A DNA stretch of 64,000 nt from Methanotrichaceae archaeon (GTDB lineage: Archaea; Halobacteriota; Methanosarcinia; Methanotrichales; Methanotrichaceae). Shown here one piece after another: positions 1 to 64,000 of this stretch. A program made the translations under genes and the position numbers. Numbering within the stretch: position 1 is the stretch's first letter; every line of letters starts with the position of its first letter. The stretch is from assembly GCA_013178225.1 (NCBI GenBank), contig JABLXE010000008.1:1-64000 (forward strand). Direction: 5' to 3'. The notes beneath the pieces were generated by a model. It was not told the DNA's origin, made no database searches, and saw only the letters and a program-made list of their open reading frames with translations.

Positions 1-27
1 TTTGCCCATTCTTCCATGTATGGTTTA

Positions 28-112
28 TTAGGGTATACATGAATTTATGGTTTTCGATTCTAAGGAGATTATGATAGCGATATTCAAAGAAGAAGATGAT
101 ATTATACCCTAA
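28..112. repeat. 10-bp inverted repeat flanking a short AT-rich segment
   Basis: TTAGGGTATA at 28-37 is mirrored by TATACCCTAA at 103-112. The enclosed segment is AT-rich, unlike the gene that follows, and lies just upstream of the point where the DUF362 reading frame is lost (about 119-125). This could be the end of a small inserted element that removed the 5' part of that gene. Only the repeat itself is seen; the insertion is inference. Confidence 0.3.
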
Positions 113-125
113 ATTGCGGAGTTAA

Positions 126-1073
126 GGTTTCGTAAGTCCCATTCTTCTGCGCCCCGTTGCGGACAGGATAAAGGAGATGGGCGGCCGTCCCTTTCTCACC
201 GACACCAATACCCTTTACGGCGGGGGAAGGTCAAACGCGGTAGACCATCTGACTACAGCAGCTATGCACGGCTTCAGCCAGCTGGTCACCGGCTGTCCGG
301 CAATCATCGCCGACGGCCTGAGAAGCGAAAATTTCTGCGAGGTGGAGATCGGCCAAAAGCGCTTTCACAGGGTGAAGATCGCTTCTGAGATCGCCCACGC
401 AGACAGCATGATCGTTGTATCTCACTTCAAGGGACACCTGCCCTTTGGCTTTGGCGGGGCAATAAAGAACCTGGGCATGGGCTGTGCTCCGGCGGCAGGA
501 AAGTCGGAGCAGCACTCGGCCAAAGCGGTGATGCTCAACAGAGAGCTGTGCATAGGCTGTAAGAGCTGCGAGAAGAGCTGTCCGGCCTCAGCCATCCGGG
601 TGGAGGAGAGGATCGCCTCCATAGACTATCAGCTCTGCCGTGGATGCGGCGAATGCCTGCGGACCTGTCCGGTTCACGCCCTGGATTTCGACTGGCTGGT
701 CGAGGCCAGGCCCCTGGTGGAGAGGATGGTCGAGTATGCTCTGGGCGCGGTGAAGGGCAAAGAGGACAGGACCGGATTTTTCAATTTTCTGACCAATATC
801 ACACCGGATTGCGATTGTGTGCCCTGGAGCGATGCGCCCATAGTTCCCGATATTGGAATCCTGGCGTCGCTTGATCCCGTGGCGCTGGACCAGGCCTCTT
901 TCGATCTGGTAAACCGGCAGACGGGAATTCGCGGCTCCATGCTCGAGAAGAACTTTCATCCCGGTGAAGACAAATTCAGGGGACTGTGGGAGAACACAGA
1001 AGGGCTGTACCAGATCGAGTATGCAGAAACTATCGGCCTGGGAAGCAGCCGATACAAGCTGGTGGAAGTGTAA
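126..1073 (+). pseudogene. DUF362 / double [4Fe-4S] ferredoxin protein, 5'-truncated
   Basis: The protein is a DUF362 domain carrying a two-cluster ferredoxin insert, with motifs CIGCKSCEKSC and CRGCGECLRTC about residues 121-160 of the longest ATG-initiated frame (start 177). Family members are normally some 60-70 residues longer at the N terminus. Family-like sequence continues upstream of the ATG at 177 (FVSPILLRPVADRIKE), in a frame that is open only back to 126 and has no start codon; a stop lies at 123-125. One surplus base near 125 would extend the match by two more residues (EL). The true 5' end is therefore missing or broken. DUF362 proteins are probably iron-sulfur proteins of electron transfer, but their role is not established. 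The ATG at 177 could still give a shortened product. Confidence 0.7.
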
Positions 1074-1239
1074 GAAGAGCTGGCAAAAGGTGAGTCAGGA
1101 TAGGCCAGCCCCGGGTTCACTATCAGAAGGAGATGCCGTGCAAGCTTTTATCAAACTGCGCCCGGTGGGAGAGGAGGCGGGCAGTTGATGCCGCCCGAAC
1201 ACTTTTGAACTGACTAACGGACCTGAAAGGAGTAATGAC

Positions 1240-1812
1240 ATGAAGGTAGTCGCATTCAACGGGAGCCCGAGAAGAGAAGGCAATACTTCTGTACTTCTGG
1301 GCCATGTCCTGGACGAACTGGATAAAGAGGGCATAGAGACGGAGATGATTCATCTGACCGGTCCAATCCGGGGCTGCATTGCCTGCTACAAATGTTTTGA
1401 GAAGAAGGACGGCAGGTGCGCCTTGAAGGAAGATATGGTCAACAGCTACATCGACAAAATGGTCAGAGCTGATGGAATCATCCTTGGGTCCCCCACTTAC
1501 TTTGCGGACCTATCACCAGAACTAAAAGCCCTTATCGACCGGGCCGGCTTCGTGGCCAAGGCTAACGGAGATATGTTTGCACATAAAGTGGGTGCGGCCG
1601 TAGTTGCGGTCCGGAGAGCCGGAGCCATTCACGTCTTCGATTCGATCAACCACTTCTTCCTGATCAGCCAGATGGTGATTCCGGGCTCCAGCTACTGGAA
1701 CATTGGCATGGGGCTGGAGGAGAAGGATGTGGAAAACGACCCCGAAGGATTGAAGACCATGAAAGTTCTGGGGCAGAATATGGCCTGGTTGATGAAGAAA
1801 ATTAGTGAGTGA
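1240..1812 (+). CDS. Iron-sulfur flavoprotein (Isf-like, flavodoxin fold)
   Basis: This 190-residue protein has the flavodoxin/NADPH-dependent FMN reductase fold. The N-terminal phosphate-binding loop reads NGSPRREGNT, and a compact cysteine motif CIACYKCFEKKDGRC (C-x2-C-x2-C-x7-C) follows at about residues 47-61. That motif is the one that binds the [4Fe-4S] cluster in Methanosarcina thermophila Isf, and GSPTYFADL is the second flavin-contact loop. Isf proteins pass electrons from ferredoxin to an acceptor, with proposed roles in oxygen or peroxide defence in acetate-grown methanogens. A good ribosome site (AAAGGAG) stands seven bases before the ATG. The gene is monocistronic and followed by a T-run. 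Confidence 0.88.
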   Translation: MKVVAFNGSPRREGNTSVLLGHVLDELDKEGIETEMIHLTGPIRGCIACYKCFEKKDGRCALKEDMVNSYIDKMVRADGIILGSPTYFADLSPELKALIDRAGFVAKANGDMFAHKVGAAVVAVRRAGAIHVFDSINHFFLISQMVIPGSSYWNIGMGLEEKDVENDPEGLKTMKVLGQNMAWLMKKISE

Positions 1813-1906
1813 GATAATAAACAAAAATATAAACAAAAATATTTCTCAGACATAACGAGCTGCGAGAAGCCCGGTTGGCGCTAAATTGGGCACAGCTGGT
1901 TATCTG

Positions 1907-1915
1907 TTTTTTTTT
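1907..1915 (+). terminator. Oligo-T archaeal terminator after isf
   Basis: Nine consecutive T residues follow the flavoprotein gene by about 95 bp. Intrinsic archaeal termination needs only a T-rich tract in the non-template strand. No stem-loop is needed or seen. Confidence 0.45.
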
Positions 1916-2009
1916 GCGCTAACGATTCAATGGATTAGCGATTGATAAATGCTCACCAGAAATCTTTAAACATTTCTCCGTCCAAAATAAGTGTTGAGGT
2001 TCCCAGTTT

Positions 2010-2258
2010 ATGAACACAAGACTTTTCGCGACAAACGCGCTGATGCTTATTGTATTGATATTGCAGCTATCGATCGGGATAGTGATTTGGCTGATCAACC
2101 ACGGACGATTCGAGGCTTCATTGGTCACATGGACAAACATGCACGCAATCAATGGAATCATTTTCACAGTGCTGGTGGCAGCACACCTCTACATGAATAG
2201 GAGATGGATATCGCTGCAGCTTTCCGGGCCCAAGAAGCATCAAGATAGCACCGAATAG
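2010..2258 (+). CDS. Small DUF4405-type membrane protein, possible cytochrome b
   Basis: The 82-residue protein has two predicted membrane helices (about residues 8-29 and 45-62). The second helix is bracketed by histidines in the arrangement H-x13-H (MHAING...AAHLY), as in DUF4405 and small cytochrome b-like proteins, where the histidines are candidate haem ligands. A GAGGT ribosome site lies 9 bases before the ATG. No partner gene is adjacent. A similar protein with the same histidine spacing is at 3746-4063. Haem binding is inferred, not shown. Confidence 0.65.
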   Translation: MNTRLFATNALMLIVLILQLSIGIVIWLINHGRFEASLVTWTNMHAINGIIFTVLVAAHLYMNRRWISLQLSGPKKHQDSTE

Positions 2259-2674
2259 GGCCTGGCCGGTGAAATTCCGGAAGGTGGTGGCCAAAATTCA
2301 TCTCTTCCGGCAAAATATAAAAGTTAGCGAGTTTAGGGCCATCGCCAGAGCACAGGATCTGCATCAAAATCATGCGCACTTTAACTCGACCGGACCCTGG
2401 CCCAACCTCACCGAACGGATGGCCCGGTCCAGCCAAGGGTCCAGCTAAGATTGGCAAGACGCCCGTGATTCGTGGTGATGAGATCTTCTCGCGTCGGTGC
2501 TCATATAGAGAATTCCTGGAGTCACAATTATTTGACACAATTGACGCAGACTCGCAGGTCCAAGCGTGAACACGCAACCAAGCTGGAAATGCCAAATCAG
2601 GAGAGCATTAAAGCGCCGAATGATCTTATGGCTCTTCGCTGAATTGTGTGGGTGAGGCCCTCAAAGATTACAGC

Positions 2675-2745
2675 CTCTGTGCCTCTGCGTCTCTGTGGTT
2701 GGGCTAGAGCATCGCGGTTGACCGCAGAGACGCGGAGACACAGAG
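2675..2745. repeat. 71-bp hairpin-forming repeat (purine/pyrimidine arms)
   Basis: The arms at 2675-2700 and 2720-2745 are imperfect reverse complements (about 22 of 26 positions match) and contain repeated CTCTG / CAGAG units around a 19-nt loop. Sequences of this CTCTGTG...CACAGAG type occur as dispersed hairpin repeats in many prokaryotic genomes. It lies in the 830-bp gene-free region 2259-3089, in which I see no other coding feature besides the promoter at 3001-3031. Confidence 0.6.
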
Positions 2746-3000
2746 AATAATTTGATTCAAGTTCACCCATACTTAATAGCGAGGAGCCGATCTTATGTTC
2801 GCAGAAAAAGACCATCAACACCGCCCGCCCCTCTGCCGAAATAGCGCTCTACCAGACTTAATCGATATAGTACCGATAGGGCCCGCAAACAGGACCGGGA
2901 TGCAAGATTAGAACCATATTATGGGTTTTCATCAAGAAAAGAACGATTTTAGCTGTTCCTGAGCTTCTCAGGCTTTTTTCATTCAACATTACAAAGAAGT

Positions 3001-3031
3001 TCGTTCGCTACTGGTTTTTTATATCGTTCGC
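3001..3031 (+). promoter_or_regulatory. Promoter block of the exported protein at 3090
   Basis: TTCGTTC at 3001-3007 and TTTTATATCGTTCG at 3018-3031 recur with exactly the same spacing at 4440-4470, upstream of another exported-protein gene. The TTTTATAT core is a plausible TATA box, placed 59-72 bp before the ATG. Confidence 0.5.
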
Positions 3032-3089
3032 AGCATACCTGGATGTGAGCGAAAAAGAAGCTCGGGAATCAAATCCCAGTGAGGTTTTA

Positions 3090-3662
3090 ATGAAGAATCT
3101 GAAACTTATGGCCCTGCTCTGTCTGACGGTCGCCGCATCGGCCGTCTCCCTTGCGGCAGGCGAAACATTGGATCTCGGAGATGCTCGAATTTCCCTGGAT
3201 CTGGACGGCCTGGGATCTTATAACGTGGAAGTGGGAAGCCCCACTTCGCTGGATCATGATTATGATCCCAGGAACTCTGACTTCCAGTACACCATTTTCC
3301 CGGCCAGCATAACCTTTGACGGCGCATCAGGCCAAATCCAGATCGAGGTTCATCAGATGAGCACCTCTCAGCCACTCGATACGCCAATCTCCGATAAGGA
3401 CACGTCAACCGGCCTGGAGCACTGCATAAGCGAGGCCGACATGATGCCTCGCAGGTCTCAGGTCCAGATGGAGCCTTATTCAATCGACGGCCAGGACGGC
3501 ACACTGGCTACAGTCGGCCAGGGTGACGACCAGATGTACATCGTAGCCTACAGCCCCGATCAGAATGGAGGATCAGGCGCTACTGTATGCGTAATCGGAT
3601 CCGATCTGCCCTGGGAGGCCACAGAGAAGATCTTCGACTCAGTTGAGGTGCAAAAAGCCTAG
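3090..3662 (+). CDS. Exported protein of unknown function
   Basis: I do not recognise a family. The ATG at 3090 is preferred over an upstream in-frame start because it is preceded by GAGG and begins directly with a signal peptide (MKNLKLMALLCLTVAASAVSLAAG). The mature part, about 165 residues, is acidic and beta-rich, with two cysteines (HCISEAD and VCVIGS) that could form a disulfide. It shares its promoter block with the gene at 4542, so the two are likely co-regulated. A T-rich tract just after the stop (3668-3684) may terminate transcription. Confidence 0.75.
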   Translation: MKNLKLMALLCLTVAASAVSLAAGETLDLGDARISLDLDGLGSYNVEVGSPTSLDHDYDPRNSDFQYTIFPASITFDGASGQIQIEVHQMSTSQPLDTPISDKDTSTGLEHCISEADMMPRRSQVQMEPYSIDGQDGTLATVGQGDDQMYIVAYSPDQNGGSGATVCVIGSDLPWEATEKIFDSVEVQKA

Positions 3663-3745
3663 ATGCTGCTTCGTTTTTCTTTTTTCACTTTCAAATTGCA
3701 TAATAAATGGAGCAGCCATCTGCAGAACCGTCTGGATCAAGAACC

Positions 3746-4063
3746 ATGAATAGGAATATCAATCGCTACTTGCTGAAGATCAACAGGATCAGCGCCTGGG
3801 TGCTGCTGGCTCTCATGGTCCTCTTCTTCATCTCGGGATACGCCTGGGCAGAGAGGATCTTCATGTCTGTACAGCAGGCTCGGTGGATACACACCCAGCT
3901 GGACGTCTACCTGGCCGCCATCTTCCTGGTTCATGCCTTAATCAGCACGAAGTTCGCGCTGAAGCGGTGGAAGGTGCGCCATGATGCAGCCGTCAACGTC
4001 TCACTGCTGCTGATCGGCGTGGCGGCCTTCGCATCGGTAATCGGCATAAAATGCCTCTGCTGA
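3746..4063 (+). CDS. Small DUF4405-type membrane protein, paralogue of 2010
   Basis: The 105-residue product has three predicted helices (about 10-30, 47-63 and 76-98). The middle one carries the H-x13-H pair (HTQLDVYLAAIFLVH), with the same spacing as the protein at 2010-2258, so a b-type haem between the helices is possible. The ATG at 3746 is preferred to the one 39 bases upstream because family members begin close to the first helix with a MNRN-like sequence. The C terminus KCLC has two cysteines. Function unknown. Confidence 0.65.
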   Translation: MNRNINRYLLKINRISAWVLLALMVLFFISGYAWAERIFMSVQQARWIHTQLDVYLAAIFLVHALISTKFALKRWKVRHDAAVNVSLLLIGVAAFASVIGIKCLC

Positions 4064-4439
4064 GGCCTGAGGCCGCCCTCGCCTTGCGGCTCCGTTCTCT
4101 CTTTTCCCATTTCCTTTTTCCTTTTCCTTTTCCCTTCATCCATTCGAATCACAGATTCTGATCTAAGGTCTGATTTTTCGGTCTCGTTCTCCGGCCTTTG
4201 GCGCATGCGGATTATGGAACGAAGCTTCAGCCTTGGTCTATGCCTCGGCGATGGCCTATGGTGACATATCAGCTCCCATCAACCCCCGCGCGATTACGCC
4301 TTCCCAATTCGCTGGCGCGATATTCTCGATTCTGGTAAATCTCGCAATCATTGAGTTTAATCCCAAACGGAACCATTAGGAACGTTTAAATCACTTTTTC
4401 GGCAAATATCCGGCGATTGACTCGCCGCCCTCTTCGCCG
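4064..4439. other. Gene-free stretch with pyrimidine-rich tract
   Basis: No convincing coding sequence. Positions 4094-4140 are almost pure C/T on the + strand and may end transcription of the upstream gene. The rest has no clear feature up to the promoter at 4440. Confidence 0.5.
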
Positions 4440-4470
4440 TTCGTTCTGCTGCATTATTTTATATCGTTCG
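4440..4470 (+). promoter_or_regulatory. Promoter block shared with 3001-3031
   Basis: TTCGTTC at 4440-4446 and TTTTATATCGTTCG at 4457-4470 repeat the block found upstream of 3090 with identical 17-bp phasing. The TATA-like core is 72-85 bp before the ATG at 4542. Confidence 0.5.
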
Positions 4471-4541
4471 ATGCAAAGGTGGGCATGTAACGCTGCTCAG
4501 ACCACAGCCTGAATGGTGGTTGCTGAGCGGAGGATCTGAAA

Positions 4542-4997
4542 ATGAAAAATCCAAGTCGTTCAAGGTGGAATTGCATGCTGTCCGGCCGGTCTCTTCTGAA
4601 GGGCGGGCTGGTTTTGTCGCTATTGGCAGTGCTCTTCACGCCGCAGGTGCTGGCCTCGACCGGGGCAAGCTCGATGGCGGCGAGTTCGAGCTTCGATATG
4701 AGCGGCACCATCACCGAAGTCCTGAACCCAACGACCATTCTCGTGGGCAAGGAGAAGGTCACCCTTGAGGGTGTCGATACGTCTGACCTCAACTCGGCCA
4801 GCTACACCTACCTGATGATGGATCTGAACGGGTGGCTGCTGGGAAAAGATGTGCTGGTCAAGGGCAATCGGGCCTATTTCGATCTCAACGGCGCGTACAA
4901 CTCCGTCAGCATAAACGAAATGATTCAGAAGGAGGTCGACGATCTTTGGGACGAGCAGTACTATCACACCTGTTTCCGGAAATTAGCTGATTTATAA
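4542..4997 (+). CDS. Exported small protein, SNase/OB-like fold possible
   Basis: The 151-residue protein has a basic N terminus and signal segment (LLKGGLVLSLLAVLFTPQVLA). Residues about 52-130 (GTITEVLNPTTILVGKEKVTLEGVDT...GKDVLVKG) resemble the OB-fold core of staphylococcal nuclease-like domains, but the catalytic Arg/Glu residues are not evident, so it is probably a binding module. GGAGGAT seven bases before the ATG fixes the start. The fold assignment is tentative; the export signal is clear. Confidence 0.7.
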   Translation: MKNPSRSRWNCMLSGRSLLKGGLVLSLLAVLFTPQVLASTGASSMAASSSFDMSGTITEVLNPTTILVGKEKVTLEGVDTSDLNSASYTYLMMDLNGWLLGKDVLVKGNRAYFDLNGAYNSVSINEMIQKEVDDLWDEQYYHTCFRKLADL

Positions 4998-5072
4998 TTA
5001 TATTTTTATTTTGATGCAACGGACAAAAGTATTTATCGATTCGAATTGGTTTGCGATTGGGAGGGACCGGGA

Positions 5073-5579
5073 TTGAAAGCTGCACTCGCAGGGCTGGTCT
5101 TGCTGTTTGTATTCGTTTCCGCGCATTTGTGCGATGCCCAGAGCACCAGCCAGCCGCAGAGCGTGGGCGGAGAGTTCGGCGCTGATTGGATAAGCGCCTT
5201 TAAGGCCCAGAATCCGCAGACATCCAATCAAAACCTGCAGAACGATCTCTGGTCCTGGGGCGGCTCTCCTAAGGGAAGCACGGTCGTCAACGAAGCGCTG
5301 GTTCCTGACCCCTACTACGTTTGGAAGTCGCTCAACTACAGCCAGGGGTGGCTGGGGCAGGTCTACACCGATCCCAACACCGGATATCCGGTCTATTCGT
5401 ACATCGATCCCTACATCGGCATGCAGATCTCTTTCTATATGGACCCCAACACCGGAAAGCCGGTCTACCTGAACGGGTTTTCGCCGTTTGAGTATCCCTT
5501 TTATGGCGGAGCTTATCCCTACTATTATTCATCCGGATATCGGTCGAGCAAGTATGCGCTGGCGCCGATAGTTGCGTAA
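5073..5579 (+). CDS. Exported Tyr/Pro-rich protein of unknown function
   Basis: The start chosen is TTG at 5073, with GGGAGGG eight bases upstream; it opens straight into a signal peptide (LKAALAGLVLLFVFVSAHLCDA). The mature part of about 145 residues holds two copies of a short unit, YTDPNTGYPVYSYIDP and YMDPNTGKPVYLNGF, each with DPNTG-PVY, and ends in a tyrosine/glycine-rich tail. This suggests a surface or matrix protein rather than an enzyme. No family recognised. Confidence 0.7.
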   Translation: MKAALAGLVLLFVFVSAHLCDAQSTSQPQSVGGEFGADWISAFKAQNPQTSNQNLQNDLWSWGGSPKGSTVVNEALVPDPYYVWKSLNYSQGWLGQVYTDPNTGYPVYSYIDPYIGMQISFYMDPNTGKPVYLNGFSPFEYPFYGGAYPYYYSSGYRSSKYALAPIVA

Positions 5580-5762
5580 CAAAAATTGATGGGCGGGCAT
5601 AGAAAAGCATAAGAGAGAGGTTTCGGTCTCCGAAATAGAAATAAGTCTCAGCTCAAGCGAAATTGTTAAAGATAGCTTTTTCTGGCTTAGCTGGAGGTTT
5701 TTCTCCTTTAAGGATGTAGATTCCTAAATATGATAAGTCAATTTGTTAGGTTATGGACCATA

Positions 5763-7120
5763 CTAGCTATTTAATTTATTCTTTTCCAATTCGATTCGTT
5801 TTATATTTTTAGAAAAATTATCCATGGACATCTTCATGAGAATATTTCTGGTTGGTTTGTCCCATTTTTCTAGCCCTTTCGCAGAGAAATACAATGCCAT
5901 ATTATCTATATCAGCAAAAGTATTCTGACATAATTGATAATAATCGCTGCAATCTACTGGTGGTAAAGGAATGTTACAAGCTTCACTATATAAATTTCTT
6001 ATTTTGGGCTCTGCCTCATGCATTACCAGCAAAAAGTCATCCTCAGAAGTAACTCCATTCATATATTTATTGAAATTTTCTATGCAAAACTTCGCTAAAT
6101 CAACCATATCCGATAGAATAGGATCAATAGCCCTAAGCAGGCATTCTTTTATTGCCGTCATTGAATCCATAAGAATTTTTGTTGATTTATAACAGTCATT
6201 CCAAAGAATATCAATATCATCATATTTATCATTTCCATTTAATGGTTGAGGAAGGACTATATCTCTTTTTGAGTGATCCATCCAACAAGATTGACATAGC
6301 CAATTAGTATTTTTAACATCTTCTAAATCACAAGCGATAAATAACCATACAACATGAGCTTTGGAATACCCCATCTTGCCTTTGTTTGCTCATTGCGATA
6401 ATAATTACTGTTCTTCAGTTTCCCTGTTGCGTCCTTGATCATTTCTTTTTTAACATCTTTAGTATAATGAGCATCAAGAAGAATGATCCCGCTATATCGC
6501 TTTGCTCCACCAATACTCAGATCTCTCTGTTTGATAATGGTAAAGCGGGCTCTTTCTCTGACATTTAACTCGATCTTAACGCCATCGTCAAGACTATGGC
6601 CATTCCTGCAACAGCCTTTCTCGTCAAAGGGTATTCCATCTTTAGGGCAGATTATCTCATAACCGATAAGCAACCGAGCTAAATCGTGAGCATCTATTAT
6701 TGTATAATTGACTTTTGCATCAATTGCTGCTTGAATAAAGTCTCTTTGTGCGTCGTCTTGTATATCCCCCACAGCAATTAGGATCATCAAATTCAATCCC
6801 GCTATTTGCCTTACTTTTGCAAATTGATGTGTAACAATTTTGCTGGTTACTTTATCAAAACTTCTTCCCTTTAAAATGAATGCCGCTAGCTGCTTTTCGT
6901 TCCTCACGTGTACATGGGTCGTGATGATATCTGCTATTTCAGTCGGTCCATGTGGTGTATTATTTGGATCGTATATAATGTTTCTAATAAATGGTTCTAG
7001 TTCGGATTTCTCGTCGAGGCCACGGATATTAGATATTATCTCTTGAGTAATTGCACTATCCGGAATTCCTCTAATTCCAGAAAACTCATCAATTTCATGA
7101 ATTTTAATAAGCTTTGCCAT
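5763..7120 (-). pseudogene. Nuclease-like protein of an AT-rich islet, frameshifted
   Basis: Two overlapping frames (6323-7120 and 5763-6374) read as one protein of about 450 residues if a single-base shift near 6350-6365 is allowed: ...KARWGIPK continues as AHVVWLFIACDLEDV. The first part contains HGPTEIADI followed by AAFILKG and then a conserved-looking alpha/beta stretch, an arrangement compatible with a PD-(D/E)XK restriction-type nuclease (E, D and K available). Cysteine pairs (ICPKDG, GCCRNGH, LCQSC) suggest a metal site. The start is sound: AAGGAGCTTCG before ATG, with a TATA box at about 7160-7170. Composition is much more AT-rich than the neighbours, which points to recent acquisition. 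The nuclease role is inference. Confidence 0.6.
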
Positions 7121-7218
7121 CGAAGCTCCTTAAATCAAAAACAATGGTTACAAAAATGTGATATAAATTTTATGCAGGCCTAATCACTAATGGTCACCAA
7201 ATTGCTTCAAAAGATTGG

Positions 7219-7911
7219 TTACGGATGCTGTCTCACAAACAGCTCTCCGAAGATCTCCTCCTGCTCCAGCCACACCTGCTTTCGCTGAGCCATGAACAGC
7301 AGCGAGACGTAGTCCATAACCTGCTCCTCCGGCTGGAGGTTGATCTCCCGGAAAGTGACCCGCTTCTTCTCTGTGAACATGTCGTCCAGGAAGGGCCCCA
7401 GGGCCCGTATTCGGTCCTCGATTCCCTCCTCGTGGGACAGGTCCAGGGCCTTCTCTTCCGGAGCGGGCCACCGCTCCCGCATGGCCTTTCTCCTGCCGAC
7501 CATCTCCGCCTTCTTGAGCTCAGTTATCAGCTCATCGAGGGTCACCGGCCGCTTGGAGTGCCTCCTCACCGGCGGACGAGGAAGGCTCTCTGCCGTGAAG
7601 ACCTCTTCCTCCTCCTCGACCAGATCGGGCTCCGGCTCCTCTGGAGGCTCCTCCTCGCCCATGTTCTCCATGGAGTCGGACTTCATGCGCAAAAGGATGC
7701 TTGCGTAAAGAAGGGTTCTGGCCGGTATCCGCAGGTCTCGTCTCTCCAGGGAGTCGATGTAATGCAGGAACTTCTCTGTAGTGCGGGCGATATCGATATC
7801 CCAGGGGTCGATGTCTCCCTTCCGGGCCAGCTCCACCAGCACCTCCGCCGGCTCGCCGAGCATCTCGGGGCTGGATTCGGATTCCGTCTCCAAGGTAGCC
7901 TCTTCAGTCAC
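7219..7911 (-). CDS. scpA: Segregation and condensation protein A (kleisin)
   Basis: This 230-residue kleisin bridges SMC heads in the chromosome condensation complex. The N-terminal SMC-neck binding part is recognisable (EVLVELARKGDIDPWDIDIARTTEKFL), followed by LRIPARTLLYASILLRMKS, an acidic linker at about 90-115, and a C-terminal winged-helix segment (VTFREINLQPEEQVMDYVSLLFMAQRKQVWLEQEEIFGELFV). Translation starts at GTG 7911; its GAGGT ribosome site overlaps the stop of smc, 7 bp away, so the two are co-transcribed and probably coupled. No ScpB gene is seen next to it. Confidence 0.93.
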   Translation of the reverse strand: MTEEATLETESESSPEMLGEPAEVLVELARKGDIDPWDIDIARTTEKFLHYIDSLERRDLRIPARTLLYASILLRMKSDSMENMGEEEPPEEPEPDLVEEEEEVFTAESLPRPPVRRHSKRPVTLDELITELKKAEMVGRRKAMRERWPAPEEKALDLSHEEGIEDRIRALGPFLDDMFTEKKRVTFREINLQPEEQVMDYVSLLFMAQRKQVWLEQEEIFGELFVRQHP

Positions 7912-7918
7912 TTTAACC

Positions 7919-10900
7919 TCAGCCGGTGCAAATTCCGGTAACGCTCGACAGGTTGTTCTCCTGCATGGTCACTCCAACCGTGTACTTAGACTGCTGGATC
8001 ATGGGCTTTCGCAAGGAGACCACGATGAACTGGGCCTTGGCCGAGATGTCCTTGATCAGCCTGGCCACCCGCTCCACGTTCACCCCATCCAGAAACATGT
8101 CAATCTCATCCATGGCGTAGAAGGGCGCGGGCCGGAAGACCTGAATGGCGAAGATGAACGAGAGCGCAGTCAGGCTCTTCTCGCCTCCGGACATGGACTC
8201 CAGGCGGTGGAAAGGCTTTCCCGCCGGCCGGGCCTTGATGGTCATCCCGGCGGAGAGCGGATCCTCCGGATTTTCCAGGATCAGCTCGCCCTCGCCGTTG
8301 GACAGCCTGCGGAAGATGGCCTGGAAGTTCTTGTTGATCTCGGTAAACGAGGCCAAGAAGGCCTCCCTCTTCATCTGGTCGTAGCGGTCCAGCTTGTCGA
8401 TTATCGCCTCCCTCTCCCGGGAGAGCGTCTCCCTCCTCTCCTGCAGGTGGTCGTTCCTGGACTTCACCCGGTCGTACTCCCCTATGGCCAGCATGTTCAC
8501 CGGCTCCAGATCGCTCATGGCCCTCTGCAGCGAGGAGATCTTCTGCAGCACGGTCTCGCTTGTAGGCGGCTCAAGGGACGGGTCCACGCCGCAGCCCTCA
8601 ATCTCCAGCCGAAGCGCCTTCTCCTCCTCCCCGGCCTTCTCTGCCGCCGCCTGGGCAGCGGCGATCTGGGCCTCGACCCGCTCGTGCTCCCGGTCCAGGC
8701 GGTCTACCTCCCTCTGATGGGCCAGGATCTGATCCAATAGCTCCCCTCTCCTTCCCTTCAGGCCCAAAAGCTCTGACTCCAGCTCCACCTCCCTCTCCTG
8801 ACACTCCACCAGCCTGGACTTCAGCTCCGAGATGGCCTGCTCAGCCTGTCGCTTCTTCTCCAGAGCACTATCGCGCTCGGCCGCCAGCTCCTCCCTCCGG
8901 GCTCCGAGCTCCTGCAGTTTCTGGGAGAGGCTCTCCTCCCGCAGAGAGTCCTTGAGCGCCTCGGCCTCGATCTCCATGATCCTCTCCCTCAGACGCTTCA
9001 TCTCCGCCTCCCTCGCCTCGACCTGGCGGGTGAGGGCCGGAATCTCGGAGCCCTCCAGCAGCCGCTCGACTTCCGCAATCCTGGAGAGACACCTCTGCAG
9101 AGTTCCGTCCTCAGATGCAATCTCCTTCTCAAGGCCGTCCAGCCGCTCTTTAACCCCCTGGGAATCGGTCCCCATCTGCGCCAGCCGCTCCCGCCTCTCC
9201 TCCACCGCCTTCTGCAGCCGTGGCCGGGCAGCCTCCAGCTCCTCCAGCCGGAAGGTCTTCTTGGATATGACCTTGTCTAGCTCCTCCACCTCCCGGCTGA
9301 TGCGGGAGATCTCCCCTTCGGCCCGCTCCAGCCGGTCCAGATGGCCCTTCCTCTCCATCTCTGCGGCCGACATCTCCTCGGAGAGCTGCATCAGCTTCTG
9401 GCTCTCTTCGGCCGCGAACTTCATGCGGGACTTGTAATGGCCTCCGGTCATGGCCCCGCTTCTCTCGACCAGGTCTCCCTCCAGCGTGACCATGCGGAAG
9501 CGGCCCATCAGCGCCCTGGCATGAGAGAGGTTCTCCACCACCAGGGTATCCCGGAATACGTACCAGAAGGCGGACTGAAATTTGGAGTCGAACTTGACCA
9601 GGTTGAGGGCGTAGTCGACGATGCCTGCACCCTGGGGCCTGGCCAGCAGCCGCCCCTCATCCAGCTTGTTCAGGGGAAGGAAAGTGGCTCTTCCCACCTG
9701 GGACCGCTTGAGGAAGTCAATGGCCTGAGCTGCGTCCTGGTCGGTATCGGCGACGATGCTCTGCAGCCGGGCTCCGGCTGCCACCTCCAGGGCAGTAGAG
9801 TATCGGGAGTCGACTTTCCCCAGCTCGGCCACGGTTCCGAAAAGCCCTTCCAGCATATGTCTCTTGATGGCCGAGCGAATGGACTCCACAGCCCGGCTGT
9901 AGCCTGATCGCTCCTCGCTTGCCCGCAGCCTGGCATCGGCCTTGGCATACTCGCCCTGCAGCCTCTGAAGAGCCCTCTCCGACTCCGCTATCTCGCGCTT
10001 GAGCCGCAGCCGGGCACCCTCCAGGTCCTCGCGGTCCCTCTCCATCTCCATGGCCCGGCTGTTGAGGCCCGACAGCTCCTCCTTCAGCTGCAGGGACTCG
10101 TGATCAGCCGATGCCAGGAGGTTCGAGTCCTGATCAATTGCCGCTGCCAGCTCCTCCTTTTCCAGGCCCCCCCGCCGGGTCACGTCCAGCAGCCGGTCCC
10201 GTTCCCTGATCAGGTCTCCCAGCCGGGCCTTGGCCTCTTCCCGGAGGCCCCGGGCCTCTTCCAGGTCCTGGTGGTGCTGGGCGTACTGGGCACCGGCCAG
10301 AGATATCTTCTCCTTTGCCCTGGCCAGTTCAGCAGTCTGGTCTTCCAGCTCTCCCTGCAGGCTGGCTTTCCTGAGGCTGGCGTCCCTTATCCTCTCCCGG
10401 AGGCCTTCCATCTCCTGCTGCAGCTTCTCGGACTGGATGAAGCAGGACTTCTGCTGGCGCTCGGCATCGGCGATTATCTTTTCTGCCATCTCGGCCGCTG
10501 AGGCCTGCCGGGCGCTCTCTCCCTTCAGCTCCTCGATCCGGCGCTTGACCCTGATCTGCTCCTCCTCGCCCTTGTGGGTGATCTCCTGGGAAAGAGACCT
10601 CATCTCCTCCTCCAGAGCGGCTAAAGAGCCCTTCTTGGCCTGGCCTTGTGCCAGCAGCCTCTCATTTCTGGCCTGCAGGTCCCGGCATTCAGCTTCCAGG
10701 CTGGAGAGGGTTAATTGGGCTTCTTTTAGCCGGGCCAGAAGCAGGAAGGCCTCCTGCCGCCGGAGTTCGGTGCGGTGCTCCTGGTAGGAGAGCGCCCGGT
10801 CGCGCTCATCCTTCAGGCGCGAGAGCTGGGCCCCCACCTCTTCCAGGATCACATCCACCCGCCCGATCCTCTCCCTGACCACCTCCAGCTCTTCCAGGGC

Positions 10901-11437
10901 TTTCTTCTTCTTCTCGTCGAACTCCGCCACCCCGGCGATCTCGTCTACGATCTTTCGCCGCTCGGTGGGAGTCATCTCGATGATGCGGGTGACATCGCCC
11001 TGCATCACGATGTTGTAGCTGTCGGGATTAATTCCAGCCTTGGAGAGCTTGTCCTGCAGATCTCCCTGGGTGCAGAGATGGCCGTTGAAGTAGTAGGTGG
11101 ATGCGTACTTGTTCTCGCCGGTAATCCTGATCTTGCGGGAGACCTCGATTATGTCCTGATCCAGAGGAAGAGTTCGGGCCGAGTTGTCCAGCCTGACCGT
11201 CACCTGGGCATGATCCGGGTTCCGGCCGTTGTCGCCCCTGTAGATCAGGTCGGGCAGCCTCTCGGCGCGCATGGCCCGGGAGTTCGAGAGGCACAGGGCA
11301 AAGAGCAGGGCATCCACTATGTTGGACTTGCCGCTGCCGTTCGGCCCGGTGACGGTCACAAAATCGTTAGGCAGCGGAACTTTCACGCTCTTGCCGAAGG
11401 ACTTGAAGTTCTTGAGCTCCAGCTCTTTGATGTACAA
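7919..11437 (-). CDS. smc: Chromosome segregation SMC ATPase
   Basis: At 1172 residues this is full length for an SMC protein. Residues 31-38 are the Walker A motif GPNGSGKS. Long coiled coils cover about 165-510 and 690-1000 and flank a hinge at about 525-680 (GLFGTVAELGKV...VEVAAG-like region, GGHYKSR). The C-terminal head has the ABC signature MSGGEKS and Walker B YAMDEID. It dimerises through the hinge and, with ScpA, compacts and separates chromosomes. TTG at 11437 is the start: it gives the usual MYIKELELKNFKSF opening and has GGAGGT upstream. It follows the coiled-coil gene by 3 bp. Confidence 0.97.
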   Translation of the reverse strand: MYIKELELKNFKSFGKSVKVPLPNDFVTVTGPNGSGKSNIVDALLFALCLSNSRAMRAERLPDLIYRGDNGRNPDHAQVTVRLDNSARTLPLDQDIIEVSRKIRITGENKYASTYYFNGHLCTQGDLQDKLSKAGINPDSYNIVMQGDVTRIIEMTPTERRKIVDEIAGVAEFDEKKKKALEELEVVRERIGRVDVILEEVGAQLSRLKDERDRALSYQEHRTELRRQEAFLLLARLKEAQLTLSSLEAECRDLQARNERLLAQGQAKKGSLAALEEEMRSLSQEITHKGEEEQIRVKRRIEELKGESARQASAAEMAEKIIADAERQQKSCFIQSEKLQQEMEGLRERIRDASLRKASLQGELEDQTAELARAKEKISLAGAQYAQHHQDLEEARGLREEAKARLGDLIRERDRLLDVTRRGGLEKEELAAAIDQDSNLLASADHESLQLKEELSGLNSRAMEMERDREDLEGARLRLKREIAESERALQRLQGEYAKADARLRASEERSGYSRAVESIRSAIKRHMLEGLFGTVAELGKVDSRYSTALEVAAGARLQSIVADTDQDAAQAIDFLKRSQVGRATFLPLNKLDEGRLLARPQGAGIVDYALNLVKFDSKFQSAFWYVFRDTLVVENLSHARALMGRFRMVTLEGDLVERSGAMTGGHYKSRMKFAAEESQKLMQLSEEMSAAEMERKGHLDRLERAEGEISRISREVEELDKVISKKTFRLEELEAARPRLQKAVEERRERLAQMGTDSQGVKERLDGLEKEIASEDGTLQRCLSRIAEVERLLEGSEIPALTRQVEAREAEMKRLRERIMEIEAEALKDSLREESLSQKLQELGARREELAAERDSALEKKRQAEQAISELKSRLVECQEREVELESELLGLKGRRGELLDQILAHQREVDRLDREHERVEAQIAAAQAAAEKAGEEEKALRLEIEGCGVDPSLEPPTSETVLQKISSLQRAMSDLEPVNMLAIGEYDRVKSRNDHLQERRETLSREREAIIDKLDRYDQMKREAFLASFTEINKNFQAIFRRLSNGEGELILENPEDPLSAGMTIKARPAGKPFHRLESMSGGEKSLTALSFIFAIQVFRPAPFYAMDEIDMFLDGVNVERVARLIKDISAKAQFIVVSLRKPMIQQSKYTVGVTMQENNLSSVTGICTG

Positions 11438-11440
11438 TGC

Positions 11441-11785
11441 CTACCTCCGCCGGATCATGACTATGGCGTCATCCTCCTTGGACACTACCTTCATGCTGCC
11501 AGGAGCGCTTATCGGGGCGGACTGAGCGACCGCATGCCCCGGAGTCTCTGCCGAGGGCTTGATCTTCAGCCTCTCCAGCTCCGCCTTCTGAAGGGCTATC
11601 TCGCGGCCCAGGTCCACCAGCTCGCTCTTCATCTCCGCCATCTGTTTGCTAAAAGACGTCAGGAGGTCATAATGATAATTGAGCTCTCTTTGCATCTCCT
11701 CCCGGAAGGAGGCCTGCATCTCTGCTATCTCTTGCTCTTTTTCGACCAGCTTTCTCTCCAGGCGCTTGGTCAGAATGTCTTTCAT
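11441..11785 (-). CDS. Small coiled-coil protein leading the smc operon
   Basis: The 114-residue product is nearly all predicted coiled coil between residues about 5 and 75 (RLERKLVEKEQEIAEMQ...ELVDLGREIALQKAELERL), then a Pro/Ala linker and a short conserved-looking tail, MKVVSKEDDAIVMIRRR. The ATG at 11785 is preferred because AAAGGAGC precedes it; an in-frame ATG 63 bases upstream lacks such a site. It is the first gene of the operon with smc and scpA (3 bp gap), so a role with condensin is likely but unproven. No named family recognised. Confidence 0.75.
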   Translation of the reverse strand: MKDILTKRLERKLVEKEQEIAEMQASFREEMQRELNYHYDLLTSFSKQMAEMKSELVDLGREIALQKAELERLKIKPSAETPGHAVAQSAPISAPGSMKVVSKEDDAIVMIRRR

Positions 11786-11852
11786 GGAAAATGGCTCCTT
11801 TGGCGGCTTTTGGGCAAATGAATGGCTGGCAATCTTCAACTTAAGCATGTAT

Positions 11853-11880
11853 TCTAGGATGTATATATCGTTTTCCTAGA
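11853..11880 (-). promoter_or_regulatory. TATA box of the smc operon inside a 7-bp inverted repeat
   Basis: On the minus strand the region reads TCTAGGA, a 14-nt spacer containing GATATATAC, and TCCTAGA. The arms are perfect inverted repeats and the TATA-like element lies between them, 70-90 bp before the first start codon. A dimeric regulator binding here would compete with TBP. Confidence 0.45.
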
Positions 11881-12156
11881 TCTAATATCATCCTATGCCG
11901 CTGAACACGCCTATTTACAGTATCAATATATAAATTAGAAACCATGCCTGACGGCCACCCCCTCCGAAATTTGACTGCTATCTAATTGCATCTCGCCATT
12001 CCGGCATCTTTTCCGGCCAGGCCTTATCTCTTTTGCCCGGGTTTGCTGGAAAACATCGAATTGCCCACATGATCGGCCCTTATCCAGCGATGAAAATTGA
12101 TTTTGCCACCCCCATCGATTTGTGCCTCCAAAAGCTATTTAGTCCAACGCCCCGGC

Positions 12157-13383
12157 ATGAGGATTATGGACATTCTCGCGGACGTGGGCGGCCGGCCGGG
12201 GCTCGACTGTAGAGGCTTTTGCAGCTACTGCTATTTTAAGGGGGTAAAGGACGTAAAGCCCTTTGGCTGCAAGAACTGCCTGCCCTTCCAGAAGGGGTGC
12301 GACTACTGCGGCCGGGCTATTGTGGAGGGTTATCCCGGCTTCAAGCCCCTGGACCTGGTGACCTTCGAGGTGGCCCAGAAGTGCTTTGGCTCAATTCCCG
12401 ACAAGGTGACCATCAGCGGCGGCGGGGACCTGAGCTGCTATCCGGATCTTCTGCCCCTGGCCAGGATGGTGGGTCAGGGAATCGTGCCCATCAGCCTGGG
12501 CTACACCAGCGGCAAGGGCTTCTCCCGCGGCGACGAGGCAAAAGATCTGATTGAGGCCGGCGTTCAGGAGGTCAACTTCACCGTCTTTTCCACCAACCCC
12601 GAGCTACGGCGAAAATACATGGGCGACCGTCACCCTGAGGCGGCGCTCTCTAACCTCAGGCTCTTCTGCCAAAGCTGCGACGTCTACTGCGCTGCAGTCC
12701 TGATTCCGGGCGTAAACGACGGAGCCGAGCTGGAGAAGACCTGCCAGGATCTGGTAGAGATGGGTGCCAAAGGCCTCATACTGATGCGCTTTGCCAACAC
12801 CCGCGAGCAGGGACTAATCCTCGGAAACGAGCCCATCATCCCCGGGATTGTGCCCCACACCGTGGAGGAGTTCAGGCAGATCGTGACCGAGGCCAACCAG
12901 AGATTCGGCCTGCGGGTGACCGGAACGCCGCTCTGGGACCCGGAGACAGGCGCACCCTTCGCCCTGGCCAGCCACAAGGAGGAGATCAGCAGGCTCCCGG
13001 CGCTTCGGAGAGGTGCCACCATCGTGACCGGCTCAGTAGCCAGACCGCTTCTCGAGGCCATATTCCAGGAGCTGGGATGCCAGGTGAATGTGGTCTCCGT
13101 GAACAAGGACGTGGGCTGCCTCATCACCATCGAAGACCTGGAAGCGCTCGATCTGGAAGGGGTCCAGGACACGGTGCTGATTCCGGGAAGGACGCTGGCT
13201 CACGAGAGAGACATCCGCCGGGCGCTGAACCGCGACGGACGTGACCGCCTGATCCTGCGAGGGCCCGACCGGCTGACTGTTGATGGTGAGATGAGCATCT
13301 CCATGAGCCCGCAAGAAGTGCTGGACCTGGAGCTTGAGGCCTTCACAGAGCTGGTCGAGACCATCAATGCCCTGGGCGTGTGA
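12157..13383 (+). CDS. mmp10: Methanogenesis marker 10, radical-SAM McrA arginine methylase
   Basis: Mmp10 is a cobalamin-dependent radical SAM enzyme that methylates an arginine in McrA, the catalytic subunit of methyl-coenzyme M reductase. Family features are clear: opening DVGGRPGLDCRGFCSYCYFK with the SAM-cluster motif C-x3-C-x2-C, the second cysteine set CKNCLPFQKGCDYC, GGGDLSCYPDL, and a long C-terminal domain. ATG 12157 gives the expected N terminus; the frame is open a further 60 bases to a TTG with no better ribosome site. It is monocistronic and transcribed divergently from the smc operon. Confidence 0.9.
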   Translation: MRIMDILADVGGRPGLDCRGFCSYCYFKGVKDVKPFGCKNCLPFQKGCDYCGRAIVEGYPGFKPLDLVTFEVAQKCFGSIPDKVTISGGGDLSCYPDLLPLARMVGQGIVPISLGYTSGKGFSRGDEAKDLIEAGVQEVNFTVFSTNPELRRKYMGDRHPEAALSNLRLFCQSCDVYCAAVLIPGVNDGAELEKTCQDLVEMGAKGLILMRFANTREQGLILGNEPIIPGIVPHTVEEFRQIVTEANQRFGLRVTGTPLWDPETGAPFALASHKEEISRLPALRRGATIVTGSVARPLLEAIFQELGCQVNVVSVNKDVGCLITIEDLEALDLEGVQDTVLIPGRTLAHERDIRRALNRDGRDRLILRGPDRLTVDGEMSISMSPQEVLDLELEAFTELVETINALGV

Positions 13384-13447
13384 AGTCTTCGGCTAAGTTC
13401 GGTTGAGTTCTGTTAAGAGCTCTCTGGTAGCAGAATGAAAAAAGGGC

Positions 13448-13807
13448 TTAATGCCTGTGCTCTTGGCAGGCATTTTCCAGGTTGGCCCGGTTCAGATAGC
13501 CTTCCTTCCAGTCGTCAATGGCATCCTTGACCGTTCCGGTAGCGCCCACGAACACTTCAATACCGTACTGGCAGAATGCCTGAACCGCCTTGGGGCCGAG
13601 GCCGCCTACGATCATTACGTCTATCCCTTGACCGCTCAGCATGTCCGGGGGAAGGCCGATTCCGCCCATGTGACTGCTCTTGTTGGGGAGGACCACCACC
13701 TCGTTGGTCTCCATGTCTACCACCGTGAAGGTCGGGGCCTGCCCGAAGTGCTGCGATACGGCCTCCGTCATTCCATCGCTGCCCATAGTAGGTATACAGA
13801 TCTTCAT
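13448..13807 (-). CDS. NifX/NifB C-terminal-type metal-cofactor protein
   Basis: A 119-residue stand-alone member of the dinitrogenase iron-molybdenum cofactor family (MTH1175-like). The sequence begins KICIPTMGSDG, has the typical HFGQAPTFTVVD strand, and GLGPKAVQAFCQYGIEVFVG; the C terminus ENACQEHRH is rich in possible metal ligands. In non-diazotrophs these proteins are small carriers or chaperones of iron-sulfur or other metal clusters. It is 4 bp downstream of a second family member, in a metal-related operon. Confidence 0.85.
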   Translation of the reverse strand: MKICIPTMGSDGMTEAVSQHFGQAPTFTVVDMETNEVVVLPNKSSHMGGIGLPPDMLSGQGIDVMIVGGLGPKAVQAFCQYGIEVFVGATGTVKDAIDDWKEGYLNRANLENACQEHRH

Positions 13808-13811
13808 CTAA

Positions 13812-14291
13812 TCACCATTGTCCCGCACCGCCTCCGGAGCCGCCGCCCTGGCCCTGGCCTTTTCCACCGCCGTAGCCTCCGCCGGCACCCTGTCCCCGGC
13901 CTCTGCCGCCGCCCGCGCCTCCGCCCCGTCCCATTCCGGAATGAGGTGCAACTGATGCTGCGGAAATCTTGGTCAATTCGCCCCGCTTAAACCTTTCCAC
14001 TGCGTCCTTGACTGTGCCGCCCTGAACTTGGTAAACATCGATCCCGGCTGCAGACAGTGTCTGCATGGCATTGGGGCCGACGTTTCCGGTGATCAGTGCC
14101 TTTGCGCCCATCGAGGACACCGCCTGGGCCGCCTGTATCCCTGCTCCGCCGGGGGCCGTGGCGCTCTGGTTGGCCACGGACTCCACAGCCATAGTATCGG
14201 TATCGACAACTACGAAGAATGTGCAGCGACCAAATCTTGGATCTACAGGTGAATCCAAGCCTACGGCTGCTGCTGTAACGCCTACTTTCAT
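13812..14291 (-). CDS. NifX-type protein with Gly-rich tail
   Basis: Residues 1-115 form the NifX-like fold (VGVTAAAVGLDSPVDPRFGRCTFFVVVD...GNVGPNAMQTLSAAGIDVYQV). The last 45 residues are a low-complexity tail of Gly, Arg, Gln and Lys, as in many DUF5320-linked homologues. ATG 14291 has GAGG at the right distance; the TTG just before it is less likely. Gene order with the neighbours (DUF5320, this, NifX) is common in anaerobes and suggests a shared role in metal-cluster handling. Confidence 0.85.
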   Translation of the reverse strand: MKVGVTAAAVGLDSPVDPRFGRCTFFVVVDTDTMAVESVANQSATAPGGAGIQAAQAVSSMGAKALITGNVGPNAMQTLSAAGIDVYQVQGGTVKDAVERFKRGELTKISAASVAPHSGMGRGGGAGGGRGRGQGAGGGYGGGKGQGQGGGSGGGAGQW

Positions 14292-14300
14292 CAAAAACCT

Positions 14301-14537
14301 CTATTTATTGAGCTTATTGAGCTCATCAATTCTCGTTCGTATCTCCTGGAGATCGATCTCCAGCATTTCGGCCTGTTCTTCTAATAGAGCAAGCTCATCC
14401 CCTTGATTCACTGCTGCTTCCGGGACTCCTGCCCAGTAGCCGCGTCCATAGCAAGGTGGAGCACAGCAACGCTGGGCTCTTGTCCAGCCGGGAATTCCCG
14501 TGGCATAATACAGAGTTCTGTATCGATGTCGTCCCAT
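14301..14537 (-). CDS. DUF5320-type small protein
   Basis: The 78-residue protein has an aromatic/Arg-rich head, a cysteine pair CCAPPCYGRGYW, and a C-terminal coiled-coil helix (LALLEEQAEMLEIDLQEIRTRIDELNK). That layout matches DUF5320 proteins found beside NifX-type genes. AGGAGATGAAAAGCT before the ATG supports the start. It heads the operon that continues into the two NifX-type genes. The cysteines could bind a metal; not shown. Confidence 0.75.
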   Translation of the reverse strand: MGRHRYRTLYYATGIPGWTRAQRCCAPPCYGRGYWAGVPEAAVNQGDELALLEEQAEMLEIDLQEIRTRIDELNKLNK

Positions 14538-14597
14538 AGCTTTTCATCTCCTGCTCTAATTGATTCAGGCAATAATTAGGCAATTATGAGACATACT

Positions 14598-14607
14598 ATT
14601 TATAAAT
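14598..14607 (-). promoter_or_regulatory. TATA box of the DUF5320-NifX operon
   Basis: The minus strand carries ATTTATAAAT about 60 bp before the ATG of the DUF5320 gene, predicting a short leader with the AGGAG site. The 200-bp region to the next gene holds no other clear feature. Confidence 0.45.
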
Positions 14608-14734
14608 TGTGTAAGTCACCTCAAAATAATTTCACTTTAGACATCAACGTCGATTCAGCCGCCAGATCTGAGATCAGCATGTTGCAGCACACCCGAATTA
14701 CTGCATTATCAGATCAATTTATGCCTCTTGATCT

Positions 14735-15931
14735 TCAGGTTCCTTCTGACTCATGCAGAATCTCTTTGACCACCTCTTCCAGAGACCCGGCTGCCGTCTG
14801 CACAGTCTCCACACCCGATTCGGCAAAGGCGTAGCCCGGCCCCTTTCCCACGAGCACCTCTTTGGTTATTATCACGTCCGGCTTGTGGACCAGCAGAAAA
14901 GCGGCAACTTTTAGGCCTTTTCCTTTGGGCAGGTCCTTATGGGGATTGGCCACGGTCTCCTGTCTTCGCAGGGTCTTGCTTTTGCTGTCGATGTCCAGCA
15001 GGGCGAAATAGGGAGACTCCCCGAAGTGCTTGCTCACTTCCCCGCCGGTGCCGGCCAGGGGGACCGCATATCGCAGCACGGTCTTGGTCCTGGGCTCGTA
15101 GTGTATGAGCACACGTTCCACATTGGGCACGGCCTTGCGGATCTTGGCTTCGATGTGCTCGGAGATCAGATGGGCCTTTCGAAGATCGGTAATCCGCAAG
15201 ACTACGGAAGCTTCCACAAAGAGGTACCGGCCGGAGTTCCTGGCGGCGACCTCCTTCAGATCGCTCACTTCGGGCTCTTCATCTATCAGGGATCGGATCT
15301 TCTCCAGGGTGTCTCTGTCCACCGAAGCATCCAAAAGCACTCTCATCCCGCTCTTCAGGATCTCCCATCCTTCCCTCACAATGATCAGGGCGATTATGGC
15401 CGCAGCAATCCTGTCCAGCGGAAATCCGGACCGCTGGGCCAGGAGAGCCGCAAATACCATCGAAGAGGTGAGCACATCGGCCTTGTGCTGTATTCCATCG
15501 GCAATCAGGCTGGGCGAATTGGCCTTGCGGCCCACGCGCTCCTGATAGCTGCCGAAGATGAAGGGGATGGGAACTAATGCGGCCACTGCCCAGAGCACCC
15601 AGCCACCGTAGGCGGGAACATCAGCCGTTTCGCCCACCCAGGCCTCCAGCGCAATCTCGTAGGCCGTCAGAAAGAGCAAAAAGGAGATGATCACCGCGGC
15701 TACATTCTCCACCTTGTAGAGCCCGTAGGGAAAGCCCTTGGCCTTCCGGCTCGATAGCTCCAATCCCACGATTAGGGCAACCGAGGCCAGGACATCCACC
15801 AGCGAGTGAACCGCATCAGCCTCCAGAGCCAGGCTGCCGGAGGCCGAGGATAAGAAGAGCTTCGCTATCACCAGCCCGGCGTTCAAGAGCAGCGAGTACA
15901 CGGCCACTCTTCGAATCAAAGCCTCCTGCAT
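14735..15931 (-). CDS. Cation-diffusion facilitator fused to a NifX-type domain
   Basis: Residues about 1-200 are a CDF metal exporter: six helices with metal motifs in helix 2 (DAVHSLVD) and helix 5 (DGIQHKAD). The CDF cytoplasmic domain follows at about 205-280 (LRKAHLISEHIEAKIRKAVPNVERVLIHYEP). Residues about 285-390 are a NifX-type domain (HFGESPYFALLDIDSKSK...AFAESGVETVQTAAGSLEEV), related to the two stand-alone proteins upstream. CDF proteins export Fe2+, Zn2+, Mn2+ or Co2+ against protons; the extra domain may sense or carry the metal or cluster. GGAGGT lies eight bases before the ATG. The same fusion occurs in other anaerobes. Confidence 0.85.
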   Translation of the reverse strand: MQEALIRRVAVYSLLLNAGLVIAKLFLSSASGSLALEADAVHSLVDVLASVALIVGLELSSRKAKGFPYGLYKVENVAAVIISFLLFLTAYEIALEAWVGETADVPAYGGWVLWAVAALVPIPFIFGSYQERVGRKANSPSLIADGIQHKADVLTSSMVFAALLAQRSGFPLDRIAAAIIALIIVREGWEILKSGMRVLLDASVDRDTLEKIRSLIDEEPEVSDLKEVAARNSGRYLFVEASVVLRITDLRKAHLISEHIEAKIRKAVPNVERVLIHYEPRTKTVLRYAVPLAGTGGEVSKHFGESPYFALLDIDSKSKTLRRQETVANPHKDLPKGKGLKVAAFLLVHKPDVIITKEVLVGKGPGYAFAESGVETVQTAAGSLEEVVKEILHESEGT

Positions 15932-15973
15932 TTTCTATCGACCTCCATTGAAGTTAATAAAAACCGACATCGT

Positions 15974-16726
15974 CTAATCCAACAGGCTCAATCCCACCAT
16001 CATGACCACGAATCCTCCAATTATTCCCAGATTGGTCAGGTGTTCATCGCCGTAATTATTGGCAACCGGTATGAGTTCATCAAAGCAGATGAAGACCATT
16101 ATCCCTGCCACAAAAGCGGACGACGCCGCCAGCACCGTCGGGCTCAGGAAGGGATAGAGCAGCAACAGGGCGACAATTGCCCCCAGAGGCTCCGTCAATC
16201 CCGCGGCAAAGGAGATTATGAAGGACCGCCTTCGGTCCTGGGTGCCGCAGTAAATAGGAACGCTGCAGGCGATGCCCTCGGGAATATTGTGAATGGCGAT
16301 GGCGATAGCAATTGGTATTCCCAACCTCAGGTCCGCCAGTGAGACCAGGGCCACGGCCATTCCCTCCGGCAGGTTATGTATCGCGATTCCCACAGCAGTC
16401 ATGATCCCTACCCGGCACAGTCTACCGCTCTTGGAGTCCACCTGTCCGTCCATGTGCATATGGGGAACGATTCTGTCCAGCAGATAGATCACCAGCATGC
16501 CGATCAGAAACGCCAGGTTGGCATACGTGAAGCCTATGATCTGCTTTGATGCACAGAAAAGATCGGTGAAGGCCACGAAGATCATCACTCCGGCCGCGAA
16601 TCCCATGCTCAGAGAGAGGTATCTAACATCCGGCCTGGGTATGAAATAAGAGATGAGACTGCCTATGCCTGTCGCCAGTCCCGCCAGGGTGGTGAGGGCG
16701 ATGGCTGCCAGGATATTGCTTTCCAC
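15974..16726 (-). CDS. ZIP-family divalent metal importer (ZupT/GufA-like)
   Basis: This 250-residue integral membrane protein has eight predicted helices and the two ZIP metal-pathway motifs HNLPEG and HNIPEG in adjacent helices, plus a His-containing loop between helices 3 and 4 (RIVPHMHMDGQ). It probably imports Zn2+, Fe2+ or Mn2+. Start is GTG 16726 after GGAAGA. It lies 42 bp upstream of the CDF exporter on the same strand, so an importer and an exporter are paired, perhaps in one transcript. Confidence 0.88.
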   Translation of the reverse strand: MESNILAAIALTTLAGLATGIGSLISYFIPRPDVRYLSLSMGFAAGVMIFVAFTDLFCASKQIIGFTYANLAFLIGMLVIYLLDRIVPHMHMDGQVDSKSGRLCRVGIMTAVGIAIHNLPEGMAVALVSLADLRLGIPIAIAIAIHNIPEGIACSVPIYCGTQDRRRSFIISFAAGLTEPLGAIVALLLLYPFLSPTVLAASSAFVAGIMVFICFDELIPVANNYGDEHLTNLGIIGGFVVMMVGLSLLD

Positions 16727-16881
16727 AATTCTTCCATAGTCGTGAATATATTTTAATCTTCTGAAGACGTAAAACTGCAGATACCAGGCAAATTCGGGGT
16801 GGCATTTTATCCGGGCTGGAGATCAAGGGCCTTTCAATTAATGAGATGCAAAGACGTTCGGCCGCGGCCCGGATTCGATCC

Positions 16882-17712
16882 TCATTGCGGTATCTCTTTT
16901 CTGAACCTTGGATCCATCTCGTCTCTCAGGCCGTCGCCGAGAAAGTTGAAGGCCAGCACGGTGATCATTATGGCCAGGCCGGGAAAGATCATTATGTACG
17001 GTGCCTTTCTCATGAACAGGCGGCCGTCATCGAGCATCGATCCCCACTCGGGGGTGGGTGGCTGGACCCCGAATCCGAGAAAGCTCAAGCCCGCTGCGGC
17101 CAGGATTGCATAGCCGATTCCAAGAGTGGCAATAACAATTAGCGGAGAAATTATATTGGGCAGGATGTGGCGAAACATGATGTAAAAGTCGCCCTCTCCA
17201 AGTCCTCTGGCCGCCTCCACGAACTCCTTCTCTTTTACCGAGAGTATCGAGCCCCGGACAACTCTGGCATAGCTGGTCCATTCCACGGCGATCAGAGCTA
17301 TGGCCATGTTGAAAAAACCGGGCCCGAGGGTCCCGGCCAGGGCTATGGCCAGAAACATGCTGGGAACTGCCAAAAAACCGTCAACGAGCCGCATGATCGC
17401 ATTATCCGCAAACCCGCCAAAATAGCCCGATATGGTGCCGAGAACGATTCCAATCAGAAGCGATCCGCTAATAACGATTAAACCGATTAGAAGGGATATC
17501 CTGGCTCCAAATATGATCCGGCTCAGGATACACCGTCCCAAATGATCGGTGCCGAAGGGATATTCTTTTGATGGCGGCTCCAGTCGGATCTTCGGATAGG
17601 CTTTTTCCGGATCGTGAGGAGCAATTTGAGGGGCAAATACTGCGATGAAGATCAGGAAAAAGATTATGGATAATCCGATCAGCACATTCCTGTTCTTAAT
17701 CCATTGTCTCAT
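16882..17712 (-). CDS. ABC permease, peptide/nickel type (DppC/NikC)
   Basis: The 276-residue protein has about six membrane helices, the OppC N-terminal segment (VFAPQIAPHDPEKAYP, GTDHLGRC) and the EAA loop (FVEAARGLGEGDFYIMFRHILPN) that contacts the ATPase. It overlaps the end of the partner permease by 17 bp. It imports a small peptide, nickel or a metal chelate together with the binding protein at 19835. No ATPase gene follows; the next gene, 155 bp downstream, is the ZIP importer. Confidence 0.9.
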   Translation of the reverse strand: MRQWIKNRNVLIGLSIIFFLIFIAVFAPQIAPHDPEKAYPKIRLEPPSKEYPFGTDHLGRCILSRIIFGARISLLIGLIVISGSLLIGIVLGTISGYFGGFADNAIMRLVDGFLAVPSMFLAIALAGTLGPGFFNMAIALIAVEWTSYARVVRGSILSVKEKEFVEAARGLGEGDFYIMFRHILPNIISPLIVIATLGIGYAILAAAGLSFLGFGVQPPTPEWGSMLDDGRLFMRKAPYIMIFPGLAIMITVLAFNFLGDGLRDEMDPRFRKEIPQ

Positions 17713-18652
17713 AGCGTATCCTCGGATCGAGAAAGGTGTAGGATATATCCACGATCAAGTTCAGGATGACAAAGATCATTGCTATGAAGAGTATGGACCC
17801 CTGTATCATGGTGTAGTCCCTCTTGTAGATCGAGTCTACCACCAGACCCCCGATCCCAGGCCAGCCGAATATCCATTCCACCACTACCGCGCCGTTCAGG
17901 AGGAAGCCGAGGCTGAGTGCCAGCATTGTCACCACCGGGATAAGCGCATTTCTCAGCGCGTGCTTTCCTATTACCACCCTCTCGGGCAGCCCCTTTGCCC
18001 TTGCCGTTATGATATAATCCTGATTTAGCGCCTCCAATAGACTCGATCTCATCAATCTGGTGGTAACAGCAGCGGAGCTGGTTCCAAGAACTATGGCAGG
18101 CAGTATCATATGTTCGAGGTCGCCTCCGTCGCCGTATCCGGCAACCGGCAGCCAGTCCAGATAGATGGAAAAAAGAATAATGAGCAGGAACGCCTGCCAG
18201 AAGTTGGGGATGGAAACTCCGATCAGGGCTCCGAACCGGCAGAAGTCATCGATTGCCGTGTTGTTCTTGACCGCAGCCAGGATGCCCAGAGGGATGGACA
18301 CCACGATGGATATGATCATGCTCACGATGGAGAGCTTGAGCGTGGCCTGGAAGCATTTCATGATGGTGTCTGCCACAGGCTGTTCAGACATGTAGGAGTA
18401 GCCCAGGTCACCGTGAAGCAAATTATTGAGCCATAAAAGGTACTGAACGTAGACCGGCTGATCGAATCCCATTCTGACCCTGTATGCTTCGATCATCTCC
18501 GGACTTGGGCTTCCCTGGGGGCTGCTCAAAAGAACCTCGGCAGGGTCCCCAGGTGCCAGGAACACCAGGGAGAAGCTGATTATGGATACGAAGAACAGAG
18601 CCGGTATGATCAGCAAAACTCTCTTTGCCAGGTAGGCAGCCGTTCTAGTCAA
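17696..18652 (-). CDS. ABC permease, peptide/nickel type (DppB/NikB)
   Basis: A 318-residue inner-membrane permease with the usual N-terminal signature (FFVSIISFSLVFLAPGDPAE) and EAA loop (YIITARAKGLPERVVIGKHALRN). It forms the channel with the overlapping DppC-type gene. Start is TTG 18652; GGGAGCAG upstream is a fair ribosome site. The spacing of 59 bp from the methyltransferase gene suggests a shared transcript. Confidence 0.9.
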   Translation of the reverse strand: MTRTAAYLAKRVLLIIPALFFVSIISFSLVFLAPGDPAEVLLSSPQGSPSPEMIEAYRVRMGFDQPVYVQYLLWLNNLLHGDLGYSYMSEQPVADTIMKCFQATLKLSIVSMIISIVVSIPLGILAAVKNNTAIDDFCRFGALIGVSIPNFWQAFLLIILFSIYLDWLPVAGYGDGGDLEHMILPAIVLGTSSAAVTTRLMRSSLLEALNQDYIITARAKGLPERVVIGKHALRNALIPVVTMLALSLGFLLNGAVVVEWIFGWPGIGGLVVDSIYKRDYTMIQGSILFIAMIFVILNLIVDISYTFLDPRIRYETMD

Positions 18653-18711
18653 ATCGTCTGCTCCCGTCCTTTAGAATCCAAGCCAGACATCACCTAAATT
18701 AAAGATGCGGC

Positions 18712-19515
18712 TCAGGCTTTTTCGCCCGTCACCATAAATGTGGGCTCGCTGTGTGAAATGCGGTACAGGAGGGAGCCGTAGGAGTTCTGAAACTTATGCA
18801 CATCCCGCAGATACTTGAAGGACACGTTGGACAGCCCGGCCTCATTGAACAGGGCACAAATCCGCTCCGGCCTGGAATCGCTGTAGAGGGGAAGCTCGCT
18901 CTTAATGGGTTTGTAGTACTTCCCGAAGGCCGAATAATACGAAGGAAGCCTCTTCTCGCTGATCAGCGTTGCAGCCCTGGAAAGACCCCTGCGGATAGTG
19001 GCATCAGGCGAAGTATCGAACCAGGCACCATCGATGGCCAGGATCCGTCCATGGGGCTTCAGGACCCTAGCCCATTCTTCGATGGCCTCTTTGGGATGGG
19101 GAAGCGTCCAGAGGAGGTGTCTGTTCACCAGAAGGTCGAAGGTTTCATTCTCAAAGGGCAGACTTTCGCCATCACCTTTGCGAAAATCTATATCGAGCTT
19201 CATGGCTGTGGCATTGCTTCTGGCTTTTTCGATCATTCCCTCCGAGATGTCGATGCCCGTTACCTTATGGCCCATCTCCGTCAGAATCAGGGCCATAAAA
19301 CCGGGGCCGGTACCCACGTCCAGGACGTTCAGATCCCTGTTATGGTCCAGCAAAGGTTTGAGCTCTCCTTTCCAGACCGACTTCTCCTCCTCTTGAAATC
19401 CGTAAGTGCCATTGGTATAGGTCTGACTTCTCCAGTCCCAATACTTTGAAATAGTTTCTTTCGCGTGCATGAAGCCAACTCGATTTTCGGTGATTATCTC
19501 GGCTATGTTTCGCAC
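18712..19515 (-). CDS. Class I SAM methyltransferase in the transporter cluster
   Basis: Motif I is VLDVGTGPGFMA, followed by VTGIDIS and post-motifs GDGESLPFENETFDLLVNRHLLWTLPHP and EWARVLKPHG, all typical of small-molecule (UbiE-like) methyltransferases. The substrate is unknown. Its position between the binding protein and the permeases suggests it acts on the transported compound, for example a chelator. GTG 19515 has AGGT close upstream and a TATA box (19555-19565) about 45 bp away; ATG 19470 is an alternative start. Confidence 0.82.
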   Translation of the reverse strand: MRNIAEIITENRVGFMHAKETISKYWDWRSQTYTNGTYGFQEEEKSVWKGELKPLLDHNRDLNVLDVGTGPGFMALILTEMGHKVTGIDISEGMIEKARSNATAMKLDIDFRKGDGESLPFENETFDLLVNRHLLWTLPHPKEAIEEWARVLKPHGRILAIDGAWFDTSPDATIRRGLSRAATLISEKRLPSYYSAFGKYYKPIKSELPLYSDSRPERICALFNEAGLSNVSFKYLRDVHKFQNSYGSLLYRISHSEPTFMVTGEKA

Positions 19516-19786
19516 AAAGACCTAAATTCAGTCGATATGAGATACTTTAGTAATATTAATTTATACTCACATCACTTTTGATTTTACTTATTCTGTTTTT
19601 CTTGCTATTTTTAGTTAATAAATGTTTTGGCACCACCCAATATCAAGATCTCGTGCAGCACTTTCGAGCAAGGCAACATGTCGGAAGCTTCAGGAAGTAT
19701 CGTAAGCTGCAGAACATTGTCTGGCAGGAGATGCCTCCTCCCATTGAGGAAGAAAATTGATACAAAAAGGAAGGAGAACAGAAATG
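19516..19786. other. Intergenic region with promoter of the methyltransferase-permease genes
   Basis: On the minus strand GTATAAATTAAT (19555-19566) is a TATA candidate for the methyltransferase and dppB/C genes. The rest shows only short open frames without ribosome sites. Confidence 0.45.
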
Positions 19787-19820
19787 GGCGAAAAGGCTTG
19801 AATTTCAAGCCTTTTTCGCC
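19787..19820 (-). terminator. Stem-loop after the binding-protein gene
   Basis: Arms GGCGAAAAGGCTTGA and TCAAGCCTTTTTCGCC pair almost perfectly with a 3-nt loop, 15 bp after the stop codon of the binding-protein gene, followed on the minus strand by pyrimidine-rich sequence. It could terminate or stabilise the 3' end, giving more binding protein than permease. Confidence 0.6.
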
Positions 19821-19834
19821 TCGATCAATGGTCC

Positions 19835-21364
19835 TTAGTCCAGGGCCACGTTCTTCGTCAGAATAGTGATCTCGCTTGGGTATATCTCGAATCCCTTCAC
19901 GCGATCGTTGACTCCTGCCAGCATCTTGTCGTAGAACAGATAGATCTCCGGAGAATCCTCCAGCACATGTTCCTGAATCTCTTTGTAGATCTCCATCCGC
20001 TCGTCCTGGTCCAGAGTCGTTCTTCCCTTGGCAATCAAGTCGTCGAGGCCTGGATAACGGGTCCACCCCGCCTCTGTGCTGTTCGACAGGAACTGCTGGG
20101 AGACGAAGTAGTCCGGGTCGCCGTTGGTGGCAACGCCGTAGGCGTACAGCGCAAGATCGTAGTTCCCGTTGCTCATGTCCGATTTTATGGCTGCAGTCTC
20201 AAGGGTCTCCACACTGGTCTTGATTCCGATATTTTCCAGCTGGGAAGCGATTACCTCTGCAGAGGGCTTGTTCGCAGGCCTGCTGGTGTAGGTCTTAATT
20301 GAGAGCTCGAATGGCTTGCCATCGTAGAGCCATGCTTCGCCGTTCCAGGTGAGTCCGGCATCCTCCAACAGCTCTTTTGCCTTGTCCGGGTCGTAGGGGT
20401 AACCCATCAGCTCATCGTTTGCCGACCAGGGGTAGTTCGAAGGCCAGAAGCATTTTGCAGGCGTTCCGGCAACCCCTTCCAGGGCAGTATCGACCAGCTC
20501 TTCCCGGTTGATGGCGTAATTGATGGCCTGCCTGACCTCCACCTTATCAAGGGGCGGCTTCGCCGTGTTTACGAACATGAAGTAAGTCCGCATGGTATCT
20601 TTCGAGGCTACGCTTGTAGTTGGGCCGTCTTCTATGGTCTCATACCATTGTGCGGGCATGGCCCAGGCGATGTCGACTTCATCTCCCTCGAGCATCAGTG
20701 CCCGGGTCTCGGGTTGAGCTATGTAAGATACGACCGCGCCATCCGCCTCGACGGGCCCGTTCCAGTAATTTTCGTTCCCCTTCATGGTGAGCTTTACGTC
20801 CGGATCGTAGCTGACGAATTGGAAGGGACCTGTTCCCACCGGCTCGGTCTTCAGATTATCTGCGGCAGGGCTTACCATGCAGGCGATCCTGATGTCTGCA
20901 AAGGCCGCGAGGGTTGGAGCATATGGTTCCTTGGTGGTGATCTTGATGGTATGATCATCTGCAGCAGTAATGGAGTCGATAAAGCTGTATTGATCGTACC
21001 AGCGGTTCTCGGGATCCTCCCTCACGCGGTTGATGGAGTAGATTGCTGCATCGGCGTCGAAGGGAGTGCCGTCGTGGAACTGTACCCCCTCTCGAAGGTG
21101 TATGATCCACTCGGTATCGCTGGCCCGCTCATATCCCCGGGCCAGTTCGGGAACAAGGTTCATGTTCTCATCGTAAGCGAAGAGGGTCTCATAGATCCCG
21201 GCCTGCCTCAGGTACCATCCAGAATAGTCGAAGGCAGGGTCGAGATTTTCCCCCGGCATGAAGGGCATCACCAGTCTCACATCTTCAGCCACCGCTCCTG
21301 AAATCGACATCATCAGCAGTAGCGCGACGGCGCAAAACGCGTTAGTCAAATATCTCTTCAGCAT
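19835..21364 (-). CDS. ABC substrate-binding protein, peptide/nickel family (DppA/NikA)
   Basis: This 509-residue exported protein starts with a signal peptide (YLTNAFCAVALLLMMSISGAVAED) and has the full family-5 solute-binding fold, including the hallmark REGVQFHDGTPFDADAAIYSINR and PVGTGPFQFVSYDP. It delivers the ligand to the permeases encoded downstream. GGAGGT lies six bases before the ATG. A strong stem-loop separates it from the other transporter genes. The ligand cannot be told from sequence; nickel, dipeptides or a metallophore are all possible. Confidence 0.92.
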   Translation of the reverse strand: MLKRYLTNAFCAVALLLMMSISGAVAEDVRLVMPFMPGENLDPAFDYSGWYLRQAGIYETLFAYDENMNLVPELARGYERASDTEWIIHLREGVQFHDGTPFDADAAIYSINRVREDPENRWYDQYSFIDSITAADDHTIKITTKEPYAPTLAAFADIRIACMVSPAADNLKTEPVGTGPFQFVSYDPDVKLTMKGNENYWNGPVEADGAVVSYIAQPETRALMLEGDEVDIAWAMPAQWYETIEDGPTTSVASKDTMRTYFMFVNTAKPPLDKVEVRQAINYAINREELVDTALEGVAGTPAKCFWPSNYPWSANDELMGYPYDPDKAKELLEDAGLTWNGEAWLYDGKPFELSIKTYTSRPANKPSAEVIASQLENIGIKTSVETLETAAIKSDMSNGNYDLALYAYGVATNGDPDYFVSQQFLSNSTEAGWTRYPGLDDLIAKGRTTLDQDERMEIYKEIQEHVLEDSPEIYLFYDKMLAGVNDRVKGFEIYPSEITILTKNVALD

Positions 21365-21396
21365 GAAATACCTCCTTTTCAGGCTAGTATGTATTC

Positions 21397-21473
21397 TTTA
21401 ATAAATCTTTTGAGATTATGTTTATTAAATCATATTCAATAATACAATCATATCAATATCGCAACCATATCAA
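21397..21473 (-). promoter_or_regulatory. Inverted and direct repeats upstream of the binding-protein gene
   Basis: TTTAATAAA (21397-21405) and TTTATTAAA (21421-21429) form a perfect inverted repeat 33-65 bp before the ATG. Beyond it are three direct repeats of the form AA(T/C)CATAT(T)CAA at 21428, 21445 and 21463, spaced 17-18 bp. This layout suggests a multi-site regulator; metal control (for example NikR) is possible but the sites do not match a consensus I can name. The remainder of 21474-21771 is AT-rich without a visible gene. Confidence 0.4.
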
Positions 21474-21771
21474 AATTCTATTAAAAATAATTGATATTAA
21501 CGTTTAATTTTGAATTGGCTATCGGATAATTTTCATTTATCCCGTCATAATCGGCCCGACCCCCGTCTCCGGCAGAGATCTCTAGAAATGGCCGGGCTGG
21601 AAGGCCGTTTGATCCGACCTACCGGGGCAGCGTCTCGAAACATAAAAAATTTTCAAACATTTTAGGGAGACTATTTAGTCTCAATGATGAAGTTCGCATC
21701 TGTGACCAAAAAACTATAGAAAGAAAATAGAAAATGAGTTTGCTTAAATTGAAGCGCCTTAACTCAAGGGC

Positions 21772-21912
21772 TTACTTCTTGGGAGTTCCGCTCGATGTCG
21801 GGTAGCAGGTGTCCAGCAGAGAACCCTTCTTGCGAGCCACTCTGGGATCTCCAGGCTTTATAGGCTCAACTTCCGCTTCCTTCTCTTCTTTCTTCTTTTC
21901 GTGGTGTGTCAT
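21772..21912 (-). CDS. 46-residue basic small protein
   Basis: A short open frame beginning MTHHEKKKEEKEAEVEPIK and ending CYPTSSGTPKK. The first half is charged and Lys/Glu-rich; the second, PGDPRVARKKGSLLDTCYPTS, looks conserved rather than random. A purine-rich site (AAAGGGGTTGTGAA) precedes the ATG. I know no function. Codon use fits the neighbours. Confidence 0.5.
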   Translation of the reverse strand: MTHHEKKKEEKEAEVEPIKPGDPRVARKKGSLLDTCYPTSSGTPKK

Positions 21913-22487
21913 TTCACAACCCCTTTTAATTCTCTCATTTGATCTTAATTATAGATTCCGGTAGCATTGCAAATTTGCTTTGCCTCTTTGGGTCGGAACC
22001 CTTTCAGGTCGGGACAGGATCCCAACCAGATGGCAGGCTTCATCAGCAGTCATCGGAAAACCGCCTTCGCCTGCCGTTGTGTTTGTCGGCTGCAACTTGA
22101 GGTTTCGATAAATTGGACCCGCCGCTCTCGTCTTGACGATCAGTCAGAGCCCAATAACTAATTGGGTCTGAAAGCTTATAAATCTTTCGGCATACGCCGA
22201 AATGAACGAAGAATTTCTTAACTCTATGTCGATTAAATTATAATAAACGCCTTAAAGAGCTATCCAGCAAGCTTGAATATTGCAGCTCATTTGGGCTCCG
22301 AACGGTCTCTTCCGAACCCGAGCCCTTTAGATCGCCATGGCTTCGTCCGGCAGCCATTTGAATGATCGAATTCGTGAAGCTCCATCCCCGCAATCTTGAA
22401 CATTCGTTCTCTATGCAAGGCCGGTTCGGCCTGACCAAAATATAGGGATCGCAAACTCTAAACCCCAACAAATCTAAATGCGTCTGC
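21913..22487. other. Gene-free stretch before the antiporter
   Basis: No convincing open frame in about 575 bp. Short frames on both strands lack ribosome sites and look random. The segment presumably holds promoters for the 46-residue protein (minus) and the antiporter (plus); AAAGCTTATAAATC at about 22171-22184 is a TATA-like element. Confidence 0.4.
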
Positions 22488-24281
22488 TTGAGCGACCACT
22501 ATCTCTTCTATCTGGCGAGCATCATAGGCCTGGGCATCGGTGCCCAGTGGCTGGCCTGGCGGTTCAAGCTGCCATCAATTCTGCTGATGCTCATCTTGGG
22601 ATTTCTGGCCGGACCGGTAACCGGCTTCCTGGATCCTGACGCCCTGTTAGGAGAGATGCTTTTTCCCTTCATCTCCCTCTCATTGGCCATTATACTCTTC
22701 GAGGGCGGCCTATCTCTCCGCGTCTCCGACCTCTTGAAGACCCGGCTGGTGGTCAGAAATCTCCTCACCATCGGAGTGCTGTCCACCTGGACCATGACCG
22801 CCATCCTGGCCTATTTCGTCCTGGGAATGGACCTCCCACTGGCCATTCTTCTGGGCTCTATAATGGTGGTTACCGGCCCCACCGTAATAATTCCGCTGCT
22901 CATGCAAATCCGGCCCATCGGCCGAGTGGGACCGATTGCCAAATGGGAGGGCATCATGAACGACCCTCTGGGGGCCATGCTCTCCCTGCTGGTATTCGAA
23001 GCCTTGCTCTCTGTCGGCCTTCGCGAAGCAGCCCTCTCGACGGCCGGCGGTATCCTCAAGACCGTAATTGTGGGTGGATCGATAGGACTTCTGGCGGCGA
23101 TATTTATGGTGATCGCGCTCAGGAGGTTCTGGATTCCGGACCACCTTCAAGAAACGGTCTCTTTGATGGTGGTAGTGACGGCTTTTGCGGCCTCGGAGGT
23201 GCTTCAGGAAGAATCGGGCCTCTTTGCTGCAACTATCATGGGAATAGCGCTTGCCAACCAGAAAATGGTGGATGTCAGGAACATAATAGAATTCAAAGAG
23301 AACCTGAGAACGCTTTTGATCTCCAGCCTTTTTATAATCCTGGCTGCTCGGATGCCCCTCGGTTACATTTATTTTGCCAATCTCTCCAGCCTGATGTTCG
23401 TCCTGGCCCTGATACTGATCGTCCGCCCGGTGGCAGTGATGCTCTCTACCGCCAATTCGGGGCTCAGCTGGCAGGAGAAGGCCTTTTTATCGTGGATGGC
23501 CCCACGGGGAATAGTGGCTGCAGCGGTATCTTCCATCTTTGCCCTGCGCCTGTCTGAATCAGGGTATCTCATGTCGGAGGCCCTCGAGCCCGTCACCTTT
23601 CTGGTGATTGCGACAACAGTAGCGGTTTACGGACTGAGTGCACCGCTGGTCGCCAGACGGCTCGGCCTGGCACAGCCCGAGCCGCAAGGGGTTCTGATAG
23701 TAGGAGCACATCCCTGGGCCAGAGAGATCGCATCCATACTCAAATCGGAGGGCTTTTGCGTGTTGCTGGTGGACACCAGCAGCCACGATATTTACGAGGC
23801 CTACAAGACGGGACTTCCCACCTACTACGGAAGCATACTGGCGGAAGACGTCATGGAGGAGATCGACCTTGTAGGCCTGGGAAGGCTCATAGCACTGACC
23901 CCGGATGATCGTGTGAACTCCCTGGCAGCGCTTCACTTTGCGGACGTCTTTTCCCGCTCAGAAGTGTACCAGCTCAACCCGGAGAGGACCGGCTATCGAG
24001 GGCGTGAGGCCATCTACCCTCAATCCCTGCGCGGGCGCCTGCTGTTTTCACCCGAAGCCTACTACAGCCACCTGACCGCTCAGTTCGCAGCTGGAGCCTG
24101 CATCGAAACTACGGAGTTCACCGAGAACTTCAAGGGCAACGGCTCAAACTCGCATTTCGGCCAGGACTCGCTTCCCCTGTTTTTAATTACCGATACCAAA
24201 AAGCTCCTGGTCTACACCAACGACTGCAAGCCTGCCCCCCGGCCGGGCTACAAGCTGATAAGCATGGTCTTGGCCAGGTAG
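22488..24281 (+). CDS. CPA1-type Na+/H+ antiporter with TrkA-N (RCK) domain
   Basis: Residues about 1-390 form a 12-13-helix antiporter of the NhaP/CPA1 type. The motif TGPTVIIPLL and the segment PLGAMLSLLVFEAL contain the family's ion-binding acidic region. Residues about 400-520 are a nucleotide-binding RCK module (GVLIVGAHPWAREIASILKSEGFCVLLVDTS) that should regulate transport, as in Trk/Kef systems. It exchanges Na+ (or K+) for H+ to control pH and salt. The start is TTG 22488; an out-of-frame ATG lies 10 bp upstream. No operon partner. Confidence 0.9.
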   Translation: MSDHYLFYLASIIGLGIGAQWLAWRFKLPSILLMLILGFLAGPVTGFLDPDALLGEMLFPFISLSLAIILFEGGLSLRVSDLLKTRLVVRNLLTIGVLSTWTMTAILAYFVLGMDLPLAILLGSIMVVTGPTVIIPLLMQIRPIGRVGPIAKWEGIMNDPLGAMLSLLVFEALLSVGLREAALSTAGGILKTVIVGGSIGLLAAIFMVIALRRFWIPDHLQETVSLMVVVTAFAASEVLQEESGLFAATIMGIALANQKMVDVRNIIEFKENLRTLLISSLFIILAARMPLGYIYFANLSSLMFVLALILIVRPVAVMLSTANSGLSWQEKAFLSWMAPRGIVAAAVSSIFALRLSESGYLMSEALEPVTFLVIATTVAVYGLSAPLVARRLGLAQPEPQGVLIVGAHPWAREIASILKSEGFCVLLVDTSSHDIYEAYKTGLPTYYGSILAEDVMEEIDLVGLGRLIALTPDDRVNSLAALHFADVFSRSEVYQLNPERTGYRGREAIYPQSLRGRLLFSPEAYYSHLTAQFAAGACIETTEFTENFKGNGSNSHFGQDSLPLFLITDTKKLLVYTNDCKPAPRPGYKLISMVLAR

Positions 24282-24457
24282 CTACCATCCTCCCGGGCAG
24301 CGGAAGGAGGACAGGCTGTTTAGAGAACTGCCTGCCCGGAAAAAATTATGGGCGGAGCTGACTTCCGCCCTTGGGGATCCGGCCCGAAAGCCTGATGCTG
24401 GCCGCCATCTGCCCCCAGCATCCGTTTAAAAGATTCAGCTAATCACCACTTGCCTCA

Positions 24458-25468
24458 CTAACTGGAGTTCGGGCAAGCGTAGGCTCCCTCCAGCTCAAGG
24501 CTGTAGAACCTCTCGATCAGGTCCTGGTGGACGGCCTCAGGATCGATGTCCTCGAAGAGCTGCGGATGAAGCCACTTGGCCAGGTAGAGCTCTCCAACGA
24601 TTGCCCGTATTCCTGTGGTAATCTTGCCGCTGATCACACAAACCCGACCGTCCTTCACCGCCTTCACGCTCTGAAGCTCCGGTCGGCTGATTATGTCTTG
24701 CCTCAACTTCGCCAGATCCTCTTCGGTGTAGGCCCTGGTGCTGGGCTCGGACTGAAGAATGATATCGGGGTCAATCTCCACCACCCATTCCGGGCTCACA
24801 TCGGGATAAGAGTTCGATTCATTGCCGAGGTCGGAGGCGGCGTTAATTCCGCCGGCGAAGGTTATGAAGTTATGATAAGACCCGGCAGATGATACGGTAT
24901 GATAGGGTGTCCCGTACCACTCAAAGAAGACGGTTGGGGTCTCCATGGGCAGAAGGGAGGAAGTTCGCTCCTCAATTAAGTCCTGATAGTTCTCGATAAA
25001 GCTTATCAGCTCCTGGGCTCGCTCTTCCTTTCCCAAGGCCTGGCCCAGGTTATTCATGACCGTAACGGTCCTGGTGGGATCGATAAATTTCTCCTCCAAT
25101 ACCGGTATTCCTTCCTCTTCCAGGGTATTCTTATCGTCCTCCGAGATCATGGTGTCGGCCACCACCAGATCCGGGTCCAGCTCCAGTATCAGCTCTACGT
25201 CGGGAGAATAGGAGTTCTTGCCCACGTTGGTCACCGTCTCTAGATAGGGCGGATAGTCGGAATTGGATGAGCATCCCACCAGGCTTTCGCCTCCATCCAA
25301 AGCACAGATGATCTCTGAGGCACCACCAGCAAGAGAGACGACGCTCTTGATCGGTGCATCAACGGTTACTGAGTGTCCGGCAAAGTCGACCAGCGTTACG
25401 GGCTCCCCACTTCCAGCTAAAGAGAGGAGGCTGACGCTAATCAGAATCCAAAAGGCTGTATTTTTCAT
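24458..25468 (-). CDS. Periplasmic-binding protein, BtuF/FepB (iron-complex or cobalamin) type
   Basis: After a signal peptide (FWILISVSLLSLAGSG) the sequence has the class-III binding-protein layout: short N lobe VTLVDFAGHSVTVDAPIKSVVSLAGGASEIICAL, a long connecting helix, and C lobe SVKAVKDGRVCVISG. These proteins bind iron-siderophore, haem or cobalamin. The start is ATG 25468 after GGTGG; an upstream in-frame ATG is less likely. It is a tandem duplicate of the next gene. No permease or ATPase is in the window. Confidence 0.88.
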   Translation of the reverse strand: MKNTAFWILISVSLLSLAGSGEPVTLVDFAGHSVTVDAPIKSVVSLAGGASEIICALDGGESLVGCSSNSDYPPYLETVTNVGKNSYSPDVELILELDPDLVVADTMISEDDKNTLEEEGIPVLEEKFIDPTRTVTVMNNLGQALGKEERAQELISFIENYQDLIEERTSSLLPMETPTVFFEWYGTPYHTVSSAGSYHNFITFAGGINAASDLGNESNSYPDVSPEWVVEIDPDIILQSEPSTRAYTEEDLAKLRQDIISRPELQSVKAVKDGRVCVISGKITTGIRAIVGELYLAKWLHPQLFEDIDPEAVHQDLIERFYSLELEGAYACPNSS

Positions 25469-25510
25469 GAAGCCACCACTTTCCATTTCCAGCATATTTT
25501 CAGCTGCAAT

Positions 25511-26512
25511 CTAAGCTTTGGTGGGGTAGGCGAACTCCCCCTCCAGCTCCATATCGTAGAAATTGCGAATCAGCTTTTCATGCTCAGTTCCAGGATCTAT
25601 GGCTTCGAAAAGCTCAGGATAGAACCACTTGGCCAGGTAAAGCTCTCCGATCGACGAGCGGACCCCGGTAGCCACCGTGCCGCTGAGGACGTAGACCCGT
25701 CCATCCTTTACAGCCCTCAGATTTTGTAGCTCAGGGCGGGCCATGATCTCGTCCCTCCACTCTTTTAGGTCCTCCTCAGAATACTGCTCGGAGCTTCCCA
25801 GTATGTGGAGAATTATATCAGGGTCCCTTTCGATCACCCATTCCGGGCTGAGGTTGGGATAGTTGACCGATTCATTTGCGGCTATGTTGGAGGCCCCGGC
25901 AAAGTCGATGAAATTGCCGTAGGATGTGCCGCTAGATGCCGAGAAATACGGCCTTCCCAGCCACTCAAAGAAGACTGTGGGCCGATCCTCGGCAGCTATT
26001 CCGCCGGTGCGTTCCTTTATGAGGTCTTGATAGCCCTCGAGCAGGCCGGAAAGCTCCTGAGCACGCTCCTCCTTTCCCAGAGCCCGTCCCAGGTTATCGA
26101 TGACCGATAGCGTTCGATAGGGGTCGATGAACCTCTCCACCACCACGGCAATTCCATCCTCCTCGAGCACCTGGCGGTCCTCGTCAGAGAGCATGGTATC
26201 GGCGATCACTAGACCAGGTTTAAGCTCCATGATGAGCTCGAGATCCGGCGAATTGGAGTTTGACCCCACCACGGTGACGTTTTCTAGAAGGGGCGGAAAA
26301 TCCGAGCTTGAACTCCTGCCCACCATGCTCTGGCCGCCATCCAGGGCCCAGAGGATCTCAGAAGCCGCGCCTGAAAGGGAGATGGTGGTGTTCACCGGAG
26401 CGGACACCTCTACCTCGCGACCTGTAAAATCAACTATGGTTACCGTCTCTGCACAGCATGCTGCGATCAGCATGAAAAGAGAGATCGACAATCCTAGAGC
26501 CTTTGATTTCAA
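25511..26512 (-). CDS. Periplasmic-binding protein, BtuF/FepB type, tandem paralogue
   Basis: A 333-residue exported protein closely similar along its whole length to the product 42 bp downstream (shared segments ALDGG, NNLG/DNLGRALGKEERAQEL, PTVFFEW, ELYLAKW). The two arose by tandem duplication and share a transcript. TTG 26512 with AGGAGGT ten bases before it is the start. The ligand is presumably an iron complex, haem or corrinoid; some residues in the cleft differ between copies, so their ligands may differ. Confidence 0.88.
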   Translation of the reverse strand: MKSKALGLSISLFMLIAACCAETVTIVDFTGREVEVSAPVNTTISLSGAASEILWALDGGQSMVGRSSSSDFPPLLENVTVVGSNSNSPDLELIMELKPGLVIADTMLSDEDRQVLEEDGIAVVVERFIDPYRTLSVIDNLGRALGKEERAQELSGLLEGYQDLIKERTGGIAAEDRPTVFFEWLGRPYFSASSGTSYGNFIDFAGASNIAANESVNYPNLSPEWVIERDPDIILHILGSSEQYSEEDLKEWRDEIMARPELQNLRAVKDGRVYVLSGTVATGVRSSIGELYLAKWFYPELFEAIDPGTEHEKLIRNFYDMELEGEFAYPTKA

Positions 26513-26534
26513 ACGATGCTACCTCCTGTTAATC

Positions 26535-26573
26535 AAACTAGTTAGTTTTAAGACAAAAAAAGTTGTATATAAA
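26535..26573 (-). promoter_or_regulatory. TATA box and operator-like repeat between divergent binding-protein genes
   Basis: For the minus-strand gene, TTTTATATAC (26564-26573) is the TATA box. AAACTA-GT-TAGTTT at 26535-26548 is an inverted repeat placed where transcription should start. A related half-site, CAACTAATTTTT, follows the TATA-like GATTTAAATC (26637-26646) of the divergent gene. The pattern suggests that one repressor controls both directions. Confidence 0.45.
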
Positions 26574-26673
26574 ATCTCGGGTGGGCACGAATTACGGGTT
26601 CAATTAGCAAACCATATCGAGAGCCCATCCGGGCAAAAGATTTAAATCAACTAATTTTTTCTTTACTCAAATT

Positions 26674-27894
26674 ATGTTGATAAAATTAGGTGGGCAAAGG
26701 TTAAACCGACTTTTAATGGCTGCATTGATTTTGTGCTCAATGCAGCTCCTGGCAAATGGGTCGGATTTCATCCTGAATATCTATGGAAACGCCAACATGG
26801 ATCAGGCTATAGACCAGAGGGACGTGGACTATGTTGATGCAATGATCAACGGAACTGTGAAGTCCTGCGATCTGGCCGACGCCAACCGCGACGGCACCAT
26901 CGACCAAGCGGATATCGCGCAGGTCGAGGCCATCATTGCAGGAGACGAAACGATCCTCATAGTAAAGGATACGGCTAACCGTACGGTCTCAATTGACATG
27001 CCCGTCGAGAAGGTAATCGTTCCCAGCGGGCTTACTGCAGAGGCCTTCAAGGTATTGCGGGCCTCGGACAAGATCGTGGGCGTCTCCAATGCGATTCACG
27101 AGAAAGACTACTTCTTCCCCGAACTGGCCGACAAGCCCTCGGTCGGAGGATGGAAAATTGAGGACTACGAGGCTGCTGTCTCCCTTGACCCGGATCTGGT
27201 AATAAGCTACGAAAAGTGGCCTCCGATCTCTGAGGCTGAAGAAAAACTGGCCTCCTTTGCAGTTCCCGTCGCCGTCCTGGAGTTTACAGATCCGGACCTG
27301 GTGGAGGAAGAGCTTGTCAAGCTGAGCTACATTTTGGGCACTGCCGGCGTCGAAGACCAGTATCTACGGTGGCGGTCCGGCTACGAGAAACAAATCGAGG
27401 ACTTCGTGGGCAATCTTTCAGAGGACGAAAGGCCCAGGGTTTTCCTGGAGACCGGCTTCAAGGGGCTAAACGATGTCGGCACATACGGTGAAGGGGCAAA
27501 GGGGAACATCGTTCTCAACCTGACCGGCGGCCGAAATGTGGCGGCTGGAATAGATGAAGCCTATCCGCACGTGGACAGTGAATGGATCATCACCCGGAAT
27601 CCTGAGGTGGTGATAAAGTACGTGTACAGCTCAGAAGTCGACTGGGGCTGGAACAGCACGCAAAAGCCTGAAGCATTGGTTCAGGAGGTCCTGCATCGCG
27701 ACGGGTGGGAAAGCATAGACGCAGTTAAAAACCAGAGGATATGCCTGGTCAGCAACGAACTCATGACCGGGCTGGATAGCATAGTCGGATACCTGTACTG
27801 GGTCAAGCTGCTTTTCCCCGAGTTCGATGTGAGCCCAAGAGATGCCTATAGAAAGTATATCAATGATTTCTTGGGCATGGATTTCCGGATTTGA
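26674..27894 (+). CDS. Dockerin-like domain fused to iron-complex-type binding protein
   Basis: After a signal peptide, residues about 32-90 contain two calcium-loop repeats of the dockerin/EF-hand kind (NANMDQAIDQRDVDYVD and DANRDGTIDQADIAQVE). Residues about 95-405 are a BtuF/FepB-type binding domain (DTANRTVSIDMPVEKVIVPSG, SIDAVKNQRICLVSN). The calcium module could attach the binding protein to another surface protein through a cohesin. It is probably leaderless: the TATA element lies about 30 bp before the ATG. Such fusions are known among Methanosarcinales. It faces away from the other two binding-protein genes. Confidence 0.82.
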   Translation: MLIKLGGQRLNRLLMAALILCSMQLLANGSDFILNIYGNANMDQAIDQRDVDYVDAMINGTVKSCDLADANRDGTIDQADIAQVEAIIAGDETILIVKDTANRTVSIDMPVEKVIVPSGLTAEAFKVLRASDKIVGVSNAIHEKDYFFPELADKPSVGGWKIEDYEAAVSLDPDLVISYEKWPPISEAEEKLASFAVPVAVLEFTDPDLVEEELVKLSYILGTAGVEDQYLRWRSGYEKQIEDFVGNLSEDERPRVFLETGFKGLNDVGTYGEGAKGNIVLNLTGGRNVAAGIDEAYPHVDSEWIITRNPEVVIKYVYSSEVDWGWNSTQKPEALVQEVLHRDGWESIDAVKNQRICLVSNELMTGLDSIVGYLYWVKLLFPEFDVSPRDAYRKYINDFLGMDFRI

Positions 27895-28003
27895 TTTTCG
27901 TCTTCCCGGACCAGTAGATGGAGCAGGAGAGCCCCAAGAGGGCTCTACATCTTTCTTTTCTGTGAGATATCGCCAGAGCAGGCTCAAGAATATTTAACAC
28001 CGC

Positions 28004-28017
28004 AACATTTAAGTAAA
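28004..28017. repeat. 14-bp element, copy 1
   Basis: AACATTTAAGTAAA, identical to 28574-28587. This copy is 159 bp before the 90-residue gene at 28176 and near the TATA-like AATATTTAAC (27989-27998). It may be a regulator site common to this region. Confidence 0.4.
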
Positions 28018-28175
28018 TCCTATTTGCTTTAATTCAAGCTTGTTGGAACAAAAGAGTTCCATGCGTCCATTCAAATCAGGAAGCGAGGGTGAGAGGCAAA
28101 TACGGGCTCTGACTCTTGCTTCCATCTCCCACTTAAAGGATTTTGGTTGCGCAATTGCGGTATTGGAGGCACATT

Positions 28176-28448
28176 ATGGCAGAAGAGAAGGGCACACTCA
28201 AGATGAAAGAGATAAATGAGAAGCTATCTGATTACAAAGTGCAGAGCCTGGAGGGGGTCGTCCTGGAGGGCGACATCGAGATTGAGATGGATCTCTCCAG
28301 CGGGGCGCAGCCTTTACTGGCGCAGTCGCTGGGCCAGGAGTTCACCAAGCTTGCTATTCAGCTATTCGATTTTTCCAGGGCCATGGGATATCCGGCAGAT
28401 TCAATGATCCGGCCTGCAGGCCCCGGGCCAGAATCAACGACTAGGTGA
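28176..28448 (+). CDS. 90-residue protein of unknown function
   Basis: GGAGG seven bases before ATG 28176 marks the start. The product is acidic and soluble with no signal peptide: MAEEKGTLKMKEINEKLSDY, then a strand-rich VQSLEGVVLEGDIEIEMDLSSG and a helix TKLAIQLFDFSRAMGY, ending in a Pro/Gly tail. No family recognised. It sits in the iron/tetrapyrrole island between a binding protein and the CobN-like protein, which suggests but does not prove a related role. Confidence 0.6.
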   Translation: MAEEKGTLKMKEINEKLSDYKVQSLEGVVLEGDIEIEMDLSSGAQPLLAQSLGQEFTKLAIQLFDFSRAMGYPADSMIRPAGPGPESTTR

Positions 28449-28958
28449 GGTCGTCATTAAATAGTAGTTCTATTTTCTATTTTTATTTACAATAATTCAG
28501 GGAATTTTCGCTGACTTTTTGCCAGAGAGTGCTATAATTTGCTATATTTGAGTTTGTAGATATTTTATAGCATAACATTTAAGTAAACTAAAATGATGTT
28601 TAGCAAACTCTATTGGAGAAATGCCTTAATCGGGTATCAGAAAACGTGATGGATGGTCGAAGAAAAAACTACTATAATAATATTGATGATATTCTATCCG
28701 TACTTCGCTAAACGTATCACCCAAGCCGCCTTTGCCTGGCAGGAAAGGGCTCAGTTCATGCTTCAATTAAGGATAGCTGGCGGCCTGGTGCGACGACTGC
28801 GGCCGGGCGGCAGGCTTTCTTCAGCCTCTCTTCTGACCCGGCTGCCTGGACCCAGCGGTCGCGGGAGGCTTTTCAGCCTTTGCTGCAGTTTCTGCTGCAG
28901 CCGGATAGAGGATTTCACAATTCTTTTAGGGTAATCGATTGACAAAGGAGGAAATTGA
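28449..28958 (+). other. Long leader region of the CobN-like gene
   Basis: TATTTTATAG (28561-28570) is a likely TATA box and AACATTTAAGTAAA (28574-28587) repeats the element at 28004. If transcription starts near 28595, the mRNA leader is about 360 nt, its second half GC-rich and able to form stems (for example CTGCAG-TTT-CTGCTGCAG near 28881-28901). I could not match it to a known riboswitch, and no open frame here has a ribosome site. Confidence 0.4.
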
Positions 28959-31900
28959 TTGAACAACCAAAGACACCCCAGGCCGATTGTAGGAACGCCG
29001 GTATTGGCGCTCTCAATCATCCTCTTGGTTTGGGCGACGACTGCCTGTGCCGATTTCTCCACTTTTCAGGGGGATAATCAGCGCTCGGGAAACTTAAGTG
29101 GCGAGGATGGCCCCGGTGAGCCAGAACTGATCTGGAGCGTCAGCCCCACCGGCCACGGATACATCGCAGCATCTGCAGCTGTATCCGGCGACCGGATCTT
29201 CGTCCCCAACTGGCCGGACATGACCTTCAAGGGCGAACTGGGGTTTGCCTGCCTGGACAAATCCGACGGCCGGGTCTTATGGCTGAATCCCCTGGGTGGA
29301 AAGGGAGGTGCGTCAACCCCGGCATTAGAAGGAGATCGGATCTACGTGGGATCGCTCACCGGCGACATTTTCTGTCTGGAGTCCACATCCGGAGAGACGG
29401 TATGGAACCGGACCATAGATGCCAGTCCGAAATGGTGGGGCGTGGCCTCTTCTCCCCTGATTCAGGACGGGACCGTCTACGTCATGAGCTTCTCGGACGG
29501 GACTTTGCACGCCCTGAACCTTGACGGAGAAGAGCTGTGGAACCTGTCCACCGGCCAGATAAACCCCTATGCATCTCCCGCATATCAGAGCCAGAGGCTG
29601 TACTTTCCGGGAGGCGACCCCGCGCTGTACTGCATAGATTCGATATCTAAAGACGTTTTATGGAAGGCGGCAGCCAATTCCCAGATCACCGCCACTCCCA
29701 CTGTGGAAGGAGATCGGGTCTTCTTGGTCACCGAAGAGACGATTCTGGCCCTGGACACCAAATCGGGAGAACAGGTCTGGACGGCAGACATCAACGGCAC
29801 CATATCGTCTCCGGCGGTGTCTCTTGGCCGGGTCTACGCGGGATCTGAAGACAAGCCCAAAGGTCACCTGAGCTGCTTTGATGCCGAATCCGGCTCGCTA
29901 ATCTGGAGAACGGAGGTCAACGGGCCGGTCAAGTCCTCTCCCCTGGTTCTGAACGGTCGGCTGTACTTTGGAACCAGCTGCGATAGCGGGACCATCTATG
30001 CGCTCGAGGCCTCGAACGGGTCTGTGGTCTGGACCTATCCGGTGGACTCCTATATCATGTCCTCGGCCTCGGCCTCAGGCGGCATGCTCTTCATCGGAGC
30101 CGACGACGGCCGGCTGTACGCCTTTGGGTCCTCCAAGGTCGGCCTGATCTGGCAGGGAGAGACGGTTCTAGAGGACGGGAGCCTGAACCTCACGGCCAGC
30201 AGCGGCAAGACCTACATGGTCAACCAGACCACCGCTCTGGGCGCGCTGGCCACGGCCTGCGAGCAGGGCGGACTGACCCTCGGCTTAAACGACTCCCTCT
30301 ACAGCCTCTACGGCCTGCAGATCGAGTCTTTGGAGGACTATAAAGCCGATGCCGGGAAGTCCTGGAGATTCTGGGTAAACTATCCCCAGGAATCCATGCC
30401 CATCTCAGGTCCGGACCTCACCGACTTGAGGGACGGCGATCGGGTCGTCTTCTACTATGGAGACCGGCGGGCAAGCCCTGAAGAGGCTCCTCGCGTAGAG
30501 ATCTCGGCCAGGGTCCTCCAGAGGAGGCCCGCGGTCCTTTTTTTGACCGTGGGAAATCACCCCCAGATAAAAGAGGCATCTACTGATGCAATCCTCAACG
30601 TGACCTTAGTCTCGCCCCAAAATGTCACCAATTTATCCTCGTACGAACTTATCTTCGCCGAGATGATCGGAGCGGAGGCAGCATCCAGGCTTGAGCCGCT
30701 GCTGCAGGAAGAGAAGAAGAAAGGGGTGCCGATCGTAGTCCTGAACTCAGCCGGCTACGAGCATCTGGGCAGCGTGAACCTCAGCGAGCACCCATCGATC
30801 CAGGAGTATTGGGACTTCGGCCGCACCGAGAACGTAAGAAGGCTGTTCTCCTACCTGGCCGCCAATTTCTGCGGCCTGAACGTTAAGGTGGAGGAACCGG
30901 TTCCTGCACCCAAAGAATATATGTACCATCCGGACTCGCCCGACCTATTCGACAACTTATCCTCCTACCTCGATTGGTACCAGAGTAAAACCGGATATCA
31001 TTACAATCATCTCTTTCCCACCATCGGTGTCCTCAGCTATTACCAGGACCTGGGCCAGCCGGACCGACCGGCACTGGTCCGTGCCCTGGAAGAAAACGGA
31101 GTGAACGTAATCTTCGCCGGCTATTCCGATTCCTCTGCTCTGCAGAAGTTCTTTACCGTAAACGGGACTCCCATCGTGGATGCTGTCATTCTCACCAAGT
31201 CATTTCGATTAAACTACGGCGACCCCGATCAGGGAATCGCCGACCTGCAAGAGCTGAACGTGCCGGTCTTAAGAGGCATGAGGCTATATTATCAAACTCC
31301 CGAGGAGTGGAACAACGAGACCGGAATCGATCCCCTGGAGATCTATTTTCAGATAGCTCTGCCGGAGATGGACGGCGTGATAGAGCCTATCGTCATCTCC
31401 GGAAGGAACGACTCCGAGTACGTGCCTATAGAGAGCCAGATGGACTGGCTGGCTGACCGGGCCGTATCCTGGGCAGATCTCGGGCGGACCAACGACTCGC
31501 AGAAGAAGGTCGCAGTGATCTACTACAACCACGGGGGCGGAAAGGACAACATCGAGGGCTGCTACATAAACATCCCCCGCAGCCTGCAGAACATCCTGGA
31601 TGGATTGATCGGGGCCGGCTACAATGTCAGCGGCTCGGTCCCGGATGAGAAGGTGCTGGTGGACCTGCTGGCCCACCAGGGAACCAACGTCGGAACCTGG
31701 GCTCCGGGCGAGCTGGAGTCGATGGTGGCCGCGGGAAACGCGACCCTGATCCCGTCAGAGGATTACGAGGAGTGGTTCTCAACTCTTTCCCAGGATAAGC
31801 AGGACCAGGTGACAAAGAGCTGGGGAGCGCCTCCGGGAGAGATCATGGTCTACCAGAACCAGAGCGGCAAGTACCTGGTGATACCCAAGCTGTCCTTTGG

Positions 31901-34496
31901 AAATGTGATTCTCCTTCCCCAGCCCACCAGAGGATGGCTGCAGAACGCCACCATTCTCTACCACGACAAGTCGGTCCCGCCACATCATCAGTACATCGCC
32001 TTCTATTTCTGGCTGAAGAAGGGATTTTGTGCCGATGCCGTGGTTCATCTGGGAAAGCACGGCACCCAGGAGTGGCTTCCCGGAAAGGAGTGCGGGATTG
32101 GGAGAGACGACTGGCCGGCCCTGCTCATCCAGGACCTTCCGGTGGTCTACCCCTACATTGTAGACAACATCGCTGAGGGGACCCAGGCCAAGCGCCGGGG
32201 TGACGCGGTGATGATCACCCACCTGACGCCTCCAATCGTAGCCTCAGGGCTCTACGGAAACCTGACCAACCTGGCGGAGATAGTCTTCGAGTACAGGAGC
32301 GTGCAGAACGAAAGCGTAAAGGAAAGCTACAAGCGACAGATCGTCAACCTGAGCCGGGATATGCACCTGGACGAAGACCTCCAGCTGAACCTCACCAACA
32401 TCTCCGGCAACCAATCCGAATTTGATGATTTTTCAGACCAGCTGGAGGAGTACCTGTACGACCTAAAGAACCAGTTCATGCCCTACGGGCTGCACGTGTA
32501 CGGGCAGCCGCCGGAAGGGCAGCCCTTGACCGGCCTGGTGAAATCGATGCTTGGGGACCCGTTCAACCGGGCAGTCGCTCCACTGGTCGGCTACAGCGAT
32601 TACCCCAACGCCGCCCGCATGGACAAAGAGAACGAGCTGGATAACAGCACCCAGAAGCTCCTGTGGGAGACGGTGATCAACGGGACGTCTCCCGAAGAGG
32701 CCCAGGCTGCTATTCTTGGAAATGTATCCGGTAACGTAACCGATCTGCTCAACCTCTCGCTGCAGTACGGGAGGGACATCGCCGCCTGCTCGGCTGAGGT
32801 GCCGAGCCTGGCAAATGCCCTTGACTCCAACTACACTTTGCCCTCTCCTGCAGACGACCCCATACGGGACCCGCAGGTGCTCCCCACCGGCAGGAACTTC
32901 CGGTCGGTTGATCCCCGCAGGGTCCCGACCGGTGCCGCCTGGGAGGTGGGTTCAAGCCTGGCCGAGAAGCTGATTGACGGCTACCGGCAGGATCACAACG
33001 GCACCTACCCGCGCAAGCTGGCCCTGGTGCTGTGGGCCTGGGCCATGACCGATCACGGAGTGGTGGAGTCCGAGATCCTGAAGCTGGTGGGGGCAGAGCC
33101 GGTCTACGACGCCTACGGCGGCGTGAGCGACGTCCGGCTAATTCCGCTATCCGAGCTGGGCCGACCGAGGATCGACGTAGTCGTGGTCCCATCCGGACTG
33201 CACCGGGACCTCTTCCCGGAGAAGCTCCAGCTGATCGACAAAGCAGTGCGCCTGGCGGCCAACGACACCGGAACAGACTATCCCAACTACGTCCGGGAGA
33301 ACTCTGAGGAGATCTACCAACAGCTGATGGAGGGCGGCAACCTCAGCCAGGAAGAGGCCCAAATACTCTCCAGGTCCAGGATATTTCTGGAGGAGGCGGG
33401 AACTTACGGGCCCAACCTAGACAGCCCCGTTTCCGCCAGCGATACCTGGGAAAACGACACCAAGCTAGGCGACCTGTTCATCAGGAGGATGTCTTACATC
33501 TACGGCGACGGAATCTGGAGCAGCAAGCTCGCCTCCGGAGAGGACCTGAAAGGCGTTCAGGAGGAGATCTTCAGGACCAACCTGGCCGAGGTTGACGCCG
33601 CAGCTCAGCACACCAACTCCAATCTCTACGGGTTCATCGACAACGACGATGTATTCCAGTACCTGGGCGGAATCGGGCTGGCGGTGAGAACCGTCACCGG
33701 AAAGACACCGGACATGTACGTGACCGACGCCCGGGACCCTGACAAAGCCCAGGTCTCCGGTCTGAAGGGCTTCTTCTCGAAAGAGCTACGGAGCCGCTAC
33801 TACAACCCCCAGTGGATCAAAGGGATGATGGAGCAGGGGTACTCAGGTGCCCGGGAGATGGACAAGTTTGCCGAGTATCTGTGGGGATGGGAGACCACAG
33901 TTCCCGATCTGGTGAGCGAGAACACCTGGTCGGAGGTAAACGAGATCTACGTCCAGGACAAATACCAGATGGGCCTAAAGGAGTTCTTCGACCAGAACAA
34001 TCCCTGGGCCTCACAGGCCCTGGCCGGGCGGCTGCTGGAGACGGCCAGAAAGGATCGCTGGCATCCCACCGAAGAGACGAAGAAAGAGCTTGCAGAGCGC
34101 TACGAGCAGTCGGTGCAGGACTACGGTGTCACCTGCTGCCACCACACCTGCGGAAATCTTCTCCTGCAGGAGTACATGCAGGGGGTGCTGCCATCTCCTG
34201 AGCCGCAAAAGTCCGGCAGCAGTTCCAGCAAGCCCAGCCAATCATCATCCAGCAAATCCGGCTCCAGCGGACGGTCGCATGCCTACAACCAGACCAGATC
34301 GGAAGGCGTAGGCACGACAGCTTCTCAGAAGCCGGTTGAATCCGATTCCTCCCCGGGCCAGGTGCAGGGGTTTGTGATGGAAGCGGTTCAGACCAGGGCC
34401 ACACCAACGAGCGCATCCGGAGCGCCGCTGGTCGGCATCGGACTGGTGCTGATGGTGCTCTTCATGATCTGGATGGGATTCAGAGGCAAGTGGTGA
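28959..34496 (+). CDS. Exported PQQ-propeller / DUF4430 / CobN-like chelatase, membrane-anchored
   Basis: The 1845-residue protein starts at TTG 28959 after AAAGGAGG. Order of parts: signal peptide (about 1-31); PQQ-type beta-propeller (about 35-395) with repeated G-x-x-x-W and D-G-x-x-Y/H-A-L units; DUF4430 (about 410-515, GALATACEQGGL...RFWVNYP); a complete CobN/BchH-type chelatase (about 520-1725) with the hallmark HLGKHGTQEWLPGKE near residue 1030; a Ser/Pro-rich linker; and one C-terminal helix followed by RGKW. It therefore faces outside, fixed to the membrane. True CobN needs cytoplasmic CobS/CobT ATPases, which are absent here, and methanogens insert cobalt by the anaerobic route. Removal of metal from, or binding of, an external tetrapyrrole is a better guess; CobN-like HmuS of Bacteroidota is linked to haem-iron use. 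It precedes the feo genes. Confidence 0.88.
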   Translation: MNNQRHPRPIVGTPVLALSIILLVWATTACADFSTFQGDNQRSGNLSGEDGPGEPELIWSVSPTGHGYIAASAAVSGDRIFVPNWPDMTFKGELGFACLDKSDGRVLWLNPLGGKGGASTPALEGDRIYVGSLTGDIFCLESTSGETVWNRTIDASPKWWGVASSPLIQDGTVYVMSFSDGTLHALNLDGEELWNLSTGQINPYASPAYQSQRLYFPGGDPALYCIDSISKDVLWKAAANSQITATPTVEGDRVFLVTEETILALDTKSGEQVWTADINGTISSPAVSLGRVYAGSEDKPKGHLSCFDAESGSLIWRTEVNGPVKSSPLVLNGRLYFGTSCDSGTIYALEASNGSVVWTYPVDSYIMSSASASGGMLFIGADDGRLYAFGSSKVGLIWQGETVLEDGSLNLTASSGKTYMVNQTTALGALATACEQGGLTLGLNDSLYSLYGLQIESLEDYKADAGKSWRFWVNYPQESMPISGPDLTDLRDGDRVVFYYGDRRASPEEAPRVEISARVLQRRPAVLFLTVGNHPQIKEASTDAILNVTLVSPQNVTNLSSYELIFAEMIGAEAASRLEPLLQEEKKKGVPIVVLNSAGYEHLGSVNLSEHPSIQEYWDFGRTENVRRLFSYLAANFCGLNVKVEEPVPAPKEYMYHPDSPDLFDNLSSYLDWYQSKTGYHYNHLFPTIGVLSYYQDLGQPDRPALVRALEENGVNVIFAGYSDSSALQKFFTVNGTPIVDAVILTKSFRLNYGDPDQGIADLQELNVPVLRGMRLYYQTPEEWNNETGIDPLEIYFQIALPEMDGVIEPIVISGRNDSEYVPIESQMDWLADRAVSWADLGRTNDSQKKVAVIYYNHGGGKDNIEGCYINIPRSLQNILDGLIGAGYNVSGSVPDEKVLVDLLAHQGTNVGTWAPGELESMVAAGNATLIPSEDYEEWFSTLSQDKQDQVTKSWGAPPGEIMVYQNQSGKYLVIPKLSFGNVILLPQPTRGWLQNATILYHDKSVPPHHQYIAFYFWLKKGFCADAVVHLGKHGTQEWLPGKECGIGRDDWPALLIQDLPVVYPYIVDNIAEGTQAKRRGDAVMITHLTPPIVASGLYGNLTNLAEIVFEYRSVQNESVKESYKRQIVNLSRDMHLDEDLQLNLTNISGNQSEFDDFSDQLEEYLYDLKNQFMPYGLHVYGQPPEGQPLTGLVKSMLGDPFNRAVAPLVGYSDYPNAARMDKENELDNSTQKLLWETVINGTSPEEAQAAILGNVSGNVTDLLNLSLQYGRDIAACSAEVPSLANALDSNYTLPSPADDPIRDPQVLPTGRNFRSVDPRRVPTGAAWEVGSSLAEKLIDGYRQDHNGTYPRKLALVLWAWAMTDHGVVESEILKLVGAEPVYDAYGGVSDVRLIPLSELGRPRIDVVVVPSGLHRDLFPEKLQLIDKAVRLAANDTGTDYPNYVRENSEEIYQQLMEGGNLSQEEAQILSRSRIFLEEAGTYGPNLDSPVSASDTWENDTKLGDLFIRRMSYIYGDGIWSSKLASGEDLKGVQEEIFRTNLAEVDAAAQHTNSNLYGFIDNDDVFQYLGGIGLAVRTVTGKTPDMYVTDARDPDKAQVSGLKGFFSKELRSRYYNPQWIKGMMEQGYSGAREMDKFAEYLWGWETTVPDLVSENTWSEVNEIYVQDKYQMGLKEFFDQNNPWASQALAGRLLETARKDRWHPTEETKKELAERYEQSVQDYGVTCCHHTCGNLLLQEYMQGVLPSPEPQKSGSSSSKPSQSSSSKSGSSGRSHAYNQTRSEGVGTTASQKPVESDSSPGQVQGFVMEAVQTRATPTSASGAPLVGIGLVLMVLFMIWMGFRGKW

Positions 34497-34632
34497 TTGC
34501 CAAAGCTGCCCTGCCCCCCATCCCTTTTTTTCGCGCATCTCAGATCTTCCAAGCCCCCCCCGGAAAACCCGCCAGATGCCGGATTGCAGTGTCCTGCAGG
34601 TGCCTTATTATCTTCATCTCACCACCCTGAAA

Positions 34633-34685
34633 TTTAGGTAAGCCGAAATGTTTATCTGCCAGGCTGTGATTTAGGTTCGCCTAAA
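34633..34685 (+). promoter_or_regulatory. Two DtxR-type operators before feoA
   Basis: TTTAGGTTCGCCTAAA at 34670-34685 is a perfect inverted repeat of the TTAGG-N4-6-CCTAA type bound by iron-dependent DtxR-family repressors. A second copy with one mismatch, TTTAGGTAAGCCGAAA, is at 34633-34648, 37 bp away. They lie 29-81 bp before the feoA start, where the promoter must be, and the operon ends with a dtxR gene. Confidence 0.75.
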
Positions 34686-34713
34686 AACGAAAGCACTGCA
34701 ACAGGGATACAAA

Positions 34714-34947
34714 ATGGAAATTCCGATCACAAGCTTGAGCGCCGGAACCGAGGCCGTGGTCGTGACGCTGCTCGGCCATGGATGCACATTTCAGAGGAGG
34801 CTTCGGACCATGGGAATCAGAGAAGGAAAAAGCCTGAAGGTGGTGGCGATTCACCCCCTGGCCGGACCGCTGGTCATTGAGGTGGATGGAAGACAGATCA
34901 CTATTGGACGGGGCATAGCCCAGAGGATCATGGTGCAGGTAAAATAA
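34714..34947 (+). CDS. feoA: Ferrous iron transport protein A
   Basis: A 77-residue SH3-like cytoplasmic protein with the family pattern LRTMGIREGKSLKVVAIHPLAGPLVIEVDGRQITIGRGIAQRIMV. It assists FeoB in Fe2+ uptake. The stop codon overlaps the feoB ATG (TAATG), so translation is coupled. Two DtxR-type sites precede it. Confidence 0.93.
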   Translation: MEIPITSLSAGTEAVVVTLLGHGCTFQRRLRTMGIREGKSLKVVAIHPLAGPLVIEVDGRQITIGRGIAQRIMVQVK

Positions 34948-36659
34948 TGAAGCGCATCGTCCTGATGGGAAATCCGAACATCGGAAAGAGCGTGGTCTTT
35001 TCCCGGCTGACCGGAGCCGATGTGATCACCTCCAACTATCCGGGAACAACTGTTGATTTTTCTCGGGGAAAGGCCCGGCTGATGGGAGAGGTGGCAGAGC
35101 TGATAGACGCGCCCGGCACCTACTCCCTGGAGCCGTCCAACCGGGCCGAGGAAGTGGCCGCTGAGGTTCTCAACTGGGCCGACCTGATAATAAACGTGGT
35201 CGATGCCACCAACCTGGAGCGAAACCTCTTCCTGACGCTCGAGCTCCTGGAGAAAGACCGGCCCCTGATAGTGGCCCTCAACATGTGGGACGAGGCCGGG
35301 CGCTCAGGCATAGAGATCGACGTCAAAGGCTTAGAAGAGCGCCTGCAGGTTCCGGTGGTTCCCACAGTTGCCCTGACCGGGGAGGGAATCTCGGAGCTGG
35401 TCGGCAGGATGGCCGAGGCTCGACATCCGGCGGAGTTGGAGGCCAGAAGCGAGGAAGAGAGATGGATGGAGATTGGCCGCATAACCAAGGAAGTTCAGAC
35501 CATCACTCACCGGCACCCCACCGTCTGGGACAGAATCGCCCAGGCCAGCATCAGGCCTGCCACCGGCATTCCGCTGGCGTTGTGCATAATCCTGGCCACC
35601 TTCTGGCTTGTCCGGCTGATAGGAGAAAGCCTCATCGAGTACATATTCGACCCCCTGTTCGAGCTGTACCTGCCCATAGTTACGGCCATAAGCGATTGGC
35701 TTGGGCCGGGATTTCTGCACGATGTTCTCATCGGGCATCTGATCGACGGAGAGATCGACTATGTGCAGTCTTTAGGCATGCTGACTACCGGCCTCTACGT
35801 TCCCTTTGCCATGGTCCTTCCCTACATCGTGGGATTTTACCTGGCCCTGTCACTTCTGGAGGACTCGGGCTATCTGCCCAGGCTGGCCACGCTTTCCGAT
35901 AACGTCTTTCACAAGCTGGGCATGCACGGCCACGGGATTGTGCCGGTATTTCTGGGGCTGGGCTGCAACGTTCCGGGAATTTTAGCCACCAGAAATCTGG
36001 AAACCAGGAAGCAGCGTTTTATCTCCGCCACGCTGCTGGGGCTTGCCGTCCCCTGCACCGCGAAGACGGCCATGATCTTCGGGGTGCTGGGCCCCTACGG
36101 GATGGGCTATCTGATCCTGGTCTTCTCTACCCTGGCAGCCGTTTACGTGGCCGTGGGGCTTATACTGAACCATTTCTTGAAGGGAGAGTGCCCGGAGATC
36201 TTCCTGGAGATTCCCCCTTACCGGAGACCCAGCCTGTCCATGGTCCTGAAGAAGACCTGGATGCGCGTCCGCTGGTTCCTCTCAGAGGCCATCCCCTACC
36301 TGTTCCTGGGAGTGTTCCTGATCAATGTGCTGTACTCCCTGGGCTTGCTGCAGTGGCTGGGAGACGTCTTTTCTCCCTTCATGGAGAGCTGGCTCGGGCT
36401 TCCCGGGGACGCGGTGACCGTCCTTCTGGTGGGCTTTCTCCGAAAAGATCTGGCGGTGGGAATGCTTCTGCCTCTGGGCCTTGATGCCGAGCAGCTGGTC
36501 GTGGCCACTACCGTTTTATCTCTATATTTTCCGTGTGTGGCCACCTTTGCCGTGCTGATTAAAGAGCTGGGGATAGTGGATACCCTAAAATCCACAGCAG
36601 TGATGGCAGTTACCGCTCTCTTGGTTGGAGGAGCGATGCACATGGTTCTGATGGGGTGA
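34947..36659 (+). CDS. feoB: Ferrous iron transporter FeoB (GTPase-permease)
   Basis: At 570 residues this is the compact archaeal form. The N-terminal G domain (1-165) shows G1 GNPNIGKS, G2 with the Thr of YPGTTVDFS, G3 DAPGTYSL and the G4 position at NMWD. About ten membrane helices follow, with the two Gate regions (GLGCNVPGILATRNLETRKQRF and VLLVGFLRKDLAVGMLLP) and cysteines in each (GCNVPG, VPCTAK, FPCVAT). It imports Fe2+ under anoxic conditions. It overlaps feoA by one base and is followed by dtxR 7 bp later. Confidence 0.95.
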   Translation: MKRIVLMGNPNIGKSVVFSRLTGADVITSNYPGTTVDFSRGKARLMGEVAELIDAPGTYSLEPSNRAEEVAAEVLNWADLIINVVDATNLERNLFLTLELLEKDRPLIVALNMWDEAGRSGIEIDVKGLEERLQVPVVPTVALTGEGISELVGRMAEARHPAELEARSEEERWMEIGRITKEVQTITHRHPTVWDRIAQASIRPATGIPLALCIILATFWLVRLIGESLIEYIFDPLFELYLPIVTAISDWLGPGFLHDVLIGHLIDGEIDYVQSLGMLTTGLYVPFAMVLPYIVGFYLALSLLEDSGYLPRLATLSDNVFHKLGMHGHGIVPVFLGLGCNVPGILATRNLETRKQRFISATLLGLAVPCTAKTAMIFGVLGPYGMGYLILVFSTLAAVYVAVGLILNHFLKGECPEIFLEIPPYRRPSLSMVLKKTWMRVRWFLSEAIPYLFLGVFLINVLYSLGLLQWLGDVFSPFMESWLGLPGDAVTVLLVGFLRKDLAVGMLLPLGLDAEQLVVATTVLSLYFPCVATFAVLIKELGIVDTLKSTAVMAVTALLVGGAMHMVLMG

Positions 36660-36666
36660 CATAGAA

Positions 36667-37137
36667 ATGAGAAAGAAGACCATGGAGGAGTATATCGAGA
36701 CCATATCAACTCTGGAGGACAGGGAGGGTAAGGCCCAAACCGGCAAAATAGCATCGGAGATGAATGTAAGGCCGTCATCGGCAACTGAGATGCTGCAGAA
36801 GCTGCAGGAGGAGGGCCTACTGAGGTACGAGACCTATTCCGGGGCAACCCTCACACCAGCAGGCAAGGAACTTGCCCGGGACCTGGACCGAAAGCATGGA
36901 GTGATTGCCGATTTCCTGGAGATAATTGGCGTTTCTAAAAGCGTGGCCGATGCGGATGCCTGCCAGATCGAGCACCATGTGAGCCGCGAAAGCGTGGAGC
37001 AGCTGGAAAAGTTCGTGGAGTTTGCCAGGGGATCTCTTCACGACCCAAATTGGATAAGGAATTTCAGAAAGTATTGCGAGACCGGCCGGCCGGTGGATTG
37101 CAACTCCTGCGGCAGGAGAGGATCTGACAATAAGTAA
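36667..37137 (+). CDS. DtxR-family metal-dependent repressor
   Basis: Residues 1-65 form the winged helix-turn-helix (TGKIASEMNVRPSSATEMLQKLQEEGLLRYETYSGATLTPAGKELA). Residues about 70-130 are the dimer/metal domain with family ligands (RKHGVIADFLEIIG, DACQIEHHVS). The C-terminal tail VDCNSCGRRG carries a CxxC pair not needed in classical DtxR. With Fe2+ bound it should repress the feo operon through the operators at 34633-34685, so it is probably autoregulated as the third gene of the operon. Confidence 0.9.
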   Translation: MRKKTMEEYIETISTLEDREGKAQTGKIASEMNVRPSSATEMLQKLQEEGLLRYETYSGATLTPAGKELARDLDRKHGVIADFLEIIGVSKSVADADACQIEHHVSRESVEQLEKFVEFARGSLHDPNWIRNFRKYCETGRPVDCNSCGRRGSDNK

Positions 37138-37170
37138 TATCATCAGGAAGACGATATACACCAGACGACT

Positions 37171-37779
37171 ATGGGATGGATCACCACAGTTCGGGATGGC
37201 CTGTTCGAAACCATAGCTGAAGATCTAGCTTCTCTTCCGGAGCAGGCCAGAGTACTGGACGTAGGCACCGGAAAGGGTCTGCTTCCTATTAGAGTAGCTC
37301 AAACCAATCAAGACCTGCAGGTCTATGGCCTTGACATTTCAGAAAAAGCGGTAAATGCTGCCAGAAAAAATTCGCTTGATTCAGGCCTTGCAAATCCGCC
37401 TGAATTCTATTTAGGCGATGCTTCCAGCCTCCCCTTTGAGGACGGTTGCTTCGATCTGGTGGTCTCCACTTTCAGTCTTCATCACTGGCCCGAACCCGTC
37501 AAAGGTCTGAACGAGATCTACAGGATTCTAAAGCCAGGAGGCAAGGCCGGGATTTACGACCACTGGAAAGATCCCTCTCCCTCGGCAAAAACCCGGCTTC
37601 GAAAGAAATACGGCTGGACGTTGAGCACTCTCGCTCTGTTGCACTTGAGGCTCGTCTCCTCTCCTCTGACCGAAGGTGATGCAACCATCTTGCTGCAGGA
37701 CCCGGCGCTCAAATTTAAGAGAAAAGAGCTGAAGCATCACGACATCTTCTTGGTTCTGGAGCTCGGAAAAAGTCCCTGA
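37171..37779 (+). CDS. Class I SAM methyltransferase
   Basis: A 202-residue Rossmann methyltransferase: motif I VLDVGTGKGLLPIRVA, acidic loop VYGLDISEKAV, GDASSLPFEDGCFDLVVSTFSLHHWPEP and EIYRILKPGGKAGIYD. This is the UbiE/CoQ-like type acting on small molecules; the substrate is unknown. It follows dtxR by 33 bp and so may be part of the iron-regulated transcript. No strong ribosome site is seen before ATG 37171. Confidence 0.85.
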   Translation: MGWITTVRDGLFETIAEDLASLPEQARVLDVGTGKGLLPIRVAQTNQDLQVYGLDISEKAVNAARKNSLDSGLANPPEFYLGDASSLPFEDGCFDLVVSTFSLHHWPEPVKGLNEIYRILKPGGKAGIYDHWKDPSPSAKTRLRKKYGWTLSTLALLHLRLVSSPLTEGDATILLQDPALKFKRKELKHHDIFLVLELGKSP

Positions 37780-37836
37780 AACCGACCGGAAGTTTTAGGC
37801 AGCTTGAAAACAGACTAGACCAGGAAGAGGGTTGGC

Positions 37837-38671
37837 TTGAAAAAAGAGATCAGCTATTTGGGCATGGCCGAATCCATTCGTCGGCTGACCGAGCCTGCCG
37901 TGCATTCAGCAATTTCTGCGCTGGACCTATCCCAGGGAAGTCGAGGGCTTGATGCCGGTTGCGGAGTGGGCAACCATACCCTGTGGCTGGCCGAGGAGGC
38001 ATCCCCCGGTGGGCACGTGACCGGCGTTGACATATCTGAAGAGAGCATTCGCCGGGCAAAGAAGGCTTTGCGCCCGGAAGATCTCCAAGAATCCGTTTCA
38101 TTTCTATGTGCGGATCTGAGGAGCCTGCCCTTTGGCAGCGGCGTCTTCGACTGGGCATGGTGTGCAGATACTCTGTGGATCGGTCCCGAACCATTGGGGC
38201 TGCCGGCAGCTGAACCGTTATCAATTCTAAATGAGCTGGGTCAGGGTAGTGAAGCCTGGAGGGACCGTCGCCCTGCTGTTCTGGTCGTCCCAAAAGCTTT
38301 TGCCAGGCTACCCGCTCCTGGAGTCCAGGCTGAACGCCACATGCGCGGCTAATTTCCCCTATACTGAGGGCACTGAACCTGAAACACACATCATGCGCGC
38401 CCTGGGCTGGCTTCGTGCCGCCGGTCTTCAAGAGCTTAAAGCGCTTACCTTTGCGGCGAACGCCGAGGCACCTCTTGACGCCACAATTCGGGAGGCGTTG
38501 ACGGCCAGCTTTCAGATGTTCTGGGGAAAGGCAGGATCGGAGCTAGACCCGGATGATTGGAAAGAGTTCCAACGCCTGTGCAACCCGAACTCATCCGATT
38601 TCATACTGAATTTGCCCGATTACTATTCATTCGTCACTTACACGCTCTTCTTCGGCCGGACACCGGTGTAA
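37837..38671 (+). pseudogene. Class I SAM methyltransferase, frameshifted
   Basis: The N-terminal half (from TTG 37837, with AGGAAGAGG upstream) holds motif I GLDAGCGVGNHTLWLA and CADLRSLPFGSGVFDWAWCADTLWIGP. The C-terminal half continues in the next frame from about 38231 (VRVVKPGGTVALLFWSSQKLLPGYPLLESRLNAT) to 38671. The two join into one protein of about 275 residues if one base is gained or lost near 38225-38240. If genuine, this is a broken second methyltransferase beside an intact one; if an error, the gene is normal. Confidence 0.8.
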
Positions 38672-38730
38672 GACCGCAATTCAGGCCATCTCCAAAAAAT
38701 ATATACATCATTTAGCCGTAAAAAAGCTCG

Positions 38731-39351
38731 GTGAGAAGGGACTTAATTGTCATAGCTGCCGTTCTGGCCTTTGTGGCTTTCATTGTTTTGCCATCCGGCC
38801 TCACAGAGCCTGCAAGGGCTGCCGCGAAGGGGCCTATTCCTATCCTTCCCAGGGGCAGCGGATTTCTCTATGATGAGTCGTCTGTAGTCACGGGAACGGG
38901 GCAGGTCTCCCTCAGAAGTTCTTTTACCGACCGAGGGGCAGACTCGAACGGATGGATGAAAGGGAATGGATCTTTAAACCTGGAATCCCTGCGCAGCATG
39001 AATAAAATCGGCCCAGCGGTCGGCTTCTCCCAAAAGACCGATCTGGTATTCGATGGAGAGCAGCTCAAGAACAAAAACACTCTGGCCTCACCCTTATTCG
39101 ATAAAGGAATAGGTGCCAGCGTGAACGTTAGGTTCAATGTGAGCCACGTGGACAAGAGCGAGGCCGAAATGGTCCGGTCTATCAACCGCTTTGATAATGC
39201 TTTGAGCTATGATGCGGCGCTGGCGTTTGATGGCAGCTGGGCCATAAAGACCATGCAGGGCTGGTCAATCGGCATGAACAAGAGCTCACAACGATATACG
39301 GGATCATTCCAAATCCAGAAGAGCATAGAGTTTGACGATTCAGGTAAATGA
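38731..39351 (+). CDS. Exported protein of unknown function
   Basis: GTG 38731 opens into a signal peptide (LIVIAAVLAFVAFIVLPSGLTEPARA). The 170-residue mature part is beta-rich with alternating polar strands (VVTGTGQVSLRSSFTDRGADSNGWMKGNGSLNLESL), resembling families of secreted proteins that are expanded in Methanothrix. No ribosome site; the TATA-like AAATATATAC (38697-38706) about 28 bp upstream suggests a leaderless mRNA. No catalytic motif. Confidence 0.7.
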   Translation: MRRDLIVIAAVLAFVAFIVLPSGLTEPARAAAKGPIPILPRGSGFLYDESSVVTGTGQVSLRSSFTDRGADSNGWMKGNGSLNLESLRSMNKIGPAVGFSQKTDLVFDGEQLKNKNTLASPLFDKGIGASVNVRFNVSHVDKSEAEMVRSINRFDNALSYDAALAFDGSWAIKTMQGWSIGMNKSSQRYTGSFQIQKSIEFDDSGK

Positions 39352-39595
39352 TGAGCTGGGCGCACACGCCTTAAGGATAGTTACCGCCTGATGCCTCAGG
39401 GATCAGGTTTTATTTCTGACCTTCAACCATCAAAGACACGGGGCATGCAGGATCGAAGCGTGCCGATAAATCCCCATTCTCGCAAATTTTCGCCAGAGCA
39501 CTAGCGGCCTAATGCTATGGATACTGGTGAGGAGGCAAGTAGCGCAAGAGATGACACCCAAAAATTAAATAAGTTTTGATGACAACTGAGTTTAT

Positions 39596-40003
39596 ATGAA
39601 CAGGAATTTCTTTTTGGGATTGTTGATTCTAATCCTATCAGCAACAGGCATCTGTGTGGCAGAGATCCCCAATCTGGTGGGAAACTGGACCGGCTCCGGA
39701 CCTGGGTACGATGAGGACTTGGGTTACGTCGATGAAGCAGACTATAGCCTGAACTTTTCCGTCACCACCCAGAAGGACCGCATCTTCAATGGAGACATTA
39801 GCTACCGGGTAAACGGGACCGAAGTGGTGGAAGGATTTGCCGGGGCCATTGGCCTGGATAACAAGACCATTTACATCGCTGAGTTCAACTCGGGCTACGA
39901 CCTGGGAACAATAATCTCCAAAGACGAGATCGAGATGATTTACATACAGGATGGCGATCCGACAGAAGTATTCGCAGAAACGCTTCGCCGCGTAGCGGAA
40001 TGA
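39596..40003 (+). CDS. Exported small beta-rich protein
   Basis: The 135-residue product has a signal peptide (FFLGLLILILSATGICVA) and a mature part starting LVGNWTGSGPGYDED, which looks like a lipocalin/avidin-type beta-barrel opening (G-x-W near the start). It contains predicted N-glycosylation sequons. AAAATTAAATAA about 28 bp before the ATG and no ribosome site point to a leaderless mRNA. Function unknown. Confidence 0.68.
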   Translation: MNRNFFLGLLILILSATGICVAEIPNLVGNWTGSGPGYDEDLGYVDEADYSLNFSVTTQKDRIFNGDISYRVNGTEVVEGFAGAIGLDNKTIYIAEFNSGYDLGTIISKDEIEMIYIQDGDPTEVFAETLRRVAE

Positions 40004-40401
40004 GATCATTTTCCGCAACTGTTAATTGGGCCGTCAATAAGCCGGGCCCTCCTTAACAAAAATCGAAAGCCCGGCGCCAATTTATTCCTCCTGCAGAGCA
40101 GGATCGCAGAGGCCCTGAAGCTTGAAGCACCATCCGGTAGCTATTCTACGGACCGATGAGAGGCCGGAAGGTGCACCGGGGTTTCAAAGGTTGTGGTGGA
40201 AGGTTGCATAATGATCATCTTTACCCTGACTTTGCGCCCTCGGTCGAAAGGAGCTGGTCGACAATTTTCTTCATGGACTGGCACGGCCTCCCTCTCAAGG
40301 GAAGCTGCTAGAGAAAATTCTGCCGCCAGAAGCGCCAAAGGGCCAGCAGGTCGGCGTAAGGCTCGATCAGCTTCCGGCAGAACGCCTCGAGCGCTGAGAA
40401 T
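40004..40401. other. Gene-free stretch
   Basis: No supported gene. Short open frames on both strands lack ribosome sites and have random-looking composition. It is the convergent region between 39596-40003 (+) and 40402-40983 (-) and probably holds terminators. Confidence 0.4.
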
Positions 40402-40983
40402 CTAGCTGTTGTTCCCGGAATGTGCCTCTTCAAGGTTGTGCCGCAGGCCGGGATCGCTCCACCAGTCGAACTCGGTGATGGGGGCAGCTCTCGACAGTTC
40501 GTAGATGTCGTCGTATATCCCATCATAGCGGTCGTAGTCTCTGTAGTTTCCATCCTGGGGCTTGATCACCGAGAAGGAAAATCCGCCTCGATTGCGAGCG
40601 GTGGGCTCAATGTAGTATCTCCGGCAAGCCGTGTCTACTGCCACCCAGGCATGCGGCATGTTTGTTTCTACGAAGCTATTGGAGAGGCATACCTTGGCAT
40701 CGAATCCGTGCTTTTGCAGCATCCATTCCAGGTAAGCGGCCATCTCGCTGCAATCAAAGTCGTCCTGGGAGTAGCTTCTCAAGAGCCCTGAGCCGATCAG
40801 AGCCTCGACTCCGAAGATGGACTGGTCGAGCCAGGGATCCGCAACGGCGTAATACGGATCGGGTATCCCGCCAGGTACTGAAGTCGACAGTGTCTCTGCA
40901 TCTTTGTCCTGGATCGTGGGGCCCTCAACGCATCCCGAAATAATGAGGCACATCGCCAGCAAGGCGGACAGCCTGAGCTTCAT
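40402..40983 (-). CDS. Lipoprotein with transglutaminase-like fold
   Basis: The start is taken as ATG 40983, since it gives a lipoprotein signal (LRLSALLAMCLIISGC); the frame is open further upstream without purpose. The mature protein has the papain/transglutaminase order of catalytic residues: DDFDCSEMAAYLEWMLQKHG (Cys), NMPHAWVAVDT (His) and YYIEPT (acidic). Such domains can be proteases, cross-linkers or inactive binding modules. It is 193 residues, anchored at the outside of the membrane. No linked genes. Confidence 0.72.
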   Translation of the reverse strand: MKLRLSALLAMCLIISGCVEGPTIQDKDAETLSTSVPGGIPDPYYAVADPWLDQSIFGVEALIGSGLLRSYSQDDFDCSEMAAYLEWMLQKHGFDAKVCLSNSFVETNMPHAWVAVDTACRRYYIEPTARNRGGFSFSVIKPQDGNYRDYDRYDGIYDDIYELSRAAPITEFDWWSDPGLRHNLEEAHSGNNS

Positions 40984-41260
40984 CGAATGAAGATCGAGTT
41001 TCGCATATTTGGAGATTGTCCCGCTGCTGCCGCCAATCTCGGACTGCCCCAGCGGTCTTACGATGTTGGAGATTGAATAATGAGGAGGTAGGCAAAAGCC
41101 TCGGGTGTAGGAGGGAACGAAAATCGATCTCGACTCTTGCCAACGCAATCTACGTCAATTGCCGAGTATATATAGCTTTCCATCCCGTATCTGCCTTAGC
41201 CCTGACCAGGGCCGCCATCTGGCCCTGTCGGGGCATGAAGCGCCTTCCTTTGCCTTTTAG

Positions 41261-41863
41261 TCAGCACGAAGCCTCAGGAGCGAAATCGGATGCCGGACGG
41301 ACCCTGACACTCATGACCCCATGTGCGCCAATGGAATCAGATGAACATATCGCACCGCCGGTCGCGATATACCGTTTAACGTACCCCCAGCCCAGGGCGA
41401 TCTCCCTCGGCAGCTTGATGCACTTCGGTAAATGGTGATCTCCATTCATAGCTCTACGACATCCTCCACCAGTCTCCTTTCGATAAGCGCACCTCAAATT
41501 ACAGGCTGCAACCGCCTTTAGCAGCACTTTGCCCACATCGATAGAGACGGGCGGGTCCATCACGCTCCGAGCGTAAACGGCAACGGCCATGGCGAAGAAG
41601 GACATGTTCTCAATCGTTCCTTCAGACCATCTCCTGGAAAGGTAATTCATTATCCTGGGCTTAATCTCCAGCTTTGCCTGTTCCACCAGGGCTCGATAGC
41701 CCTCGGCTGTCGGCATAAGAAGCGTTTGATCGAATTCGAAGGACTTCATCGTGGCCCGCCGGTCCACTAACTGCACAAACCTTTGACCGTACCTCTGGTC
41801 ATAGCCTTCCATCATGGTTCTGAAAACCCTATGCCAACTGTTGGACATATTCCCGGCATGCAA
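41261..41863 (-). CDS. Hypothetical protein, weakly supported
   Basis: Residues about 6-120 read like a real soluble helical protein (MSNSWHRVFRTMMEGYDQRY, MPTAEGYRALVEQAKLEIKP, SFFAMAVAVYARSVMDPPVS). The last 75 residues are basic, Cys-rich and low in order, as after a frameshift. No family recognised, no strong ribosome site. It may be a decayed gene. Confidence 0.35.
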   Translation of the reverse strand: MHAGNMSNSWHRVFRTMMEGYDQRYGQRFVQLVDRRATMKSFEFDQTLLMPTAEGYRALVEQAKLEIKPRIMNYLSRRWSEGTIENMSFFAMAVAVYARSVMDPPVSIDVGKVLLKAVAACNLRCAYRKETGGGCRRAMNGDHHLPKCIKLPREIALGWGYVKRYIATGGAICSSDSIGAHGVMSVRVRPASDFAPEASC

Positions 41864-42531
41864 ATAGGCCCCACAAATTTCACCTTTGGCATTGAAAAAG
41901 AAGCACGTAAATCGAGCCAGAGGAGATCAACGCTGATCCGCAGCGCCCCTCTTTTTGGGAGCCAGATCACACTGTGGTGATGGCCTGATCCCGCCCGAAG
42001 CCTCGACTATCCAGCCACTTTCCAGGACAGCACAGCGCTGGAATTTAACGCAGCGCCCCTTTCACAGGAACCACTTGAGGCCTGTGCAATTGCCCTGGAC
42101 AGCAACTGTTCCCGTGTTCCTGCCGCAGACGAAGGCCGGACCCAAGGCTTGAGGCTACAGCATGCTACGCCAGTCACGGCGTGCACATATCCGGCCGCTT
42201 GACCTCAAGCTCTCCTTACAGCATCCCGAATGTGCGCGTAATCGACCCGCGCGAAAACCTCATCGATCGCTCCGAGGCAAATTGAGGCTCTCCCTGAGGG
42301 TTCGGCCTCGCTTTGTGCCTCCTCTCTCAGAGGACCATCCGGCTATACCTGCCCTTGCCCTTGAATAGCGAAGAACACGGCGAATAGCTATTATAATCAT
42401 TATGGAACAAATAGATTTCGGTTGATGGTTGATGGAGAACGGCTGCTCATGCAGTGCCCGCAATAAATATAACTGCGATAAATGATGATCGAATTGCATG
42501 CTGCCGTTTAATCTTGAGTGGAGGTCGTGAA
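41864..42531. other. Gene-free stretch, possibly decayed
   Basis: No supported gene in about 670 bp. Several short frames (for example 41955-42152 and 42162-42368 on +) are Pro/Arg-rich and lack starts. Only the ribosome site of the next gene at 42520-42525 is clear. Confidence 0.4.
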
Positions 42532-42741
42532 TTGGGAAAGTGGACCGCAGCCATACTATCCTTGCTAATCATGGGGCTGGGCCAGTTTTATGCCGGCCAC
42601 CTCTGGAGAGCTCTGGCCTGGTTTTTCGGAAGCATTCTGATAATCGCGGCGGCTACCTTCCTTACCGGAGTTGGCGGGTTGATCGTCGCGCCGATTCTGT
42701 GGATCTGGTGCGCCTGGGATGCCCATCAACAGGCAGATTAA
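42532..42741 (+). CDS. Small two-helix membrane protein (TM2-like)
   Basis: GGAGGT (42520-42525) stands seven bases before TTG 42532, so the longer upstream frame is rejected. The 69-residue protein has two helices separated by a short turn, with the TM2-like opening LSLLIMGLGQFYAGHLWRALAWFF and the second helix GVGGLIVAPILWIWCAWDAHQQ. TM2-domain proteins are widespread but their role in archaea is not known. Confidence 0.7.
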   Translation: MGKWTAAILSLLIMGLGQFYAGHLWRALAWFFGSILIIAAATFLTGVGGLIVAPILWIWCAWDAHQQAD

Positions 42742-42922
42742 GCACCGCTTTTTCATCAGGCCGTCTCAATTTTCTCTAATTGACCAAGGCGCAGGTATGC
42801 ACGATCCGGCAGTGCGCCGCAGGCTTTCTGAGCCCTGAAACGCCAAAGGCCACAGTTTGGGCGCGGGGCTTGGGCCTCTCCCTTGAGCCTCTAAAGCAAA
42901 TATCTCACATCATTTCGAAATG

Positions 42923-43414
42923 CTATTGCATCTCCTTTAGCAGCTCATCGAGACGGTCAAAAGACTCGTGGACTCCTTCTTCCATACCGCTCTGCAGCAT
43001 GCCGTCACGATCTGCAACCGATTGATATACCGATTGGGACGTCAGCTTTGTCCTATTTGACGGCAGCGCTTCAAACCTGGTTGTTTCGAGGAGGACATGC
43101 CCTTTCTCCGGAAGCCCTTCGAATTCGAACGCGCCGATAATTCTTTCCGGAGCCGATACCTCATGATTTACGCCGTGAAATGCGTACTCCAGGCCGCCGG
43201 GATCTTTCTGGATGTACCGCCATGAGCCTCCGTTTCTAGGCTCAAAGATCTCGATGGTCGTAACGAGTGTTCGTGGCCCAATCCACTTAACATAAAGCGT
43301 TGGATCAGTGAATGCCTCAAACACCAGCTCTCGCGGTGCATCAAACTCTCTGGTGATGAACAGCTCCTGTTTTCCCGGTTCGGCGATGATATTTGTTTTA
43401 TTGCCCTTTGTCAA
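42923..43414 (-). CDS. SRPBCC (AHSA1-like) protein
   Basis: The 163-residue protein belongs to the START/AHSA1 ligand-binding fold: [43 protein letters not shown], and the final helix [16 protein letters not shown]. These single-domain proteins bind hydrophobic ligands or act as co-chaperone-like factors; the role is not predictable. TTG 43414 follows GGGGGACC. A paralogue is directly upstream on the same strand. Confidence 0.85.
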
Positions 43415-43448
43415 TTATGGGTCCCCCGATTCGACATCATTTCTGAAA

Positions 43449-43983
43449 TCAGATTCTCGTTTTCATATCTTTCATACTTCCGGCCCCAAGCTCCTTGAGA
43501 TAATCCGAGAGCTTATCAAAAGACTCGATCCAGCCTTGCCGCATGTTGTTGCGATCTTCGACGCTTATGCCACCGGTGCCGGAATGGATCATGGTCAGCC
43601 TGGTCTTTCCGTCGTATTCTTCGAGTGTCACGGTTATCAGCATCTCAAGCGGAAAGCCTTCGCTCATGCCGTAATACGATGCAGGAACGATTTCCCCCTT
43701 CACGTCTGCAAAGGAATCGGTCATCACAAGCCGCTCAGGCTCGACGATCTCCCGGAAGATGCCGGTGCTCCAGAAGTCCTGGCCTTCGGGGGATCGCATA
43801 TCGTTTAGGTACCTGCCTCCGGGGCGCAGGTCTATCTTGGCAGCGGGCGTGGTGAAGGCTTTTGGTCCCCACCAGTGCATGAAGTGTTGTGGGTTTCGTC
43901 CACATTCTCCACACCATTTCTCGTGGTGCTTCAAAGATGCGGACAACCTTCAATTCATCGTCGCCATTTTTCAGGTTCTCCAT
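43449..43983 (-). pseudogene. SRPBCC (AHSA1-like) protein, frameshifted
   Basis: The N terminus (MENLKNGDDELKVVRIFEAPREMVWRMWT) lies in one frame from 43983, with GGAG nine bases upstream. The rest (NPQHFMHWWGPKAFTTPAAKIDLRPGGRYLND...) lies in another, ending at 43449. They join at ACGAAACCCACAAC near 43895-43905, where one A too many breaks the frame. Restored, it is about 178 residues and a tandem duplicate of the gene at 42923. Confidence 0.82.
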
Positions 43984-44269
43984 CTTCATCTTCTCCTGCC
44001 ATTTCGATGGTGATCAAGGGCCGAGCAATGCTTGAGCGCGGTTTCTTCAATATCGGCATTGTAGGAATGTGGATTGGATGCCCATTACAATTTGATTCTA
44101 CGAATTAGATATTGATTATGATTTATAATAATACGATGTTTCTTCTTTATATTCTTTTGGCTATGTCCCTTTTGAATTGGACGAATCCTCCAATTGAATT
44201 GAACGAGAAGTCCACAGGTGCCGGCGTTTGAGTGCTGGCGGAAAGATGCTCCCATTCTTCCTTTTGCCC

Positions 44270-44947
44270 CTAGCCCCTCCCTTTCAGCTCTTGAGAGAAT
44301 TCTTGAGACTCACGCCCTGCTCGCAGGCAATGCTGGCTCATCAGACATTCCTGGCAGTCTTTTCTCCGGCAGCAGGTCAGGTAAAGCCTGACCAGCGCAC
44401 TCTCGACCCTGGCCAGATCTTGACCGCGGAATTGTCTCAGATCTATGTCCAGCTCTCTGGAGACCTCGAGCGCCCTGTTCGATACCGGGGGATTCACATT
44501 CCAGATGCCCCGCAGCTCTCTCAGGAAGATCTGAGCAGTCACCGGCCCGATGCCTTTTAAATCCTGAAGCCTTTTGTTCAGATCCTCCTGGCCCGTGGAG
44601 CAGCGGTAAAGCTCTTCCAGGGATCCATAGCCGGCCTTCAGGTCGCGGACTATTCCCAGAATCTCGCTGGCGGTGGAGAAGTCATAGCGCACATAGCCCC
44701 CTTTGTCCAGCGCCTGCACCAAGCGGTCCCACCCTCCGGATTCGATTTCCTCCGGAAGCACCAGGCCTGCCGCCTCCAGCTCTCGATAGGCCCTGGTGGC
44801 CAGGCTGGCGCTGATTCGGGCTCCATAAAGGGCTGATGCCAGCAGCCACTTGAATCTCCCCTCCGGCGTGTTGAGGTTTATTCCCAGCTCTTCGGAGTAG
44901 GGTGGGTAATGGGTGAAGAGGCAGTCTATTAGATTATTTTTATTCAC
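44270..44947 (-). CDS. Endonuclease III-family (HhH-GPD) DNA glycosylase
   Basis: A 225-residue base-excision repair enzyme: helix-hairpin-helix LKGIGPVTAQIFLREL at about 130-147, then a C-terminal cysteine cluster (CCRRKDCQECLMSQHC) suited to the [4Fe-4S] cluster of Nth/MutY-type enzymes. The usual catalytic Lys before the hairpin and Asp after it are not certain (the later segment reads WNVNPPVSNRALEVSR), so the substrate range is open. GTG 44947 is about 26 bp after a TATA-like TTTAAAC, so it is probably leaderless. Confidence 0.82.
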   Translation of the reverse strand: MNKNNLIDCLFTHYPPYSEELGINLNTPEGRFKWLLASALYGARISASLATRAYRELEAAGLVLPEEIESGGWDRLVQALDKGGYVRYDFSTASEILGIVRDLKAGYGSLEELYRCSTGQEDLNKRLQDLKGIGPVTAQIFLRELRGIWNVNPPVSNRALEVSRELDIDLRQFRGQDLARVESALVRLYLTCCRRKDCQECLMSQHCLRAGRESQEFSQELKGRG

Positions 44948-45052
44948 ACTATTAATATGACTGGAAAAGGTTTAAAGATAATGAAAGAGTCCTGACAGGC
45001 ACAGCAGACCGAGATATGGGGATAGCTCACAGCAAGACCATAAGGCCATATT

Positions 45053-45220
45053 TCAGCGAACGGGTGACGCTTTCACGGGACTAATTTTTATTAGGCCTGG
45101 TTCAACCGTGATCTCAATCCGCCTGCCTGGAACCAACCCTACCTCGTCCATCATTTCTTTTGAGAACTTTATCTTGCCGCTACCGTTTATGGAGTGGAGT
45201 AACTGTTGCTCTAGTTTCAT
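45053..45220 (-). CDS. SpoVT/AbrB-like DNA-binding protein
   Basis: The 55-residue frame has the swapped-hairpin AbrB pattern: GSGKIKFSKEMMDEVGLVPGRRIEITVEPGLIKISP, that is strand, helix, G-x-R-I-x-I strand and final strand. Such proteins are antitoxins or small repressors. No toxin gene is beside it. It is transcribed away from the ribbon-helix-helix gene at 45401. Confidence 0.72.
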   Translation of the reverse strand: MKLEQQLLHSINGSGKIKFSKEMMDEVGLVPGRRIEITVEPGLIKISPVKASPVR

Positions 45221-45384
45221 GTTCGTTTAGCCCCCGTATAGCTATCAAGTGTCCGATGGTGGTATGGCCATATCCTGGTATAACATGATCTATTATGGTA
45301 TATTAGGATTTCGAGGTATTTGTGGTGTAACGTATTATGGTGTCAATTGGTGGCCGATGCTGGCGAAACTTTATCAATTCCTAC

Positions 45385-45398
45385 CATGATATATCATG
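45385..45398. promoter_or_regulatory. 14-bp palindrome before the RHH gene
   Basis: CATGATATATCATG is a perfect palindrome ending three bases before ATG 45401. Upstream (45255-45360) are several TATGGT / GGTATA repeats and the palindrome TATGGCCATA. Ribbon-helix-helix repressors bind such sites in tandem, so autoregulation, perhaps also of the divergent AbrB-like gene, is likely. Confidence 0.5.
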
Positions 45399-45400
45399 AC

Positions 45401-45616
45401 ATGAAGCAACTGTCTGTGTTGGTGGAGGACGACATTCTGGAGGCCATCCAAAATCGGATCAAAGCCTCTGGGCGCAATAAGAGCGATGTCGTGAGAGAGC
45501 TCATCGTGATCGGTCTGAAAAAGCCGCCCACCTCCGCCTACAGAAACCTGGTGAACAATGCCATTGCCGAACACGAGCGAAAATATCATGCCAGGGATAA
45601 ATCTCTGGAGCCCTAA
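45401..45616 (+). CDS. Ribbon-helix-helix (CopG/Arc-type) repressor
   Basis: The start ATG 45401 is chosen because it gives the classical short N-terminal strand (KQLSVLVEDDILEAIQNRIKASGRNKSDVVRELIVIGLKK), with G-x-N-K-S-D at the helix junction. The frame is open upstream, but that part is not RHH-like. The 71-residue dimeric DNA-binding protein may be an antitoxin or transcription factor; the C-terminal tail (SAYRNLVNNAIAEHERKY) could bind a partner. No toxin follows it. Confidence 0.78.
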   Translation: MKQLSVLVEDDILEAIQNRIKASGRNKSDVVRELIVIGLKKPPTSAYRNLVNNAIAEHERKYHARDKSLEP

Positions 45617-45724
45617 ATAGCCAAAGCAAATAGCCAGAGCCCTCTGACATTTTTATTTGGCAGCGATGACGGGCCTCGATCTGCCATTCGGGGCAATCTT
45701 TTTGCAGGGGTCAGGGCTTGTTCT

Positions 45725-46567
45725 ATGTCCATGGACTACTTATCCAGCGGCTTTTCCAGGGTGGATGGCTCACAGGACCCAGGCATATTCGTATCCTGCC
45801 TGCAGACGCTCAGCTCTCTTCCCTATTTCCAGAGCTACAAGAAGCGAAGCTTTCAGCTGCTGAGGCCGGAAGCCGGCTGCAGAATACTTGAGATCGGCTG
45901 CGGCCTGGGAGAGGATGCGAGGGCGATTGCCCGGATGGTCGGGAGCGAACCGCCTGGACGGGGCGGCTTTGTGGCGGCGGTTGACGCCAGCCGGAAGATG
46001 ATAGGCTCCGCCCGCAATAGCATTGAAGATGCAGAAACCGAGCCCATCCGCTTCTGCCTGGCGGATGCCTGCCGGCTTCCGTTCAGCGATGGGGCCTTTT
46101 ATGGCGTCAGGGCTGACCGGGTCTTGCAGCACATCTCCGAGGCGGAAATGGCCTTTTTCGAGATGGCTCGGGTCGTCAGGGACGGGGGCCGGGTGGTCGT
46201 GTACGAGCCCGACTGGGGAACCTTCATCGTGAGCCCGGGCGGAAAGGAGGTCAGCCGCACCATGACCCGGCTTTTTGGGGACAACTTTCCCAGCGGCTGG
46301 ATCGGCCGACAGCTTCCGGGACTATTCCGTGAGGCGGGCCTAGGAAAGATACAGGTCGAGGCGCATACATTTTTCACCGGCGATCTCCCGCTGGCCAAAC
46401 AGGTCTTCGACCTCGTCAATAACGCTCACCGGGCGGAGAAACTGGGTAATGTTACGGAAAGTCAGGCCGAGGGTTGGCTCGCCGATCTGGAGAAGGCCCA
46501 TAGCCAGGGGCGCTTCTTCTGCTCGTACACCGGCTTTCTGGTCTGTGGTGAAAAGCCGTTTCGTTAA
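45725..46567 (+). CDS. Class I SAM methyltransferase
   Basis: The 280-residue product shows motif I ILEIGCGLGEDARAIARMVG, VAAVDASRKMI, LADACRLPFSDGAFYGVRADRVLQHISE and EMARVVRDGGRVVVYEPDWG, typical of UbiE/COQ5-like methyltransferases. Substrate unknown. Two ATGs (45725, 45731) are possible; no ribosome site separates them. Single gene. Confidence 0.85.
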   Translation: MSMDYLSSGFSRVDGSQDPGIFVSCLQTLSSLPYFQSYKKRSFQLLRPEAGCRILEIGCGLGEDARAIARMVGSEPPGRGGFVAAVDASRKMIGSARNSIEDAETEPIRFCLADACRLPFSDGAFYGVRADRVLQHISEAEMAFFEMARVVRDGGRVVVYEPDWGTFIVSPGGKEVSRTMTRLFGDNFPSGWIGRQLPGLFREAGLGKIQVEAHTFFTGDLPLAKQVFDLVNNAHRAEKLGNVTESQAEGWLADLEKAHSQGRFFCSYTGFLVCGEKPFR

Positions 46568-46737
46568 TATCCGCAGAACAACCTGCAGAACCCTATGGTT
46601 GGATTGGATCGAATCGAAAGCTATCGGATTTATTGCTAAAATAGCGGGCGCGAGCGCAATGGTCCTGCAACTTTACCCGGATATCAAATTGAAAGTGAAG
46701 GGGAAGCGCTCCAATTGAGCGCCGGCATCGGCCTTCC

Positions 46738-47880
46738 TCAGCTCAGCTCCAGTTTACGGCCCTTCTCCAGCTGTTGAATCTGTTCTTCGCTTATGGCGGC
46801 CAGTTCCTTGAACTGATTGATAGTATCCCGCATTTTGGGCAGAGCTTCCTGCTTATAGGTGTTGATGGAATCCAAAGCCTCAATTGCATTGGCAAAGGCA
46901 GTCTTCAGCCCCTCGACCGAAATATTGGTATCCATCGACCCTCTCTGGATTTCCGCTCCCTGGTCCTTCAGCATTTCCGAAGTGGTGATGATTATGCCAT
47001 TTGTGGTCTCATTGAGCATTTGAATCTTCTTCAGGGCAATCTTCTGGTGATATAGAGCGCTGGCAACCATCACAGAGGTCCGCAAAGCGGAAATGGTCAC
47101 AGTCTTGGCTCTTTCCACCCCGCGCATCAGCTCCCTGTTATTTCTGATCACAATTTCCGTTGCCATTACGCCCTGCTGATTGACCACGATCATCTGCTGC
47201 ATGTCCATAATTCGCTGTCGCAGCGGAAAGAGGACCTCTTCGGCGACAAATTTAACTTTTTCTGGGTCCTCGCTCCGGGCCTGAGCTGCCTCGATCTGCC
47301 TTCCGATCGCCTCATCCATCAGAATGCCGAGCTGAACCTCTTTCATCAGCCTTTTGGTCAAATTACGCATTGCTTGCTGTTCGATCTCCAGGGTAGTATT
47401 ATCGTTTTTGAGGATAGTTTTCCCTTTGTCCAAAGAGATAATGATATCCGCAATAGCCGAATCTGCTTTCTGGTATCTAGCAAAATATGCCCTGACCGGG
47501 TCATACAGCTTGCCGAAAATGCCGGTCCTGGTGAAATCTATCAGGCTGGGGTCGAGGTCCTTTAATTCCCGGTTCAAATCCATCAAGCCTTTGGACACGA
47601 TCCCGCCTTCATCTCCGTCTTTGGACAGGTCCCCAACTCTCACTTGCAGCAAAGAATTTTTGGCTGCCGAGTTCTTCATCGAGGCAGTCCCAAAAGACTC
47701 GATTGACTGGAGGATATACTTCTTCCTGGCAAATTCATCGATATCCAGGGTTAGAATTTCCCCAACATTGCTTTCCGCTATAGCCTGAAGCTGAGCCACT
47801 TCCTCCGGCACTGGTTTGACCTGTTCCTGAACCTCTTTCTTGATTGCCGCATCATCGGGGACATCCAAGGTGAAAGCCAT
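46738..47880 (-). CDS. TelA-family (toxic anion resistance) protein
   Basis: The 380-residue, mostly helical protein matches TelA/YceH: long heptad-rich helices (EIEQQAMRNLTKRLMKEVQLGILMDEAIGRQI) and the core segment MQQMIVVNQQGVMATEIVIRNNRELMRGVERAKTVTISALRTSVMVASAL. ATG 47880 with GGGAGGG upstream is the start; an extension to 48099 runs into the neighbouring gene. TelA proteins are tied to membrane and tellurite stress in bacteria; the mechanism is unknown. It is third in an operon after the XpaC-like and VWA genes. Confidence 0.87.
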   Translation of the reverse strand: MAFTLDVPDDAAIKKEVQEQVKPVPEEVAQLQAIAESNVGEILTLDIDEFARKKYILQSIESFGTASMKNSAAKNSLLQVRVGDLSKDGDEGGIVSKGLMDLNRELKDLDPSLIDFTRTGIFGKLYDPVRAYFARYQKADSAIADIIISLDKGKTILKNDNTTLEIEQQAMRNLTKRLMKEVQLGILMDEAIGRQIEAAQARSEDPEKVKFVAEEVLFPLRQRIMDMQQMIVVNQQGVMATEIVIRNNRELMRGVERAKTVTISALRTSVMVASALYHQKIALKKIQMLNETTNGIIITTSEMLKDQGAEIQRGSMDTNISVEGLKTAFANAIEALDSINTYKQEALPKMRDTINQFKELAAISEEQIQQLEKGRKLELS

Positions 47881-47896
47881 CTTAGCCCTCCCACAC

Positions 47897-49600
47897 TTAC
47901 AATTCCGCATTGAACAGGTTGCGTAGTTTATAAACAACGTCGTCCGTATCGGCGTTAATACAGGCCGCTTCATTGATGTTGGAGATGGCCTGCAATTCCG
48001 GGATATCCGCATTGTAGCCGATTGTGTAAATGGGTATTCCAAAGCCCTCGACGATGCCTCTGATATCGTCCAGCGAATGGCCTGCGTTGGTTTCTCCATC
48101 GCTGAGAACGAAAATCCTCGGTTTCAGATTGGGATCTGCATTGGGACCTGTGGCATTCTGATCGATGAGCATCTGCATGGCGATCGCAATTGCATCGAAG
48201 GTTGCCGTGCTTCCGCTAGCCTGCAGATCATTGACTGCGCCGGCAAATTTGGACCTCTGGTTCAGGTCGAATTCAGCAATAGGCAGGTCGATATTGACAT
48301 CATTGGAATACGATATCAGTCCAATCAGATTGTCCCCGCCGATGTAGTATTGACCCTCGATCAATGAGCGTTTCAATCTATTCAGCGGTTCGCCGTCCAT
48401 GCTTCCGGATACATCGGCCACGAAGACGGCACAAATGGGCTTACCGACGTTCTTCGTATCTTTCCAGAACTTTTGGGCCTGGATGACTAAGTCGCCGCTG
48501 ACGGCTTCGGTTTCGGATTTGTATTCATTCAGGCCGTTAAAGCCGTATTTTGCGGCCAGGTTCTGGTACTTTTCCTGCTGGGAGAACTCAACGAATCTAT
48601 CCAGAATCTCCTTCTTCTCCGCAGATAGATCGCCTATCGCATATATTGGATTGTCGTGTCTGAACCCGAAGGGAATAAATTCATAGGACCTGATATCAGG
48701 TGTGTTCAGATAGGTCTGGTATTCCAGGATAAAGCCGTCCAGAAGGCCTGATTTGGCCATCTCCCTCATTTGCAGGGTAGTATAGGCGACGACGGGAATA
48801 TTGGTCTGGAAGCTCTCAAATCCTGCTTCTGCTTTGCTGCTCAATGGGTCGCTGCGATCAAAGGTCTGTAGTGTTGAGATCAAAAAGTTCAGCCCGGTTG
48901 AACTGGCAAGAGGATTGGTGTAGCCCATAGCCAGATCGTTGCTGGCGACAGCATCGATGACCGTCGTGATGTTGGCGGTCCCGTATTTATTTACCAGTTT
49001 ATCTTTCTTCTCTCTGGTAAGCAGGATTCCGGCCACATTGCCGGCAAGTCTCTGTTGAACTGGCCCGGCTTTAACTCCTCGGGAGCGGATCATCTCGCCC
49101 CAGAGTTCATTGGAGGGTGTATAGGCATCCGGCAAATACTTCCTGGAGGTGATGTAGTCGGCGCCTTCCCCGGAGGGGATTCCTCTTAGCCTTACCGATA
49201 CCTGTTTGCCGTTGATATTAATTCCGGCATTGTTGAAGTCTCTGGCCACCTCTGTCAGCCAGCCATCAGTGCCGCTGCCAGCTTTCTCTGTTGAGGAAAA
49301 TATCTCGATGTAGCTGGGTGTGCTTTTCTCAACCTGCGGCGAATATTTTGAGATATCGGGCAGCGTTCTGTTCAGGTCAGGGGGCTGAATTTCCACCGGG
49401 ACCTTCGGATGCGTGACCGTTTTCACATTGATGTCCTCAATGATGGACTTCAGCGAATCATCCGCATCATCTAGCTTTTTCAGCGTTTCGCTCTTGCCAC
49501 TATCTCCGATTAAAGAAATCCCGGCATAAACCAGCAGAAATACCACGACTGCTGCTCCGACGATCCTCAAAATTACTTTTTTACCGCCTTGGTTAGGCAT
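47897..49600 (-). CDS. Membrane-anchored solute-binding / VWA domain protein
   Basis: One helix near the N terminus (about 10-30) anchors a large external part. Residues about 95-370 resemble an extracellular type-2 solute-binding protein (STEKAGSGTDGWLTEVARDFNNAGININGKQVSVRL, KYLPDAYTPSNELW). Residues about 390-560 are a von Willebrand A domain with an intact MIDAS (FVADVSGSMDG, TFDA, LSDGETN). It likely binds a ligand or protein outside the cell and signals or assembles through the metal site. It lies 16 bp from each neighbour, between the XpaC-like and TelA genes. Confidence 0.85.
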   Translation of the reverse strand: MPNQGGKKVILRIVGAAVVVFLLVYAGISLIGDSGKSETLKKLDDADDSLKSIIEDINVKTVTHPKVPVEIQPPDLNRTLPDISKYSPQVEKSTPSYIEIFSSTEKAGSGTDGWLTEVARDFNNAGININGKQVSVRLRGIPSGEGADYITSRKYLPDAYTPSNELWGEMIRSRGVKAGPVQQRLAGNVAGILLTREKKDKLVNKYGTANITTVIDAVASNDLAMGYTNPLASSTGLNFLISTLQTFDRSDPLSSKAEAGFESFQTNIPVVAYTTLQMREMAKSGLLDGFILEYQTYLNTPDIRSYEFIPFGFRHDNPIYAIGDLSAEKKEILDRFVEFSQQEKYQNLAAKYGFNGLNEYKSETEAVSGDLVIQAQKFWKDTKNVGKPICAVFVADVSGSMDGEPLNRLKRSLIEGQYYIGGDNLIGLISYSNDVNIDLPIAEFDLNQRSKFAGAVNDLQASGSTATFDAIAIAMQMLIDQNATGPNADPNLKPRIFVLSDGETNAGHSLDDIRGIVEGFGIPIYTIGYNADIPELQAISNINEAACINADTDDVVYKLRNLFNAEL

Positions 49601-49616
49601 GCTGATATACCCCGCT

Positions 49617-50360
49617 TCAATTCTTATAGAGTACTGCCTGTTTGATCAGATTATTAATCTCGACCATGCCTGGCATTTTTTCCAGTTGGCCGCTATCTAT
49701 ACAGTTCAAGTCTGAGATCTCCAGGAGCAGCCGGTCAAGCTTTAGCAAGATCTGTTCATTGTATTCAGCGGCTGCTTTTATAAAAGTGATATATTCATCA
49801 TAGACTCTGGATTTTTCCTCTATAAATTGCTTTGAAAAGGCCCCTTCTTCGCGTTTCTTTCTGATGAAGTTGTAATCTTCTTCGTCAAAGGCCTTCAGTT
49901 TATTGACGATGCTGCGAATATTCACAAAGAAAATGTTCTCCACTTCGGAGATGACCGCATCGAATTTCCCGTAGCTGATCTCCGAGGCGCTGAAGTTCTG
50001 CAGAAGGATATCCCGGATAATCTTATTCTTTTTCTGCAGCCGCTCAATCTGATCGAGGAGCAAGTCAACGGTTTCTTCGAAGGTTTTGAGGGGGCGGCAA
50101 TCATTCAGCGCCTCAATATAATCGTCCGCAGTCCATTCTTTGGACCTGGTTTCCAGGTTTTCCGGTTCGGCGAGGAGCTTATAATTGCCATAGAGCAATC
50201 CGGCGCCGCTCAAGAAGATGAATGCGCTGCCGAAGGCCGTTGCCAGTGCGCCGGCCCCGACCAACTCCAGTCCGACCAATCCCGGAGAGAATAGGATTAT
50301 GTTGCCGGCGGCAATGCCCAAATTCAGGCCCAGTAGATTGATCAGCTTTTTTCTCTCCAT
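49617..50360 (-). CDS. XpaC-like two-helix membrane protein
   Basis: Residues about 8-60 form two membrane helices; the remaining 185 residues are cytoplasmic and helical (DYIEALNDCRPLKTFEETVDLLLDQIERLQKK). This layout and its pairing with TelA fit the XpaC (5-bromo-4-chloroindolyl phosphate hydrolysis) family, which despite its name is probably not an enzyme. GAGGAG precedes the ATG. It is the first gene of the operon with the VWA and TelA genes. Confidence 0.7.
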   Translation of the reverse strand: MERKKLINLLGLNLGIAAGNIILFSPGLVGLELVGAGALATAFGSAFIFLSGAGLLYGNYKLLAEPENLETRSKEWTADDYIEALNDCRPLKTFEETVDLLLDQIERLQKKNKIIRDILLQNFSASEISYGKFDAVISEVENIFFVNIRSIVNKLKAFDEEDYNFIRKKREEGAFSKQFIEEKSRVYDEYITFIKAAAEYNEQILLKLDRLLLEISDLNCIDSGQLEKMPGMVEINNLIKQAVLYKN

Positions 50361-50871
50361 GAACTCCTCTTCTCCAGCCTTTCTTTGTAGCTCTTTTTTG
50401 GATCTGGAGGCACCCTCGTCTCTGATGAAGGTCTTTTAAAAACAGTATGAGCCGTGTCATGCCTGCGGGCCATGAAGCGCCTGCTGACGCCTATATCGCA
50501 CGCCTTTATGAGGGGGCCCAGTGGATCATTCTTGGCAGCGCAGTATTTTTCGGCCTTTTCCTCCTGGGCTGTACTCCAGCTAACGATTGTGGAATTTATG
50601 CTGAAGATACCTGGGCCAATTGCTGTTCGTCCTCTGATAATCCCGACCGGTGCAGCTCGGGTAGCCTGAAGGTCGAACTTCTCATATCTCTTCTGAAGCC
50701 AGCTAGAGATGTAAGGCCAGGTCGGTCCGCTCATATTCCCTCCAATGCCCCTAGTATATGTCATTGGATTAAAGCGTAACTGCCGAAATTATTATTCCAT
50801 AGAATCGAAAATTATTCGAGCTGGTCAGGGGCGGGCTCCCGGAGAGATTTTGAGGAGGAAGATGCCGGTAT
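50361..50871. other. Region without a supported gene
   Basis: Open frames exist on both strands (50342-50764 minus, 50447-50779 plus), but neither has a ribosome site or recognisable features, and the minus frame runs into the XpaC-like gene. The region may carry the operon promoter. The 3' remains of a hicB-like gene end at 50872. Confidence 0.35.
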
Positions 50872-51107
50872 CTACGACAGCCGCAAATCCGCAGCTTGCA
50901 CCCGGACTTTAGCGATGATGAGGCTCTCCTCAACCGGTTCTGTCGACTGATCCTCTTTAAAGCTATCAAATGGGATTCGATGTCCTCCCTGGTATTCTCC
51001 AGAGTTTCATCAAGGGTCTCACCTTGGGAGTAGCAGCCGGGAAGAGCGGGAACCTCCGACCAGAACCCGCCTTCTTCTGCCTGATGTATCAGAATGGTGT
51101 ATTCCAT
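50872..51107 (-). pseudogene. HicB-like antitoxin, frameshifted
   Basis: The start MEYTILIHQAEEGGFWSEVPALPGCYSQGETLDETLENTREDIESHLIALK is a clear HicB domain. After GCTTTAAAGAGG (about 50960) the family sequence continues in the next frame as EDQSTEPVEESLIIAKVRVQA, ending at 50872. A single missing G in the AAAGGAGG-like run would restore a 78-residue antitoxin. No hicA is next to it. If not an error, the product ends in a long unrelated tail. Confidence 0.75.
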
Positions 51108-51187
51108 ATTCAATCACTCAATTGAGGAGCCTTACAAATTCATCACCGCCTGTTTTATGAAATCTCCCCTCACCAGTTCTCAACAAA

Positions 51188-51195
51188 TTTAAATA
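51188..51195 (+). promoter_or_regulatory. TATA box of the SDH-type protease gene
   Basis: TTTAAATA lies about 27 bp before ATG 51219 and there is no ribosome site, so the mRNA should be leaderless. Confidence 0.6.
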
Positions 51196-51218
51196 CTATT
51201 TGTGGAAATTATTTAACG

Positions 51219-52082
51219 ATGGACGTCCTTCTGGCTCAGGCACCGACAGACGTGTTGTTCAACAATTTCTTCATTATACTATTCATCTTAATAATTTTTG
51301 TCCCGATGATGCAGCGGTACATCCTGCAGGTGGAGCGCAGGCGGGTTCTAACCAGGCTGGGCAAGAAGAGACGGACTCAGGTAATCACACTCATTCACCG
51401 CCAGGAAGTCATCAGTTTCCTGGGCATTCCTCTGGCCCGCTACATCGATATAGATGACAGCGAGCAGGTTCTGCGTGCCATCCGCATGGCCCAGAAGGAC
51501 ATACCCATTGATATTATTCTGCACACCCCCGGCGGCTTGGCTCTGGCCGCCACCCAGATCGCCATGGCCCTCAAGGCCCACCCGGCAAAGAAGACGGTAT
51601 TGGTGCCGCACTACGCCATGAGCGGCGGAACCCTGATCGCCTTTGCTGCCGACGAGATAATTATGGACGAGCACGCGGCACTGGGCCCCGTGGACCCGCA
51701 GCTGGGCGATCAGCAAGGAGTCTACCCGGCCACATCACTTCTGAAAGTTGTCGAAAAGAAGAAGACCGACGAGACGGACGACAAGACCCTGGTCTATGCC
51801 GAAGAGGCCCGAAAAGCCCTGGAGCAGATGAAGGCCCTGCTGGCCCGGATCCTGGACGGAAAATGCGGGAAGGACCGCCTGGATGTGATCATCGAGGAGT
51901 TCGTGTCGGGTAAATACACCCACGACCACCCATTCATGGCTGAGGAGGCGCGTTACCTGCTGGGAGACTGTGTTAAGACCGAGGTTCCCGAGGAGGTCTA
52001 CGAGCTGATGAACCTCTACCGCATGGAAGTGGGCAGGGGAAGGCCGGGAGTAGAATACGTCCCTCTGACGCGAAAGAATTGA
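51219..52082 (+). CDS. Membrane serine protease of the SDH/SppA (ClpP-like) class
   Basis: One N-terminal helix (about 13-30) anchors a ClpP-fold domain of the serine dehydrogenase proteinase family (PF01972). Signs are IPIDIILHTPGGLALAATQIAMAL (oxyanion loop), VPHYAMSGGTLIAFAADEIIMDEHAALGPVDPQLG (nucleophile Ser in the MSGGT turn) and a C-terminal Lys/His region. In archaea this class may degrade membrane or signal peptides. It is 287 residues, typical of the family, with no operon partner. Confidence 0.88.
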   Translation: MDVLLAQAPTDVLFNNFFIILFILIIFVPMMQRYILQVERRRVLTRLGKKRRTQVITLIHRQEVISFLGIPLARYIDIDDSEQVLRAIRMAQKDIPIDIILHTPGGLALAATQIAMALKAHPAKKTVLVPHYAMSGGTLIAFAADEIIMDEHAALGPVDPQLGDQQGVYPATSLLKVVEKKKTDETDDKTLVYAEEARKALEQMKALLARILDGKCGKDRLDVIIEEFVSGKYTHDHPFMAEEARYLLGDCVKTEVPEEVYELMNLYRMEVGRGRPGVEYVPLTRKN

Positions 52083-52217
52083 GACTGAAAGGTCGGAGCA
52101 CTCAATCTCAATCGGCTGGCAGCACGGACTGCGGCCGATGCTAATCTTTTACCGAAATGCCCTTCATTTCCCCGGGCCGTCGTACTATCTCCTTTAAAAA
52201 TCAACCTCCTTTGAAAA

Positions 52218-53234
52218 TCAATCCTGCGAGCAGCCGCCCGCCTGGCCGGCCTTGTTCGCCCTGAAATCAATGACCACATTGAAGCGGTGGGGAGCGTAGC
52301 TGCGCACTATTCCCTGGTAAAGGAATTCGACAGAGATATCCAGCCTTGAGGCTGCCGCCTCTATGATCGCCCGGTCCTGGTAAAGGTCCTCTTCGGGTGC
52401 GAATGTATAGTAGTGGACGATGCCACCGTCTTTAGCCGCCCTCATGGCCAGTCCCAGGAACTGAGAGGCGCTGTGGGGCAGGTTCATGATCACGTGGTCG
52501 GCAGTGTCCGGATATCGCAGAGCGACCTCAGAAGCGTCTCCTTCGTAGATCTCCAGTTCTACTTTATTCAGGATGGCGTTTTCACGCATGAAATTCACAG
52601 CCGCCGGATTCTTGTCCGCAGCTATCACCCGGGCGCCCTTTTTGGCCATCAGCAGGGCAAATGGGCCCACTCCAGCGAAGAGGTCCAGCACCACCTGGCC
52701 GGGACAGACCTGTGCGGCCACGCGCAACCGCTCGGTCCCGAGGCGCGGCGAAAAGTATGCACTTCCCAGGTCTATCCGGTAGCGCAGGCCGTGCTCCTTG
52801 TGAACCGTGGTCGTACGCACCTCTCCGGCCACATGGCGGAAGCGGCGGGTGCGAAATTCGCCCTCCACATCCGAGAGAGGAGAAATAGCGGTCCTTATGC
52901 TGCAATTGCAGCGCATGAGCGCAGAGGCCACTTCTTCGGCCCGCTCGGGCTCCACGATTGCGATATCGCCCACCTGCTCGAAGCTGGGGGAAAATCCCAG
53001 CAGGTCCTGGGGACAGAGTGGGATCTCTTCCGGCAGAAAATCTCGATCCGCTGGCTCAAAGGGCCCCAGCCGGGATAGATCGTCCAGAGCAGCTTGGTCC
53101 AGGCCGAGGACGGGCAGGTAAACGTGAGTGCCATCAGAGAAGATCTTGCGGGACCGGTCAAAGAGCTCCCGCTCGACCAGAGCTTTTCTGAAGCGCTCGC
53201 CGGAGCTTCGCGGGACCCGTAGGCCAAGGGACAT
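52218..53234 (-). CDS. trm5: tRNA (guanine37-N1)-methyltransferase Trm5
   Basis: The 338-residue enzyme methylates N1 of G37 in tRNA, which prevents frameshifting and starts wyosine synthesis. It has the SAM motif VLDLFAGVGPFALLMAKKGARVIAADKNPAA and the Trm5 signature NLPHSASQF (N-P-P-Y-like motif as NLPH). The N-terminal D1/D2 domains are present (RKALVERELFDRSRKIF; FRTRRFRHVAGEVRTTTVHKEHGLRYRID). ATG 53234 has no ribosome site, so it may be leaderless. Confidence 0.92.
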   Translation of the reverse strand: MSLGLRVPRSSGERFRKALVERELFDRSRKIFSDGTHVYLPVLGLDQAALDDLSRLGPFEPADRDFLPEEIPLCPQDLLGFSPSFEQVGDIAIVEPERAEEVASALMRCNCSIRTAISPLSDVEGEFRTRRFRHVAGEVRTTTVHKEHGLRYRIDLGSAYFSPRLGTERLRVAAQVCPGQVVLDLFAGVGPFALLMAKKGARVIAADKNPAAVNFMRENAILNKVELEIYEGDASEVALRYPDTADHVIMNLPHSASQFLGLAMRAAKDGGIVHYYTFAPEEDLYQDRAIIEAAASRLDISVEFLYQGIVRSYAPHRFNVVIDFRANKAGQAGGCSQD

Positions 53235-53309
53235 TGGAGTGGAGAGTGGAGGAGATGGTTAATAGCTCTATCCGAGAGTGAATTGAGAGCATCATCCAGC
53301 AAGGGTTAA

Positions 53310-53324
53310 ATGCATTCAATGCAT
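53310..53324. promoter_or_regulatory. Palindromic operator candidate of hicBA
   Basis: ATGCAT-TCA-ATGCAT is a perfect interrupted palindrome ending 13 bp before the hicB start. HicB proteins usually repress their own operon by binding such repeats. Confidence 0.45.
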
Positions 53325-53337
53325 CAGTTACATTGGT

Positions 53338-53592
53338 ATGTTCTCCGAGTACATCCATGCTGCTCTTGAATTAGCCGAGTATGATAAGCTGGAAGACGGC
53401 TCGTTGGTAGCTACTGTTCCAGGACTCCAGGGTGTAATAGCAATCGGCGACACATTCGAGGAGTGTCGCAGAGATCTCATCGAAGTGATCGAGGAATGGA
53501 TAGTAGCCCGCCTGCAATGGGGGTACTCGATCCCACCTATCGCAGGCCATACCATAGATTCCTCGAAGGAGCCCGTTGCAGTTGTCGAATAA
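53338..53592 (+). CDS. HicB-family antitoxin
   Basis: An 84-residue protein with the partial-RNase-H HicB fold: AALELAEYDKLEDGSLVATVPGLQGVIAIGDTFEECRRDLIEVIEEWIVARL. It should bind and inhibit the HicA RNase encoded next; the stop codon overlaps the hicA start region, so the two are translationally coupled. The C terminus is short and has no obvious DNA-binding domain. Confidence 0.85.
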   Translation: MFSEYIHAALELAEYDKLEDGSLVATVPGLQGVIAIGDTFEECRRDLIEVIEEWIVARLQWGYSIPPIAGHTIDSSKEPVAVVE

Positions 53593-53808
53593 GCTCACTC
53601 CGATCACCAGGCGTGAACTTATCAAGAGACTGGCGAGATTGGGATTTACGGGCCCGTATCCCGGCAAGAAACATAATCATATGGTAAGGAATGAAATTTT
53701 TGTAATAATCCCAAATCCCATCATAATGAAAAGATCAGCGTAAAGCTTCAGCTAATAATTCTCAGAGAGGCAGGAGTCAGCAGGGAAGAGTGGCTTTCTG
53801 CAGAATGA
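53582..53808 (+). pseudogene. HicA-family mRNA interferase, frameshifted
   Basis: From TTG 53582 the frame reads LTPITRRELIKRLARLGFTGPYPGKKHNHMVRNEIFVIIPNP, a HicA start with the catalytic His in the GKKHNHMV strand. It then stops early, while the next frame continues HNEKISVKLQLIILREAGVSREEWL to TGA 53806-53808, the usual HicA end. One missing C in AATCCCAT near 53718 explains the break. The toxin is either inactivated or the read is wrong. It overlaps hicB by 11 bp. Confidence 0.82.
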
Positions 53809-53897
53809 GATTAAATTGTAAACATTTTAAGGATTTTGACTCTATTCTAGAGGTCAAGCAACGGATTTAAGTTTAATCAGCATTATTTGTTACATTT

Positions 53898-54695
53898 ATG
53901 AGAACGGCGAGATTCGTTCTATTATTCCTGGCCCTGGCGCTGCTTTTTAACGCCGTATGTGCTCAGGAATACTGTCTGCTGCGAAAGCCGCAATTCATCT
54001 CCGATCCCTGTCCATGCTATAATTTCTATCTGGCCAAAACCACAGGAAACGATGCCAGAGCGATGACGGACGGATTTTCCTGCTATGTCACCGATCTGGG
54101 TGCCCGTGAGGGATGGGAGGTAGATTCTGATTTCGGAGGCCCGCATGACTGGACTTCAGGCGATGCGGCCATGGCTGTGGTCAGCCCTTATTATGATGAC
54201 TACTACGGGTGCGACGACTGCCGCAGCGGAGGGGACGGCGGAGACGGCTCGGGTTCCGTGGGCACAGCAGGCAGTTACGCCAAGGGAGCGCTCCTGGTAG
54301 GTCCGGTCTCCATACCGGCAATAAGCACCACGCCGACCGATGTCGGTGTTTTCCTGGAGAACGGCACGCCTTACATAGTGGTAGGGGAGGGCGAATGCAG
54401 CCTCTGGAGCGATAAAACTGATGGCGTTGATTCCTGCTTCGTCTATGCCCAGTGGAGAATCGGAGACGTGCCGCAGGTATGGGGCCAGCTCAAGCTGGTT
54501 GATCCAACGGTGCACCTCTCAGAGCTGATTGAACAGCAGACTGGAGAGCCGCCCGTTTACAATCCGGCCCACGTTTATGAGGCGGTGGTGATCGGCGAAG
54601 GAAAGCCGCTGAAGGCCATGGTCCATGACGGAGGAGGCTACAGCGATAACAACGGCGAGCTTCAGATAAGCGTCTACGAGGCGATAGGAGGCTGA
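53898..54695 (+). CDS. Exported Cys-containing protein of unknown function
   Basis: The signal peptide FVLLFLALALLFNAVCAQ is followed by a Cys-rich start (EYCLLRKPQFISDPCPCYNFYLAKTTGNDARAMTDGFSCYV), a Gly/Asp-rich linker (CDDCRSGGDGGDGSGS), and a beta-rich C-terminal half with two more cysteines. Six to eight cysteines in an exported archaeal protein suggest disulfides. GATTTAAGTTTAAT about 30 bp before the ATG and no ribosome site suggest a leaderless mRNA. No family recognised. Confidence 0.7.
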   Translation: MRTARFVLLFLALALLFNAVCAQEYCLLRKPQFISDPCPCYNFYLAKTTGNDARAMTDGFSCYVTDLGAREGWEVDSDFGGPHDWTSGDAAMAVVSPYYDDYYGCDDCRSGGDGGDGSGSVGTAGSYAKGALLVGPVSIPAISTTPTDVGVFLENGTPYIVVGEGECSLWSDKTDGVDSCFVYAQWRIGDVPQVWGQLKLVDPTVHLSELIEQQTGEPPVYNPAHVYEAVVIGEGKPLKAMVHDGGGYSDNNGELQISVYEAIGG

Positions 54696-54776
54696 TCAAT
54701 AACCGTTTATGAAAGTAATGTTAATTTCTTTTTAAAATGGAAGCTTCTCAGGCCAGACCTTCCCACAGCTCCACTT

Positions 54777-54962
54777 TTAATGAACAGGCATCTCTCGACC
54801 GATCTCCTTTGCTGTCATCAGCCAGAGCTGCATGGCAATCTTGACTTCTTTTAGCGCTCGCTCTTCCGTCTCGCCGAAGGCTGAACAGCCCGGCAGCTCC
54901 GGAACAACGGCAATGAATCCCTTGTCATCTTCGCTGTAGAAGATCTCAATTGCGTACATCAC
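54777..54962 (-). CDS. HicB-like antitoxin (short form)
   Basis: A 61-residue HicB domain: IEIFYSEDDKGFIAVVPELPGCSAFGETEERALKEVKIAMQLWLMTAKEIGREMP. The short form lacks a DNA-binding tail. CCTCC on the plus strand just upstream (GGAGG-type site on the minus strand) supports the start. No recognisable HicA is adjacent; the small frame 20 bp upstream might be a partner. Confidence 0.8.
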   Translation of the reverse strand: MMYAIEIFYSEDDKGFIAVVPELPGCSAFGETEERALKEVKIAMQLWLMTAKEIGREMPVH

Positions 54963-54982
54963 TCCACCAGGAGGTTATATTT

Positions 54983-55180
54983 TCAATGACTTTTATTAAC
55001 TGCTTGACCCGATAAGCCTTTATCCGTCTGGCTTCGTTCTGGAAATTTAGGATCTCCTCTCTTGAAAATAGACTCGATGGCTACCAGCGCTTTTCCGAGT
55101 CTGAACGTCAACATCTTCTGCAATTGATAGACCTTGCAAACCGTACCCTCTTTGGAATAGAATTGTCTCCTCCCCTTCAC
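54983..55180 (-). CDS. Possible small basic protein upstream of hicB
   Basis: A 65-residue frame (KGRRQFYSKEGTVCKVYQLQKMLTFRLGKALVAIESIFKRG...) on the same strand, 20 bp before the HicB-like gene. Basic and compact, it could be a toxin partner or a remnant, but it is not recognisably HicA and its GTG start has no good ribosome site. Confidence 0.28.
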   Translation of the reverse strand: MKGRRQFYSKEGTVCKVYQLQKMLTFRLGKALVAIESIFKRGDPKFPERSQTDKGLSGQAVNKSH

Positions 55181-55262
55181 TGGGCCGTGATGTCTTCAAA
55201 AAACCAATGAATTTAAAAATTTCAAGGTTTAGCTGGAATTGTCAAATGCAAGAAATTTCAGG

Positions 55263-55364
55263 TGCCGGGGGCGGGATTCGAGCCCGCGACTTCGAGATGT
55301 CTCAGGCGCGTATCTTCCAATTACCCTATGAGTCTCGCGCCCTAACCAGCTAGGCCACCCCGGC
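55263..55364 (-). tRNA. tRNA-Met(CAT), elongator, with 28-nt intron
   Basis: The minus strand folds as a tRNA: acceptor GCCGGGG/CCCCGGC, D arm GCCT...GGGC, anticodon stem CGAGA/TCTCG with loop CTCATA-A, T arm GCGGG-CTCGAAT-CCCGC and discriminator A. An intron of 28 nt sits after position 37, the canonical archaeal site, leaving a 74-nt mature RNA. Anticodon CAT could in principle be tRNA-Ile2 (lysidine/agmatidine type), but the body resembles archaeal elongator tRNA-Met, which commonly has an intron here. CCA is not encoded. Confidence 0.88.
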
Positions 55365-55467
55365 GCAGCAAATTCCCTCAGCAGAATGGTTACATAAGGT
55401 TTTTGCTTCGCAGGACGGAGAGCGAAGCAATCTTCTTAAATGAAGCCCCAAATCAGCCTGAGTTTCT

Positions 55468-56664
55468 ATGCCCTCCGATATCTCCGGCACGGTGAGCGAT
55501 TCGCTCTCCGGCAAAGTCATAGTGGTAGGCGTCACCGGCTCCATAGCCGCTGTGCGCGTGATAGACCTGATTCGCGACCTCCTGCGCCGCGGTGCGGAAG
55601 TGCACTGTGTGGCCAGCCCCGCCGCCCGCCAGATCCTGCACCCCTGGGCGCTCGAATATGCCTCCTCCCAGCCGGTCATAACCGAGATCACCGGCCGGGT
55701 GGAGCATGTGGAGTTCTGCGGCGTGGGCGGCCGGGCCGACCTGCTGCTGATCGCGCCGGCCACCGCCAACACCATCGGCAAAATGGCCTGCGGAATTGAC
55801 GACACACCGGTCACCACCTTCGCCACCACCGCTCTGGGGAGCGGAAAGCCGGTGATGGTGGTCCCGGCCATGCACGAGGCCATGTACTGCCACCCAGCTG
55901 TGATCCGCAACCTGCAGGCCCTGCGGGAGATGGGCGTGGTCCTGGTGGACCCGAGAATCGAGGAAGGAAAGGCCAAGATCGCCGAGAACGGGAGGGTGGT
56001 CCTGGCGGTGGAGAGGCTTCTTGGAAAGGGCGACCTTTTGGGCAAGAAGATCCTGATCACCAGCGGATCTACCGCCGAGAAGGTGGACCCCATCAGAATC
56101 CTCACCAACCGGGCCTCGGGAAAGACCGGAATCGAGATCGCGCTCGAAGCCTACCGGCGGGGGGCAGAGGTAACTGTGGTTCACCGCTTCCCGCAGGACC
56201 TGCCCGTCTCCCAGGTCTACGCCGAGTCGGCCCAGGAGATGCTGGATGCGGTGATGTCCGAGCTTTCCCGCGGCTACCATGCACTGATCAGTGTGGCGGC
56301 TGTAGCCGACTACACCCTGGACCCCTACCAGGAGAAAATCAAGTCCGGCCAGGATCTGATGCTGCGGCTGCACCCCACCCAGAAGATCGTGAAGGCGGTG
56401 CGGGCCGCCTACCCCGACCTGAAGCTGGTCGGCTTCAAGGCCGAGACCCACATCTCAGATGATGAGCTGGTGAGAAGGGCCAGGGATTCCATGCGGGCCT
56501 CAGGCCTGGACCTGATGGTGGCCAACGACGTGGGCTCCGGCGGAATGGGGTCGGATGAGAACCGGGTGCTGATAATTAGCGAAGGCGGACTCCGGTCGCA
56601 GGTCCAGGGAGCAAAGAGCCTGATTGCCCGCCGGGTAATCGACGCGCTGGTCGAGGTGCTATGA
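55468..56664 (+). CDS. coaBC: Bifunctional phosphopantothenoylcysteine decarboxylase / phosphopantothenate-cysteine ligase
   Basis: The 398-residue enzyme makes 4'-phosphopantetheine for CoA in two steps. The CoaC half (1-185) is a flavoprotein with the family residues VEHVEFCGVGG (active His), APATANTIGKMACG and the substrate motif PAMHEAMY. The CoaB half (190-398) starts ITSGSTAEKVDPIRILTNRASGKTG and contains VGFKAETH and VANDVG. Its stop overlaps the pantoate kinase start, so coaBC, pantoate kinase and PPS form one operon holding most of the archaeal CoA pathway. Confidence 0.96.
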   Translation: MPSDISGTVSDSLSGKVIVVGVTGSIAAVRVIDLIRDLLRRGAEVHCVASPAARQILHPWALEYASSQPVITEITGRVEHVEFCGVGGRADLLLIAPATANTIGKMACGIDDTPVTTFATTALGSGKPVMVVPAMHEAMYCHPAVIRNLQALREMGVVLVDPRIEEGKAKIAENGRVVLAVERLLGKGDLLGKKILITSGSTAEKVDPIRILTNRASGKTGIEIALEAYRRGAEVTVVHRFPQDLPVSQVYAESAQEMLDAVMSELSRGYHALISVAAVADYTLDPYQEKIKSGQDLMLRLHPTQKIVKAVRAAYPDLKLVGFKAETHISDDELVRRARDSMRASGLDLMVANDVGSGGMGSDENRVLIISEGGLRSQVQGAKSLIARRVIDALVEVL

Positions 56665-57491
56665 AGGCCTTCGTTCCCTCGCACATCACCGGATTCTTCG
56701 CCGCCCATCGAAAGAGCGATCCCCTGGAGTCCGGGTCCGTCGGCTGCGGGCTCAATTTGTGCCTGGGAGCCACGACCACCGTTGAGAGGTCGGAGGAAAC
56801 GGTGATCCTGCTAAACGGCCTCCCCAACCAGGCTCCAGTTAGCCGAATGGTGGTGGAGAGCCTGGCCCCATGCCCGGTGGTCGTGGACACCCGCCTCCCC
56901 ATGCCGGAGGGCGCGGGCTTTGGCGCCAGCGGAGCCGGGGCTCTTGGCTGCGCCTATGCCCTCAATGCCTGTTTTGATCTGGGGCTCACCTGCAACCAGG
57001 CTGCGGCTGTGGCCCACAGGGCAGAGGTGACGTGCAGAACCGGCCTCGGGGACGTGATCGCCCAGAACACCGGCGGCCTGGTCATCCGTCTTCAGCCCGG
57101 CGCACCGGGACGGGGGGTGGTTGACCGGATACCGACACCGCCCCTGCCGGTTCACTATGTGGTGCGGGGACCAATCTCCACCAGCGAGGTCCTCTCCGAC
57201 GAAGCCCTCATGAGGTCCGTGAACCGCTTGGGTGAGCGCTGCCTGAAGGCGCTCTTGAAGAGGCCCACGCTGCCGGAGTTCATGCGGCTGTCCCGGCTCT
57301 TTGCCACCGAGACCGGCCTGGCGCGACCGTGGGCCGTGGAGGCCATGGAGGCTGTAGAGGCCGGAGGAGGCCAGGCCAGCATGATCATGCTGGGCGATGC
57401 CATCTTCTCCTTCGGAGCAAAAGAGGCGCTGCAGGAGTTTGGAGAAGTGAAGACCACAATGGTATCAGAGAGGGGAGCAAGCCTTGACTGA
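56661..57491 (+). CDS. Pantoate kinase (archaeal GHMP kinase)
   Basis: Archaea phosphorylate pantoate before joining beta-alanine, using this GHMP-type kinase instead of bacterial pantothenate kinase. The protein of 276 residues opens AFVPSHITGFFAAH, and has the Gly-rich ATP loop MPEGAGFGASGAGALGCAYAL and the third GHMP motif region near IMLGDAIFSFG. It overlaps coaBC by 4 bp and PPS by 8 bp. Confidence 0.93.
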   Translation: MKAFVPSHITGFFAAHRKSDPLESGSVGCGLNLCLGATTTVERSEETVILLNGLPNQAPVSRMVVESLAPCPVVVDTRLPMPEGAGFGASGAGALGCAYALNACFDLGLTCNQAAAVAHRAEVTCRTGLGDVIAQNTGGLVIRLQPGAPGRGVVDRIPTPPLPVHYVVRGPISTSEVLSDEALMRSVNRLGERCLKALLKRPTLPEFMRLSRLFATETGLARPWAVEAMEAVEAGGGQASMIMLGDAIFSFGAKEALQEFGEVKTTMVSERGASLD

Positions 57492-58242
57492 AATTCCCAG
57501 GAGCCACCCACGTTACGCGTCCCTGGTGGCCCGAGAGCGGGTGGCAGATGGCGTAAAGAAGGGCCTTACCAGCACCCAGGGGCTGATTGCCCAGGGTCGG
57601 GGAGAGGCCTTTGATTATCTGCTGGGAGAGAGGACCACTCCCTCCGCAGCCGAGGCGGAGAAAGCTGCTGCGGCCATGCTGCTGCTGGCAGAGCGGCCTG
57701 CCCTGAGCGTAAACGGAAACGTGGCCGCGCTGGTCCCGGAAGAGATGGTAGAATTGGCCTGGGCGCTGAACGTGCCTCTGGAGGTCAACCTCTTTCACAG
57801 GACCGAGGAGCGGGTGGGAAAGATCGCCCGGCTGCTGCGAGAGCAGGGCGCGGTCCGGGTGCTGGGCGAAGAGCCCGATACATCCGTTCCAGGACTGGAT
57901 CACGCCCGGGCCCTGGCCACGCGTGGAGGAATTTACGACGCCGATGTGGTGCTGATCCCGCTGGAGGATGGAGACCGCTGCGAGGCCCTGGTGGCCATGG
58001 GCAAAAAAGTGATAGCTATCGACCTCAACCCCCTGGCCAGGACCTCTCGCAAGGCCACTATCAGCATTGTGGACAACATCGTGAGGGCGGTTCCGAACCT
58101 CACCGCTGCCGTCAGGGAGCTGTCGCAGACCGGTCCCGAGCAGCTGCAGGAGATCCTGGACAGCTATGACAATGCCAGCGTGCTGCGAAGAAGCGTGCAG
58201 GAGATGATGTCTCATCTGCAGGCGCAGTTTCGGGAAGAATGA
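57484..58242 (+). CDS. 4-phosphopantoate-beta-alanine ligase (phosphopantothenate synthetase)
   Basis: This archaeal enzyme condenses phosphopantoate with beta-alanine. Its 252 residues match the family (former DUF137) throughout: IPRSHPRYASLVARERVADGVKKGLTSTQGLIAQGRGEAFDYLLGE, SVNGNVAALVPEE, VEVNLFHRTEERV-type segment and IAIDLNPLARTSRKATISIVDNIVRAVPNL. Starts with TTG inside the end of the kinase gene. Confidence 0.95.
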   Translation: MTEIPRSHPRYASLVARERVADGVKKGLTSTQGLIAQGRGEAFDYLLGERTTPSAAEAEKAAAAMLLLAERPALSVNGNVAALVPEEMVELAWALNVPLEVNLFHRTEERVGKIARLLREQGAVRVLGEEPDTSVPGLDHARALATRGGIYDADVVLIPLEDGDRCEALVAMGKKVIAIDLNPLARTSRKATISIVDNIVRAVPNLTAAVRELSQTGPEQLQEILDSYDNASVLRRSVQEMMSHLQAQFREE

Positions 58243-58288
58243 AGAGAAACGCCCCCCCAATCATGGATCACCGCCCTAGCCGCCGCAT

Positions 58289-59131
58289 TTATCCTCTGGA
58301 CCGGGCCGCCTTCTGCACGCTCTGGTCCGGGTCCTGAGCCAGACGCTCTACAACCGAGCTGGGAGTAGTTGGATTCTGGGCCACAGCTTCGCGGACTTTC
58401 CAGGACCAGTGACCGGAAAGATCTTCGAGAACGCCGGGATCGGTCCTGGGATTCTGGGCTACTGCCTGGCGCACTTCCCAGCTCCGCTCCTGCGAGAGGG
58501 ACTGCAAGACCTCCGGCGGAGTCCTGGGACCCCTGGCCACCGAGACCCTGACGTCGGTTACGCGGTCGGATGCCAGATAGCCCAGAAGCTCCAGCGAGGT
58601 TGCGGGATTGCAGGCCACCTTGTCCCTCACCAGCCAGCTCACGTCTCGGGACAGCTTGAAGAGCCATTCGGAGGCCGCCTTTGGATTGCCGGCAACCGCA
58701 GCTCGAACGTGCTCGTCCCGGTCTGCAGACAGAAACTGCAGCACCGCGGTGGGAGCGCTGGTGTTTTTGGCCACAGCCTCCCTCACCGGGAAGCGGTTCT
58801 TGTCCAGAGAGTAGTCGAAGTCCATCATCTCATCACCGGCCAGTTCCTCCAGAACCGCCTCTGGTGTGTGGGGATTGTTGGCCACTGCCGCGCGCACAAA
58901 GCCACTGCTGTCGCGCGAGAGCTGGTTCAGCAACTCCTGAGGTGCGCCGGGATTGCCGGCTACTGCCTCCCTCACCCACTGCACTTCATCTCTGCCCAGT
59001 TTTCTGAGAACCTCCTCTGGTGCAGAAGTGTCCCATCCGGCCCGGCGGCGAAGGTGCCAGTCCCGGGACCCGGAGAGTTCCTCCGCCGTTACATCCTTGT
59101 CTTCCTGCATCCTACCCTCGTTTTCCGGCAA
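58289..59131 (-). CDS. LRV/HEAT-like repeat protein
   Basis: The 280-residue protein is made of about nine helical repeats of 24-25 residues (some with insertions), each of the form V-R-x-A-V-A-x-N-P-x-T-P-x-x-V-L-x-x-L-x-x-D. This matches the leucine-rich-repeat-variant (LRV) pattern, a curved protein-binding scaffold. The N-terminal cysteine cluster of nitrogen-fixation LRV proteins is absent. The start TTG 59131 follows GGAGATAG; ATG 59110 is possible. It is probably co-transcribed with the Vms1-like gene 22 bp upstream. Confidence 0.82.
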   Translation of the reverse strand: MPENEGRMQEDKDVTAEELSGSRDWHLRRRAGWDTSAPEEVLRKLGRDEVQWVREAVAGNPGAPQELLNQLSRDSSGFVRAAVANNPHTPEAVLEELAGDEMMDFDYSLDKNRFPVREAVAKNTSAPTAVLQFLSADRDEHVRAAVAGNPKAASEWLFKLSRDVSWLVRDKVACNPATSLELLGYLASDRVTDVRVSVARGPRTPPEVLQSLSQERSWEVRQAVAQNPRTDPGVLEDLSGHWSWKVREAVAQNPTTPSSVVERLAQDPDQSVQKAARSRG

Positions 59132-59153
59132 CTATCTCCCTGCAACATCTTTC

Positions 59154-60089
59154 TCAGGCCCGGTAGCAGATGAAGCTGTAGGCATCCTCCAGGACCTGCT
59201 CCGGCCTTCTCAGATCGTGCCTCTCCAGCCGCCTCTCCACCACAGGGAGGCCCAGGGCGGGCGATATCTGCCTGGTGAGGGAGGAGTCTCCACCCAGAAC
59301 CACGTACCTGGCCACGGATGAATACTTCTTCGAAAAGGCCGACCATTGCTTCAACACTGCCTCCAGATGGTTCTTTATGTCCTCTTCGCGCAGCCGCTCA
59401 AACCTCTTCTGGGAAAAACCGCCCTTTGAATGCTTCTCCTTTACCTGGTTTGAGACGACCTCCATCTCCTCAAAGCCGCCACTTCCCAGGGCCATTCCCA
59501 TCAGAGTATCTCCGGCATGGGCGGACACGATGAGCACCGGGGTCTCCGTGATCTCCTTCATGGATTGCAGCTGAAATCGCCCTCCCAGGGACAATGCCGC
59601 GTCCTGTAGGGGAAAGGGCGGCACCAGCAAAAGCGTGAAGAGCGTGGGACAGCTCAGGACCATCCCGCCCCGCCCGGAATCGATGAATGAAAGGAGCTTC
59701 CTGGCCTGGTAAGGGAGATCCGGGGGCAGGTTTTCGGCATTTGGAAGATAAGCAGTGAGCAGATCCTCGTAAGGGGAGACCAGGGCCTCCAGCCTCTTTT
59801 CCAGCCTTTCGAAATCCCGCGGGGACAGTTTCTCGCCCAGAGTGCGTTTCTCATCCAGCCTTTCGGAAGCGGACGGTGGCGGAGCCTGGACTGTGGCTGC
59901 CGCCTTCTGTTCAGCGGCTTTCAGGGCTAAATTGGCCTCCTGATAGGAGTGGCTTAGCTTTTTGATCTTCTCCTCACGCTTTTCCAGAGTGCGCAAGAGG
60001 TCATCCCTGTCACGCTCCAGCTCCTGTAAACGGGCTTGCAGCTCCGCCACCTGATCTTCCAGCTTCTTCTTGCCGAAGATGTCCACCAT
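59154..60089 (-). CDS. Vms1-like (release-factor-fold) protein with N-terminal coiled coil
   Basis: Residues about 8-70 form a coiled coil (KLEDQVAELQARLQELERDRDDLLRTLEKREEKIKKL). Residues about 165-305 have the eRF1/Vms1 fold, with the loop KHSKGGFSQKRFERLREEDIKNHL corresponding to the GGQ-like catalytic loop (GGxSxxRF) of Vms1/ANKZF1 peptidyl-tRNA hydrolases that rescue stalled ribosomes. Here the loop reads GGFSQ. ATG 60089 (MVDIFGKKK) is preferred to the GTG 18 bases upstream because of a GTGAG site. A role in ribosome rescue is inferred. Confidence 0.75.
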   Translation of the reverse strand: MVDIFGKKKLEDQVAELQARLQELERDRDDLLRTLEKREEKIKKLSHSYQEANLALKAAEQKAAATVQAPPPSASERLDEKRTLGEKLSPRDFERLEKRLEALVSPYEDLLTAYLPNAENLPPDLPYQARKLLSFIDSGRGGMVLSCPTLFTLLLVPPFPLQDAALSLGGRFQLQSMKEITETPVLIVSAHAGDTLMGMALGSGGFEEMEVVSNQVKEKHSKGGFSQKRFERLREEDIKNHLEAVLKQWSAFSKKYSSVARYVVLGGDSSLTRQISPALGLPVVERRLERHDLRRPEQVLEDAYSFICYRA

Positions 60090-60199
60090 AAGGCTCACTT
60101 CCCACACTGCATCGGCCTTAAGGGCAATAACTCTTTTTCTGCCATTGCGGAAAAAAGCGGGATATCGGGTGAGAAAGATGGACCAAAAAGGAGATTGAG

Positions 60200-60289
60200 C
60201 GGACTCGCTGGGACTCGAACCCAGGTCAGCGGGTATCTCCGATCAGAGATCTCCGAAGCCCGCTAGGATGTCCTCTACCCTACGAGCCC
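60200..60289 (-). tRNA. tRNA-Arg(TCG) with 18-nt intron
   Basis: The minus strand gives acceptor GGGCTCG/CGAGTCC (one G-U pair), anticodon stem GCGGG/CCCGC with loop CTTCGG-A, T arm CTGGG-TTCGAGT-CCCAG and discriminator G. The 18-nt intron follows position 37. The D arm (GGGTAGAGGACATCCT) is slightly unusual. The mature tRNA is 72 nt. CCA is not encoded. Confidence 0.85.
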
Positions 60290-60518
60290 AACCGGACTAT
60301 GATCTGAGCATCTCTCCTATTAACCTTTCCAGCAAACCAATGCGCACCATGCCTGGAATTGACGATCGGCCAGACCGCATATTCGTGGTGAAAGCGAAGA
60401 AGATGCCCCAAGAGCATGATTCATGGCTGCAAAAGAAGATAATACCGGGTCAGGCCTTTGGTAATAGAGGATGCTCTGTCAAAAGAGTAATATGTTGATA
60501 CCGCTATATAATATCTGG

Positions 60519-60845
60519 ATGAAGAATTCTCCATTGGCCTGCCCGTTTGTGGCCAGGGAATGTCTGGGCAGAGGATGCCTGGCCTGGGACGGTTCGGGCT
60601 GCAGGCTGATTCCGAAAGCGGCAGAGAGCCCAAGCCCGTTTGAGCAGAAGCTCCGCAGCACCGCACCCCTCATGTACAGGACCCTTTTGGATCTGGTAAA
60701 TGTCATGGAGGAGATCTCAAAGAGCTGCGGCAAATGCGGTCCTGACCTGTGGAACTACTCCCAGCAGGCCAGAGCCAGCCTGCTGGACGAGCTGACCCGG
60801 GCTGAGCTGGCCGAGGTCGGCATCAGAGAGAGCGGGAAAGAGTAA
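60519..60845 (+). CDS. Cys-rich N-terminal small protein of unknown function
   Basis: ATG 60519 gives a 108-residue protein whose first 30 residues hold four cysteines, ACPFVARECLGRGCLAWDGSGCRL, followed by a helical body with a further KSCGKCGPDLW and an acidic helix (LLDELTRAELAEVGIRE). The six cysteines suggest metal or cluster binding. No ribosome site before this start; the longer frame begins at 60471. It leads a run of small genes (zinc ribbon, UPF0248) with 20-45 bp gaps, likely one transcript. Confidence 0.65.
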   Translation: MKNSPLACPFVARECLGRGCLAWDGSGCRLIPKAAESPSPFEQKLRSTAPLMYRTLLDLVNVMEEISKSCGKCGPDLWNYSQQARASLLDELTRAELAEVGIRESGKE

Positions 60846-60865
60846 TACTTAAGGAGACACAAACG

Positions 60866-61027
60866 ATGGCCGGAACCAGGTTTCTTGTCGCCTGTCCCAG
60901 GTGCGGCTACACCGCCGAGGCCTGGACGGAAGATGGCGTGACGGCCCAGGTGCGCTGCAAGATGTGCGGCTTTAGGGGGACTCTGCCTCATCCGGACCTC
61001 AAGGAACGGCCCTGGAGGACAATTTGA
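60866..61027 (+). CDS. Small zinc-ribbon protein
   Basis: The 53-residue frame after AAGGAGAC has two CxxC pairs (ACPRCGYTAEAW and RCKMCGFRG) separated by 18 residues, the standard zinc ribbon. The role may be nucleic-acid or protein binding. It lies 20 bp after the preceding gene and 43 bp before the UPF0248 gene. Confidence 0.75.
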   Translation: MAGTRFLVACPRCGYTAEAWTEDGVTAQVRCKMCGFRGTLPHPDLKERPWRTI

Positions 61028-61070
61028 GATCTTGCCGGGAGACCCGGAAGACAGCCCTGCTGATGATAGG

Positions 61071-61316
61071 ATGAGAACCAGCCACGCTCTGATGCTGCGC
61101 TTCCTTCACGATCCTCAATACGAATTCCATAAGGTGGAGGTGGAATACGTAAACCGGGGAGCCCCAGGGGATCGCTCCACGGTTATCGGAAGACATATTC
61201 GCAGCCTGGAGCAGGGGGGAATGGAGATTGAGTCTGAGGCGGGCATTACGTTCATTCCCTATCACCGTATCCGCAGGATAAGCTACGATGGAGAGGTGAT
61301 GTGGAAGAAAGATTAG
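61071..61316 (+). CDS. UPF0248 (DUF504) protein
   Basis: From ATG 61071 the 81 residues match UPF0248: MRTSHALMLRFLHDPQYEFHKVEVEYVNRGAPGDRSTV, ITFIPYHRIRRISYDGEVMWKK. The longer TTG frame is rejected because homologues start with M-R-x-S-H-A-L. Members often neighbour RNA-processing genes in archaea and may bind RNA; the exact role is unknown. Confidence 0.85.
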   Translation: MRTSHALMLRFLHDPQYEFHKVEVEYVNRGAPGDRSTVIGRHIRSLEQGGMEIESEAGITFIPYHRIRRISYDGEVMWKKD

Positions 61317-61426
61317 GGGGCCTATTATCCAGCCCCGCAGCTGCTGGCGCGAAAGGAATGCTTTGCACAATGCTTGGGCGCTTGAATCGCGTTTGCCGTT
61401 TGCCCAGCAGGCCTGGAGGAGGGCGC

Positions 61427-61594
61427 TCACAAATGAGCCAGGCGGACTTTCCTTTCGTTGCGGTCCAGATATTCCTTTATGGCCTCAATTATTACCTCTG
61501 ACTTCTGGCAGTACAGAACCCCCCTGTTCTTGGCCACGTACTCCATCAGTCGGTCGTTCAGCTCCGGGCTTATCTCTACCTCTACCTTGGGCAT
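61427..61594 (-). CDS. Ribbon-helix-helix protein (CopG-like)
   Basis: The 55-residue minus-strand frame reads MPKVEVEISPELNDRLMEYVAKN, then KSEVIIEAIKEYLDRNERK, an RHH fold with the K-S-E-V-I helix start. GGAGG lies 13 bases upstream of the ATG. It is a likely small DNA-binding regulator or antitoxin; no toxin gene is adjacent. Confidence 0.75.
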   Translation of the reverse strand: MPKVEVEISPELNDRLMEYVAKNRGVLYCQKSEVIIEAIKEYLDRNERKVRLAHL

Positions 61595-61819
61595 GTTCTA
61601 TTGTTGCCTCCGGCGACATTAATCAAGTTAATCCTTCAGCAATTGGGACCCGGAAGCCGGGCCGCAAAACAGTCTCCCATGTTTCCCATCATGCCGTTTT
61701 CTGAAATTGAACACTCGTTAGCGTTCACTCCTGTGAGACGATCATAACAATTATGAAACGTAGTGCGACAGCTCTATCCAGGCTAGGACAAATTTGAAGT
61801 AAAATAGACGAGAGAGAGT

Positions 61820-63625
61820 TTGCCGGACATGACGACGAGATGGAAGGATTGCTGGGATGCAGCGCCGGAGCTGCATATGCTGCTAAAAGAAAGCAAGACC
61901 CTGGAGAGTGCGCGCAACAAGGTGATGCGATATCTGGAGGCCAAGGAATGGACCTACATGAACGATTCCAGTGAGATAGATCCCTGGGACTATGTTCTTT
62001 ACAAAGAGGCGTTGCGAACGCTCAGAAATATCGTCTCCCCTCGCAACGAAAAGGCCTCTGAGAGTTCTGCGCTCCAGTACCTGTGGACGGCAGCGCTCTC
62101 CGGCGATTCGGAGGTCGCTGACGATTTCATCGCCGAGTTCGTTCACTTCTTTAAGGCTCTTAAGCTCAATTCCGATGTCTACCCCTCCCGGCTGATGGAG
62201 GGAATCGAGATCCCCAACTTCGACGATTTTGAGGGCCGGGAGGCGGGAAAAATGAGGTCCGATTTTCTGGACCTGATGGGAGAGCGCATGGACCGCTATC
62301 TGGTGAAGTACAGAAGCGGCCTTGAGGCAGACATCGTGAAGCTGCGGCAGGAGAACAGGGGACGCATCCTGGAGGCCCTGGACAGCAGAGAGGATGACTG
62401 GGCCGATTGGCACTGGCAGTTCAAGCACGTCTTCAAGGACTTGAGCAGCCTGGAGACGCTCAAAAAGGTCGTCGAGCTGGACAGCGAGCACGAGCAAGCG
62501 ATCCGTCTCGCGGTCGAGAACCACATCCCGTTCGGTGTGACACCTTATTACCTCCATCTCATGGACCCTCAGCCCAGCGACCGGGACTTCGCGGTCAGAT
62601 GGCAGGTCTTTCCGCCCTTGAGCTATGTCGAGAACATGATTGCACACCGCAAGGACCGCAAGTGGGCCTTCGACTTCATGAGGGAGCGGGACACCTCTCC
62701 AATTGACCTGGTCACCCGGCGCTACCCGAGGGTGGCCATCATCAAGCCCTATGAGTCCTGCCCCCAGATCTGCGTGTACTGCCAGCGCAACTGGGAGATC
62801 ACCTCCCCGCTCATGGCCTCAGCCATGGCTCCGCCGGAGAAGCTGGACGCGGCCCTGGACTGGTTTGCAGAGCACAACCGGATGATGGACATCCTGGTGA
62901 CCGGAGGCGATCCTCTGGTGATGGGCGACGAGCTTATCGACCGGATACTGAACAGGCTCTCGCAGATGCCCCATTTGAAGAGCATCCGCATCGCCACCCG
63001 CACCCCGGCCACGGTTCCCCAGAGAATCACGCCGGAGCTGTGCGAGATTTTTTCCCAGTATCATGAGCCCGGCAAGAGGAACCTGTGCGTGGTGACCCAT
63101 CTCATGCACCCCTATGAGATCACCCCCGAGGCGGTGGAGGCCGTAGCCAGAATAAGACGTGTGGGGATGATGGTCTACAACCAGCAAGTCTTCACCTTTG
63201 CCAACAGCAGGAAGTTCGAGACCGCTGCCCTGAGAATTGCCCTCAAGCAGATCGGGATAGATCCCTACTATACCTTCAACATGAAGGGCAAGACGGAGAT
63301 GGAGGACTATTCCGTTCCCATCGCCAGGATACTGCAGGAGCGAAAGGAAGAAGCCCGGACGCTGCCCGGGATCTTCCGGACCGACGAGCCGGTCTTCAAT
63401 GTTCCCGGACTTGGAAAAGACCATCTGCGGGCCTGGCAGAACCACGAGATGATCGGAATTACCCCCGAAGGCAGGAGGATCTATTCGTTCCTGCCCTGGG
63501 AGAAGAACATCGCCAAGGTCAAGCCCTACATCTACACCGATGTCCCCATTCTCACCTACCTGAAGCGCCTGAAGGAGAGAAATGAGGACCCCGAGGACTA
63601 CCGCAGCATCTGGTATTATTACTGA
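61820..63625 (+). CDS. KamA-family radical SAM protein (lysine 2,3-aminomutase-like), enlarged
   Basis: The radical SAM motif is C-x3-C-x2-C in YESCPQICVYCQRN (Cys at about 314, 318 and 321). GGDPLVMG is the SAM-binding glycine motif and NVPGLGKDHL offers the lysine expected to hold PLP. At 601 residues it exceeds classical lysine 2,3-aminomutase (about 410) by an N-terminal helical domain of some 190 residues. Classical enzymes in methanogens start synthesis of the osmolyte N-epsilon-acetyl-beta-lysine; this form may use another substrate. No acetyltransferase (AblB) is next to it. TTG 61820 or ATG 61829 is the start. Confidence 0.8.
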   Translation: MPDMTTRWKDCWDAAPELHMLLKESKTLESARNKVMRYLEAKEWTYMNDSSEIDPWDYVLYKEALRTLRNIVSPRNEKASESSALQYLWTAALSGDSEVADDFIAEFVHFFKALKLNSDVYPSRLMEGIEIPNFDDFEGREAGKMRSDFLDLMGERMDRYLVKYRSGLEADIVKLRQENRGRILEALDSREDDWADWHWQFKHVFKDLSSLETLKKVVELDSEHEQAIRLAVENHIPFGVTPYYLHLMDPQPSDRDFAVRWQVFPPLSYVENMIAHRKDRKWAFDFMRERDTSPIDLVTRRYPRVAIIKPYESCPQICVYCQRNWEITSPLMASAMAPPEKLDAALDWFAEHNRMMDILVTGGDPLVMGDELIDRILNRLSQMPHLKSIRIATRTPATVPQRITPELCEIFSQYHEPGKRNLCVVTHLMHPYEITPEAVEAVARIRRVGMMVYNQQVFTFANSRKFETAALRIALKQIGIDPYYTFNMKGKTEMEDYSVPIARILQERKEEARTLPGIFRTDEPVFNVPGLGKDHLRAWQNHEMIGITPEGRRIYSFLPWEKNIAKVKPYIYTDVPILTYLKRLKERNEDPEDYRSIWYYY

Positions 63626-63742
63626 CATCCATTACTGACATTCTGAAATTATTCGCGGATGTTGGCGAGGTCAGTCACCTAAAATAGAAGATGGGGCTTC
63701 CCGGAAAAATTTTTTGAAAAAAGAGGCCAAGGATAATCTATT

Positions 63743-64000
63743 CTAGTCCTTCTGCAGCCACTCAACCAGCCTCTCCAGTCCGGCAACTGTATCCTCGCAG
63801 TTGGCCAGGATGAATTCCTCCGGCAGCTCCTGGTGCAGAGCGATGGTCTCGCCGGCGGCCAGCGCCTGTGCCCCGTTGAAATTGATGTAAGATAGCCTGG
63901 CAGTCAGTTCACCTTTCGGCCTCTCGAAAACCGATCCCGGCAAGAGGGCCACTCCTGTCTCCTTCAAAAGCCGCTCGCATAAAGTTGCGCTGCTGCAAAT
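63743..64000 (-). CDS. Fold-type I PLP aminotransferase, C-terminal part
   Basis: The gene runs off the window; only its last 85 residues are present: ICSSATLCERLLKETGVALLPGSVFERPKGELTARLSYINFNG... The V-A-L-L-P-G-S-x-F and L-T-A-R-L-S-Y segments match the small domain of aspartate/aromatic-type aminotransferases, with the Arg that binds the substrate carboxylate in ARLSY. Substrate cannot be told. Confidence 0.8.
   Translation of the reverse strand: MCSSATLCERLLKETGVALLPGSVFERPKGELTARLSYINFNGAQALAAGETIALHQELPEEFILANCEDTVAGLERLVEWLQKD

Follow-up and report, generated by a model that had tools for sequence, protein, structure and literature searches.

Results

Gene and domain architecture of the putative surface chelatase

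The window, i.e., the whole stretch of 64,000 nucleotides of Methanotrichaceae DNA, presumably from a methanogen, that was analyzed, is part of contig C27 of a genome with a total size of 2.98 Mb; features given as start..end lie on the plus strand unless stated otherwise. An open reading frame at 28959..34496, with a TTG start and GGAGG upstream, encodes a product of 1845 amino acids, which was assigned to surface-anchored propeller-CobN proteins of the HmuS/BtuS chelatase type on the basis of the reading frame, Pfam, the PDB match, trees and hydropathy. A hydrophobic N-terminal segment, predicted as signal peptide (aa 1-31, 28959..29051), peaks at aa 10 and keeps its position in homologues. 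It is followed by a PQQ/BamB-type beta-propeller (aa ~32-400, 29052..30158; PF13360 (PQQ_2), 2.2e-53), which among the loci examined was fused to or located beside the chelatase only in Methanotrichaceae. The next region (30156..30488) resembles DUF4430, the transcobalamin C-terminal type, with a score of 20.6 bits, lower than the Pfam cut-off of 23.8. DUF4430 was matched in 9/9 aligned homologues and was absent from four others, and a search of the PDB with the DUF4430 profile of the window protein did not match transcobalamin. The complete CobN/Mg-chelatase domain (PF02514; aa 616-1707, 30804..34079) spans positions 2-1089 of the 1090 in the profile with 1139 bits and contains HLGKHGTQEWLPGKE. 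Beyond it, a CCHHTC motif (aa 1726-1731, 34134..34151) and a low-complexity linker precede a C-terminal membrane helix predicted by hydropathy (aa 1823-1841, 34425..34481).

Only two strongly hydrophobic 19-mers, starting from aa 10 and aa 1823, were found in the protein. An earlier, sequence-only reading of this DNA had proposed the same set of signal peptide, propeller, complete CobN region and C-terminal helix, and Pfam and hydropathy agree with it, DUF4430 being sub-threshold. Homologues with the same architecture and 59-76% identity are encoded in related genomes and, together with a recurring cobN-feoA-feoB-dtxR gene order (see below), argue that this architecture did not arise by chance.

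Family placement and active site

The best PDB match of the window protein was HmuS (9d26, 543 bits), followed by ChlH (479) and CobN (476). In two trees, of 49 and 48 rows, a branch with SH-aLRT support of 99-100 separated all cytoplasmic CobN, BchH and ChlH proteins and the archaeal cytoplasmic copies from HmuS, bacterial CobN proteins with ExbB/DUF2149 neighbors and the archaeal extracellular proteins. The proposed kinship with HmuS over cytoplasmic CobN is borne out by these trees and by the 9d26 match, and in both trees the window protein lies outside the Bacteroidota HmuS clade proper. It also scored under every CobN equivalog cut-off (best 1208 vs. 1619 bits). Judged by these comparisons, the protein is not a CobN cobaltochelatase, and it does not stand alone either.

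His538 of HmuS is conserved as His1034 (32058..32060), flanked by residues that are unlike those of HmuS and similar to those of CobN. The HmuS haem ligand His254 is replaced by Ser748 and His1209/Trp1202/Gln1198 by Asp/Tyr/Asn; the column of the site-1 ligand Met79 is occupied by Ile570, next to Met569, and the methionine-rich domain IV insertion is missing, with about 73 residues compared to about 226 in HmuS. Since the tree side and His538 are kept, but His254, Trp1202, His1209 and the methionine-rich insertion are not, the sequence comparison classes the window protein as HmuS type, yet not as an HmuS. Haem, one of the substrates proposed earlier, is possible, although the HmuS-like haem site is weakened because His254 and His1209 are not conserved.

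Extracellular CobN paralogues in which the catalytic HxGxHG block is lost and replaced by an FxxFS-like sequence were seen in G049 (L053), Methanoculleus sediminis (L123) and Chitinophaga (L148) and are possibly binding-only partners. In another genome (G003:C48, L042), two extracellular CobN genes form a tandem pair, of which only one encodes a propeller.

Predicted location outside the cell

The window protein contains 37 N-glycosylation sequons, compared to 10.4 ± 3.1 in shuffled versions (z 8.6; 3.5-fold). A similar excess (z 5-10) was found in eight other proteins from the HmuS/BtuS side of the family, whereas the three other CobN copies of the genome and four of a relative contain 0-8 sequons, with a highest z of 2.4. 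By the same count, FeoB contains none. Taken together, sequons, predicted signal peptide and C-terminal helix make an exterior, glycosylated and membrane-anchored protein a well-supported prediction, and the surface location claimed before agrees with all three.

The feo-dtxR neighborhood

Directly downstream of the chelatase gene lie feoA (34714..34947; PF04023, 1.5e-19), feoB (34947..36659; TIGR00437 above cut-off) and a gene for a DtxR/MntR-type metal-dependent repressor (36667..37137; PF01325 and PF02742). The order cobN-feoA-feoB-dtxR is present in four genomes, namely the window genome, G024, G040 and G020; most relatives lack adjacent feo genes. Upstream of feoA, a DtxR-type palindrome, TTTAGGTTCGCCTAAA (34670..34685), is conserved in G024 as TTTAGGTTTGCCTAAA, and a second DtxR-type site, TTTAGGTAAGCCGAAA, is located at 34633..34648, so that DtxR-type boxes precede feoA in two genomes. 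A genome-wide search with the DtxR-type pattern allowing two mismatches was discarded as noise, since the reversed control yielded more matches; of the candidates from the DNA-site scan, only near-exact DtxR-type matches and the ATTTAAGTAAA element were retained. The iron link drawn in the sequence-only reading is thus upheld by the feoAB-dtxR adjacency and the boxes. That reading had named cobS/cobT in place of feo as evidence against it; contrary to that condition, AAA+ genes adjoin the cytoplasmic CobN copies and not the window gene.

Three FepB/BtuF-type binding proteins (PF01497, Peripla_BP_2) are encoded upstream of the chelatase at 24458..25495 (minus strand), 25511..26512 (minus strand) and 26674..27894. 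The N-terminal dockerin-like repeats of the third suggest cell-surface docking. The DNA element described below was absent before the two of these genes that were scanned (25511..26512 and 26674..27894). The three proteins are present as described earlier; their membership in the system is not borne out. Elsewhere, the window contains a run of metal-related genes (14735-21364) for CDF efflux, ZIP and SBP_bac_5 proteins with OppB/OppC-type permeases, and a TelA-family gene of the toxic anion resistance family (46738-48099).

A rare DNA element shared with a second locus

The element ATTTAAGTAAACTAAA (28577..28592), upstream of the chelatase gene, is common to a gene cluster on contig C24. A second copy, ATTTAAGTAAATCCTA (28007..28022), precedes a small open reading frame of about 90 amino acids without family match (28179..28448), which lies between the two elements and whose membership is uncertain. 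The pattern ATTTAAGTAAANYNNA, picked after two of its sites had been seen, occurs five times in the 2.98 Mb, with two copies at the window locus, two at the C24 cluster and one elsewhere, compared to 0 copies genome-wide for the reversed control. The C24 cluster (159590-165122) encodes a pair of propeller proteins and a trio of DUF2162, ExbB-like and DUF2149 proteins. Its element copy is identical upstream of a propeller-propeller-cobN-feoA-feoB-dtxR cluster in G024, and less well matching versions stand before the operon in a number of further genomes of the family. A search of the regions preceding the trio in the other families of this class did not find it. The rarity of this shared element suggests that the window gene and the C24 propeller/trio cluster could belong to one regulon.

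Divergent from the C24 propeller/trio cluster, three secreted proteins are encoded on the minus strand (G000:C24, L059, 1423-2445, 2617-3654 and 3682-5172), one carrying three DUF4430 domains, one an alpha/alpha toroid, and one a DUF4430-like domain with a Cys-rich tail. A copy of the element lies upstream of these genes. In G016 and G018, the Cys-rich/toroid pair comes after the trio. A cbiZ gene and a cytoplasmic cobN are located about 10 kb from the C24 cluster.

The ExbB-like/DUF2149/DUF2162 trio accompanies extracellular chelatases

Relatives have genes for two further propeller proteins, DUF2162, a MotA/ExbB-family protein and DUF2149 on the flanks of the chelatase gene. The trio adjoins the chelatase in G016, G018 and most relatives; in the window genome it forms the separate C24 locus, and these partner genes were missing from the sequence-only reading. 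The order chelatase-T-U-V equals that of the Bacteroidota hmu operon, in which hmuU encodes a MotA/TolQ/ExbB protein and hmuV a DUF2149 protein (PMC10434189); it was seen at loci of Prevotella, Aureibacter and B. finegoldii.

The channel subunit of the trio matched PF01618 (MotA_ExbB) above cut-off and conserves the blocks GLMGTLIPMGP and AFxTTVxGL. DUF2149 has a single N-terminal helix with a near-invariant Asp26 (Glu in Runella); its structure model reached a pLDDT of 61.7, and searches of the PDB and Pfam linked its sequence to neither ExbD nor MotB. In DUF2162 a CPxC motif within a membrane helix is invariant, and a fold search of the PDB with its model (pLDDT 78.6) gave no match below E 0.1.

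Of 50 genomes of the family, 24 encode both DUF2149 and an extracellular CobN, and one genome each has only the one or only the other; for the class, the count is 129 of 238, with 2 and 22 exceptions. The p-values for this co-occurrence are inflated by kinship, but in the family the two genes are distributed patchily and in step. When 19 DUF2149 loci from different parts of the class were sampled, 15 had the chelatase next to them. From a scan of the genomes of 85,000 species, at least 77 named loci were obtained. The archaeal loci listed belong to methanogens, ANME-1, ANME-2 and Ethanoperedens, the bacterial ones to Pseudomonadota, Bacteroidota, Verrucomicrobiota, Thermodesulfobacteriota and Myxococcota, in addition to cyanobacterial ChlH. 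Among the matches listed, ExbB and DUF2149 were present at all bacterial non-cyanobacterial loci but one (L156, with chelatase genes only), and a TonB-dependent receptor was present at nearly all of them and seen at none of the archaeal loci. Also among the matches listed, no AAA+ chelatase partner was seen near any of the 77 loci; BchI/D-type AAA+ genes were found near two loci of cytoplasmic CobN copies in the window genome.

DUF2162 accompanies the HmuS/BtuS-side chelatase in archaea and some anaerobes. Its presence coincides with a C-terminal CCxxxC motif in the chelatase, both being found at 47 loci and neither at 24; at the single exception the motif occurs without a visible DUF2162 and the locus is truncated at its edge. 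On supported branches the two changed jointly three times, and all 3 independent pairs agree, a number too small for significance in a phylogenetically controlled test.

The Trichlorobacter operon with a chelatase also contains a separate ExbB-ExbD-TonB set. On the Runella slithyformis plasmid pRUNSL01 (L069), a trio-type CobN lies in a hyp/NiFe-hydrogenase operon in which DUF2162 is replaced by a UreH-like transporter; this module may be a variant for nickel.

Discussion

From its architecture and gene links, the window protein probably removes metal from tetrapyrroles at the cell surface as part of a system for scavenging iron, and would release Fe(II) for FeoB. The C-terminal helix would anchor the glycosylated chelatase on the outer face of the membrane. 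There it may bind a tetrapyrrole that carries a metal, with haem or another iron porphyrin as the likeliest candidate, and the conserved His1034 would be the site at which the metal is stripped. Docking or ligand capture may be the task of the propeller and DUF4430 modules; the electron role that the sequence-only reading had offered as one option for the propeller lacks support beyond the family name. The Fe(II) set free would be taken up via the adjacent FeoAB, the DtxR-type repressor would turn the system on at iron shortage, and we infer that the trio at G000:C24 would act as membrane partner.

In HmuS, the H538A exchange abolished haem conversion, the reaction requires a reductant and not ATP, and the recombinant protein halts after 1-2 turnovers (PMC12583661). 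FeoAB is needed alongside the HmuS system in B. fragilis, as shown genetically (PMC6460266). In M. barkeri, a related methanogen, reuse of haem iron has been proposed for the CobN-like BtuS, two copies of which (MSBRM_0518 and MSBRM_1640) were more abundant on Fe(II)/cysteine and on FeS2 than on Fe(II)/sulfide, so that abundance tracks the iron/sulfur source (PMC10846266). This is the only functional hint in archaea; the available part of that source contains no location, partner or family analysis of BtuS and describes neither a propeller nor a feo-dtxR linkage, unlike what is seen for the window protein.

The window system shares with the Bacteroidota HmuS/BtuS system (hmuYRSTUV operon) a non-cytoplasmic CobN-type chelatase that bears terminal membrane helices, the conserved histidine, the missing ATPase partner and the linkage to ExbB-like HmuU and DUF2149 HmuV. 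It differs in that the protein is archaeal, carries the propeller and DUF4430 fused N-terminally and lacks the methionine-rich insertion and His254, in that HmuY and a TonB receptor are absent, and in that the archaeal CCxxxC and the CPxC-bearing DUF2162 are found where Bacteroidota have HmuT. CobN cobaltochelatase and the Mg chelatase subunits ChlH/BchH belong to the same catalytic superfamily with the conserved histidine, but are cytoplasmic and unanchored, lack the sequon excess, have AAA+ partners and fall on the opposite side of the trees.

The trio resembles the ExbB/ExbD, MotA/MotB and TolQ/TolR motors in having a true MotA_ExbB member, and may do so in its small one-helix protein with a near-invariant Asp, although DUF2149 has no detectable ExbD/MotB sequence match and the archaeal loci have no TonB receptor. 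Archaea such as these are not known to possess an outer membrane. That they keep the ExbB/DUF2149 pair, and that Trichlorobacter has its separate ExbB-ExbD-TonB set, indicates from gene content that the pair probably serves the chelatase and not a receptor. We tentatively propose, at somewhat less than an even chance, that ExbB-like/DUF2149 is a proton motor acting on the chelatase in place of the AAA+ ATPase, and that the DUF2162 CPxC and the CCxxxC motif form an electron or metal relay, which would pass electrons outward or metal inward. This arrangement would explain why archaea that have neither an outer membrane nor TonB receptors retain the pair, the separate Trichlorobacter set and the arrest of HmuS after 1-2 turnovers.

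A serious, though on balance unlikely, rival is a corrinoid system that captures cobalamin-like corrinoids at the surface for salvage and leaves their metal in place, or handles precursors, with the DUF4430 and toroid proteins as transcobalamin-like binders. DUF4430 and the alpha/alpha toroid are the two fold types of transcobalamin. The co-regulated secreted C24 proteins of these types, which also stand beside the trio in G016 and G018, together with the nearby cbiZ and cytoplasmic cobN, point towards corrinoids for part of the system, as does DUF4430 within the window protein itself. Several homologues lack DUF4430, however, the catalytic histidine is kept although a pure binder would not need it, and the cobN-feoAB-dtxR order and DtxR boxes point to iron. 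Removal of cobalt from corrinoids, which the sequence-only reading had allowed, is chemically unlikely, as we know of no mild chemistry that takes cobalt out of intact corrins. Further points for this rival are that DUF4430 sits at the C terminus of transcobalamin (PMC4350170) and that the Trichlorobacter homologue lies within a plasmid-borne cobamide gene cluster (PMC3403914).

It is quite improbable that the surface chelatase acts on another metal or tetrapyrrole (nickel, zinc, magnesium or chlorophyll-derived porphyrins), or inserts a metal instead of removing it. The residues near the conserved histidine, which differ from HmuS and resemble CobN, would fit such a role, and the Runella homologue in its nickel operon implies that the module is not bound to iron everywhere; in the window lineage, the feoAB-dtxR neighborhood and the DtxR-type boxes speak against it. 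For insertion, neither ATP nor a metal donor is present outside the cell to our knowledge. An ordinary CobN cobaltochelatase with accessory domains for cobalamin synthesis, as database models label the protein, is hardly credible given its exterior features, its tree side, the absent AAA+ partner and the missed equivalog cut-offs.

In the HmuS structure paper, archaeal use of the homologues was considered unclear, complete hmu operons being lacking there (PMC12583661). The chelatase and HmuU/V-type partners are now seen class-wide in archaea, with surface features, and in the window lineage the chelatase is tied to iron uptake as well. New are the retention of the ExbB/DUF2149 pair by archaea without an outer membrane, which calls into question the outer-membrane receptor role now ascribed to HmuU/HmuV, and the C-terminal CCxxxC that tracks DUF2162. 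The shared element and the trio suggest how an extracellular chelatase could work without ATP. As an iron-scavenging surface de-chelatase, the window protein would represent a possible way for methanogens and ANME archaea to draw iron from compounds resembling haem in sulfidic sediments.
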